A stretch of 42,479 bases of DNA from Aggregatibacter kilianii (GTDB taxonomy: Bacteria > Pseudomonadota > Gammaproteobacteria > Enterobacterales > Pasteurellaceae): NCBI RefSeq assembly GCF_003129965.1, contig NZ_NRCJ01000021.1, forward strand, positions 1 through 42,479, read 5' to 3'. Below the pieces are notes generated by a model. The model was not told the origin of the DNA and ran no database searches. It worked only from the letters and a program-made list of their open reading frames with translations. Below, in pieces: positions 1-42,479 of the stretch; position 1 is the stretch's first letter, and every line of letters begins with the position of its first letter. Made by a program: the position numbers and the translations under genes.

Positions 1-48
1 ACCATCCGCTGCTTTCACCAACGAATCCGGATTAAGAGTCTTCGCCAT
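1..48 (-). CDS. 5' end of an unidentified gene (16 codons, runs off the left edge)
   Basis: An ATG read on the minus strand at 46-48 opens a frame starting MAKTLNPDSLVKAADG that leaves the window. A GAGGG ribosome-binding site (complement of 56-60) lies seven bases upstream, so the start looks real. It follows tssM after a 140-base gap containing one uptake signal (about 139-147), so it may belong to the T6SS operon. In V. cholerae the gene after tssM is vasL; elsewhere PAAR or accessory genes sit here. Sixteen residues are too few to identify it. Confidence 0.55.
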   Translation of the reverse strand, partial: MAKTLNPDSLVKAADG

Positions 49-188
49 TTAAACGCCCTCACTATCTAAGATTAAATCCTCATTACTGGTGCGGCAAATT
101 CATTCAACTGAAAAACAGTGAAAAAACTCACCGCACTTTTCAAAATTAACCGAGGTTATTCTATCCCTCAGCTTAATATCACACCTCG

Positions 189-3100
189 CTAATACAATGT
201 TTCCGATAGGTTAAACTCTTTGAACATATCCGGTGAGAACGGATTATTCGACGCATCAACATAGATACGATAAACCGCATACCCACCATCCACATCATAG
301 CGAATATCAAATGAGCCTTCACGTTCACCAACGACATTACCTAGGCTAAAGAGCTTAATTTGTGCCCAAGGACCACGATAAGAAAGGCTACGCGGCGAAG
401 CATTAGGTTGATTCGGCACCAATGTCAACTTACTTTCCACCGCAATATTCATTGAGTTTGGCCATACCACATTCACCCGACGTTTATTACCATGACTAAA
501 ATCAATAAGTTGACCATCTAAATTCAACACACTACGTCGTTTATTAGGCGACAAGCTCAATGGCTCGACAATGTATTGTGCACCTAAGCCATTTTCACCG
601 CTAAAGAACGTATCTCTGATTTTTTGTGCCATTTCCAATTGCTGTAATACATCTTCCCGAATTAGCGGCGTTGAACCGTCTTCCACATCCGCAAAACCGT
701 TTTCAATGAAGGCATTCAGATACTTAGTATAGAAACTGTCTAAAATGCCGTTCGGCGCAAAGAAACGGTCAAAATCACTAATCGCTACCTCCTGTGGAGA
801 GTTTGGATTAAACGGATAACGATCGGCTATTGTCATGCGATATGGTTTAACCACTTTGTCATTCCATTCTACCTCTAAAGCCTGAATTGCAGACTTCAAC
901 ACGACTTTCCACGCATTTTGAGACAGTTGCTCAACCCAGCGCCCTAGTGGTTGCGGTAGTCCTTTAGCAATTTGTTGTAATTCTAAAATCGGATCGGATG
1001 ACTGCTGTTCCATACGTAATTGCACCGCTTTTAACGCCGCTTTACCTTGGTCAGGCGAGTTTTGAATTGCAAGCAGATAACGATGTAAATTCGACAACTG
1101 CGGGTACACACGCTGTAACAAATTGTCACGACTACCATCTTCTTGTGCGAGAATAGATTTCTCACTTAAGAAATTACGTGAAATGGCATTTTTTAATAAA
1201 TACTCGGAAGACGACAAGGCGGCATCTAAATCTTTTCCCTCAAGCTCTTTAGGTACCGTCGGCGAAGCTGTATTCGTCACTACAGCACTGACAGCCCGAC
1301 GAATAGCTTGCGTATTACCTGTGATTTTTTCAACTGCAGAAACAGCCTCAGATATATCCTCAAAGCGTTTAATGTCCAAATTATTCATGGCATCATTCCA
1401 AGTTGAAACATAATCATTTACATATTGTTCCGTAATTCTTGAGCTGATCTCTTTTCTGTCCGCGTCGCTATACTCAATATTCTTGGTTAAGTTTAACACC
1501 CAACTATCTATTGCCGTTAAATCAACTAACTGTGAATCACGTTTTAAGAAGTAGTTGGTAAGCCCCTCTGTAGTAAAGAAACGAGGGATGTAAACTAACT
1601 CCTCCTCTTCCGGCATGAATACAGCATCAAACCCTCCGCCAATCTCTTCTCTTAAATTTAAATCCGTAGGGAATACTTTTTTCGCTGTAGTTTTAAGAAT
1701 TTGATACACACGATCGTAAAGTGATAAATTACTCAATTCTTTTTGAGCATCACGAATCGACAAGTCAAAAGGTTCAAATGCTTTAATAAGCTCTTCATCG
1801 CCCTGCATACGACCTGCATACCAATCAGTATATTTTAAAGCATAGTCCAAATGAGAAAGTAAATTAGCTTGAAGTTGATTTTGACCTCTGAAGGCCTCAC
1901 TCCAATATTTTTGCATATAATCTTCAACAACCTGATCAACCCGACCGGTTTTATCATCAAGCATTCTCATTACACGCAAGGTTTCTAATTTTTCATCGCT
2001 ATTAGGCGGAGATGTATCCAACTTACGTTGCAATCCCGTCATAATTGCCGGCAAATAACGAAGTTGTAATAATCTTAAATATGCCGAATGGGCATAAGGT
2101 CCCATATTATGACCTTGATATAATCCCATGTCGGTAAAAATGTTTGAAGAATCCGGCTCTTTTCCATACGCAAAAGTAGCATCGCGCATTGGATTCAATA
2201 GCGGTAATTGCTTATCTCCATAGTAGTCAACACCTTTTGGTACAGGTATCTCTTTAAAATTCCTTACCTGCTCCAAAATCACCTCACCCGCATCGTGATT
2301 CTTTTTGTAATAGTGTTGCCAACCCAGTAATAGAGCAAGAGAAACAATGCCTCCAACAACCGAAAATGCTTTTAATTGATTACGGTAAGTCAGATTCCAA
2401 ACTGAACTCTCTTTTGCAAGATTAGGATACGCAAATAGTGTATTCTCAAATAATTTTGTACAGAAATATGTCTGAGACAATTTTACAGACCATGTTGGAT
2501 AGGTCTGGTTACTTAAATGATACTGTTCTGATGCCGATTGAATAAAGAGGTCGTCTATTTTTCCATTCTGCAATGCTGAAGTAAAGTAAACCCCCTTAAA
2601 GAAAACATTAGATCTCCCCCCAGTATTTAACAAATCATTTAAGAAAGAAGAAATCTCCTCATGTGCTCCACCAATTTGTCGAATAAAACTAAATAGCTGA
2701 CTTCTTTGCTCCGGCAAAACATCACTCAGCATCATATCAGGCATAGCTGAATTCATTTGTTTACACCAAGAACTCCAGAAGCTTTTAAGTTCTTGAGTCC
2801 AATTTTCACCTTTAGCTGAAAAAGTAGTACCCAACACGCTGTCCATCTGTTCTTTTGTTAACTTACGATACATCGCCTGAAAGCCATATAGGCGATCCAT
2901 TTTAGTTAAAATTACATAAATTGGTAAATCTGCATTTACAGTATCTGAGACATCCTTTAGGCGTTGTTGTAGAGTTGCAAGATACAGATCCCGATTTTCT
3001 TTATTAAGAATAAGTAATTGATATATATCGATGCACAGAAGTACTCCATTTAGAGGTTGTCTGCCTCGTTGCTCGGCAGTCCAATCCAATAGATTCTTCC

Positions 3101-3707
3101 AAAGCTTAGCATACAAACGCGGCTTACCTTCTATTTCAATATCCTGTGACACCAAATTACCATTAGGAACAATTACATTGGCTTTTTTATTAGTGAAAAT
3201 AGAGAACTCAACACTACTAACCTCATCTTCATCATTCTGATAGAGCTCAACAAACCCCCCATTTTCCTTTAATAAAGAAGACTTACCACTTCCTTCAATA
3301 CCTAATAGAAGATACCAAGGTAATACATGCTGATACTTAGATGTATCTAAATAACGTTGTAACCTTAAAACCCAACGATCTAAATAGCGACGTTGTGCAT
3401 CAATGTTCTCCTTAATTGGACTATTAAAATTCTTCTTATCTTCTTGTTGGCGTTTTTCTAATTGTTTTAATCGCTGACTGATTTTCCAGGTAATCCAAGA
3501 AATTCCGACAATAATAAGAACTGCAGTAAATAACCAACGATTAGTTACCGTTGCAAGAGGCTTATAACCATTAATAGTGTAGGTTTCTCCTTGCCACCAT
3601 ACCCAGATTAACGTTGCAATCCAAAGCACAATTATTAAAATTGGACCTGATAATTTTAATCGAGTTAATAATGGTCTAAATGTTTGAAAAAATGATGGTA
3701 ATCTCAT
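189..3707 (-). CDS. tssM: TssM (IcmF/VasK), T6SS inner-membrane complex protein
   Basis: TssM joins TssL and the lipoprotein TssJ to form the trans-envelope channel that anchors the T6SS baseplate. At 1172 residues it has the normal family length. Two membrane segments lie near the N-terminus (about residues 22-38 and 58-74) and a third at about 447-463, the usual topology with a cytoplasmic NTPase domain between and a large periplasmic domain after. The NTPase has an intact Walker A (GIEGSGKSS, 136-144), a probable Walker B around 221-228 (VLLCID) and a TKMD motif at 268-271. It is the last complete gene of the operon in this window, 25 bases after tssA. Confidence 0.95.
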   Translation of the reverse strand: MRLPSFFQTFRPLLTRLKLSGPILIIVLWIATLIWVWWQGETYTINGYKPLATVTNRWLFTAVLIIVGISWITWKISQRLKQLEKRQQEDKKNFNSPIKENIDAQRRYLDRWVLRLQRYLDTSKYQHVLPWYLLLGIEGSGKSSLLKENGGFVELYQNDEDEVSSVEFSIFTNKKANVIVPNGNLVSQDIEIEGKPRLYAKLWKNLLDWTAEQRGRQPLNGVLLCIDIYQLLILNKENRDLYLATLQQRLKDVSDTVNADLPIYVILTKMDRLYGFQAMYRKLTKEQMDSVLGTTFSAKGENWTQELKSFWSSWCKQMNSAMPDMMLSDVLPEQRSQLFSFIRQIGGAHEEISSFLNDLLNTGGRSNVFFKGVYFTSALQNGKIDDLFIQSASEQYHLSNQTYPTWSVKLSQTYFCTKLFENTLFAYPNLAKESSVWNLTYRNQLKAFSVVGGIVSLALLLGWQHYYKKNHDAGEVILEQVRNFKEIPVPKGVDYYGDKQLPLLNPMRDATFAYGKEPDSSNIFTDMGLYQGHNMGPYAHSAYLRLLQLRYLPAIMTGLQRKLDTSPPNSDEKLETLRVMRMLDDKTGRVDQVVEDYMQKYWSEAFRGQNQLQANLLSHLDYALKYTDWYAGRMQGDEELIKAFEPFDLSIRDAQKELSNLSLYDRVYQILKTTAKKVFPTDLNLREEIGGGFDAVFMPEEEELVYIPRFFTTEGLTNYFLKRDSQLVDLTAIDSWVLNLTKNIEYSDADRKEISSRITEQYVNDYVSTWNDAMNNLDIKRFEDISEAVSAVEKITGNTQAIRRAVSAVVTNTASPTVPKELEGKDLDAALSSSEYLLKNAISRNFLSEKSILAQEDGSRDNLLQRVYPQLSNLHRYLLAIQNSPDQGKAALKAVQLRMEQQSSDPILELQQIAKGLPQPLGRWVEQLSQNAWKVVLKSAIQALEVEWNDKVVKPYRMTIADRYPFNPNSPQEVAISDFDRFFAPNGILDSFYTKYLNAFIENGFADVEDGSTPLIREDVLQQLEMAQKIRDTFFSGENGLGAQYIVEPLSLSPNKRRSVLNLDGQLIDFSHGNKRRVNVVWPNSMNIAVESKLTLVPNQPNASPRSLSYRGPWAQIKLFSLGNVVGEREGSFDIRYDVDGGYAVYRIYVDASNNPFSPDMFKEFNLSETLY

Positions 3708-3732
3708 TATTAAAACCTTCTTTATACTAAAT

Positions 3733-5115
3733 TCATTCTTGTTCTTTCATCAATAAAGAGAATAAGGACGGTTCCCAATCTTTAACTGATACTGACTCTA
3801 GAGCACTCTGTAACGTTGCATAATGCTGCTTAGCCAAGCTATGTAAGCCTGATTTATTTAACAATTTTATGCTATGTAACTGAGCATAAACTCTTTCCCT
3901 CATATCGGAATATTTTTGTTCATTAATCAATTGTAAGGTTTTTTCCAATCCTTCTTTTTCATAATAATCATCAATATTTTGATTTGATCTATTCTGAATC
4001 AGCATATCACTTTGTGTTGCTTTATGTTGGGCTAACCACTGTTGACAGTTCTGCGGTAAAAACGGAGTACCATCACTAAATGTCAATTCTATTAGAGATG
4101 GCAATCTTTCAAAAAAATTACGGAGACTTTCTTTAATTGCCTCAGCAACCTTAGTATACCCCAAACGATTTGCGATTTCTGCAGATAAATAATGCCCCTC
4201 AAACCAAAAAGGGGCTAGAGTTAAGCTATACTCAACCTCTTTCCATAAATCTATACTCACATTTTCCAGTGCAGCCTTATATTCAGAAACACGATCTACA
4301 GAAATTGCCGCTAATTGTGTCTTATTGCCTTCTGCAAATGGAGCAGATGTTATATTACTCCAGATTGCATACCGTCTTAATCGATAGCCAACAGACTCTG
4401 AAGGGTCCTTATCTATTAAGTAATCCGCAACTTTTAATAATGTATTCCGCCAAGCTTTTTCATTACTTTGATCGATTTCAAGAGGTTCGATAACCATGGA
4501 CTTCTGACTAACCAAATTGCCTGAATCAATTTTTGATTCCATAGGTTGCCCTGGTTTTTCTACCTCTGTATCAGCATTGCCAATATTGACCGTATCACTA
4601 AATGTATAACGGGATAACAATAACTCTATATCATGTAATAACTTTTGTTCATCACCCCAGTAATGCTTAAGTCGCTCTAGTTGTATTTTGGCTTCATCTT
4701 TTTCCAACCTAGAGGCTGACTGATTAAATTTAGTCCCCATATTCTCAAATCGTTTAAGAATTTGCTGAGCTAAACGTACCTTCTTAAGCTTTTGTGCTGG
4801 AGGCGCTGATGCCCAATAAGCTTCAACATAATCAGCTAATAGTGCTAATCCAAGTAATAACTCCGTTGTTTTACCTGAATGTTGTAAAGTCTTTAATAAA
4901 TGTGCAACAAGTCGCACATCTTTACTTTTTGTAGATAATAATGTTAGCGCTTTTTGCTGAACCGAAGAAATATCTAAAGACTCGTGCTCTAGTGAGCCTA
5001 GTTTTACCATTTCTCCATCAAGATCAATCCACACAGGATCTTCATCAAGATCAATCTCAGTATCTATCGGCTTTAAAATTTTAACGCGCCAAGGATGATC
5101 AATTAATAAATCCAT
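3733..5115 (-). CDS. tssA: TssA-family protein (ImpA N-terminal domain, VasJ-like)
   Basis: TssA proteins prime baseplate assembly and coordinate tube and sheath growth. The 460-residue protein opens with the ImpA_N signature (DHPWRVKILKPI) and ends in a helical VasJ-like region rich in Leu, Ala and Gln around residues 385-450. The position between vasI and tssM matches vasJ in V. cholerae. TssA proteins fall into several C-terminal classes with different roles; the vasJ placement suggests the long VasJ type, but the class is inferred. It starts four bases after the vasI stop, so translation is probably coupled. Confidence 0.88.
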   Translation of the reverse strand: MDLLIDHPWRVKILKPIDTEIDLDEDPVWIDLDGEMVKLGSLEHESLDISSVQQKALTLLSTKSKDVRLVAHLLKTLQHSGKTTELLLGLALLADYVEAYWASAPPAQKLKKVRLAQQILKRFENMGTKFNQSASRLEKDEAKIQLERLKHYWGDEQKLLHDIELLLSRYTFSDTVNIGNADTEVEKPGQPMESKIDSGNLVSQKSMVIEPLEIDQSNEKAWRNTLLKVADYLIDKDPSESVGYRLRRYAIWSNITSAPFAEGNKTQLAAISVDRVSEYKAALENVSIDLWKEVEYSLTLAPFWFEGHYLSAEIANRLGYTKVAEAIKESLRNFFERLPSLIELTFSDGTPFLPQNCQQWLAQHKATQSDMLIQNRSNQNIDDYYEKEGLEKTLQLINEQKYSDMRERVYAQLHSIKLLNKSGLHSLAKQHYATLQSALESVSVKDWEPSLFSLLMKEQE

Positions 5116-5119
5116 TATA

Positions 5120-5815
5120 TTACCAATGACAAGTCGTTCTAAGAGGTTTAATTTCGTTTTCTAAATTTTGAATATTGAACGTTAACCCATTAATGTTTTT
5201 AACATTCGATTTAATCTTTAGAGTATTAGCCTTAAACAATTTCTGAATCTCACTGATTCCCTCCAAGCCTCTACTTGCTTCCAATAAGAACCCATTTTCT
5301 CGGAAAAACCAGCGAGTCTCAAATTTATTCTTGTCCGTGGATACCTCCACATACGTATCGCGCTTATCCGTTGGGTTAAGTAAAGCTATTTGTAATCGAG
5401 TGATGTTATCAATACAACTAAACATCAACACCGGTCTTGGATCTTTGTGTCCTAATGCCGGAGTAGTAATAATAATTATCGGATTTCCCTCCTCCGTATT
5501 ATACGATTTGGTCAATAAAGAAATAGAATTGCCCGTTCTGGTGCTTTCTTGTTCTATAGCTCTATCCCAAGCCACGCCTCCTTTTTGCTTTACTTGAGAA
5601 GGAGTTAGGTTATTACCCCAAGCATTATCATAGCAATCTAAACGCTCCAACGCGGCTTTTTCCTGCCGACATTGTTCAATAGCTTTTATTAACTCTCCTT
5701 CAGCAGAAGAGGGAGAGTTAACAACATAATCACTAGCAATTAACTCCATAGGAACGAACATTATGAATGTTGCCAAATAAGTTAATTTTTTGATTGAAAT
5801 TAAACCAGATCGCAT
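5120..5815 (-). CDS. vasI: VasI-family T6SS-associated exported protein
   Basis: VasI proteins are accessory factors of V. cholerae-type T6SS clusters; their role is not settled. The 231-residue protein has an N-terminal signal-like hydrophobic stretch (about residues 9-27, ending LIAS) followed by the family hallmark CRQEKAALERLDCYD (about 49-63), where two cysteines flank a helix. A later TRWFF motif is also typical. The start overlaps the end of clpV by 16 bases, so no room remains for the vasH regulator that separates these genes in V. cholerae. Confidence 0.85.
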   Translation of the reverse strand: MRSGLISIKKLTYLATFIMFVPMELIASDYVVNSPSSAEGELIKAIEQCRQEKAALERLDCYDNAWGNNLTPSQVKQKGGVAWDRAIEQESTRTGNSISLLTKSYNTEEGNPIIIITTPALGHKDPRPVLMFSCIDNITRLQIALLNPTDKRDTYVEVSTDKNKFETRWFFRENGFLLEASRGLEGISEIQKLFKANTLKIKSNVKNINGLTFNIQNLENEIKPLRTTCHW

Positions 5816-8502
5816 TCCTCATCTCCAACTTTAGCAATAAAGCGATTATTTTTTATACCAAAATGAATATCTTTAATCTCCTTATTAGCTGCAATTTGTT
5901 GTAATAATAATAACGATACTGGAGGTAACATTTGTCCATCGATAATGGACTCTAAAATACGAGCACCATTTTCTGCTCTGGTTGAACGACGTAAAATTTC
6001 TTTTTTAACCTCATCTTCAATAACAACCTTAGCATCAAAACGACGTTCTAATAACATGACTAATTTTTTAAGCTTACCATCAATAATAGTCATTAGAACA
6101 TTTTCCGGTAATGGTAAATACGGAATAACCTCCATGCGAGCTAATAGTGCCGGCTTAAAGAAGTCAGCCAACTCAAAATACAACTCATCAATGATCTTAT
6201 CTGGTGTATCAGCATTTTTAACAATAGTTTGATAACCTAAATTGGAAGTCAAAAAGAAAACAATATTTTTACAATCAATAATACGCCCTTCACCATCTGC
6301 TAATTCACCTTTATCAAAAGCCTGATAGAACAGATTTAAAACATCAGGATGAGCTTTTTCAACCTCATCCAAAAGCACCACTGAGTATGGCTTACGGCGA
6401 ATAGCCTCAGTTAAAACGCCCCCTTCTCCAAATCCGACATACCCTGGAGGTGAACCAATTAAACGAGAAACGGTATGCTTCTCTTGAAATTCTGACATAT
6501 TAATTGTTGTCAAATACTGCTTCCCTCCAAATAACAAATCGGCTACTTGTAAAACAGTTTCTGTCTTTCCAACCCCACTAGGGCCAACGAATAAGAATGC
6601 ACCTAAAGGTCTCCCTGCTTTTCTTAAATCTGCCCTTGCTGTTAGTAAATGGCGATGTAAGTGCTTAATTGCTAAATCCTGACCTTTAATTTCTTTTGAT
6701 AAATAAGTAGGCAAATCTGTAATAATTTTAAGCTCATTTTGAGATAAACGATCAATTGGTACACCAGTCCACTCAGCAATAACAGAAGCAATTTGTTTCT
6801 GTGTAACATGCGGAGACACAAGCACTTCTTCTTGTTGCAACATCTCCAACTCTTGCGTAAGTACCTTTAATTCTTCTATTTCATCTAAATCTATTTGACT
6901 TGAGGTATCAGCATTTTCAACACCTACTTCAGGCACTTGATCTGGCGTATATTTTTCATCCTGCTCAAAATCCTCTATCTCCCTTTCTTTGTCTTCTAAC
7001 AATTTTGAACGTAACTCAATAATACTTTTCACAATAGACTGCTGTTTTTGCCAGCTTTGGCGAACGTTATCTAATTTCAGAGCATTTACATCAAAATTAT
7101 TTCTCAACTGTGATAAGCGAGACTCATTTGAGCTTAAACCCAGCTTAAGTTCTCTCTCTAATAAATCCATCTCCATCTTAAGTTGATGTTGCTCATTTTC
7201 TAACTCAGCAACTAGTTTTGGGGGAGATGTAAGATTGATAGCGACTCTAGCACACGCTGTATCTAAAACATCAATTGCTTTATCTGGTAATTGTCTCCCA
7301 CTTAAATAACGCTCGCTTAATTCAGCAACAGCGATTAGTGCATCTTCTTCAATTAATACTTGGTGTGATTGCTCATACGCAGTGCGTAAGCCCCGCATAA
7401 TTACTACAGCCTCTTCAACTGTGGGCTCATCTAGTTTCACTAATTGAAAGCGTCGAGATAATGCTGCATCTTTCTCAAAATATTTCTTATATTCGCTCCA
7501 AGTTGTTGCAGCAATTGTTCTCAACTCACCTCTGGCAAGGGCCGGCTTTAATAAATTAGATATATCTAAGCCACCTTGCTGATTACCAGCACCGATTAGC
7601 GTATGGGCCTCATCAATAAAAAGTATTATTGGCTTTGGTGATGAAGTAACCTCGTTCATAATACCTTTAAAGCGTTTTTCAAATTCACCTTTTACAGCAG
7701 CCCCAGCTTGTAATGCACCTAAATCCAATGTCATGACATCAGTATTTAACAATTTTTCCGGTACATTACCTGCAACAATACGTAAAGCTAAGCCTTCAAT
7801 TAATGCACTTTTACCAACACCGGCTTCTCCAACAACAATTGGATTGTTCTTACGACGTCGACATAAAATATCAATCATTAAATTAATTTCTTTATCTCTA
7901 CATAGTACAGGATCTAGCCTACCATCTCTCGCAAGTGCGGTCATGTTCTGAGCATATTTATCTAATAAACTTTCTTGACCGTTTGATAATGTCGTAACTT
8001 TCTCCCCTTTAAGCACCTCTGTTTCTGATGAGCTTGCAACAAGCTGAGCAAAATCCTGTTTTAAGATTTCACGATTAATTACCATTAAAATTTTTGCTGC
8101 CTGAAGAGGAAGATAACGATGTAAAGAGGATAATAAAACATATAAAATAATGCCACTACGCAAATTAGAATGACCAAATTCTGTTGATGCAACCAGCCAA
8201 CTATCCTGTAATAATTCAACAAGCAAGGGTGAAAAACTTGGGTAACTTTGTTGAGTTTGTAATTGTGAGTCTCTTACTACAACTTCTTGCAGGTAACCTT
8301 TTAATTCTTCAATATCAACATTAGATTGAGCTAAGATAACTCGCACATCACACAATGGTGTCTCTAAAAAACTAAATAAAAATTGAGGCACTGTAATTTC
8401 AGCAAATTGTTCATTCATACAACGTGCTGCACAAACCTCCAAGGTATGTTTTGCAACTGAATTTAATTTTCCAACTAAAACAGGTAATTCCACTCTAATC
8501 AT
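5800..8502 (-). CDS. tssH: ClpV (TssH), AAA+ ATPase that recycles the T6SS sheath
   Basis: ClpV unfolds contracted TssB/TssC sheaths so the subunits can be reused. The 900-residue Hsp100 protein has an N-terminal Clp repeat domain (about 1-150), a first AAA+ module with Walker A GEAGVGKS (225-232) and Walker B ILFIDEAH (293-300), a coiled-coil middle region (about 425-560), and a second AAA+ module with Walker A GPSGVGKT (640-647) and Walker B VVLLDEVEKAH (708-718). All ATPase motifs look intact. It shares the operon with all structural genes; tssL ends 14 bases upstream of its start. Confidence 0.96.
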   Translation of the reverse strand: MIRVELPVLVGKLNSVAKHTLEVCAARCMNEQFAEITVPQFLFSFLETPLCDVRVILAQSNVDIEELKGYLQEVVVRDSQLQTQQSYPSFSPLLVELLQDSWLVASTEFGHSNLRSGIILYVLLSSLHRYLPLQAAKILMVINREILKQDFAQLVASSSETEVLKGEKVTTLSNGQESLLDKYAQNMTALARDGRLDPVLCRDKEINLMIDILCRRRKNNPIVVGEAGVGKSALIEGLALRIVAGNVPEKLLNTDVMTLDLGALQAGAAVKGEFEKRFKGIMNEVTSSPKPIILFIDEAHTLIGAGNQQGGLDISNLLKPALARGELRTIAATTWSEYKKYFEKDAALSRRFQLVKLDEPTVEEAVVIMRGLRTAYEQSHQVLIEEDALIAVAELSERYLSGRQLPDKAIDVLDTACARVAINLTSPPKLVAELENEQHQLKMEMDLLERELKLGLSSNESRLSQLRNNFDVNALKLDNVRQSWQKQQSIVKSIIELRSKLLEDKEREIEDFEQDEKYTPDQVPEVGVENADTSSQIDLDEIEELKVLTQELEMLQQEEVLVSPHVTQKQIASVIAEWTGVPIDRLSQNELKIITDLPTYLSKEIKGQDLAIKHLHRHLLTARADLRKAGRPLGAFLFVGPSGVGKTETVLQVADLLFGGKQYLTTINMSEFQEKHTVSRLIGSPPGYVGFGEGGVLTEAIRRKPYSVVLLDEVEKAHPDVLNLFYQAFDKGELADGEGRIIDCKNIVFFLTSNLGYQTIVKNADTPDKIIDELYFELADFFKPALLARMEVIPYLPLPENVLMTIIDGKLKKLVMLLERRFDAKVVIEDEVKKEILRRSTRAENGARILESIIDGQMLPPVSLLLLQQIAANKEIKDIHFGIKNNRFIAKVGDEECDLV

Positions 8503-8516
8503 AATGTTACTTTCTC

Positions 8517-9278
8517 TTAATTTAATAGGTTATTTAATTGTTCTATAATAGCTTGAGTTTGATTGTTCAATTTTAATAAGTAGATACAATATACTGTAAT
8601 GAGAACAACCAGACCAATACCAAATATCTTTTTCAATGTTACCTTATTTAATAACTGATACGAGTGCTTTTGTTTATCATTCTCTTCAGAATAAATCACA
8701 TCTTGGACAGTTTTATCCGTTGTATTCATAATTACATCATGTAATTTACGAAAAATACTTTCAAATTCTTCTGTATTTTGCCCTGTTACTTTGTACCTAC
8801 CTCGAAATCCAAGGCTAAAACAAACATACATAAACTCAAGAAGATCTAAGTAACGCTTAGGCTCAGCCATAAGTTTATCTAACAGAATATAAACTTTCTC
8901 GCCTCCCCAAGTTTCATTGTGAAAGTAAGTCAATAATGACTTCTGGAACCAACTACTCTTGGCTCCCCATCCATGCCCCAGAGCCACTTCATCAATAAAA
9001 GTACATAGCACATAGCGAAATGAAACGATCATTCCCGGCTCATAATGTTGCTCACGTAAAATTTGTTCTAAAGATTGAATATCTTGTACAACCTGCCCGT
9101 ATAACATAGAAGGCATATCTTGATCTGTTATATCTTTTAATCTCAAGACCATACCTAACAACGGCGTTGCTGCATCAACCATAGGATTAATACTATATCC
9201 CCGAAGAGGGAGGTTATAAAAAGGAGATGTCAATATAGGTTCTTCCAAGCTACCTCTATCTAAAATTAATTCACTCAT
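8517..9278 (-). CDS. tssL: TssL (DotU/IcmH-like), T6SS inner-membrane protein
   Basis: TssL is a tail-anchored protein of the membrane complex that contacts the baseplate through its cytoplasmic domain. The 253-residue product has the DotU fold signatures CTFIDEVAL (92-100) and GFRGRY (157-162), then a single transmembrane helix near the C-terminus (about 219-236) with a short periplasmic tail. There is no OmpA-like peptidoglycan-binding extension, so cell-wall anchoring must come from another protein or is absent. It lies 7 bases after tssK. Confidence 0.94.
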   Translation of the reverse strand: MSELILDRGSLEEPILTSPFYNLPLRGYSINPMVDAATPLLGMVLRLKDITDQDMPSMLYGQVVQDIQSLEQILREQHYEPGMIVSFRYVLCTFIDEVALGHGWGAKSSWFQKSLLTYFHNETWGGEKVYILLDKLMAEPKRYLDLLEFMYVCFSLGFRGRYKVTGQNTEEFESIFRKLHDVIMNTTDKTVQDVIYSEENDKQKHSYQLLNKVTLKKIFGIGLVVLITVYCIYLLKLNNQTQAIIEQLNNLLN

Positions 9279-9285
9279 ATATAAA

Positions 9286-10632
9286 CTATCCTCTTATTGC
9301 CCACAATTGCATATCTAGTTCAGGAAACTCACCTGAAACGTGGAATGCAATGGCATGATTCTTCTGTACCTCGCGCCATTCATCGCCATGAGTATCTAAA
9401 TAAAAATAGGTATAACCTGCATGATATGGCAATTGACGAGGCGCCGTTGTTAAAGGACGTACCTCTACTCCTGGCAACTGGACGCTAACTAGTTGACGAA
9501 TTTTATCTGGAGTTGTTATCTTAATTTGCTGAACAAATTGCTTACGTAATAACTCCTCAGGTACACGAGCTGTAACTGCAAGTATAAATTCAGCCTTGTA
9601 TAATAAATCCTGATCATTAATAACCGCACTTTTTACTCCATAAGGCAAGGATTCCAACTGGATAGATACTGCTTTAGGTGTGAGTACCGTGCTTAGCGCA
9701 ATTCGTAATTGTCGAAACAAACGTTGGAAACACTCAGTCATCGAGAAATGATCATATCGTAAAAACTCTTTTGGTAAGCGGGAGGCATCAGTAAATGTCA
9801 TTAGCTCACCACATAACTGAATCAGTAAACGATAAAAATATTCCGGATGAATATGAGGATGAATATTTAAGTGCTTATAAAAAGGGTGTTCTCTGTTCAG
9901 CAATTGCAACATGAGGAATTCCGCTACATCAGCAATTCCTTGCTGGCTAGGAGAGCCTATCCGAGAAGACAATGTTTCTGCCCGCTGTTCCAATGTGCTA
10001 GCAAGTTCTCCGACAAAAGCTCTCAATTCAGAAGAGGCTGAAATATCCATTGAAGTGGGAATGAATTTATCATCCAATTCAATTCTTCCATCAGATAGTT
10101 TGTCTCTGATACGGGCAATATGTAGACAAGTGTAAGAACTTCTATCCTCTGTACCTTGAATGAGTTTCGGTGATAACTGAGCTAAAAACAAAGAGTGACT
10201 GTTTCCATTAGGTGTATGAATATCACGAACATCCTGCAGATTTTCTCTATATCGAACAGATATATTATTTTGATTATTATAGTCTGAATGAATTTCTGCA
10301 AAAACAGCGCTGGAATTGGGTAAAGCTAAATAAATATCATATGCGTCAGCATTTTCCAGTTGTTTAATATCCAAAGGGGTTGGCAACAAATCCTGACTTG
10401 GCAAATCAAAATATGTTCCATCAGGAAAAACGCCTCTTGCAGACAGCAGTGCAATTCGCCCAAGATTCAACATATCTCTATCAATTTCAACTGAAAGCAA
10501 TCCGAAATTATAATTATTATTTAATATTACAAACTGATTTTGAATTAAATAATCCAGATGACGCTGTTGTTGTTGGAAGTGTTGAGGTTGAACAAAAAGC
10601 CCCTCCTTCCAAATAACTCTATTCTTAGACAT
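9286..10632 (-). CDS. tssK: TssK, T6SS baseplate-to-membrane connector
   Basis: TssK is a trimeric baseplate protein linking the TssFG wedge to TssL and TssM. The frame is open from 10,680, but the family N-terminus (NRVIWKEGLFVQPQHFQQQ) begins just after the Met encoded at 10,632, so I place the start there, giving 448 residues and a 4-base gap after tssJ instead of a 44-base overlap. The remainder shows the usual TssK pattern, including ERCFQRLFRQLR-type helices and an LPYHAGYTYF stretch near the C-terminus. An upstream ATG at 10,647 has a GAAAGG too close to it to be a good ribosome-binding site. Confidence 0.93.
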   Translation of the reverse strand: MSKNRVIWKEGLFVQPQHFQQQQRHLDYLIQNQFVILNNNYNFGLLSVEIDRDMLNLGRIALLSARGVFPDGTYFDLPSQDLLPTPLDIKQLENADAYDIYLALPNSSAVFAEIHSDYNNQNNISVRYRENLQDVRDIHTPNGNSHSLFLAQLSPKLIQGTEDRSSYTCLHIARIRDKLSDGRIELDDKFIPTSMDISASSELRAFVGELASTLEQRAETLSSRIGSPSQQGIADVAEFLMLQLLNREHPFYKHLNIHPHIHPEYFYRLLIQLCGELMTFTDASRLPKEFLRYDHFSMTECFQRLFRQLRIALSTVLTPKAVSIQLESLPYGVKSAVINDQDLLYKAEFILAVTARVPEELLRKQFVQQIKITTPDKIRQLVSVQLPGVEVRPLTTAPRQLPYHAGYTYFYLDTHGDEWREVQKNHAIAFHVSGEFPELDMQLWAIRG

Positions 10633-10636
10633 ATAG

Positions 10637-11179
10637 CTATTCTTCATCCTTTCTGATATCAACTTCGTTTTCTTTAACATGAACTAAAATATGGTATTTA
10701 TGACCAATACCTTTTAGGGTGACTACTTTTTTCCATTCTGTAGCACCAGAATCAGAATAATATGCAATCACTCCAAAATAATTATTTTCCTCTTTTAACT
10801 TAACTTGCGGTAAGGCCTTATATTGTGAAGGTAATAGAGTATAGTCTTGGTGATCAATATAATTTTTGCCCAATACATCACTTAAACTTTCCGTACTTAA
10901 CTGCTCATAATACGCAGATAACAACTTAGAATCCTCACCCAAATAAACTAATTTTAGTTCAATTGGTGAAGGTTGCCCATTTTCATTTTTATTTATGTTC
11001 GGCTCCGCCAACAATGAAATTTGTACTGTAGAAGGCTGATCCAAAGGTCCACCCACTTGAATATCAGGATCTTGAATGACCTTACTTATCTTTGACATTG
11101 TTTGACAACTAGAAAGAAGTAACGCTACAAATAGTGCAGAGACTAATTTTAATGCTAAATTACGGTTGATACAGAACAT
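10637..11179 (-). CDS. tssJ: TssJ, outer-membrane lipoprotein of the T6SS membrane complex
   Basis: TssJ is anchored in the outer membrane and binds the periplasmic end of TssM. The 180-residue protein has a lipoprotein signal with lipobox LSSC (Cys25) after a hydrophobic segment (about 9-22), then a small beta-rich domain with the order typical of the family (QISLLAEPNINKN, then PIELKLVYL). The stop of tagH and the start of tssJ overlap by one base at 11,179, indicating coupled translation. Confidence 0.92.
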   Translation of the reverse strand: MFCINRNLALKLVSALFVALLLSSCQTMSKISKVIQDPDIQVGGPLDQPSTVQISLLAEPNINKNENGQPSPIELKLVYLGEDSKLLSAYYEQLSTESLSDVLGKNYIDHQDYTLLPSQYKALPQVKLKEENNYFGVIAYYSDSGATEWKKVVTLKGIGHKYHILVHVKENEVDIRKDEE

Positions 11180-12468
11180 TATTTATTTTCCTTATTTTGT
11201 TTATCACGTAGTGCTTTATCATAAGCTTGAGAATATACTTCCCAAAACAATTTTTCAAAACCATATTGGCGTTTCGAAGTGAGTTCTTCGTAGTAATTTT
11301 TATACATCTCCCAGGCCCAAGCACCTCCTTCATTTTTTTTCTCATTGCTGCGACGATAATTCTCAAATCGTTGTAATAACAACTGAGGAGAAAATGCATC
11401 TAAGATCGCCCCCAAAGCTGAAATAATAGCTACACGATTTGCTTCATTATGAATTAATAAGTTATGTAAGCTTTCCGACACTGCCGCGGGAGCTGCTAAA
11501 TGGACCGGGCTTTTTTGATCTCCAAATAATACATCCATAGTAGTAGAATAGTCTAAATTTAATCGAAGAGGATTATCTTCAATTGGACGTAAGTGTTTAT
11601 CAGACAAGCTATTTTGCTCCTGCTGCAAGGCTAACAATCCTTTAATTGCCGCTTTTAAGGTTTTACCAACCTCCTCTAAAAAATCATTTGTTTCTTGACT
11701 ATCAATCAATTTAATTTTAGTGTCCATTTCTCTCATTAATGGAGATATTGTGATGTAAGCATTTTCCATGAATGGAGACTGTTCTTCGTTTTTATTACTA
11801 TTTTGTATTATTGGTAAATCTACATAAGATTGGTTCGTCATTTTCAAATCTCCATAAGTTCCTATTACTCCCAAGTCATTTTTAGACTTATACTTTGATG
11901 ATAGTAAATGATCTGCATTATTATCATTGTCACTTTCAAAATTAATAATATTATTTCCCTGTGAATGTAGTGCGAAAATAGGATCTTTAACAAAATTATC
12001 ATCTACAGTATCAGCTAAACGCTTAGGCTCAACCAACTCAGCACCATTTTTACGATCCAAGATTTCTTTTAAATAATCTTGATTGCCAGCTACAATATCT
12101 TCAACAGTATTAGCTGAGCCTATTTGCTGAGATGCATCTTTTTCAAAAATTGAAACAGCAAGCTTTAAAGCTCCACATTTTATCTGATCACCATCTTTTA
12201 AGCGAATGAACCCAGATTTTGGAGTAAAGGTGGCTGAATTTACAAGTAAAGGCTTTCCTATAACTTGCAAACAAAAGGTATTATCTCTCCATTCAATATT
12301 AGCTTGATTTGTTGGAATACCAGCTTTTACATCTTGCAGGACCCAATGATTGTTTTCTCCACTACCAATTGTCCCACCATCTTGAGTAAAAACATTCTCT
12401 CGCGACTTTCCACTTTCTAAATCAATTACATTTTTAACGCTCAGCGTCAATACCAATGAACCATCCAC
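11179..12468 (-). CDS. tagH: TagH-like FHA-domain protein with degenerate phosphopeptide-binding residues
   Basis: TagH/VasC proteins carry an N-terminal FHA domain and are thought to tune T6SS activity. The 429-residue protein has the FHA scaffold (TIGSGENNHWVLQD, 33-46; then IPTNQANIEW, 51-60), but the usual Gly-Arg is Gly-Ser here (Ser36) and the usual Ser-x-x-His motif reads Thr-Asn-Gln-Ala. The phosphothreonine pocket therefore looks lost. A long low-complexity linker (about 130-240) leads to a C-terminal T6SS-FHA domain with EGGAWAWEMYKNYYEELT near the end. No PpkA kinase or PppA phosphatase gene is seen, which agrees with a phosphorylation-independent role (inference). Confidence 0.88.
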   Translation of the reverse strand: MDGSLVLTLSVKNVIDLESGKSRENVFTQDGGTIGSGENNHWVLQDVKAGIPTNQANIEWRDNTFCLQVIGKPLLVNSATFTPKSGFIRLKDGDQIKCGALKLAVSIFEKDASQQIGSANTVEDIVAGNQDYLKEILDRKNGAELVEPKRLADTVDDNFVKDPIFALHSQGNNIINFESDNDNNADHLLSSKYKSKNDLGVIGTYGDLKMTNQSYVDLPIIQNSNKNEEQSPFMENAYITISPLMREMDTKIKLIDSQETNDFLEEVGKTLKAAIKGLLALQQEQNSLSDKHLRPIEDNPLRLNLDYSTTMDVLFGDQKSPVHLAAPAAVSESLHNLLIHNEANRVAIISALGAILDAFSPQLLLQRFENYRRSNEKKNEGGAWAWEMYKNYYEELTSKRQYGFEKLFWEVYSQAYDKALRDKQNKENK

Positions 12469-12472
12469 CGAT

Positions 12473-13510
12473 TTACTCCCTGATACTAATTGTTACTTTT
12501 GGTTTCTTGTCTGGCTTACCCACAAAACTCGTCCACCCCAACATTGTATTTTTATCATCTCCTAACTGCATTCCAGTGATCTGTTTGGGTTTAAGCCCCA
12601 ACCTTAGATCCCAAGCAAACTGATCCTTCAACACAAATGATACAAATGTAATTAAAGATAAGTAATTTTCTCCATTAGGTAAAAAAGATAAAAATTGTTT
12701 ACGAGAAAGATTATTTAGCTGAAGTTCAAACTTACCTCCTCGATCAGGATTCCTTTCACCCAAAGTAAAATTCACCCCCAAACAACTACGTCCACTAGGT
12801 GGACGCCCAACCTCTTTTAAAATTCCACCTAAACGATTTTGCTCATCTTCGGAAATCTTAACATATCGAAAACACCACTCTTTTAAGTCAACATCAGGCA
12901 GATCAAAACAATGAGAAACTAAACTTGATATAACTTCAGACGAACGTCCCGGACTTGCCAGCATTCCCGCATAGGCCAACATTTTACTATGATGAATACT
13001 TAAACGATTGCGAGTTTTTTCATGTCCTAACCCAACCAACGAAAACATTCGTTGAGAAAAAACATCAGTTCCCTCATTTCTAAAGTTAATATAATAGCGG
13101 TACTTTCTCCAAATATGATGTAACAATAAAACTAATCTGTGATTAAATAAATTCATAAAGTCAACTAATTTAGTTTCTTTATGTAAATATTCGGTTGCTA
13201 AACTTTCCAAATAATATGTAGGTAATGGAGATTGACTACCGTGTAAACCTAAAAAACTAATCTCTAGGGAATGTTGCCCTTCTTTCGTAGAAAGTAAGTG
13301 TACGATATCACGAATCGGAAACTCTAATCCTGCGGAGGATATGAATCGAATAGGTTCCTTATCCGGTGTTAACGTCAAAGTTTTCGAGGATTCTACATTA
13401 GATAATTTAAAAAGTATTTCAACCAACTGATAAAAACTATAACGTGTTATATCTATTAAATCTGAGTTTTTATTTACATCAGAGCGTGTTGACCCATCTG
13501 AATCGGCCAT
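12473..13510 (-). CDS. tssG: TssG, T6SS baseplate wedge protein
   Basis: TssG pairs with two TssF subunits to form the baseplate wedge. The 345-residue product has the expected features: FPIRDI near residue 75, SFLGLHGSQSPLPTYYLE around 103-120 (the G-x-x-G-x-x-SPLP signature), and the GRSCLGVNFTLGER stretch in the C-terminal half. Length matches the family. The frame starts inside the 3' end of tssF with a 37-base overlap, as seen in other T6SS operons. Confidence 0.93.
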   Translation of the reverse strand: MADSDGSTRSDVNKNSDLIDITRYSFYQLVEILFKLSNVESSKTLTLTPDKEPIRFISSAGLEFPIRDIVHLLSTKEGQHSLEISFLGLHGSQSPLPTYYLESLATEYLHKETKLVDFMNLFNHRLVLLLHHIWRKYRYYINFRNEGTDVFSQRMFSLVGLGHEKTRNRLSIHHSKMLAYAGMLASPGRSSEVISSLVSHCFDLPDVDLKEWCFRYVKISEDEQNRLGGILKEVGRPPSGRSCLGVNFTLGERNPDRGGKFELQLNNLSRKQFLSFLPNGENYLSLITFVSFVLKDQFAWDLRLGLKPKQITGMQLGDDKNTMLGWTSFVGKPDKKPKVTISIRE

Positions 13511-15297
13511 TCATACACCTCCTGATTATCAGTATTAATTATTTTCAACTTATGGAATGAATTCACACTAGCATAAAGAGTAAAAAATTGAGACAACACA
13601 CTTCCAAATAAGAACATATCTCCTTCTGAAGTAAACCCACTTTGCTGAATACATAATGTTGATTGCAATCCTCGAACTGATACACCTTTAAACAATCGAT
13701 CAATTGGAGTCGTCTCAATTGACTGAATAGCATCTAGTTTTTTTTGAGATATCCTTGCATTACGGCGACTATGCCAAGCTGGTAAATCATAAGTTTTCAA
13801 TATTTCCTTTAATGGTTCAATGTCTAGTAAAGATAGATAATTAAGAGAGGAATTAGAGATTAATTTCCAAGCTAATGTGCCATCTAATGTAGGATGTAAA
13901 GGTAATGATGGACGAGTTATATTTCTAAACTGCGTAGAAGAAGGATGCTGATCTGTGCTTACACATATATCACCAATTTTTAACTGTGTAGGTAAATCTC
14001 GATTGGTACAAGTTAGATCTATTGCTACACATTCATTTGATGACAATACCTGAATTTCATCACCTCTTACAAAAGACAAAAAGTGATCAAATCCAGAATG
14101 AAACAGAGCATCTTTTGTTCTTAGACGATAATAAAGTGCGGTACGTCCCTTCATATATTCGACTTGATGTCTGAAACTTTCAAAAGGCTCATAAATACGC
14201 TCTCCACTATTATTCTTTTTACTGAGTGTTATATCTTCTTTATGAACAAAACTAGAAACCTTGTCTACCGAAAAAATTTCATACCAGTCAGGATGTTGGT
14301 GACTACCTTTGACAATATACTCCGTTTTTGTACCATCTAAACGAATATTTTCACTATCATGTTTAAAAAGGTTAATTGCAGGTACACAATGAAGACGTAA
14401 TGTTGACGTACGAACATTAACATCAACGGGCAATGGTAAAGAAAATGACAATTGAAGAGAAAAACTCTTACTTTTAATCTCAGATGATAGTGGGCTGAAT
14501 CCTTTTACATCAAAGAATAAGAAACTCTCAGGAAAACAAAAATATTCCTGCAGAACCCTATACCCCGCATTTGTATGTTTAGGATAGGGTAATATAGCAT
14601 CCTCTCGCCTAAATCCTACCGGAATAAAGCTAATATCCGGAATAGGGTATACAGTCTCATTTATAAACAATTTGGCAGATTGTAAATAATAAGATAACCA
14701 TAAATATAGCTGCTGATTACTATATTCATCAGAACCAAGGTAAAATCTAAGTTTATTTAGATCTAATGTATCAAATGATAATTCAGATTCAGACGAAAAA
14801 TGTATTTCAATTATAGATTTCTCGTTATTATTTGTAGTAGTAATATCTTGGATAGAAAAAGGATTTAACCAAACATCACGACAAGTCTGGAAAGTACAGC
14901 GAACAGAACCATCATCAATTACCGAATTATCTTGATCAATATATGTGGTCGAAATCGGTTTACTTAATAAGTACGTACCCTTTTCAACCTTATCTTGTAA
15001 TTGGCCAACTTTTTCATCAGGATAAAACTCGACAATAGTCATGCTCGGAGTAGGTCTTAAATAATTAGGCCATAGCATATTAATCATGCTATGAGTGAAT
15101 TCAGGAAATTCATCCTCAATTTTTGCCCGTAAATTCCCCGTTAGAAAAGCAAACCCTTCTAGCAAACGTTCTACATCAGGATCAGCACTTTTTTCAGATA
15201 AAAAATTAGCCAAATGAGGCTTTTCAACCGCAAGCTGCTTTCCTAATTCTCGTAAATATTCTAACTCATTTCTAAAATATTTTTCTAATACAGACAT
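13474..15297 (-). CDS. tssF: TssF, T6SS baseplate wedge protein
   Basis: TssF is the largest wedge component and contacts TssG, TssE and VgrG. The frame is open from a TTG at 15,309, but the conserved N-terminus (EKYFRNELEYLRELG) favours the ATG at 15,297, giving 607 residues. Family motifs are clear: DPDVERLLEGFAFLTGNLRAKI (two blocks around 39-65), HSMINMLWPNYLRPTPSM (about 73-90) and an RDLPTQL-like block about two-thirds along. An uptake signal lies within the coding sequence near 14,136. Confidence 0.94.
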   Translation of the reverse strand: MSVLEKYFRNELEYLRELGKQLAVEKPHLANFLSEKSADPDVERLLEGFAFLTGNLRAKIEDEFPEFTHSMINMLWPNYLRPTPSMTIVEFYPDEKVGQLQDKVEKGTYLLSKPISTTYIDQDNSVIDDGSVRCTFQTCRDVWLNPFSIQDITTTNNNEKSIIEIHFSSESELSFDTLDLNKLRFYLGSDEYSNQQLYLWLSYYLQSAKLFINETVYPIPDISFIPVGFRREDAILPYPKHTNAGYRVLQEYFCFPESFLFFDVKGFSPLSSEIKSKSFSLQLSFSLPLPVDVNVRTSTLRLHCVPAINLFKHDSENIRLDGTKTEYIVKGSHQHPDWYEIFSVDKVSSFVHKEDITLSKKNNSGERIYEPFESFRHQVEYMKGRTALYYRLRTKDALFHSGFDHFLSFVRGDEIQVLSSNECVAIDLTCTNRDLPTQLKIGDICVSTDQHPSSTQFRNITRPSLPLHPTLDGTLAWKLISNSSLNYLSLLDIEPLKEILKTYDLPAWHSRRNARISQKKLDAIQSIETTPIDRLFKGVSVRGLQSTLCIQQSGFTSEGDMFLFGSVLSQFFTLYASVNSFHKLKIINTDNQEVYEWPIQMGQHALM

Positions 15298-15305
15298 TTT
15301 TATGC

Positions 15306-15749
15306 TCAAATATCAGCAAGATCTAAATAATAGTGGCGATCATTATCCAAATGCAAACTAAAGACGACTGGAGAACTCATTTCTTCGACTGATAATATTG
15401 CATCAATACGAAAATGTAACAATAAAGGGTTATCTTCATTTACAAGTGGTTGTACATTTACAGAGATAATTCTAGGCTCAAAATCCAAAATACAAGTCTC
15501 GATAACTGCTTGAATCTTACCAACCATATCCATGGTACCTATAGTTGCGTCATTTAAATCTACAATACCCAACGCTGAGGCACTCTGGCAGGCTCCAGGA
15601 TGGGTATTTAATATGTTAAGTAGATTATGTCTAACAGATAAAACCAAATCTCTTAAATGATGGCGCGCAGATAATGATGACTCCTCATTTTGAATTCGCT
15701 CAAATAAGCTGGCAGCGTTTCCTCTATCCCAGCTCAGTAATGCTGCCAT
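15306..15749 (-). CDS. tssE: TssE, gp25-like T6SS baseplate protein
   Basis: TssE is related to phage T4 gp25 and starts sheath polymerisation on the baseplate. The frame is open from 15,779, overlapping tssC, but an AAGGAG site lies before the ATG at 15,749, which gives a 147-residue protein starting MAALLSWDR, a 7-base gap to tssC and a typical length. The gp25/GPW core is recognisable: SLFERIQNEE, HLRDLVLSVRHNLLNILNTHPG and the C-terminal EPRIISVNV strand. Its stop lies 8 bases before the tssF ATG. Confidence 0.92.
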   Translation of the reverse strand: MAALLSWDRGNAASLFERIQNEESSLSARHHLRDLVLSVRHNLLNILNTHPGACQSASALGIVDLNDATIGTMDMVGKIQAVIETCILDFEPRIISVNVQPLVNEDNPLLLHFRIDAILSVEEMSSPVVFSLHLDNDRHYYLDLADI

Positions 15750-15756
15750 TAAAAAC

Positions 15757-17235
15757 TTACTCCTTATCCAAACGACCAACTAAAGACAATTCAAAATTAG
15801 ATCCCATATACTTAAAGTGAGGTCTAACTTTAATAGAAGACAAGTACCAACCTGGATCTCCTGCAACATCAGACACCGAAATTGAAGCACTGCGGAAAGG
15901 TCGACGACTACGAACATCTGCCGGTGGATTCTCTTGATCTGCTACATATTGTTTTAACCAAGTATTTAACTCTTTTTCCAAGTCCCCTCTCTCTTTCCAA
16001 CTACCAATCTGCTCTCTTTGTAACACTTTGATATAATGTGCAATTCTGGTAATCATAAAAGTATAAGGTAACTGTGTGCCTAACTTATAATTTGTTTCAG
16101 CAATTTTTCCCTCTTTTGTATTAGGAAATACTTTCGGTTTTTGCACTGAGTTAGCAGAGAAAAATGCTGCATTATCACTACCTTTACGCATAGTTAACGC
16201 AATAAAACCTTCTTCTGCTAATTCAAATTCACGACGATCAGTAATCAATACTTCTGTTGGAATTTTCGCAACCGTTTGTCCCATTGCCTCATAAAGGTGG
16301 ACTGGCAGATCATAAACTGCTCCACCACTTTGTGGCCCAATAATATTTGCACACCAACGATATTTAGCAAAGCTATCTGTCAAACATGAAGCAAGTAAAA
16401 ATGCACTATTTCCCCACAAGTAATGTTCATGATCCTTACTTACATTTTCCTCATAACCAAAACTTTTAACTGGATTATCCGTTACAGAATAAGGTAAGCG
16501 AGCAAGGAAACGAGATACTGTTAACCCAAGACTGCGAGAGTCCTCAGATTCGCGTAAAGCGCGCCATTTAGTATAAACAGGGCTTTCAAAAACTGATTTA
16601 AGATCTTTAATTGCAGGAAGCTCAGTGTAGCTTTGAACTCCGAAAAATGTTGGCGATACAGAAGAAAGAAAAGGAGCATGCGCCATAGAACCGACAGCAC
16701 TCACATATTGTAACAACTTCATATCAGGTGTTTTAGGGGTAAATTCGTAGTTACCGATTACCGTGCCAATAGGCTCTCCACCGAATTGCCCATAACCGGA
16801 GGAGTAAACATGTTTATAAAAACCAGATTGAACAATCTCAGGAGCAAACTCAAAATCATCAAGCAACTCTTCTTTCGTTGCATGCAATATATTAATTTTA
16901 ATATTCTCACGAAAATCTGTTCTGTCAACCAATAGCTTTAACGAGCGCCAAGAAGACTCTAATTGACGAAACTTTTCATGATGCAAAATCTCATCTACTT
17001 GGATACTTAACTTACGATCTATCTCTGCAATCATTCTATCAATTAATAGCTTATTGATAGGTTCTTCCTGACTACCTGTCATTAAAATATTTGAAATAAA
17101 AGCAGCTACACCCTGTTTAGCAACATCATACCCTTCACTATCAGAAGAAATTCGTGTTTGGGCCATAATCTCATCAAGTAAAGATGACTGTTGAACTTCG
17201 GTTTCCTGAACTTGTTGTTTTACAGCACGTGCCAT
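15757..17235 (-). CDS. tssC: TssC, large subunit of the contractile sheath
   Basis: TssC forms the sheath with TssB and drives the Hcp tube outward on contraction. The 492-residue protein is full length and shows many invariant TssC blocks: FRQLESSWRSLKLLVDRTD, NILHATKEELLDD, YSSGYGQFGGEPIGTVIGNYEF and LARLPYS, each near its expected place. It starts 37 bases after tssB with an AAAGGA-type ribosome-binding site, and with tssB it is likely the most strongly translated part of the operon. Confidence 0.96.
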   Translation of the reverse strand: MARAVKQQVQETEVQQSSLLDEIMAQTRISSDSEGYDVAKQGVAAFISNILMTGSQEEPINKLLIDRMIAEIDRKLSIQVDEILHHEKFRQLESSWRSLKLLVDRTDFRENIKINILHATKEELLDDFEFAPEIVQSGFYKHVYSSGYGQFGGEPIGTVIGNYEFTPKTPDMKLLQYVSAVGSMAHAPFLSSVSPTFFGVQSYTELPAIKDLKSVFESPVYTKWRALRESEDSRSLGLTVSRFLARLPYSVTDNPVKSFGYEENVSKDHEHYLWGNSAFLLASCLTDSFAKYRWCANIIGPQSGGAVYDLPVHLYEAMGQTVAKIPTEVLITDRREFELAEEGFIALTMRKGSDNAAFFSANSVQKPKVFPNTKEGKIAETNYKLGTQLPYTFMITRIAHYIKVLQREQIGSWKERGDLEKELNTWLKQYVADQENPPADVRSRRPFRSASISVSDVAGDPGWYLSSIKVRPHFKYMGSNFELSLVGRLDKE

Positions 17236-17272
17236 AGTCTGTTATCCTTTTTACTTAGAATTTTACTAATAC

Positions 17273-17770
17273 TTACTTATCACTTACCAAATTAAGTTCT
17301 TTCAAAAGCTGTTCTCTTGACTCATCATTTTCCAATAACTCAGCTAAACGAGCCCGAAACGCCGGAACATTGCCTAATGGACCTTTTACAGCGGTTAAAG
17401 CCTCACGTAGCTCTAACAGTTTTTTTAACTCAGGTACTGCATTTACAATGTTATCAGGAGAAAAATCACTCAGAGAACTAATACCTAAATTTACATTTAA
17501 CTCTTCATCCTCTTTTTCCGACAACTTATTAGGTACATTAATGTTCAATTTGATATCCATTTCGCCCATTACAGATGAGAAGGTATTTTTATCAATTGAA
17601 ACCATTGAACGCTCTTCAATCGTTGTATCTTCTGTTCGACCTTTCATGTCTCCCACAACCAGAACATTAAGAGGCAGCTCAACCTCTGCAATCTGTCCTT
17701 CAGTTGCTGGTACATACTTAATATTAATTCTTTCTTTAGGTGCCACAGAACCTTCTTTTTGCTTACTCAT
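17273..17770 (-). CDS. tssB: TssB, small subunit of the contractile sheath
   Basis: TssB partners TssC in the sheath. The 165-residue product starts SKQKEGSVAPKERINIKYV and has the conserved LPLNVLVVGDMKGR strand near residue 31 and the C-terminal ALTAVKGPLGNVPAFRARL helix that contacts neighbouring subunits. It is the first gene of the operon; a clear AGGAG site sits seven bases before its ATG, and a good sigma-70-like promoter lies about 60 bases upstream (17,828-17,856). Confidence 0.96.
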   Translation of the reverse strand: MSKQKEGSVAPKERINIKYVPATEGQIAEVELPLNVLVVGDMKGRTEDTTIEERSMVSIDKNTFSSVMGEMDIKLNINVPNKLSEKEDEELNVNLGISSLSDFSPDNIVNAVPELKKLLELREALTAVKGPLGNVPAFRARLAELLENDESREQLLKELNLVSDK

Positions 17771-17827
17771 AGAGTAATCTCCTCAAATTACAAGTTGTCT
17801 TTACAAAATTAAACACGGATACTAAGG

Positions 17828-17856
17828 ATTATACCTCAACATATTCCAAATATGAA
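17828..17856 (-). promoter_or_regulatory. Probable sigma-70 promoter of the tss operon
   Basis: On the minus strand a perfect TATAAT (complement of 17,828-17,833) follows a 17-base spacer and a TTCATA -35-like box (complement of 17,851-17,856). It points at tssB and gives a leader of about 50 bases. It is the best promoter match I found upstream of the operon; no sigma-54 type (-24 GG / -12 GC) site was noticed. Confidence 0.55.
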
Positions 17857-17869
17857 ATGTTTCAATATT
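17840..17869. promoter_or_regulatory. Overlapping dyads within the tss promoter (possible operator)
   Basis: CATATT-CCA-AATATG (17,840-17,854) is a perfect 6-3-6 palindrome covering the spacer and -35 side of the tss promoter. A second, imperfect dyad (AATATGAAA / TTTCAATATT, 17,849-17,869) overlaps it. The position is typical of a repressor site. No binding protein can be named from the sequence, and chance dyads are common in AT-rich DNA. Confidence 0.4.
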
Positions 17870-18230
17870 TCCTCAATTAACTACAAAAAACACATTCCGA
17901 ATGACCACACTTTGATCCCCATAGCAGCGGACACATGCTAGTTAATATTCCTTTGTATTTCAATATAATTTCAAAATTTATCAGCATTAGTTAATGAGCT
18001 AACGTAGTATTTTACATTCAAATTAAGAAAAACAAAGTAAAACGCATACACTTACTATTATTAGGGATACACACAATGAAATATAGCTAATTTTTAATTA
18101 TATATCATGGTGTTATTAATTTTTATTGCGAATATTCTCTATATCCTCAAACAATGCTTTATGTTACAACTATATTATTATCAATCAGAAAAATGATAAA
18201 TTCCAAATTTTTAAGTATATCTATTGTAAT

Positions 18231-18258
18231 TTGATAAAATTTGCTAGATACTTATACA
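18231..18258 (+). promoter_or_regulatory. Candidate hcp promoter
   Basis: TTGATA (18,231-18,236), a 16-base spacer and TATACA (18,253-18,258) form a plausible sigma-70 promoter pointing at hcp. It would give a leader of more than 100 bases containing the inverted repeat noted in this region. AT-rich DNA yields many such matches. Confidence 0.35.
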
Positions 18259-18377
18259 AGGCTTTTAATGTGTTGATTATAAAACAGATAAAAATCTTAC
18301 ACTAGTTTGATTAATTTAAGCATTAAAAGGCTACATTCCAGAGTTTCACATCCAAATTGTTAAAATAGGAGAAAAGC

Positions 18378-18896
18378 ATGCCAACCCCATGTTATGTATC
18401 AATCACTGGTAAAACCCAAGGCGAAATTACTTCTGGCGCATTTACAGCTGAATCAGTAGGTAACATTTTCGTACAAGGTCATGAAAATGAAATGCTTGTT
18501 CAAGAAGTTAAACATGTTATTGAAGTGCCAACAGATCCACAGTCCGGTCAACCGTCTGGTCAACGTGCACATAAGCCATTAAAACTTACTGTTGCGTTAA
18601 ATAAAGCTGTTCCTATGCTTTATAATGCCCTAGCATCAGGTGAAATGTTACCTAAAGTTGAATTAAAATGGTACCGCACTTCTGTTGAAGGCAAACAAGA
18701 ACACTTCTTCACAACATCGTTAGAAGATGCAACAATTGTTAGCATTGACTTAAAAATGCCTCATGCTCAAGATCCAACTCAACGTGAGTTTACTCAATTG
18801 TTAGAGTTATCTTTAGCTTACCGTAAAATCAATTGGGAGCACACTTCAGCAGGAACTTCCGGTGCTGATGACTGGCGCAACCCTCTCGAAGCTTAA
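18378..18896 (+). CDS. hcp: Hcp (TssD), T6SS tube protein
   Basis: Hcp hexamers stack into the tube propelled by the sheath, and some small effectors travel in its lumen. The 172-residue protein has the family N-terminus (CYVSITGKTQGEITSG), the loop with HKPLKLTVALNKAVPMLYNAL, and the C-terminal LELSLAYRKINWEH strand, all canonical. A strong AGGAG site lies just upstream. It stands alone on the plus strand with its own terminator, allowing expression far above that of the divergent tss operon. Confidence 0.97.
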   Translation: MPTPCYVSITGKTQGEITSGAFTAESVGNIFVQGHENEMLVQEVKHVIEVPTDPQSGQPSGQRAHKPLKLTVALNKAVPMLYNALASGEMLPKVELKWYRTSVEGKQEHFFTTSLEDATIVSIDLKMPHAQDPTQREFTQLLELSLAYRKINWEHTSAGTSGADDWRNPLEA

Positions 18897-18926
18897 TTTT
18901 ATAAGTTAGAGTAAATAATTAAAATG

Positions 18927-18958
18927 AAATTGCTATTAGTTTACACTGATAGCAATTT
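18927..18958 (+). terminator. Intrinsic terminator of hcp
   Basis: AAATTGCTAT (18,927-18,936) pairs with ATAGCAATTT (18,949-18,958) around a 12-base loop and is followed by TTATTTT. It lies 30 bases after the hcp stop and faces the convergent ankyrin pseudogene. Confidence 0.8.
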
Positions 18959-18993
18959 TTATTTTGGCTCAGCTTTCTAAGGAGTGAATTCAA

Positions 18994-19794
18994 TTAGTTA
19001 TAACCAGCCTCTGTCAGTTTGTTTATAATTTCTTCATAAAGAACCTTCATTTTTTGATCACTATTTTTTAAAGAATTTTTTGACATTTTCAACAGTCTGG
19101 AACTATATAACTTAGTATTTTTTTCTTTATCCATTATATATAACAGAATTTCAGGATTAATTTCTGCATCTTCAAAAACGGTATATCCTACATTGTCTTT
19201 TGTACTAAAATTAGCATTATAGCTTAACAATAATTCAATTTTATTTCTAATATCATTGAGATATTCCTCTCTAGACCACCTGCTACGAAGATGCGTAGAT
19301 TTTACAACAACATTCATTGGGTAGGTTGCATACAAATGTTTCTTTCCATCAGAGTTAATATAGACATTACTCGGATCTGCGCCATACTCAAGTAACATTT
19401 TCATATAGTCTATCGGCAATCTTTCCGCCGCAAAGGTTAGGGGGAGATAATAAATCTCTCTCTTTTGTTTTTTAGAAAAAACTTTAGAAACCAAATTTGG
19501 ATCCGCTTTATGTTGAAGAAGCAGCTTTGCAATATCAAATCAATTATCCAAAAATACGGAATACATTAAATAGGTAAAACCGGTCTTATCCTTTGATAAT
19601 GCATTTACATCAGTGTCTTCTGCTAATAACTGTTCTACACGCTTTTTATCATTTCGATAAATGGCCTCGCCCATCTCCAAACGCTCACCTGTAAAATACT
19701 CTTCCGCCGGGAAACCCTGATTTTTAGCCATGTCATTGGCGTAGATATTTATGCAATTACATAATAGAAAGAGTGACAATAAAATTAGCTTCAT
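18994..19794 (-). pseudogene. Ankyrin-repeat immunity-like gene broken by one stop codon
   Basis: Two same-frame pieces (19,540-19,794, 84 residues; 18,994-19,539 in continuous frame) are separated only by a TGA at 19,540-19,542. In the near-identical copy at 22,141-22,917 the same codon is CGA (Arg), so one C-to-T change broke this gene. The product would be about 266 residues, with a signal peptide (hydrophobic segment then IYAND) and ankyrin repeats (ADPNLVSKV, EYGADPSNVY). A TTG at 19,492-19,494 could restart translation, but that fragment would lack the export signal. The C-terminal part differs from the intact copy. Confidence 0.85.
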
Positions 19795-20850
19795 TATTTT
19801 CCTTTCAAACTCTATTTCAATAGAGCGAGCCTAGTAATTGATATTATAGCGCTTTTTAGGTTGATAATTTTTCTGATTTTCTAGATTTTTCTGAACCTGA
19901 GGAGGTGTTTCTGGTGGCCATTTAACCCCTTTTTTAATTAAGAAATCTCTTACCTTTTCCTCATTTCTAAGCGTTTCCTCAATAAGTGAAGTATCTCTAA
20001 ACTTATCTCCCCATATAGTCTTCCCTTCCTCAATTAATTTCTTAGACTGGATACTATCTTCAATATTCGTATAAATCAAATAAGGAACAGTTAGTCCATT
20101 ACGTCCAGTAACATTTATATCTGCGCCTCGCTCTAAAATATATAATGTATTTTTAGCTCCAACATATGCTGTTTCAATAACTAAGGGACTACCCTCTTTA
20201 TAAGAATTAATTTCCGCTCCATAATCAATAAGTAGTTTAAATTTTTCATGATCAACATCATTAGTTACCGTAAAAATAATCGGGATATTCATAAATCGCT
20301 TTTGTTTATAATTCGGATCTAATCCCCCTTTCAATAACGCTTCTAATATCTGAGGCGGTGCACCGTAGTATAATACAGCTGTCATCAATGGGGAATCATT
20401 TGTATTTTCTCCTTGTTCCTGATCAGGATCGGCACCATTCTTAGTTAAAATAGTAATGATCTTATAATAGTCTTCATTATTTCCATTTAAATCTTCAGAA
20501 ATCCGAACGATAGGTAACATCAGCAGAGACATATTCTTTTTACTCAATGTATGCAAATCGGTATGTGGCGCTAATTCTTCCACCTTTTTCACATCTTTTT
20601 GCCAAATAGCCTCTGCTAATTCTTTTTGATTTTTTCCATAAAAATCATTAACTGAATAGGTCATAAAAAATCCTCTGTTAAAATAGAATAGGATAATAAG
20701 AATGAGGATAAACATAATGACTATTTTCTTTATCATGCTATTTTCTCAAGATTTTATTTAGAATATTTAATTGACATTAAATAAAAAAGTGCGGTCACTT
20801 CTCTAAGTGTTTTTTCTTTATGAAATACACCGAAAATTTTGACCGCACTT
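19373..20850 (-). repeat. Copy 1 of a 1.48-kb direct duplication in the immunity array
   Basis: This block matches 22,496-23,980 base for base over long stretches. It covers the first part of the broken ankyrin gene, the whole 301-residue gene and the uptake-signal hairpin upstream. Homology starts abruptly at GGATCTGCGCCATACTC inside the first gene and ends at the outer uptake signal of the hairpin. The segment from the first gene is almost identical between copies; the 301-residue gene has diverged more. Confidence 0.85.
19831..20736 (-). CDS. Membrane-anchored ankyrin-repeat protein, putative T6SS lipase immunity (copy 1)
   Basis: The 301-residue protein begins with a single hydrophobic anchor (about residues 5-19, after MIKK), so it is probably held in the inner membrane with the rest in the periplasm. 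Ankyrin-type units follow: LTKNGADPDQ near 95-104, LLKGGLDPNY, LIDYGAEINS and LERGADINVTGRNGLT. The C-terminus is charged and ends around KWPPETPPQ and KKRYNINY. It is a close paralogue of the protein at 22,954-23,859. Ankyrin proteins in this setting are inferred to bind and block a VgrG-borne toxin; no direct evidence is in the sequence. Confidence 0.8.
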   Translation of the reverse strand: MIKKIVIMFILILIILFYFNRGFFMTYSVNDFYGKNQKELAEAIWQKDVKKVEELAPHTDLHTLSKKNMSLLMLPIVRISEDLNGNNEDYYKIITILTKNGADPDQEQGENTNDSPLMTAVLYYGAPPQILEALLKGGLDPNYKQKRFMNIPIIFTVTNDVDHEKFKLLIDYGAEINSYKEGSPLVIETAYVGAKNTLYILERGADINVTGRNGLTVPYLIYTNIEDSIQSKKLIEEGKTIWGDKFRDTSLIEETLRNEEKVRDFLIKKGVKWPPETPPQVQKNLENQKNYQPKKRYNINY

Positions 20851-20852
20851 TA
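20784..20852 (-). terminator. Uptake-signal hairpin between immunity blocks (1)
   Basis: AAAAAAGTGCGGTC (about 20,784-20,796) and GACCGCACTTT (20,841-20,851) are inverted uptake signals able to form a long hairpin with poly-T on both sides. Paired uptake signals commonly act as terminators in Haemophilus-type genomes. It lies between the remnant at 20,871-21,062 and the gene starting at 20,736. Confidence 0.75.
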
Positions 20853-20870
20853 CAAGATTATGAAACTAAT

Positions 20871-21062
20871 CTAAGACAAAATTTCTATTTTATTTTCAAG
20901 AAAATCTTCAGAAGATATATCAAGTTTAATTTCTAAGTCAATTTTTAATTTATCGATTCCATAAAACTATTAAGATAATCTACCATCGGAATTTTCTTAG
21001 CAGGATATAATTCATCTTTTAACTCAACTAAATCTCCATCTATACTAGTCGTAAAATAAACC
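20871..21062 (-). pseudogene. Frameshifted 3' remnant of an unidentified gene
   Basis: Minus-strand reading gives two adjoining protein-like frames. The upstream one reads ...TTSIDGDLVELKDELYPAKK... and stops at 20,945-20,947. The other frame continues from about 20,963 as YGIDKLKIDLEIKLDISSED... to a TAG at 20,871-20,873. Joined across one frameshift they make a sensible acidic C-terminus of about 60 residues. No start codon is left; the 5' part appears to have been replaced by the ankyrin gene at 21,067-21,903. I do not recognise the family. It could be a displaced immunity gene or the tail of an old effector. Confidence 0.55.
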
Positions 21063-21066
21063 AGCC

Positions 21067-21903
21067 TTACTTGTAACCCAGCTCTCTTAACCGCCGTATT
21101 ATTTCTTTTAAATTTTCATCATTAGGATTAGCTTTTAATAGTTTTTCTGAACTTCTTAATAATTTTTCACCATAAATACGATGATCTGCGCCTTTATCCA
21201 TTAGATATAGAATAATTTCACGATTCATTAATGAAAATTCAACAACACTACGACCTGTTGCACCAATCGAATTAATATCTGCTCCATGTTGTAGTAATAA
21301 TTCCACTCTTGCTTTTATATCATTCATATAATCTTCCCGCGACCAACGGTTTAAAATATAGGAAGAACGTACTGCCGCATTTATCGGATACATTGCATAA
21401 AGTGGTATTTCTCCTTTTTCATCTCTATAAGCATAATTCGGGTTAGCTCCGTATTTCAATAATAATTCCATGTATTCTATCGGCTTATCATCCGATACAA
21501 AAGTTAGAGGAAGATAGTAAACATATCTCTTCTTATTTTCTGATAATACTTTTGACACTTGATTCGGATCTGCATTATGTTGAAGTAGTAACTCTACAAT
21601 CTTAAAACGGTCATCTAAAAAGAGTGAATATAGCAAATAAGTCACTCCATCATTATTACTTGATAACTCATTGACATTAAGACCATTTTTTAACAATTTT
21701 TCTACTTTTACTCTATCATTCTGATGAATAGCTTTCGCCATTTCAAGTCGTTTACCTTCAAAATATTTTTCCGGTAAAAGTCGTTCATTTCTTTCTGAAT
21801 CATTTGTATAAGCATTCATAGATGCTCCTAATATTAATATGCATAAAGTTATTTTTATATTCTCCAGTAAAAATCTTATAAACTTTAACTGATTATTTTG
21901 CAT
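21067..21903 (-). CDS. Exported ankyrin-repeat protein, putative immunity paralogue
   Basis: The 278-residue protein has a signal peptide (hydrophobic segment about 17-33 ending NAYTND) and ankyrin units LLQHNADPNQVSK, LLKYGANPNY and LLQHGADINS, with a MDKGADHRIYG block before the end. The C-terminal half resembles the intact gene at 22,141-22,917 and the middle (YPIN, SREDYMNDI) resembles the broken gene at 18,994-19,794, so these genes have exchanged segments. Upstream lies a truncated lipoprotein start (21,885-21,986). Function is inferred from the array it sits in. Confidence 0.78.
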   Translation of the reverse strand: MQNNQLKFIRFLLENIKITLCILILGASMNAYTNDSERNERLLPEKYFEGKRLEMAKAIHQNDRVKVEKLLKNGLNVNELSSNNDGVTYLLYSLFLDDRFKIVELLLQHNADPNQVSKVLSENKKRYVYYLPLTFVSDDKPIEYMELLLKYGANPNYAYRDEKGEIPLYAMYPINAAVRSSYILNRWSREDYMNDIKARVELLLQHGADINSIGATGRSVVEFSLMNREIILYLMDKGADHRIYGEKLLRSSEKLLKANPNDENLKEIIRRLRELGYK

Positions 21904-21986
21904 AACGTCCCCTTAACCAGCAATTTTTGTGGCTCAAAAAAACTATCTAGTGAATAACTTGTGGGCATAAACCATAAGTGTTTCAT
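21885..21986 (-). pseudogene. Truncated start of a lipoprotein ankyrin gene
   Basis: A 33-codon frame reads MKHLWFMPTSYSLDS, then FFEPQKLLVK. It lines up with the first residues of the intact lipoprotein gene at 24,023-24,814 (MKHLWL..., then MPAGYPLDGFSEPQKELVK) except that an in-frame deletion of about 30 bases has removed the hydrophobic core and lipobox. It then runs into the start of the gene at 21,903 and stops. It is the scar of a lost paralogue. Confidence 0.75.
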
Positions 21987-22052
21987 TACTTTTTCCTAAC
22001 CGCTTTAATATTCATACTGAACCATTACAACATATTTCATCTTCTCTAAGAT

Positions 22053-22124
22053 AAAAAAGTGCGGTCAAATTTCCCGGTGTTTTTCATAAAGAAAAAACAC
22101 TTAGGAAAATGACCGCACTTTTTG
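22053..22124 (-). terminator. Uptake-signal hairpin between immunity blocks (2)
   Basis: AAAAAAGTGCGGTCA (from 22,053) and TGACCGCACTTTTT (ending near 22,123) are inverted uptake signals. Pairing continues inward (GGTGTTTTT against AAAAAACACTTAGG), giving one of the longest hairpins in the window. It lies 12 bases past the stop of the gene at 22,141-22,917, a natural terminator position. Confidence 0.8.
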
Positions 22125-22140
22125 CATTTTCACGAGGAAG

Positions 22141-22917
22141 TTAGTAACCCAACTCAGATAAGCGTTTAATTATTTCGGCCTGATAAGGTTTTCCTACCGG
22201 TCCACTTTTAAAAATATCTCTATAAAATCTCAACACGCGTTTTCCATAAATGCGATGATCGGCACCTTTATCCATTAGATAGACAACAATCTCAGGGTTA
22301 CTCGTTGCAGATTCAACAACACTTTCATCCATTGCGCCAATCGCATTAATATCTGCGCCATGAGCCAGTAATAAATCAACCCTTGCCTTAATATCGTTCA
22401 TATAATCACTTCTTTCCCATTTTTTCAAAATATAAGCGGAACGAACTGCCGCATTAAGTGCCATTTTTCCCTTTTTATCAACATAAGCTACCGATGGATC
22501 TGCGCCATACTCAAGTAACATTTTCATATAGTCTATCGGCAATCTTTCCGCCGCAAAGGTTAGGGGGAGATAATAAACATCTCTCTTTTGTTTTTTAGAA
22601 AAAACTTTAGAGACCAAATTTGGATCCGCTTTATGTTGAAAAAGCAGCTTTGCAATATCAAATCGATTATCCAAAAATACGGAATACATTAAATAGGTAA
22701 AACCGGTCTTATCCTTTGATAATGTATTTACATCAGTGCCTTCTGCTAATAACTGTTCTACACGCTTTTTATCATTCCGATAAATGGCTTCGCCCATCTC
22801 CAAACGTTCACCTGTAAAATACTCTTCCGCCGGAAAACGCTGATTTTTAGCCGTGTCATTGGCATAGATATTTATGCAATTACATAATAGAAAGAATGAC
22901 AATAGAATAAATCTCAT
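22141..22917 (-). CDS. Exported ankyrin-repeat protein, putative immunity (intact copy)
   Basis: The 258-residue protein has a signal peptide (hydrophobic segment about 3-18; LLCNC could alternatively be read as a weak lipobox) and ankyrin units: LLAEGTDVNTLSKDKTG, LLFQHKADPNLVSK, LLEYGADPSVAY and LLAHGADINAIG. It starts 36 bases after the 301-residue gene, so the two form a unit. Its first 140 or so residues are almost identical to the broken copy at 18,994-19,794, while the rest looks like the protein at 21,067-21,903. The mosaic suggests recombination between paralogues. Confidence 0.8.
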   Translation of the reverse strand: MRFILLSFFLLCNCINIYANDTAKNQRFPAEEYFTGERLEMGEAIYRNDKKRVEQLLAEGTDVNTLSKDKTGFTYLMYSVFLDNRFDIAKLLFQHKADPNLVSKVFSKKQKRDVYYLPLTFAAERLPIDYMKMLLEYGADPSVAYVDKKGKMALNAAVRSAYILKKWERSDYMNDIKARVDLLLAHGADINAIGAMDESVVESATSNPEIVVYLMDKGADHRIYGKRVLRFYRDIFKSGPVGKPYQAEIIKRLSELGY

Positions 22918-23980
22918 TATTTTCCTTTCAAACTCTATTTCAATAGAATAAGCCTAGTAATTGGTATCATAGCGCTTTTTAGGCTGATAATTTTTTTGAT
23001 TATCTAAATTTTTCTGAATCTGAGGTGGTGTTTCCGGTGGCCATTTAACCCCCTTTTTAATTAAAAACTCTCTTACCTTTTCCTCATCTCTAACGGTTTC
23101 CTCGATAAGTGAAATCTCTCTAAATTTATCTCTTGATGCGATCTTCCCTTCTTCAATTAACTTTTTAGATTGAATACGATCTCTAATATTCGCATAAATT
23201 AAATAGGGGACAGTGAGCCCATTATGCCCAGTAACATTGATATCTGCACCGCGCTCTAAAATATATAATGTATTCTTAGGACCAAGAGATGCAGTTTCAA
23301 TAACTAGGGGAATACCTTCTTTAGAAGAATTAATGTCTGCACCATAATCAACTAATAGTTTAAATTTTTCATGATGAATATCATTAGTTACCGCGAAAAT
23401 AATCGGGATATTCATAAATCGTTTTCGTTTATAATTTGGATTCAATCCACCTTTTAATAACGCCTCTAATATTTGCGGTGGCGCACCTGCGTATAATATA
23501 GCGGTTGTCAATGGAGAATCATCTTTATTTTTTCCTTGTGCCTGATCCGGATCTGCACCATTCTTAGTTAAAATGGTAATAATTTGATAATAGGCTTCAT
23601 TATTTCCATTTAAATCTTCAGAAATCCGAACGATAGGTAACATAAGGAGCGACATATTTTTTTTGCTTAATGTATGCAAATCAGTATGTGGCGCTAATTC
23701 TTCCACCTTTTTCACATCTTTTTGCCAAATAGCCTCTGCTAATTCTTTTTGATTTTTTCCATAAAAATCATTAACTGAATAGGTCATAAAAAATCCTCTA
23801 TTAAAATATAATAGGGTAATAAGAATGAGGATAAACATAACGATTATTTTCTTTATCATGCTATTTTCTCAAGACCTTATTTAGAATATTTAATTGACAT
23901 TAGACATTAAATAAAAAGTGCGGTCTGTTTTCTAAGTGTTTTTTATTTATGAAAAATATCAAAAATTTTGACCGCACTTT
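22496..23980 (-). repeat. Copy 2 of the 1.48-kb direct duplication
   Basis: Partner of 19,373-20,850. It also carries a small tandem GACATTA duplication just before the uptake-signal hairpin that the other copy lacks. The right-hand end of homology falls at the outer uptake signal; sequence beyond it is unrelated. Confidence 0.85.
22954..23859 (-). CDS. Membrane-anchored ankyrin-repeat protein, putative T6SS lipase immunity (copy 2)
   Basis: This 301-residue protein matches the one at 19,831-20,736 along its full length: same N-terminal anchor (hydrophobic segment about 5-19), same first 70 residues almost unchanged, then scattered substitutions in the ankyrin units (LTKNGADPDQAQG, LLKGGLNPNY, LVDYGADINS, LERGADINVTGHNG). 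Substitutions cluster in the middle and C-terminal parts, as expected if specificity differs between copies (inference). It lies after a terminator-like hairpin, so it probably has its own promoter. Confidence 0.8.
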   Translation of the reverse strand: MIKKIIVMFILILITLLYFNRGFFMTYSVNDFYGKNQKELAEAIWQKDVKKVEELAPHTDLHTLSKKNMSLLMLPIVRISEDLNGNNEAYYQIITILTKNGADPDQAQGKNKDDSPLTTAILYAGAPPQILEALLKGGLNPNYKRKRFMNIPIIFAVTNDIHHEKFKLLVDYGADINSSKEGIPLVIETASLGPKNTLYILERGADINVTGHNGLTVPYLIYANIRDRIQSKKLIEEGKIASRDKFREISLIEETVRDEEKVREFLIKKGVKWPPETPPQIQKNLDNQKNYQPKKRYDTNY

Positions 23981-23982
23981 TT
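23913..23982 (-). terminator. Uptake-signal hairpin between immunity blocks (3)
   Basis: AAAAAGTGCGGTC (about 23,913-23,925) and GACCGCACTTTTT (ending near 23,982) are inverted uptake signals forming a long hairpin 40 bases past the lipoprotein gene. It would end the vgrG-lipoprotein transcript and isolate it from the duplicated genes downstream. Confidence 0.75.
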
Positions 23983-24022
23983 GTATGGAGCGCCAGAGTT
24001 AACTCAAGGTTCAACATTAGAA

Positions 24023-24814
24023 TCATTGCTTAGGAGGCCACTCAATACCTTTTTCAATCATAATTGATTTAATTTTTCGTACCGTATCTAAATCACCTTC
24101 TATCGCTTTCAAATCTCCCTTAGTCTTTCCGCTTTTAATACGAGTAATACTTTCTTGCAAAGATTTTTCTTTATTAAAAACTGACATTGCAAATGTTCTT
24201 TTATTAAATTTATTTTCACTATGAACACTAGCACCCATTGACACTAAATAATAAGAAACTTCAGGAGCAGTAATTACTGCAACATGAGCAGGAGTTTCTC
24301 CTGCAGTTGCTGTTGTTTTTGCATCTATATCTGCCCCATATTTTACTAATAATTTTACAGAGCTTAATTTATTGTCATTTAATACATCAAAAATAATTGG
24401 AGCAGATTCTAATTCATAATTCGGATTTAACCCGCCATCTAACATAGAATTCAACAATAACGAATTCTGTTGTATCAGTGCCATGTTTAATGGCGATTCA
24501 TCAAATCCTCCTCGTTTATCAAATGGTGCACCTGCTCTAACTAACTCTGTGATTATTTGTAAGTGTGGGGTAATTTTATTACCTTTTAAATCATCCAATG
24601 CTTCGTAAATTGCTGCAGTAAGTAAAGGAATACTTTTATCTGACATCAAGCTCAAATCTGTTTTTACTGAAAGTTCCTTCACTTTCTCTACATTACCATC
24701 TTTAATAGCTTTAACCAGCTCTTTTTGTGGTTCAGAAAAACCATCCAGTGGATAACCTGCGGGCATACAACCTCCAAACAAAAATAAAATAAAAATTAAC
24801 CATAAGTGTTTCAT
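24023..24814 (-). CDS. Ankyrin-repeat lipoprotein, likely cognate immunity protein of the VgrG lipase
   Basis: The 263-residue protein has a lipoprotein signal with Cys16 after LFLFGG, so it is probably a periplasm-facing lipoprotein. Ankyrin-like units include LVRAGAPFDKRGGFDESPLNMAL, MLDGGLNPNYELESAPI, LVKYGADIDAK and the TPAHVAV block; the C-terminus ends EKGIEWPPKQ, resembling the 301-residue paralogues. It starts 10 bases after the vgrG stop with a GAGGGA site, so effector and lipoprotein are made together. That arrangement, plus a periplasmic address matching a lipase, is the standard T6SS immunity pattern; the pairing is inferred. Confidence 0.8.
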   Translation of the reverse strand: MKHLWLIFILFLFGGCMPAGYPLDGFSEPQKELVKAIKDGNVEKVKELSVKTDLSLMSDKSIPLLTAAIYEALDDLKGNKITPHLQIITELVRAGAPFDKRGGFDESPLNMALIQQNSLLLNSMLDGGLNPNYELESAPIIFDVLNDNKLSSVKLLVKYGADIDAKTTATAGETPAHVAVITAPEVSYYLVSMGASVHSENKFNKRTFAMSVFNKEKSLQESITRIKSGKTKGDLKAIEGDLDTVRKIKSIMIEKGIEWPPKQ

Positions 24815-24824
24815 TACTTTCCCT

Positions 24825-27800
24825 CTAACGAATAGAGCCGATTATACCTCTAAACTCACCTTCTAAAGCAGGAATAACTTTATCCATACCATGATCATCA
24901 ACAGAATTCCTAATTGGAAGAATCCAATGTTCTGTTGTTTGTTTTGGTAGAGGATAACGAGTAGTATAAACGGCATCTGGCATTCCCTTAGCCAAAAGAT
25001 AATCCCCAACATTATTTATCGGTGCCGATGAGAAAGACACTCCATCAAACTCTTGAAAGCGAGTCAAGATCTCTCCTTTAACGTAATATGCTTCAATTTC
25101 ACTTGGCACCACATTTTTTACTGTAGAGTCATTTAACCCGGCAGAGTTAAAAATTGTCGCTTTAGCCCCAGAAACTCTGGAAGCAGCAGAAGCTAGTCCG
25201 CCGCCAAGAGAATGCCCGACAAACTCAACATTCGCAGCATTTCCAGAATCTTTTATCTTTTGACCGATTGCTAGTGCTCTTTCATAATAATCAGACTTCA
25301 AACCAACTCCTTGTCTAAAATTATTTTTCCAGTCCACTAATTCTTCAGGACGCGTACCTCTGAAGACAATGCTTGGTTTCATATCATCACCAAATACTGC
25401 TGGGTCAGGAACAAAAAAACGAGCTTGAAAATCTTGATTTTTAGGAAAATCCTTTGTAATCAATCCATACTTACTTAGTTCTTCTGGGTTATCACTAATT
25501 TCTTTCCATCCCACTGGCGGCTCACTTCCAACAGGGTTATAAACAGCTTTCGCAAGTGCTGCCTTCTGCAATGCCTTACGTTGCCGATCTAATTCATTGG
25601 CTAATTCATGTTTTCCTTCTTGATGTAATCTCTCAATTTCACTGGAAGCCGCTTGCCATGCTTCGGCAAGCTGTTCCGGCGTCAAGTCAGGAGATAAAAG
25701 AGCAAGCATAATCGCAACAATGTTATTATTCACCATGCCATTATTAATATAAACACTCTCCTGCCCATTTATCGTCACCGTCCCACTACCCGCTATCATC
25801 ACACTCCCTTCTTTATCCAACGAAATCGACGCGCCTCCCGCAACCAACGCAATTCCGCCACCTTGTGACGACACTATCAATGTCTTCTCCGCCGTCAGGC
25901 TTTGATTTATCCCCACTTGGTTGATACTGTTCTGCGATAAAGAAACCAGTTCCGCTTCCAACACATGCTTATCACGGTTCCCTCGTACGGTTATATCCTG
26001 ATTTTTCGTCACCGACTCGGCGTGTTCATTAATCACCAGCATACTCTTATTATTTATCACATCTGTCGTCATGTCTTTTTGCGCCTGAAAATCTAAACGC
26101 TGCGCGCCCGGGGAGTCTTCCATCATCACCCCGTTATAACCACCTCCCTTATATGTTTGCGACATGATGTGCATTTGCGTTTTATTCGCCGGTAATCCCG
26201 CCGGGGACATATTATTGGCATGATACGCCCTGCCCGTCACTATCGGTTGGTCCGGGTCGCCATCCAAAAAGTTCACCACCACTTCATGCCCCACCCGCGG
26301 TATCGCCATCATCCCCCAGCCTTTACCTGCCCAAGGTTGGGTCACTCTCACCCAGCATGAACTGTGGTCATCAAATTTCCCTTCTCTGTCCCACAAAAAT
26401 TGCAAACGAATGCGTCCGAAATTATCCGTGTAAATCTCTTCCCCTTTCGGCCCCGTTACGATTGCCATTTGTGGTCCTTCAATCCGTGGCTTGGTACGTT
26501 GTGACGGACGCCAGGTCTGGTCGCTTGGAATAAACTCAAAATTCGCGGTTAAGGTCGTAGGATTGCCGCCCGCCTCTAATTCTGAAGATTGCGGTTGCTG
26601 CCCTTCATAACGCACGCTCACCGGTTGCCATAACGTATTTAAACTTGCTTTCGGGTGCCCTTCTAATGTAAACAGTTTGCCTACCTGTAAATTCGGACTA
26701 TTACTAATGCCCTCGCCTAAATGCGCATCTTGTCTTAAACCGTCTAAGCGGTATTGCGTATATTGCTTGCCTCTGCCATCTTTAAACCGCCCCGGAAAAT
26801 CATAATGTTCATATCCCGTTCCGCTTTCAAAGGAGGCCGCCCAATTCGGCTTTTTGAATGTGTAATCCTTCAGTTGTACGCGCGAAGGACGTAGTTGCTC
26901 GCGCCGTCTAAATGAGGTGATACATTTTTCCTGTAATTGGGCATTTTTATTCAGGTTATAAGGCAGGCTTACCGATTGCACTAACGTTGCAACATCATCC
27001 GTTAAGATTAAACGGTGTTGACCGTCGCGATGCTCAAAGTAATAAAATATACCTTCCTCTGCCGTAAGACGTTGCAGAAACTCATAATCCGTCTCACGAT
27101 ACTGTACGCAAAACTCACGCTCAGAATGGGGATGACGTAAAATAAAGGCATAGTCCATCACTTTATTTTCGGCAAAAAGCGTTGAAAGAATGCTTTCAAT
27201 ATCTTTCTGCTGAAAGATTCTTGAATTACGTCGTAAACCCGCCCGCCATAAATCCGGACGAATCGTTAAATTGTAATGTGTTAATCGAAATCCGCTGTCG
27301 CCTTGCTCAAAATCCGACACCATGCCTGAAAAGGTTTGCTGCAATACGCCATCCTGCCAGATGGATAACACGGCATGATTATCTAAGACCTGAGCCGGGT
27401 TAATGGCTGAATCGGCACTGCTTACCGCAACGTCTAACGCATCTAATTCATTATAGTGTGAAGAAAAGTGAAAACTGATGACGGAAAAGGTCGCCGGCGG
27501 TAAATTGCCCGCTTCCAGCGTAAATTGCAATCCGCTTGGTTTGCGGTTAAAGAGTGCGGTGAGTAATTCTAACGGTGAGGAAAATGCTGACGGTGTATCA
27601 TCACTTATTGGCTTGAGTCCCTTACTGACTTGGTTGCTCACACTTTTGACTCGGTGAATAACGCCTTCCGCCATCGAAACCGCTTGCTTAGCTTGTGAAA
27701 CCGTTTGTTGTACTTTAGCGACATTTGCAGCCAACTTCTCATTGCCGGTTAAACCCGCAATAGAGCCAACAGTACCGGCAAGTGAATCAATAGATGTAGA

Positions 27801-28007
27801 GGAAAGACCTTGCTGCACAACATTTTTTACATTATTCACCGTATTTTTTGCTGTTGATACTGCATCCGAAGCCTTAGCAACTTTATCCTGGACTTGATGA
27901 ATTTTCCCTGCTAACTCATCAGCTCCGACTAAATCTGCAGCGCTACCAATTTGACTTGCTGATGAATTAATTTTATTAAGTTCTGATAACAACTGATCTT
28001 TAGACAT
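24825..28007 (-). CDS. vgrG: Evolved VgrG (TssI) with duplicated N-terminal helical extension and C-terminal lipase domain
   Basis: VgrG trimers tip the Hcp tube. Residues about 150-757 hold the gp27/gp5-like spike, with landmarks GRIRLQFLWDREG, WVRVTQPWAGKGWG and NFLDGDPDQPIVTGR and a beta-helix ending near VTINGQESVYINNG. Residues 1-145 are an extra alanine- and valine-rich helical extension containing two related repeats (about 20-68 and 80-131). Residues 758-1060 form a class-3-lipase-like alpha/beta hydrolase: FRGT (882-885), GHSLGGG with nucleophile Ser933, probable His1039 in DDHGMDK; the acid is unclear (Glu979 or Asp988). The target is probably membrane phospholipid in the periplasm (inference). 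It has a good AAAGGA site. Confidence 0.93.
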   Translation of the reverse strand: MSKDQLLSELNKINSSASQIGSAADLVGADELAGKIHQVQDKVAKASDAVSTAKNTVNNVKNVVQQGLSSTSIDSLAGTVGSIAGLTGNEKLAANVAKVQQTVSQAKQAVSMAEGVIHRVKSVSNQVSKGLKPISDDTPSAFSSPLELLTALFNRKPSGLQFTLEAGNLPPATFSVISFHFSSHYNELDALDVAVSSADSAINPAQVLDNHAVLSIWQDGVLQQTFSGMVSDFEQGDSGFRLTHYNLTIRPDLWRAGLRRNSRIFQQKDIESILSTLFAENKVMDYAFILRHPHSEREFCVQYRETDYEFLQRLTAEEGIFYYFEHRDGQHRLILTDDVATLVQSVSLPYNLNKNAQLQEKCITSFRRREQLRPSRVQLKDYTFKKPNWAASFESGTGYEHYDFPGRFKDGRGKQYTQYRLDGLRQDAHLGEGISNSPNLQVGKLFTLEGHPKASLNTLWQPVSVRYEGQQPQSSELEAGGNPTTLTANFEFIPSDQTWRPSQRTKPRIEGPQMAIVTGPKGEEIYTDNFGRIRLQFLWDREGKFDDHSSCWVRVTQPWAGKGWGMMAIPRVGHEVVVNFLDGDPDQPIVTGRAYHANNMSPAGLPANKTQMHIMSQTYKGGGYNGVMMEDSPGAQRLDFQAQKDMTTDVINNKSMLVINEHAESVTKNQDITVRGNRDKHVLEAELVSLSQNSINQVGINQSLTAEKTLIVSSQGGGIALVAGGASISLDKEGSVMIAGSGTVTINGQESVYINNGMVNNNIVAIMLALLSPDLTPEQLAEAWQAASSEIERLHQEGKHELANELDRQRKALQKAALAKAVYNPVGSEPPVGWKEISDNPEELSKYGLITKDFPKNQDFQARFFVPDPAVFGDDMKPSIVFRGTRPEELVDWKNNFRQGVGLKSDYYERALAIGQKIKDSGNAANVEFVGHSLGGGLASAASRVSGAKATIFNSAGLNDSTVKNVVPSEIEAYYVKGEILTRFQEFDGVSFSSAPINNVGDYLLAKGMPDAVYTTRYPLPKQTTEHWILPIRNSVDDHGMDKVIPALEGEFRGIIGSIR

Positions 28008-28223
28008 AAAAATTCCTTTATTTTTAACCGCACTTTTATGATATTAAATATAGGTTATTGGTAAATAAATAATGAGGCTATCTTACTGTATTCACGCGTT
28101 TTTGTATATGATTGTTTAGAAGAAGTAGCGACGATATTGCGGCTAAAGATATGTCTTTCTAACAAAGAGAATAATTAAAGCAATAGATAAAAGGAGCTCG
28201 TTGAATAGGTTTAAAAGTGCGGT

Positions 28224-28252
28224 GATAAAAAACAACGTTTTTTTGAACGTTG
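28224..28252 (-). terminator. Minus-strand intrinsic terminator, probably for lysC
   Basis: CAACGTT (28,233-28,239) pairs with AACGTTG (28,246-28,252); read on the minus strand the hairpin is followed by TTTTTTATC. It is 130 bases past the lysC stop and well upstream of vgrG. Confidence 0.65.
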
Positions 28253-28329
28253 GCTTTATGAATAATCTTGAAGAGACAAATAAATGACTTCAGTGGTTTG
28301 TGAGAAATTTTTTAAGTGTTTTACTTTAT

Positions 28330-28365
28330 AATACCCGCACATTAATTATTAGACGTGCGGGTATT
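28330..28365 (+). terminator. Stem-loop with plus-strand T-tract beside the lysC stop
   Basis: AATACCCGCAC (28,330-28,340) pairs with GTGCGGGTATT (28,355-28,365) and the plus strand continues TTTTAAATATTTT. On the minus strand the T-run is poor (ATTATAAAG). It may serve lysC weakly, but by orientation it terminates something on the plus strand, where no clear gene is seen. Confidence 0.55.
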
Positions 28366-28379
28366 TTTTAAATATTTTC

Positions 28380-29732
28380 TTACTCAAACAACGCCTTATG
28401 CAACGAACGCACAACTTCATCCGCTTTATCACTGTCGGACAACAAACAAATATTGTTTGTGCTCGCGCCGTAGCTAATCATACGGATATTGTAAGCATCC
28501 AAGGTTTCAAAAATACGTTTGGCAACACCGGAAGCGGTGTGTAAATCGTTACCGATGAGGGCAACAAGTGATAAACCGGTATCCACTTTCACAGTGCAAA
28601 ACTCACTTAACTCGCCGATTAATTCATTAGATAGCAAACTTGCGCCGGAGGAGGCTGAGCCGGTTTTATCTAGAGTTAAAGCCACGCTGACTTCAGACGT
28701 CGTAATAGTGTCCACGGAGATTTTGTGTTTCGCCAAAATCGTGAAAATATTGGCTAAGAACCCCTGAGCGTGCAACATGTTCAAACTGGATAAAGTGAGT
28801 AAGGTTTGGTCACGACGTAAAGCGATCGCGCGGAATGTCGGGCGCGGTTGCGGATCGCGGGTGACCCAAGTGCCGCCGTCTTGCGGTGCTTTACTGGAAC
28901 CTACATACACCGGAATATTGCTGCGCACCGCTGGCAATAATGTTGCCGGGTGGAGAACTTTCGCTCCGAATGTTGCCATTTCCGCCGCTTCGGCAAAACT
29001 CATGGTGTCGATGCGTTGCGCATTCGGCACAATACGCGGGTCAGTGGTGTAAATACCGGCGACATCCGTCCAGATTAACACGTCTTTTGCGTCCAACACT
29101 TCGGCCAGTAAAGCGGCGGAGTAATCACTACCGCCACGCCCTAATGTGGTGGTTTTCCCATGTTCATCACGACCGATAAAACCTTGCGTGATCACCAATT
29201 CGCCACGATCGATTAACGGCTTTAAAACGTTATCGCTGTTTTGGCGGGTTTGTTCATCATTCGGCGCGGCTTTACCGAAGTGGCTATTGGTGGCGACAAC
29301 GGTGCGCACATCCAACCAAGTAGCTTGAGCTTGCAATTCGCGCAATACTTCTACGAAAATCAGGGAAGACATCATTTCGCCATGGCTGATTAACTCATCG
29401 GTTAATGCCAAAGATGTGGCTAAATTGGCAGCTTCCGCTAAGGAGGTAATATTTTCTAAGAGCGCCTCAATTTTCGGGCGAACACGGCTGTCATCTTTCA
29501 ATTCCGTGAGAATATTTTCTTGAATTCGGCGAACTTCATCGAGCAATTTGCTACGTTCCGGTTCTTCGCAACCGTTTGCTAAAGCAACCAATAAGTTGGT
29601 AACGCCGGCAGAGGCGGAAAGCACCACAACGCGAGTATTGGGATCGGCAATGACGATTTTAGCGCAGGATTGCATGGCAGGATAATTGGCGACACTAGTG
29701 CCGCCGAATTTTGCGACTGAAAGATGAGACAT
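28380..29732 (-). CDS. lysC: Lysine-sensitive aspartokinase III
   Basis: Aspartokinase phosphorylates L-aspartate, the first step toward lysine, diaminopimelate, threonine and methionine. The 450-residue monofunctional enzyme has the N-terminal KFGGTSV motif (8-14), the catalytic-domain blocks SHGEMMSS and TLGRGGSDYSAALLA, and two C-terminal ACT domains (about 310-450) with ISVDTITTSEVSVALTLD, as in lysine-inhibited LysC. It is read from its own 120-base upstream gap, too short for a full lysine riboswitch, and none was recognised. Confidence 0.95.
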   Translation of the reverse strand: MSHLSVAKFGGTSVANYPAMQSCAKIVIADPNTRVVVLSASAGVTNLLVALANGCEEPERSKLLDEVRRIQENILTELKDDSRVRPKIEALLENITSLAEAANLATSLALTDELISHGEMMSSLIFVEVLRELQAQATWLDVRTVVATNSHFGKAAPNDEQTRQNSDNVLKPLIDRGELVITQGFIGRDEHGKTTTLGRGGSDYSAALLAEVLDAKDVLIWTDVAGIYTTDPRIVPNAQRIDTMSFAEAAEMATFGAKVLHPATLLPAVRSNIPVYVGSSKAPQDGGTWVTRDPQPRPTFRAIALRRDQTLLTLSSLNMLHAQGFLANIFTILAKHKISVDTITTSEVSVALTLDKTGSASSGASLLSNELIGELSEFCTVKVDTGLSLVALIGNDLHTASGVAKRIFETLDAYNIRMISYGASTNNICLLSDSDKADEVVRSLHKALFE

Positions 29733-29852
29733 AAAAAACTCCGATTAATAAGTATGAATATTGTGTGTTTGCTATACAAATACTCATTTACCAGAGATTT
29801 GTCAAATAATTAATTTAAATTTTTAAATAATTCATAAAAATTTCTAAAAAAA

Positions 29853-31115
29853 CTAAGATCGGATCGAATAATCCCCAACGCAAACCCATTTATAGGTGGT
29901 TAACGCCTCCAATCCCATCGGTCCGCGCGCGTGTAGTTTTTGCGTGCTCACCGCCACTTCCGCCCCCAAGCCGAATTGTCCGCCGTCAGTGAATCGGGTA
30001 CTGGCGTTGACGTAAACCGCCGCCGAATCCACTTGCGCAATAAATTGTTGGGCGCATTTTTGCGAAGAAGTCAAAATGCTGTCTGAGTGTTGACTGCCAT
30101 ATTGGCGAATATGCGCTACAGCTTGTGGCAAATCATCCACAACAACCACGTTCAGATCCAAAGACAACCATTCTTGTTTCAGTTCTTCCTCTTTTAACGG
30201 ATACACCGCCGCGCCGGCGTTTTGCAAAAGAGAAAGTGCGGTCGGATCAGCGTGTAATTTTACGTTTTTTCCTTCCAAATAATCTGCCAGCATTAGTAAA
30301 AATTGATTGGCGATACTACGTTGAACCAACAGCGTTTCCAGCGTATTGCATGTGCTTGGGCGCTGGGTTTTGGCGTTGAGAATCACCGGCAAGGCTTTTT
30401 CCAAATCGGCAGTTTCCTCTACGAACATGTGGCAAACGCCGATGCCGCCGATAATCACCGGAATAGTAGAATGTTCTTTTGCCAGTTGATGCAATGCCGC
30501 GCCGCCGCGAGGAATAATCATGTCCACATAGCGATCTAATTTCAGTAATCCCATGACCAACGCACGATCCGGATCGGTAATCGCCTGTACCGCTGTTTTC
30601 GGCAAACCGGCGCGTTCCAACGCATTTTGCACGACGTCCACCAGCACTTTATTAGAATGCTGTGTTTCTTTGCCACCGCGCAAAATTACTGCGTTACCGG
30701 TTTTTAAGCAGAGGCTCGCCACATCGATGGTGACATTCGGGCGGGCTTCGTAAATGGTGCCGATAACACCTAGTGGCACACGCACCCGTTCGATTTTCAC
30801 ACCGCTATCCAACACGCCACCGTCAATGATTTTTCCCACGGGATCGGCAAGGGAAATCACATGGCGCACATCATTGGCAATGCCCTTCAAACGTTCCGGC
30901 GTTAACAATAAACGGTCAATAATCGCTTCCGACAAACCGTTTTGTTTGGCGGCTTCGATATCTTGCGCATTGGCGGTTAAAATACGCGCTTGTTCCTGTT
31001 CCAGTTGCTCGGCAATTAACGCCAAAGCATGATTTTTTTCACGTTGGGAAAGTTGGGAAAGCACAAAAGCGGCTTGTTTCGCCTGTTTTCCCATTTCAAT
31101 TAAATCAACGGACAT
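29853..31115 (-). CDS. proA: Gamma-glutamyl phosphate reductase
   Basis: ProA reduces gamma-glutamyl phosphate with NADPH in proline biosynthesis. The 420-residue protein is full length; the catalytic cysteine lies in [12 protein letters not shown] (Cys256), and the conserved [15 protein letters not shown] and [31 protein letters not shown] (in two adjoining blocks) are intact. The usual partner proB is not adjacent. It starts 8 bases after the TRIC-family gene, so the two are probably co-transcribed. An uptake signal lies in the coding region near 30,235. Confidence 0.96.
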
Positions 31116-31123
31116 TTTCTCTC

Positions 31124-31795
31124 CTATTTCGTTTTTTGCGGTAATTTATCGTCTTTATGGTGCTTGGAAATATCCTGTTCCTGATAATCAAAAATCGGCA
31201 AGCCCCACTCAAAATGAATCGCTAATAAGCGGGTGATGAAACCGACAATAAGGGTAACGATAATGACAATATTCTGATCAATATGTAAATGCTGCAAACC
31301 GATATAAATCGCCGTCGCCAATAAAGCAACGCTGGCATAGAGCTCTTTTTGAAAAACCAATGGAATGCGGTTGCACAACAAATCCCGCAATACCCCGCCG
31401 AATGCACCGGTAATGATTGCCGCAATAATTGCAATAGTGGTGCCGTGTCCCATATCCAGCGCAATTTGCGCACCGATAATCGAAAACACAATTAAACCGA
31501 CGGCGTCCAACACCAAGAAAATCGTTTGAAAATAACGCATAAAATGCCGAATAAAAGGCGCAATCACTACCGTAAGTACTGCGGCGGACGCCACGATAAT
31601 GAAATATTCGGGATGTTTCACCCAGCCCAGCGGGTAATGCCCTAACAGCACATCACGCACCGAACCACCGCCGATAGCCGTCATACAGGCAATAATAATG
31701 ACACCGAAAATATCCATTTTCTCCCGCCCTGCGGCAAGGGCGCCGGTAATGGCTTCGGCGGTGATGCCGATAATATAAAGAATGCTAAGTAGCAT
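31124..31795 (-). CDS. TRIC-family (UPF0126/YicG-like) inner-membrane protein
   Basis: The 223-residue protein is very hydrophobic, with about seven membrane segments and two related halves, the UPF0126 pattern. The repeat signatures [22 protein letters not shown] with [11 protein letters not shown], and later the matching [19 protein letters not shown] with [11 protein letters not shown], are clear. Bacterial members are related to trimeric intracellular cation channels; substrate in this organism is unknown. It precedes proA closely with no known functional link. The C-terminal tail is polar and lysine-rich. Confidence 0.85.
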
Positions 31796-32007
31796 AAGGT
31801 TCCTTAAAAGTGCGGTTGGTTTTCGCGTTATTTTAGAGAGAGACGAGGCAAAATGCTATGTTTTAGATCATAACTTTATTTTGTCTCGCTAAGATAAAAA
31901 AACACTTGGATTTTTAACCGCACTTTTTGCCCAAACTTTTGACCGTGTTGGTGAATTCTTGCATAATGCTCGACAATTTTCGTCTTTGTTTATCACAAGG
32001 GAATAGC

Positions 32008-32814
32008 ATGTCCGATCAACAATCCAAATTTTTAACCGCACTTTCCTCACTGGCACCCATTTTATTCTTACTCGTTATTGATATATTTGCCCTCTGGTTA
32101 CAACCGCAATCCAAAGCCATTTCCCATTTAGCACTCGGCGTCCTGACGGCACAACTCATTTGTTTAATTGTGTTTATCAAAGGGGAAATTTGTAACGGAC
32201 AACGTTCCCGTTTAAGTCGTGTGAATCTCTATTTCGCGCTGTTTTGGCTGGTGTGGTTCCTGCTCAGCTTTTGGTCGAATTATCATTATATCTTAACGGA
32301 TTTTGTCAGCCTTTGCGGCTTTGCCATGGCCTTCGCCACCTGGAAACAACCTCAAGAAGAGGAACTGCGTAGCAGTTTGCTAAAAATGTCGGGGCTGATT
32401 GGATTGTTGGGCGTGATTTGTTATGCCATGATCTTATTTGACGAGGTGAGTCTGATTCAATTTAATCCGCTGGCACAGATTTTACTTGGCATTATTTTAG
32501 CCAATCTGGCATTGGTGATTTCCCGCAATCGCTTACAGCATTTTATTGCGTTACTGATTTTGTGTATGGTCGCGTTTCTTGCCCTCAATGCCATTTTTGT
32601 TGCAACCGGCTTATTCTACTTATACCAACAAAGTGCGGTCGTTTTTGCCAACGAATTTGCGTTACTACTCTACTTTGTTCTGCATTTTGCCGTGGCGGCG
32701 ATCCTGATGTTGCACGTATTCAAAAAATGGACACTGTCTTACAATACGTTGTTTATTTTGTTGCTGATTGCCGTCAGCTTGCCGGTTTGGGCAAATTTTG
32801 CCTACATCGCTTAA
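32008..32814 (+). CDS. Unrecognised multi-pass inner-membrane protein
   Basis: A frame is open from 31,927, but the ATG at 32,008 has an AAGGGAAT ribosome-binding site and gives a 268-residue protein beginning MSDQQSK, so I chose it; the longer version would include an upstream uptake signal region. About eight hydrophobic segments alternate with short loops; a charged loop (QPQEEELRSSLLKM) sits mid-protein. I do not recognise the family. Two uptake signals lie inside the gene. It stands alone, convergent with the adhesin, sharing a bidirectional terminator. Confidence 0.75.
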   Translation: MSDQQSKFLTALSSLAPILFLLVIDIFALWLQPQSKAISHLALGVLTAQLICLIVFIKGEICNGQRSRLSRVNLYFALFWLVWFLLSFWSNYHYILTDFVSLCGFAMAFATWKQPQEEELRSSLLKMSGLIGLLGVICYAMILFDEVSLIQFNPLAQILLGIILANLALVISRNRLQHFIALLILCMVAFLALNAIFVATGLFYLYQQSAVVFANEFALLLYFVLHFAVAAILMLHVFKKWTLSYNTLFILLLIAVSLPVWANFAYIA

Positions 32815-32828
32815 ACACCATCTATAAA

Positions 32829-32855
32829 AAAGGCGCTTCCATTTGAAGCGCCTTT
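32829..32855. terminator. Bidirectional intrinsic terminator
   Basis: AAAGGCGCTTC (32,829-32,839) and GAAGCGCCTTT (32,845-32,855) make a perfect 11-base stem with a 5-base loop. T-rich tracts follow on both strands, serving the membrane-protein gene (plus) and the adhesin gene (minus). Confidence 0.9.
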
Positions 32856-32881
32856 CTGTTTACTGCATCGGTAAAATTATC

Positions 32882-34579
32882 TTACCATTGATAGCCCGCA
32901 CCAACGGAACCGCCGAAATCACCGCGTGTATTTACGTTACCGGTTAATTTCAACACTACTTTGCCGTTGTCAGTAATACGGGAAGCACCTACCGCCAACG
33001 CACTTTGGTCACGGTATCCGCCCACTGCGGCCGCCACCATGCTTTTACCCGGCGTATAAGCCTGCGGTAAACCTGCGGTTGCCGTCGCACCGGCAATACC
33101 TGCGCGTAAGCGTTTGTCTTCACGATCCATTTTGTTTTCTAATCGATTAATATTGTTATAGATGTTGTTATTAATCGTTGCAGTATTCTGCTGCAATACG
33201 GAATGAAGCTGCGAACCGTTAATGGCATCCGTTGAATCTTGTGAAATACGACCGGCGGCAACGTTGGTAATAGTTCTCTCACTACCTGCAGAACCGACGC
33301 TAACCGTACCCACCGGACTATTTCCGGCAAAACCGCCGTAGGTTACACCGTTCACAGTCGCCTCATTTGTGCCGACCGCGGCGGATGTGACCGAATTACT
33401 ACCAAGCGCAACCGAATTGCTGTCTGAAGCAGTAGCGTTGGTACCAATTGCAATGGAATTTTGTGCTGAGGCGATACCTCCGCTACCAATTGCTGTTGAA
33501 TAAGCACCGCTGGCATTAGAACTACGCCCTACACCGATGGCATCCCGACCGGAGGCATTAGCATATACACCGGCAGCTAAAGCGCTAACACCTGACGCAT
33601 TTGCATTGTTACCCAATGCTGTACTTACTCTACCGCTGGCATTCGCCTGATTACCAAGGGATGCTGTACCTTCGGCAGTTGCATTCGCTTTGTAACCAAC
33701 TGCAGTAGTATTTGACTCGGATGCAACCGATTCTGTACCTAATGCAACCGTACGATTTGCCGTTGCTTTTGCTTTGGAGCCGGCAGCTAATGCGCTTACA
33801 CCGGAAGCATTGGCGTCACTACCTACAGCAGTCGCATTTGTACCGCTGGCTTGAGAAGTTGTACCTGCTGCTAAAGATCGGTTTCCGGTAGCATTTGCAC
33901 CAATGCCTGCCGCTAAAGCATTATCACCACTTGCAGAGCTTTTATAACCTAGGGTTATTGCCTGAGAACCTATTGCATTAGAATGTCCACCGATAGAAAT
34001 GGAATGACTGCCGGAAGCATTTGCCACTTCACCGTGTGCAATAGCAGCATCTCCCGTTGCTTGTGCACTGTAACCGGTAGCAATGGCGTTGTTTGTCGTT
34101 GCCTCTGCTTTGTGCCCGAGTGCCGTAGAATATGCACCTGAAGCATTCGTTCCAGCCCCTACCGCGACGGCTTTTTCAGCAGAATTAGAATGAGCACCAA
34201 CTGACACGGAAGAATTTTTAGAAGAAGCATCGCTTCCAATTACCGTACTTTCATCAGATTGTGCCGTAGCACGGCTACCAATAGCGATAGAACGCTTACC
34301 ATCATAGGTATCCATAGTAATTTTTGCGAATTCTCCAATCGCAATTGAATTGGTTGATTTTGCATCAGGCGCAATAGCACCACCTGCATGATACGATTCA
34401 GCGTTTGCAAAAACAGAAACAGAGGCAAGTAAAGTACCAACTGCGCTTAATTTGAAGATTTTGGAAAGTGTTGAATGATTTGTGGTTGAATTAGATTTAA
34501 CATGACCTTTTGATAATTCCGAGACAACCGAACAAGTCTGCTTAGCGCTGTTCCAAATAACTTTGAAAGTTTTGTTCAT
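32882..34579 (-). CDS. YadA-type trimeric autotransporter adhesin
   Basis: Type Vc autotransporters form trimers on the outer membrane and bind host or cell surfaces. The 565-residue protein opens with an extended signal peptide (MNKTFKVIWNSAKQTCSVVSE) and a signal ending at FANA (60). Residues about 65-400 are YadA-like head repeats of roughly 14 residues with recurring A-x-G and N-A-S-G motifs. A neck (NVAAGRISQDSTDAINGSQL) follows, then a very short coiled coil (about 465-490) and the C-terminal four-strand membrane anchor ending in GAGYQW. There is almost no stalk, so it is a compact adhesin. Its ribosome-binding site is AAGGAT. Binding target unknown. Confidence 0.92.
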   Translation of the reverse strand: MNKTFKVIWNSAKQTCSVVSELSKGHVKSNSTTNHSTLSKIFKLSAVGTLLASVSVFANAESYHAGGAIAPDAKSTNSIAIGEFAKITMDTYDGKRSIAIGSRATAQSDESTVIGSDASSKNSSVSVGAHSNSAEKAVAVGAGTNASGAYSTALGHKAEATTNNAIATGYSAQATGDAAIAHGEVANASGSHSISIGGHSNAIGSQAITLGYKSSASGDNALAAGIGANATGNRSLAAGTTSQASGTNATAVGSDANASGVSALAAGSKAKATANRTVALGTESVASESNTTAVGYKANATAEGTASLGNQANASGRVSTALGNNANASGVSALAAGVYANASGRDAIGVGRSSNASGAYSTAIGSGGIASAQNSIAIGTNATASDSNSVALGSNSVTSAAVGTNEATVNGVTYGGFAGNSPVGTVSVGSAGSERTITNVAAGRISQDSTDAINGSQLHSVLQQNTATINNNIYNNINRLENKMDREDKRLRAGIAGATATAGLPQAYTPGKSMVAAAVGGYRDQSALAVGASRITDNGKVVLKLTGNVNTRGDFGGSVGAGYQW

Positions 34580-35024
34580 AAAAATATCCTTACAAGATAA
34601 TGGGATTAAAAAAACAAAAAAGAATCATCTAAAACCAACTAGATTATTCAACTTCTAATTATAAAGAATATAGGCGTATAAAAATAGATCTAATTTTGCT
34701 TTTTTATTGAACAAAACACTCCATTTCGAGCAAAAATAACGCTAAAACGATCTAAAAACCGACTGGAATACTATGACTATGTTCTTATATATCAGTAAAT
34801 TACATAGAGTGGAGTGAATGAAGTAATATGAATAAAAAAATAATTTCGGATAAAAATATTTCATAAAAAAATCCCTTTTCAAATTAAAAATCTGAAAAGG
34901 GATTTTTTATTTGATAATTATTACGATCTCAAAAAAACGGATTTAATATGATCTACCTCTATAAAGAATCTGATAGATAATATTCAAAAAAACGATATTT
35001 TTTCTGACCGCACTTTAATATCCG
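34580..35024. other. 445-base intergenic region between adhesin and fbp
   Basis: It holds the adhesin leader and presumably its promoter (very AT-rich, no single convincing match), the fbp terminator at 34,869-34,905 and an uptake signal near 35,003. I saw no simple-sequence repeat tract of the kind used for phase variation. Confidence 0.5.
34869..34905 (-). terminator. Intrinsic terminator of fbp
   Basis: AAATCCCTTTTCA (34,869-34,881) pairs perfectly with TGAAAAGGGATTT (34,893-34,905); T-runs flank both sides. It lies about 120 bases past the fbp stop and also insulates the adhesin promoter. Confidence 0.85.
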
Positions 35025-36032
35025 TTATTGATCTTTAAAGTCCCGCATTAATTGCTCGGCTTTTTTCACCATTTCTCTGGAACCGATGAAAAGCGGAACG
35101 CGTTGGTGCAATGCGCTCGGCTGAATATCCAAAATGCGGTTATAACCGTCACTTGCCACACCGCCGGCTTGCTCCGCTAAAAACGCCATCGGGTTGCCTT
35201 CATAAAGCAAGCGTAATTTTCCGTTCGGGTAGTTGGTAGCACTTGGATAAATATAGATACCACCTTTTAGCATATTGCGGTGAAAATCGGACACCAAAGA
35301 GCCGATGTAACGGGAAGTATAAGGGCGTTGGGTTTCTTTGTCTTCTTCTTGACAGTATTTCAGGTATTTTTTCACGCCCATTGGGAATTTGAGATATTGC
35401 CCTTCATTAATAGAATAAATTTTGCCCGTTTGCGGAATTTGAATATTTTCATGAGACAGGCAGAATACGCCGAGGGAAGGGTCGTAAGTAAAGCCGTTGA
35501 CGCCATGCCCGGTGGTATAAACCAACATGGTAGAGGATCCGTAAACGATATAACCCGCTGCTACTTGGCGATTACCCGGTTGCATGAAGTCTTCCAAAGT
35601 GACAGGCGTGCCAATGGGTGAAACACGGCGATAAATGGAGAAAATAGTGCCTACCGCTACGTTTACATCGATGTTGGAAGAACCGTCTAACGGGTCGGTT
35701 AAAATCACATATTTGGCATTGCGACCGCGTTCCGTATCAAATGCGATAAAATTTTCTTCTTCCTCGGAAGCAAACCCCGCCACTTCTTCACGGCTCATTA
35801 ACGCCTGTTTCATGGTATTATGCGCAAACAAATCCAATTTCATTTGGGCCTCGCCCTGCACGTTTTGAACACCGGAATTGCCGATAATGTCATTGGTTAA
35901 ACCCGCTTTATTAATGTCGCGGTGAATCACTTTCGCCACCAAACGAATAGACGACAAAATCCCGCTCAATTCCCCTTTTGCATGTGGATATTCCGCTTGT
36001 TTTTCAACAATAAATTGACCTAATGTTTTCAT
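35025..36032 (-). CDS. fbp: Class 1 fructose-1,6-bisphosphatase
   Basis: The enzyme converts fructose-1,6-bisphosphate to fructose-6-phosphate in gluconeogenesis. The 335-residue protein is full length, with the metal- and substrate-binding motif [19 protein letters not shown] (about 110-128) and the typical [18 protein letters not shown] and [16 protein letters not shown] blocks. An AAGGA ribosome-binding site lies seven bases upstream of the start. It is monocistronic and divergent from mpl. Confidence 0.97.
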
Positions 36033-36187
36033 CTTTTAGTCCTTATTTCATTAATGAATTTACTCAATTCTGAACATACTTTATTATAACAGCTTGAATT
36101 TTGGATGATGAAAGAGATTCCTATTTCTGTGATTCACAACACATTTTTATTTGAAACCGTCAATAACTCGGGATAAAAGGATTCAAT

Positions 36188-37561
36188 ATGACAACCAAAC
36201 ACCTTCATATCTTAGGCATTTGCGGCACGTTTATGGGCGGCATTGCGATGATCGCCAAACAAATGGGCTACCATGTCACCGGCTCCGATACCAACGTTTA
36301 CCCGCCGATGAGCACCTTCCTTGCGGAAAATCACATTGAAATCATACCGCACTTTGAACCGAGCCAATTACAGCCCGCGCCGGACATGGTTATCGTGGGG
36401 AACGCCATGAAACGCGGTAATCCATGCATTGAATATATGCTGGTGAACAACATTCCTTATACGTCCGGACCTCAGTGGCTACACGATCATTTATTGCGCG
36501 ATCGCTGGGTTTTAGCGGTTTCCGGCACGCACGGCAAAACCACGACTACCGGGATGTTAACCTGGATTTTAGAAAAAAATGGTTTGGCGCCGGGCTTTTT
36601 AATCGGCGGTATTGCAGGTAACTTCGGCATTTCCGCGCGTTTAGGCAAAAGTCCGTATTTTGTCATTGAAGCGGACGAATACGACACGGCATTTTTTGAT
36701 AAGCGTTCCAAATTCGTCCATTACAACCCGCGCACGCTGATTATTAATAATATCGGCTTTGATCACGCGGATATTTTCGATGATCTGAACGCAATTCAGC
36801 GTCAATTCCATCACATGATCCGCACCATCGCCGACAACGGACGTATTCTCTCCTTTGCCGATGAAGAAAGCGTGCAACAAATGCTGGCAATGGGCTGTTG
36901 GTCGGAGCGTCAGTATGTGGGCAAAGATCAGGAATGGTATGCCGAGCGTATTAAGCACGATTGCACCGAATTTGCCGTGTTTCACAAAGGCGAAAAGGTC
37001 GCTGAAGTGCATTGGAACATTGTCGGCGAACATAATATGCGCAACGGCTTAATGGCGATTGCGGCGGCACATCATGCAGGTGTGAGCATTGAAAACGCTT
37101 GTGCGGCACTTGGTTCATTTATTAACGCCAAACGTCGATTGGAAGTCAAAGGCAATGTTCATGGCGTGACCGTTTACGATGATTTCGCCCATCATCCGAC
37201 AGAAATACAGGCAACGTTGACCGCACTTCGCGACAAAATCGGACAACATGAACGTATTTTGGCGGTATTGGAACCCCGTTCGAACACCATGAAAATGGGC
37301 GTGCATAAAGACGAAATCGCACCGGCGTTAAAACAAGCCGATGCGGTGTTCTTATTCCAACCGGAAACGATTCCTTGGAAAGTCGCGGAGATTTCCGCGC
37401 AGTTAAGCCAACCGGCATATGACAGCAATAATTTGGATGAATTCGTCAATTTAATTGTTGCCGAAGCCAAGCCGACAGATCATATTTTGGTGATGTCTAA
37501 CGGTAGCTTTGGCGGGATTCATCAGAAACTATTAGAGGCTCTACAAAAGAAAAGCGTTTAA
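36188..37561 (+). CDS. mpl: UDP-N-acetylmuramate:L-alanyl-gamma-D-glutamyl-meso-diaminopimelate ligase
   Basis: Mpl recycles cell wall by joining recovered tripeptide to UDP-MurNAc in the cytoplasm. The 457-residue protein shows the Mur ligase layout: N-terminal nucleotide-binding HILGICGTFMGGIA (7-20), the ATP loop SGTHGKTTTTGML (112-124), the FVIEADEYDTAFFDKRSKF block, and C-terminal YDDFAHHPTEI. The start at 36,188 has AAAGGA upstream. A terminator shared with the convergent initiator tRNA follows. Confidence 0.97.
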   Translation: MTTKHLHILGICGTFMGGIAMIAKQMGYHVTGSDTNVYPPMSTFLAENHIEIIPHFEPSQLQPAPDMVIVGNAMKRGNPCIEYMLVNNIPYTSGPQWLHDHLLRDRWVLAVSGTHGKTTTTGMLTWILEKNGLAPGFLIGGIAGNFGISARLGKSPYFVIEADEYDTAFFDKRSKFVHYNPRTLIINNIGFDHADIFDDLNAIQRQFHHMIRTIADNGRILSFADEESVQQMLAMGCWSERQYVGKDQEWYAERIKHDCTEFAVFHKGEKVAEVHWNIVGEHNMRNGLMAIAAAHHAGVSIENACAALGSFINAKRRLEVKGNVHGVTVYDDFAHHPTEIQATLTALRDKIGQHERILAVLEPRSNTMKMGVHKDEIAPALKQADAVFLFQPETIPWKVAEISAQLSQPAYDSNNLDEFVNLIVAEAKPTDHILVMSNGSFGGIHQKLLEALQKKSV

Positions 37562-37572
37562 GTGATAAGAAA

Positions 37573-37600
37573 AAAGGCATTCGCAAAAACGAATGCCTTT
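37573..37600. terminator. Bidirectional terminator of mpl and tRNA-fMet
   Basis: AAAGGCATTCG (37,573-37,583) pairs with CGAATGCCTTT (37,590-37,600) around a 6-base loop. CTTTT follows on the plus strand and TTTTTTC on the minus strand. Confidence 0.88.
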
Positions 37601-37611
37601 CTTTTAGAATC

Positions 37612-37688
<77 letters not shown>

Positions 37689-37701
37689 TTAGAGGGCGCT
37701 A

Positions 37702-37729
37702 ACTATACCCGTTTGAAAATGAATTGCAA
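37702..37729 (-). promoter_or_regulatory. tRNA-fMet promoter with GC-rich discriminator
   Basis: On the minus strand TTGCAA (complement of 37,724-37,729), a 16-base spacer and TATAGT (complement of 37,702-37,707) precede TAGCGCCCTC. The GC-rich discriminator is the feature that makes stable-RNA promoters sensitive to ppGpp in enterics. Confidence 0.75.
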
Positions 37730-37926
37730 GTTTAAATGTAAAAAAATTGTTTAATTGTTATAAAAACAAACGATGTGTCGTTTTTTTAGACAAACCATCC
37801 CAATGAAAACACCCGAAATTTTCACCGCACTTTTATATCATTCAGTATGAATTCCATATTCATCCGTAACAAATTGGTGTAAAATTCGCCTTTTCGTTTT
37901 TATCCATTTTGCTTTTAGGACGTTAT

Positions 37927-39051
37927 ATGCTATTCAACCGAACTTCTGTTTATAAACTTCTCACTCTTTCCGCGATGGCGGTATTAACGGCGTGCTCCTC
38001 CAATTCCAACAAATCTGCCGGTGAACAAACCACGACTCAAAACACGCAAAGTTTGGACATCGATCCGCAAAAGTTCGGTGCAGTGTATAACGGACGGACT
38101 TATCAACAATCCATTTTCATGCCCGTAAGCCAGGTTGAGAACAAAAGTGCGGTGGTAAACCAAGGTGATTTTTTGACCCAACTCTCCAATGTCAATAATT
38201 ATTCCAGTAAATTGAGCACCAATTTTGCACCGCTTTATGACAAAGTGACGGCTTGGGTGCTCGCCGGCGCCAACACCAATGAATTAACCAATTTTGGCAT
38301 CCAAAGCCAAGTGATGAAAGGTTTCGACGGTTATCAAAACGTGTTAATGACCGGCTATTATTCCCCGGTGATCCACGCCCGTCGTACACAACAAGGCAAA
38401 TTTAATCAGCCGATTTATGCATTACCTGCCCAAAAACGCTTCTCCCGCGCGGAAATTTACGCCGGTGCATTGAAAGGCAAAGGCTTGGAACTGGCTTATA
38501 GCGATTCCATGATCGATAACTTCCTGCTTGGTGTACAAGGCAGCGGCTATGTGGATTTCGGCGAAGGCAATTTGAATTATTTCGCTTATGCGGGACAAAA
38601 CGGCTATCAATACGCCGCAGTGGGGCGTTTACTGGTGGAAGATGGTGAAATTCCAAAAGAAAAAATGTCTATTCAAGCCATTCGTGATTGGGCAAATGCC
38701 AATCCGTCACGCGTACAAAGCCTGTTGGAGCGCAATCCGTCTTATGTGTTCTTTAAAAATGATCCCTACGGCAAAGTGAAAGGTGCGGCTGGCGTACCTT
38801 TAGTGCCGATGGCTTCCGTGGCGTCAGATCGCAACGTCATTCCGCTGGGTAGTGTGCTATTGGTGGAAGTACCGCAAATGGATAATAACGGCAACTGGAC
38901 GGGACAACATCAGCTACACTTAATGGTGGCGCTCGATGTAGGCGGCGCCGTAAACGGGCACCATTTCGATTTATATCGCGGCATCGGCGATCAGGCGGGG
39001 CATATTGCAGGCTTGTCCAAACATTACGGTCGCGTTTGGGTGCTACGCTAA
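37927..39051 (+). CDS. mltA: Membrane-bound lytic murein transglycosylase A
   Basis: MltA cleaves peptidoglycan to 1,6-anhydro products while anchored in the outer membrane. The frame is open from 37,909, but the ATG at 37,927 has AGGA six bases upstream and places the lipobox LTAC at Cys23 after a normal signal. The 374-residue protein has the MltA barrel domain (TGYYSPVIHARR, PIYALPAQ) and a C-terminal 3D domain with VPLVPMASVASDRNVIPLGS and ALDVGGAVNGHHFDLYRG, which includes the catalytic Asp region. The stop overlaps the tcdA start (TAATG). Confidence 0.95.
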   Translation: MLFNRTSVYKLLTLSAMAVLTACSSNSNKSAGEQTTTQNTQSLDIDPQKFGAVYNGRTYQQSIFMPVSQVENKSAVVNQGDFLTQLSNVNNYSSKLSTNFAPLYDKVTAWVLAGANTNELTNFGIQSQVMKGFDGYQNVLMTGYYSPVIHARRTQQGKFNQPIYALPAQKRFSRAEIYAGALKGKGLELAYSDSMIDNFLLGVQGSGYVDFGEGNLNYFAYAGQNGYQYAAVGRLLVEDGEIPKEKMSIQAIRDWANANPSRVQSLLERNPSYVFFKNDPYGKVKGAAGVPLVPMASVASDRNVIPLGSVLLVEVPQMDNNGNWTGQHQLHLMVALDVGGAVNGHHFDLYRGIGDQAGHIAGLSKHYGRVWVLR

Positions 39052-39821
39052 TGGCGCGCATTGATAACTACGAACAACGTTTCGGCGGTATCGGGCGTTT
39101 ATATGGCGCCGATGCCCTTACCCGTTTACGTCAGACTCATATTTGCGTCATCGGTATCGGCGGTGTCGGTTCTTGGGCGGTAGAAGCGCTTGCCCGCTCC
39201 GGCATCGGCAGTATCACTATGGTTGATATGGACGACATTTGCGTGACCAATATTAATCGCCAAATTCACGCCCTGAGCGGCAATATCGGACAGCTGAAAA
39301 CCGAGGCCATGCAACAACGGGTAAAATTGATTAATCCCGAATGTGATGTAAATGTTATTGATGACTTTATTTCTGCTGAAAATTTAGCTCAATATCTTCA
39401 CCGTGACTATGATTATGTCATTGATGCTATTGATAATGTCAAAACCAAAGCGGCATTAATCGCTTATTGTAAACGCCACAAAATCAAGATAATCACGGTC
39501 GGCGGCGCAGGCGGGCAAACGGATCCGAGTCAAATTCAAATTGCCGATTTAAGTCGTACCATCCAGGATCCCTTACTGGCGAAAGTGCGGTCGGTTTTAC
39601 GCAAGGATTACAACTTTACGCAAAACCCCAAACGCAAATTTGGCATAGATAGCGTCTTTTCTACACAGCCACTCATTTTCCCGCAAACAAGTGATGGTTG
39701 TTCTATCTCGGCAACCATGAATTGTGCCAATGGATTCGGCGCAGCAACCATGATCACCGCAACTTTCGGTTTTTTCGCCGTTTCTCGCGTGATTGATAAG
39801 TTATTACAGAAAAATGACTAA
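39051..39821 (+). CDS. tcdA: tRNA threonylcarbamoyladenosine dehydratase
   Basis: TcdA (CsdL) makes the cyclic form of t6A at position 37 of ANN-decoding tRNAs, using ATP. The 256-residue E1-like protein has the ThiF-type nucleotide motif GIGGVGSWAVEALARSG (35-51), DMDDICVTNINRQIHA and DAIDNVKTKAAL. It starts within the mltA stop codon; an upstream in-frame start at 39,036 is possible but would lie inside mltA. mltA-tcdA linkage is also found in other Gammaproteobacteria. An uptake signal lies near 39,583. Confidence 0.94.
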   Translation: MARIDNYEQRFGGIGRLYGADALTRLRQTHICVIGIGGVGSWAVEALARSGIGSITMVDMDDICVTNINRQIHALSGNIGQLKTEAMQQRVKLINPECDVNVIDDFISAENLAQYLHRDYDYVIDAIDNVKTKAALIAYCKRHKIKIITVGGAGGQTDPSQIQIADLSRTIQDPLLAKVRSVLRKDYNFTQNPKRKFGIDSVFSTQPLIFPQTSDGCSISATMNCANGFGAATMITATFGFFAVSRVIDKLLQKND

Positions 39822-39829
39822 CTTATTTT

Positions 39830-39867
39830 TTCAAATAAAAAAAGATAGCAATTCAAATAAAAAAAGA
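39830..39867. repeat. Two 16-base direct repeats upstream of znuA
   Basis: TTCAAATAAAAAAAGA occurs at 39,830-39,845 and again at 39,852-39,867, exactly 22 bases apart (two helical turns). They lie 54-91 bases before the znuA start and carry A-tracts. They could be a binding or DNA-bending element, or a small duplication. No canonical Zur box was recognised. Confidence 0.6.
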
Positions 39868-39920
39868 GTAACCTAGTTTGGTTTTATTTAATTCATATTC
39901 CAATAATAGAAGGAAATACA

Positions 39921-40913
39921 ATGACTACGTTACTGAAAAAAACGGCAATTGCCGCCGCTATTCTTTCTTTTTCCGCTGCAGCTTCCGCAACAATCGTCAC
40001 TTCAATTAAGCCCCTTGGTTTCATTGCCTCTTCTATCGCAAACGGTGTTACCGATGTAGATGTGCTGGTGCCGCCGGGCGCCTCCCCTCACGACTACAAT
40101 TTAAAACCGTCCGATGCAAAAAAATTAAAATCTGCCGAAATGGTGGTTTGGGTCGGGGAAGATGTGGATGCGTTTTTAGATAAATCCATTGATGACCTTG
40201 ATTATAAAAAAGTGTTAACAATTAAAGACATTGCCGCAATTGAACCCTTTTTGATAAAAGGTGCGCATCATCACCATCATCATGGCGAAGGTGAGCATGA
40301 AGGACATGAGCATTCGCACGAAGGGCATGATCACGCTCACGGAGGCCACGATCATCACGCCCATGAAGGACATGAACATCATCATGATGACGATGCCGGT
40401 ATTAACTGGCATGTATGGTATTCGCCGGATATCAGCAAAGTCGTAGCGCAACGCATTGCCGCGAAACTGGTAAAACAATATCCGGAGAAAAAAGAGCTGA
40501 TTGAAAAAAACATCGCAGAATTTAACCGCACTTTAGATGAAACCGGCGCGAAAATTAAATCGCAATTGGAAAGTGTAAAAGATAAAGGTTTTTATGTGTT
40601 CCATGATGCCTACGGCTATTTCAATAACGCCTACGGGTTAAAACAAACCGGTTATTTCACTATCAACCCGCTGGTCGCACCGGGAGCAAAAACCTTAGCA
40701 AAAATCAAAGAAGAAATCGCCGAACACAAAGTAAACTGCTTATTTGCCGAACCGCAATTTACACCAAAAGTGATTGAGAGCCTGAGCAAGGGAACCCAAG
40801 TCAATGTCGGTCGCCTTGATCCAATGGGCGATAGCGTAAAAACAGAAGGAAATGCCTATGCCGCATTTTTACAATTTACCGCCGATAGTTACTTACAATG
40901 TTTAGCAAAATAA
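39921..40913 (+). CDS. znuA: Zinc ABC transporter periplasmic binding protein
   Basis: ZnuA captures Zn2+ in the periplasm and delivers it to ZnuBC. The 330-residue precursor has a signal peptide ending ASA (23). Zinc ligands expected for the family are present: His58 (SPHDYNL), His164 (NWHVWYSP) and His228 (VFHDAYGYF). Between them, residues about 116-155 form a His/Asp/Glu-rich loop with more than 20 histidines, as in Haemophilus homologues. znuB and znuC are not adjacent, so the transporter is split. It follows tcdA after 100 bases. Confidence 0.95.
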   Translation: MTTLLKKTAIAAAILSFSAAASATIVTSIKPLGFIASSIANGVTDVDVLVPPGASPHDYNLKPSDAKKLKSAEMVVWVGEDVDAFLDKSIDDLDYKKVLTIKDIAAIEPFLIKGAHHHHHHGEGEHEGHEHSHEGHDHAHGGHDHHAHEGHEHHHDDDAGINWHVWYSPDISKVVAQRIAAKLVKQYPEKKELIEKNIAEFNRTLDETGAKIKSQLESVKDKGFYVFHDAYGYFNNAYGLKQTGYFTINPLVAPGAKTLAKIKEEIAEHKVNCLFAEPQFTPKVIESLSKGTQVNVGRLDPMGDSVKTEGNAYAAFLQFTADSYLQCLAK

Positions 40914-40927
40914 ATGAATAAAAAGAT

Positions 40928-40957
40928 GGCATGACGAATAATCATGCCTTCTTTTTT
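40928..40957 (+). terminator. Intrinsic terminator of znuA
   Basis: GGCATGA (40,928-40,934) pairs with TCATGCC (40,942-40,948), followed by TTCTTTTTT. It lies 15 bases after the znuA stop. Confidence 0.85.
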
Positions 40958-41003
40958 ATTATTTAGCGTCAACTAAAAATACAGTGCTATTCAAAATTAT
41001 GCT

Positions 41004-41012
41004 TGCTATAAT
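41004..41012 (+). promoter_or_regulatory. Extended -10 promoter of hel
   Basis: TGC-TATAAT is a perfect extended -10 element 36 bases before the hel ATG. No good -35 box accompanies it, as is common for extended -10 promoters. Confidence 0.6.
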
Positions 41013-41018
41013 TTTTAG

Positions 41019-41861
<843 letters not shown>

Positions 41862-41888
41862 TCTAAGCTAAAAAACACCAATAAAACT

Positions 41889-41923
41889 AACCGCACTTTA
41901 GAGTAAAGCTTTAAAGTGCGGTT
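41889..41923. terminator. Uptake-signal hairpin terminator of hel
   Basis: AACCGCACTTTA (41,889-41,900) and TAAAGTGCGGTT (41,912-41,923) are inverted uptake signals forming a perfect 12-base stem followed by TTCTTTT. On the minus strand TAGTTTTATT follows, so it may also stop read-through from the rRNA operon. Confidence 0.88.
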
Positions 41924-42020
41924 TTCTTTTACATAATTTGAAACAAAAAAGTTAATTAATAATAAAATTAAAAAAGAAAAACTGAGTATATAAAAGGAAA
42001 TTTTACTTTTAAATAAGTAG

Positions 42021-42096
42021 TGGCAGGGGCGGAGAGGCTCGAACTCCCAACACCCGGTTTTGGAGACCGGTGCTCTACCAATTGAACTACGCCCCT
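42021..42096 (-). tRNA. tRNA-Trp (CCA)
   Basis: A 76-base minus-strand gene starting AGGGGCGTAGTTCAA and ending in encoded CCA. The anticodon loop CTCCAAA sits in a CCGGT/ACCGG stem, giving anticodon CCA. It is the last gene of the rRNA operon in this window. Confidence 0.97.
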
Positions 42097-42127
42097 ATTG
42101 GTATGTAACTTTAATAAAGTACAAAAT

Positions 42128-42204
42128 TGGCGGAATGGACGGGACTCGAACCCGCGACCCCCTGCGTGACAGGCAGGTATTCTAACCAGCTGAACTACCA
42201 CTCC
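42128..42204 (-). tRNA. tRNA-Asp (GTC)
   Basis: A 77-base minus-strand gene starting GGAGTGGTAGTTCAG and ending GCCA, with anticodon loop CTGTCAC (GTC). The 5S-tRNA-Asp-tRNA-Trp order resembles the distal end of E. coli rrnC. Confidence 0.97.
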
Positions 42205-42214
42205 GAAATGAGGA

Positions 42215-42326
42215 TTAGCAGTGACCTACTCTCACATGGGGATGCCCCACACTACCATCGGCGTAACAGCATTTCACTTCTGAGTTCGGTATGGATTCAG
42301 GTGGCTCTACTGCACTATGACTGCTA
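42215..42326 (-). rRNA. rrf: 5S ribosomal RNA, distal copy
   Basis: The minus strand has the conserved 5S core CCGAACTCAGAAGTGAAA and GCCGATGGTAGTGTGGGG. The ends TAGCAGT and ACTGCTA pair to form helix I. Relative to the neighbouring 5S it differs at about a dozen positions. Ends are set by helix I and may be off by a few bases. Confidence 0.93.
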
Positions 42327-42333
42327 AAAATTC

Positions 42334-42378
42334 TTATTACTTTAGTTCACTTAAAAGCTCAATAAACTAAAGTAATAA
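42334..42378 (-). repeat. Perfect 14-base hairpin between the two 5S genes
   Basis: TTATTACTTTAGTT (42,334-42,347) is the exact complement of AACTAAAGTAATAA (42,365-42,378), with a 17-base loop. In the transcript this would form a stable stem separating the 5S units, probably a processing site. Confidence 0.8.
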
Positions 42379-42381
42379 ACT

Positions 42382-42479
42382 TGGCGGTGACCTACTCTCA
42401 CGTGGGGATACCCCACACTACCATCGGCATTACGGCGTTTCACTTCTGAGTTCGGTATGGAGTCAGGTGGGCCCACCGC
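42382..42479 (-). rRNA. rrf: 5S ribosomal RNA, proximal copy (5' end beyond the window)
   Basis: The minus strand shows the same conserved core (CCGAACTCAGAAGTGAAA, GCCGATGGTAGTGTGGGG) and a 3' end GTCACCGCCA close to the usual gammaproteobacterial form. Helix II pairing (GGTGGGCC) is visible at the edge; the 5' strand of helix I is outside. 23S rRNA is expected further right. Confidence 0.93.

Follow-up and report, generated by a model that had tools for sequence, protein, structure and literature searches.

Positions 18,994 to 24,814 of the window, the whole stretch of 42,479 nucleotides that was analysed, correspond by homology to the immunity array at a T6SS vgrG locus. This array probably grew by copying and recombination, and the three hairpins between its blocks would be terminators at the 3' ends of modules, copied with those modules and bringing no advantage in DNA uptake. 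With a duplication, a chimera, and scars all present in a single array, the locus bears on the question of how T6SS loci come to collect orphan immunity genes.

Ankyrin genes behind a VgrG with a lipase tip

The features of the locus, with coordinates in the window, are as follows.

189..17770, minus strand: T6SS core, comprising TssM, TssA, VasI, TssH, TssK, TagH, TssF, and the sheath large and small subunits (NCBIfam matches of 9 scanned ORFs)
18378..18896, plus strand: hcp, convergent toward the array (TIGR03344, E 2.3e-61)
18994..19794, minus strand: C3, broken C gene with a single in-frame TGA
19831..20736, minus strand: B2, second B copy, 86% identical to B1
20787..20850, unstranded: hairpin 1, corresponding to hairpin 3 within the copied B block (fold energy -27.1 kcal/mol, z -5.9)
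20864..20957, minus strand: scar of a gene 3' end, matching an intact gene of the C5 vgrG array (L068 8844-9278) at 80% over 95 bases and in a 28-residue protein match
21067..21903, minus strand: C2, ankyrin protein
21913..21992, minus strand: 5' scar of an L-type gene, 84% identical to L over 62 bases and 100% over 23 bases, with a deletion between
22057..22120, unstranded: hairpin 2, oriented oppositely to the other two (fold energy -35.5 kcal/mol, z -8.4)
22141..22917, minus strand: C1, ankyrin protein (Ank_2, E 6.1e-14) with an N-terminal hydrophobic segment, judged by eye
22954..23859, minus strand: B1, ankyrin protein (Ank_2) with an N-terminal hydrophobic segment, judged by eye
23916..23979, unstranded: hairpin 3, a terminator-like inverted uptake-signal pair between L and B1 (fold -20.9 kcal/mol, z -5.4, on the gene strand)
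24023..24814, minus strand: L, intact ankyrin lipoprotein (Ank_2; FGGC, a lipobox-like pattern match)
24825..28007, minus strand: vgrG with a C-terminal Tle6-like lipase tip (TIGR03361, E 1.5e-180), without AAGTGCGGT

Tle6-type lipases have ankyrin immunity proteins, and a defining trait of the Tle6/ankyrin Tli kind is an immunity protein that binds and neutralises (and activates) the lipase. The VgrG tip contains a lipase domain homologous to the E. cloacae T6SS lipase effector Tle ('Tle6'; 7ubz_B, E 3.6e-37), with GHSLGGG lying within the alignment. L follows vgrG directly, and its Ank_2 domain and lipobox-like motif mark it as a predicted exported ankyrin-repeat protein, export being read from the sequence only. 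It matched the Tli chain (7ubz_A) at E 8.9e-14, among 265 ankyrin matches and ranked below designed ankyrins. The VgrG tip and L thus match the two chains of a solved Tle/Tli complex, which supports the immunity-array reading by homology, and L is the probable Tli-like cognate immunity protein.

Several predicted immunity genes lie 3' of this one effector gene; judged by homology, five ankyrin genes are intact (L, B1, C1, C2, and B2), one is broken (C3), and two are scars. A first-pass annotation of this DNA had listed four intact ankyrin genes, a lipoprotein relative or its scar, one broken gene, and two remnants, and all of these were recovered. B1, C1, C2, and B2 are present as minus-strand ORFs, the lipoprotein is found both as intact L and as a 5' scar, and the broken gene is C3. 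The two remnants are that L-type scar and the scar at 20864..20957, whose parent gene stands intact at a second vgrG locus of the same genome. The TGA of C3 may be a sequencing error.

The order vgrG-L-hairpin-B is kept in A. actinomycetemcomitans at 71 to 85% protein identity, in a comparison that used one genome per species. In A. actinomycetemcomitans SL7469 888, vgrG is 85% identical and the adjoining L is 71% identical, while the B protein of that species is 76% identical to B1 and 84% to B2. The counterpart of hairpin 3 (in L008) sits at the same position, decayed in its first arm.

Relatives of family C were found in 3 of 139 other genomes of the bacterial family, and a separate scan of named genomes gave at least one locus. 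At E 1e-20, no C relative outside that family was found among 369 genomes of the class, the window's own genes aside. A genome of another genus (G042) carries two C genes directly behind a VgrG with a different lipase tip (7ubz_B, E 1.4e-7), and C2 is nearer to the G042 proteins (67% and 63%) than to C1 (58%). The Tli chain 7ubz_A was absent from the best 60 of the 229 ankyrin matches of C1. Judged from gene position only, the C proteins are probably lipase immunities, and C1 to C3 are probably orphans because in another genus such genes stand behind a different VgrG-lipase. The G042 arrangement lends indirect support to the first-pass suggestion that orphan protection accumulates here.

In PMC11470151, the E. 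cloacae Tle6-Tli pair combines a lipase of the same family with a neighbouring ankyrin lipoprotein. The present locus is unlike it in that the lipase is the tip of a VgrG and that several ankyrin genes from two families come after it, together with scars and a duplicated block. The T6SS orphan immunity arrays of V. cholerae, as described in PMC5361080, are likewise mosaic series of immunity genes lying 3' of a single effector, with alleles apparently from elsewhere, and that paper states that no specific integration site was found. Local duplication is argued against there and is evident here, where uptake-signal hairpins also separate the blocks.

Duplication, hairpin structure, and probable growth of the array

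A repeat of 1,485 bases (~1.48 kb), 90% identical, has its right end at 20,851/23,980, so the copy of the B block stops exactly at the hairpin edge, and the flanking sequence beyond differs. When the pieces of C3 and C1 were compared separately, the N piece was 92% identical and the C piece 55%, with the drop in identity near 22,490/19,367; on this comparison C3 is a chimera.

Three hairpins made of inverted signals had been described between the blocks, and they were found there. Hairpins 1 to 3 are 64-base inverted AAGTGCGGT pairs whose signal cores are 46 bases apart and whose arms pair further inward. Strong folds are predicted for each of them on either strand (z -5.4 to -8.4), and T-runs follow on the gene strand. 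Hairpin 2 is identical to hairpin 1 at 57 of 64 positions as the reverse complement, compared with 44 of 64 in direct orientation. A consensus terminator scan with a loop limit of 3 to 8 bases did not report hairpins 1 to 3, probably because of that limit.

An inverted signal pair at gene 3' ends and a strong stem are both present, as for inverted uptake-signal terminators, and the hairpins look like ordinary gene-end terminators copied along with genes. Inverted pairs at gene 3' ends are described for Pasteurellaceae and Neisseria in PMC12616744 and PMC2397512; the form seen here is 64 bases long, with two extended signals meeting, and otherwise shows no difference from them. In the vgrG effector-immunity clusters of N. 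subflava, according to PMC10210955, duplicated immunity genes also lie downstream of vgrG with inverted DNA uptake sequences among them. That paper describes some of the inverted repeats as predicted terminators, suggests sharing, and gives spacers of at most 20 bases for terminating inverted repeats in Neisseria, which, set beside the 46 bases between the cores here, speaks against the terminator reading. The present array differs in family, signal (USS), hairpin length (longer), and lipase/ankyrin content, and similarity of hairpins across different arrays was measured here.

The reading that we consider probable can be put as a sequence of steps. The Tle6-like lipase of an injected VgrG would act on membranes from the periplasm, and L, as a lipoprotein, and B, apparently membrane-anchored, would be inherited immunities to it. 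We infer that C1 to C3 are ankyrin immunities of a type found behind a different VgrG-lipase, probably guarding as orphans against the lipases of neighbours. The hairpin-B-C block would have been duplicated to a second place, C3 would have turned chimeric, and other immunity genes would have been left as scars. The hairpins, as inverted pairs of extended uptake signals, would terminate transcription at module 3' ends, as elsewhere in the genome. They would be carried along when modules are copied, giving an average signal density and no special uptake benefit.

Hairpin edges and hairpin similarity

The first-pass annotation had proposed testing whether breakpoints fall at uptake signals more often than at shuffled positions, and the outcome was divided. 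Of 24 homology ends, which are not independent of one another, six are no more than 20 bases away from a hairpin, where random placement gives 1.62 (P 0.004), and one block end is exactly at a hairpin edge. However, 3 of the 24 lie within 5 bases (P 0.10), and several junctions are off the hairpins, namely, the B|C1 junction (compared with the relative), the L scar at either end, and the point where C3 departs from C1. The 24 ends leave out the B|C1 junction (below the identity filter) and the ends of the C5 vgrG fragment (outside the filter or the stretch).

These ends bear on an alternative that we regard as unlikely, in which the hairpins are short portable homologies (64 to 72 bases, two arms each). 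Recombination between hairpins would then join unrelated genes at their edges and shuffle immunity modules within and between T6SS arrays, from any DNA source. The B-block copy that ends at a hairpin edge, the excess of ends within 20 bases, and the inversion of hairpin 2 relative to hairpins 1 and 3 speak for this alternative. Yet conserved hairpins by themselves end alignments, the ends are not independent and only 3 of 24 fall within 5 bases, and several junctions lie inside genes.

Similarity searches, in which 40 candidates were scored per genome and most control matches were taken without inspection of their context, gave results that differed between queries. With the hairpin of the C5 vgrG array as the query against nine whole genomes, the first eight nonself matches, some of them decayed, were all in vgrG arrays (three in C13 and two in C5 of the same genome, two in C52 and one in C32 of G016), which favors portable hairpins. 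The ninth match was on a contig that bears Sel1 proteins and an Rhs-like end, the latter matched weakly, and the tenth was beside a VasX-type effector. With hairpin 2 as the query, on the other hand, T6SS loci made up the first three nonself matches only, and the list was mixed thereafter, with G016 C52 again appearing eighth. For one of two T6SS queries, then, hairpins from unlinked T6SS arrays in two species resembled one another more than they resembled the remaining hairpins in the genus.

Control hairpins in part point the other way. For one of them, the first known T6SS-array hairpin was the 30th nonself row, but for a second, a hairpin of T6SS contig C20 was the eighth nonself row and hairpin 2 the sixteenth. 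Control similarities reached 96%, level with the T6SS group, so similarity alone is unexceptional. Among 20,000 random sets, the similarity of the T6SS set was equalled by 1 unmatched set, 22 low-GC sets, 7 length-matched sets, and 182 sets matched for both length and GC, the doubly matched pool being 16 hairpins that include the six T6SS ones. This test used 46 hairpins, from the 50 listed among the 68 in the genome, with four of 68 to 78 bases left out. A plain terminator reading alone predicts neither the block-copy end at a hairpin edge nor the likeness of array hairpins across T6SS loci.

A bolder extension, which we hold to be distinctly improbable, is that T6SS effector-immunity arrays of the genus carry their own hairpin lineage, whose members combine the roles of terminator, uptake signal, and recombination handle. 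Immunity modules would then pass between unlinked arrays and species as in a cassette system without a dedicated recombinase. If the hairpins are junctions, natural competence would be linked to the spread of immunity; if they are passengers, they would be useful markers for module movements.

Frequency of uptake signals and inverted pairs

The first-pass annotation had also proposed that immunity cassettes are bounded by uptake signals and that natural transformation therefore swaps or collects them preferentially. We find this very doubtful. In its favor, the two signals of each hairpin depart from the extended motif at 0 to 2 positions, all six exact signals of the array lie within hairpins, and PMC10210955 proposes sharing of effector-immunity clusters via uptake sequences for Neisseria T6SS. 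The counts given earlier were confirmed: the array has six signals, bases 1 to 18,377 have four, and vgrG has none. The enrichment that they implied was not confirmed. The genome holds 2,298 signals in 2,687,710 bases (0.855/kb), from which about 5 are expected in the array (P 0.38). It is the tss stretch that is poor in signals, with 4 where about 15.7 would be expected (Poisson P 0.0005), and this depletion produces the contrast with the array. When 580 overlapping windows as long as the array were taken from a 400-kb sample, 41% had at least six signals, with a mean of 4.9. Uptake-signal enrichment in the array was thereby ruled out.

Inverted pairs are likewise ordinary gene-end features. 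The 400-kb sample held 33 of them, which extrapolates to about 220 genome-wide; pairs with gaps of 13 to 30 bases were counted in this sample only. Among gaps of at least 64 bases in that sample, with ORFs of at least 60 amino acids, pairs occurred in 11 of the 33 convergent gaps, 12 of the 94 tandem gaps, and none of the 38 divergent gaps (23 of 127 nondivergent); with ORFs of at least 90 amino acids, the values were 10 of 30, 15 of 89, and 0 of 35. The expectation that paired signals would be rarer at ordinary gene ends largely failed on the annotation's own terms, and a position special to arrays was ruled out for the hairpins, pairs at gene ends being this common.

The two arrays of this genome have pairs in 6 of 10 suitable gaps, against the 23 of 127 (P 0.006), or in 5 of 9 without the copied hairpin (P 0.018). 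For the array of the window alone, the values are 3 of 4 (P 0.025) and, without the copy, 2 of 3 (P 0.09). The gaps in the arrays were tallied manually, and the C5 pair at L068 7755 falls where an adjacent gene cluster begins to adjoin. Three inverted pairs in a stretch of this size are uncommon (2 of the 580 sample windows), but one of the pairs in the array is a copy made with the B block.

Other loci also speak against preferential uptake. The C-relative loci have one signal (G042) and none (G098) in 20 kb each and two in 8 kb (G085), and in the vgrG stretches of G015, G016, and G017 (L057, L070-L082), where the genome background was not computed, one pair was present in 4 of 14 and more in none. 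The L-B hairpin is common to the relative, and several junctions are off the hairpins, as described above. In Neisseria, according to PMC2397512, a single signal suffices and inverted repeats leave transformation unchanged.

We give almost no credence to a mobile palindromic repeat (MITE- or REP-like) inserting at gene ends: the genome-wide abundance of pairs and the >90% likeness of some hairpins at unlinked places would suit it, but the ends are uptake-signal cores with sizes that appear to follow the signal motif, and the hairpin at contig position C2:61677 has its closest matches (87 to 88%) in G019, G020, and G021, one per genome, the pattern expected of inherited sites, flanks unchecked.

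Layout and relatives of the array

The window comes from contig C13, in a genome of 2.69 Mb, and its ankyrin genes occupy the interval between hcp and vgrG, with these neighbors:

189 to 17,770, T6SS core genes (9 of 9 scanned ORFs matched)
18,378 to 18,896, hcp
24,825 to 28,007, vgrG

In transcription order on the minus strand, the interval holds L, hairpin 3, B1, C1, hairpin 2, a scar of L, C2, a second scar, hairpin 1, B2, and the broken C3. All five intact proteins matched ankyrin repeats. L is 34% identical to B1, indicating that L and B are related, and protein comparison places C in a separate family.

The VgrG tip matched the solved lipase effector of E. cloacae (E value, 3.6e-37), and L matched the ankyrin partner of that lipase (E value, 8.9e-14), although the latter match is weak taken alone because some of the 265 ankyrin chains matched by L outscore the partner. 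With C1, the partner was not among the best 60 of 229 ankyrin matches. The E. cloacae pair is named Tle6 in an excerpt stating that such lipases are always accompanied by an ankyrin immunity protein (PMC11470151).

Relatives of L and B occurred in 1 of 139 other genomes of the family, that of Aggregatibacter actinomycetemcomitans SL7469 888, which keeps the order vgrG-L-B; identities are 85% for vgrG, 71% for L, and, for B, 84% to B2 and 76% to B1. Located 3' of its B gene (positions 10,903 to 11,180 of stretch L008) is a scar that resembles an L-type gene at its 3' end, with a hairpin next to it; a segment of 157 bases is 73% identical to the end of L plus its hairpin. This arrangement suggests that an immunity gene may likewise have been lost from the relative.

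Relatives of C occurred in 3 of the 139 other family genomes and in none of the other genomes of the class searched (369 in all, including that of the window). In one genome (G042), two C genes lie immediately 3' of a VgrG bearing a different, weakly related lipase, and in another (G085), a C gene follows what were judged by eye to be lipase fragments. C1 to C3 are thus probably orphan immunity genes, predicted from position only to act against a second lipase type. C2 is 67% and 63% identical to the G042 proteins, versus 58% to C1.

We consider this a real immunity array, somewhat unusual but of a kind already known. According to the portions of the literature available, T6SS orphan immunity arrays occur in V. 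cholerae, with breakpoints not restricted to special sites (PMC5361080), and Neisseria vgrG effector-immunity clusters contain duplicated immunity genes and inverted uptake sequences, for which sharing has been suggested (PMC10210955). Immunity arrays of this type were not seen in passages of one paper on the A. aphrophilus T6SS.

Duplication within the array and a second vgrG array

Positions 22,496 to 23,980 and 19,373 to 20,851 form a repeat of 1,485 bases that is 90% identical with one gap. On the right, it stops where hairpins 3 and 1 have their outer edges; on the left, it stops inside C, where the number of matches in each 60 columns falls from 58 to values between 22 and 36, marking C3 as a chimera. 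Homology of the B1 copy to the A. actinomycetemcomitans locus extends across hairpin 3 and on into L and vgrG, whereas that of the B2 copy ends at hairpin 1, and B2 is therefore the moved copy. The scar beside hairpin 1 represents the 3' end of a gene still intact in a second vgrG array on contig C5 of the same genome:

7,700 to 16,000 of L068 (C5 positions 54,754 to 74,753), second vgrG array

This array contains a DUF4176 gene, a duplicated small gene (93% DNA identity; membrane-like by eye), and an orphan vgrG tip that shares 99% identity over 474 bases with the vgrG upstream of it. Three hairpins of inverted uptake signals are also present, along with a fourth that has decayed. Its vgrG includes a run of unread bases.

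Uptake signals and hairpins

The first-pass annotation had proposed that immunity cassettes are bounded by uptake signals and preferentially exchanged by natural transformation, and had set the six signals of the array against about four in the tss genes. The main numerical support for this proposal fails, although such exchange may still occur. The array carries 6 signals against about 5 expected (P = 0.38), the contrast arising because the tss stretch (1 to 18,377) is poor in them (4 against about 16; P = 0.0005). Intergenic parts of the array hold 6 against about 4 expected (P = 0.21), and its genes hold 0 against 2.5 (P = 0.08). The shortage of signals in the T6SS core might fit an origin as acquired DNA.

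The hairpins themselves give several hints. Three pairs in an array-sized window are rare (2 of 580 overlapping windows), partly because one pair is a copy; across both arrays, 6 of 10 suitable gaps hold pairs, against 23 of 127 in the background (P = 0.006). When a hairpin of the C5 array was queried against nine genomes, the top eight nonself matches all fell within vgrG arrays, from two genomes; the ninth was on a contig encoding Sel1 proteins, with an Rhs-like end that scored below the Pfam cutoff, and the tenth adjoined a VasX-type effector of genome G017; ordinary genes, judged by eye, first appeared at rank eleven. The hairpin 2 query retrieved three T6SS matches first, below which the matches were mixed. 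Two control hairpins retrieved other groups, a hairpin of the Sel1/Rhs contig ranking eighth in one. The best matches of that control (87 to 88%, three species) may be inherited copies of it, so T6SS hairpins across loci seem about as alike as inherited ones may be between species. Random sets matched for length and GC reached the T6SS hairpin similarity in 182 of 20,000 draws, and the proximity of homology ends to hairpins exceeded the random expectation at a cutoff of 20 bases, though not at 5 bases. Pair frequency, cross-locus similarity, and homology ends favor hairpins moving with modules, and they are compatible with, but do not demonstrate, hairpins acting as recombination handles.

Terminator-like structure of the hairpins

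Hairpins 1 to 3 each span 64 bases, are built of two extended signals face to face, and fold far better than shuffled sequences on both strands. In a 400-kb sample, with orientation taken from a simple ORF-based gene model, pairs occupied 11 of 33 convergent gaps and 12 of 94 tandem ones but none of the 38 divergent gaps. Inverted uptake signals are described as terminators in the passages available from two papers (PMC12616744, PMC2397512), and an extract of another calls that role contentious (PMC2346458). The relative has a hairpin at the same place between L and B, one arm decayed, and hairpin 3 was probably inherited. The evidence supports the hairpins as predicted terminators that travel with modules.

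Genome-wide, 28 inverted pairs have gaps of 0 to 12 bases and 68 have gaps of 31 to 60; in the 400-kb sample, 22 of 33 pairs with gaps up to 80 had gaps of 21 to 28. Pair sizes cluster at 26, about 39 to 44, about 55, and 64 bases; they look as though they were set by the extent to which the two signals have their AT tracts in common. On contig C22 of this genome, hairpins at 42,932 to 43,000 and 47,094 to 47,164, separated by 4 kb, share 96% identity, which suggests that hairpins were part of another local duplication there.
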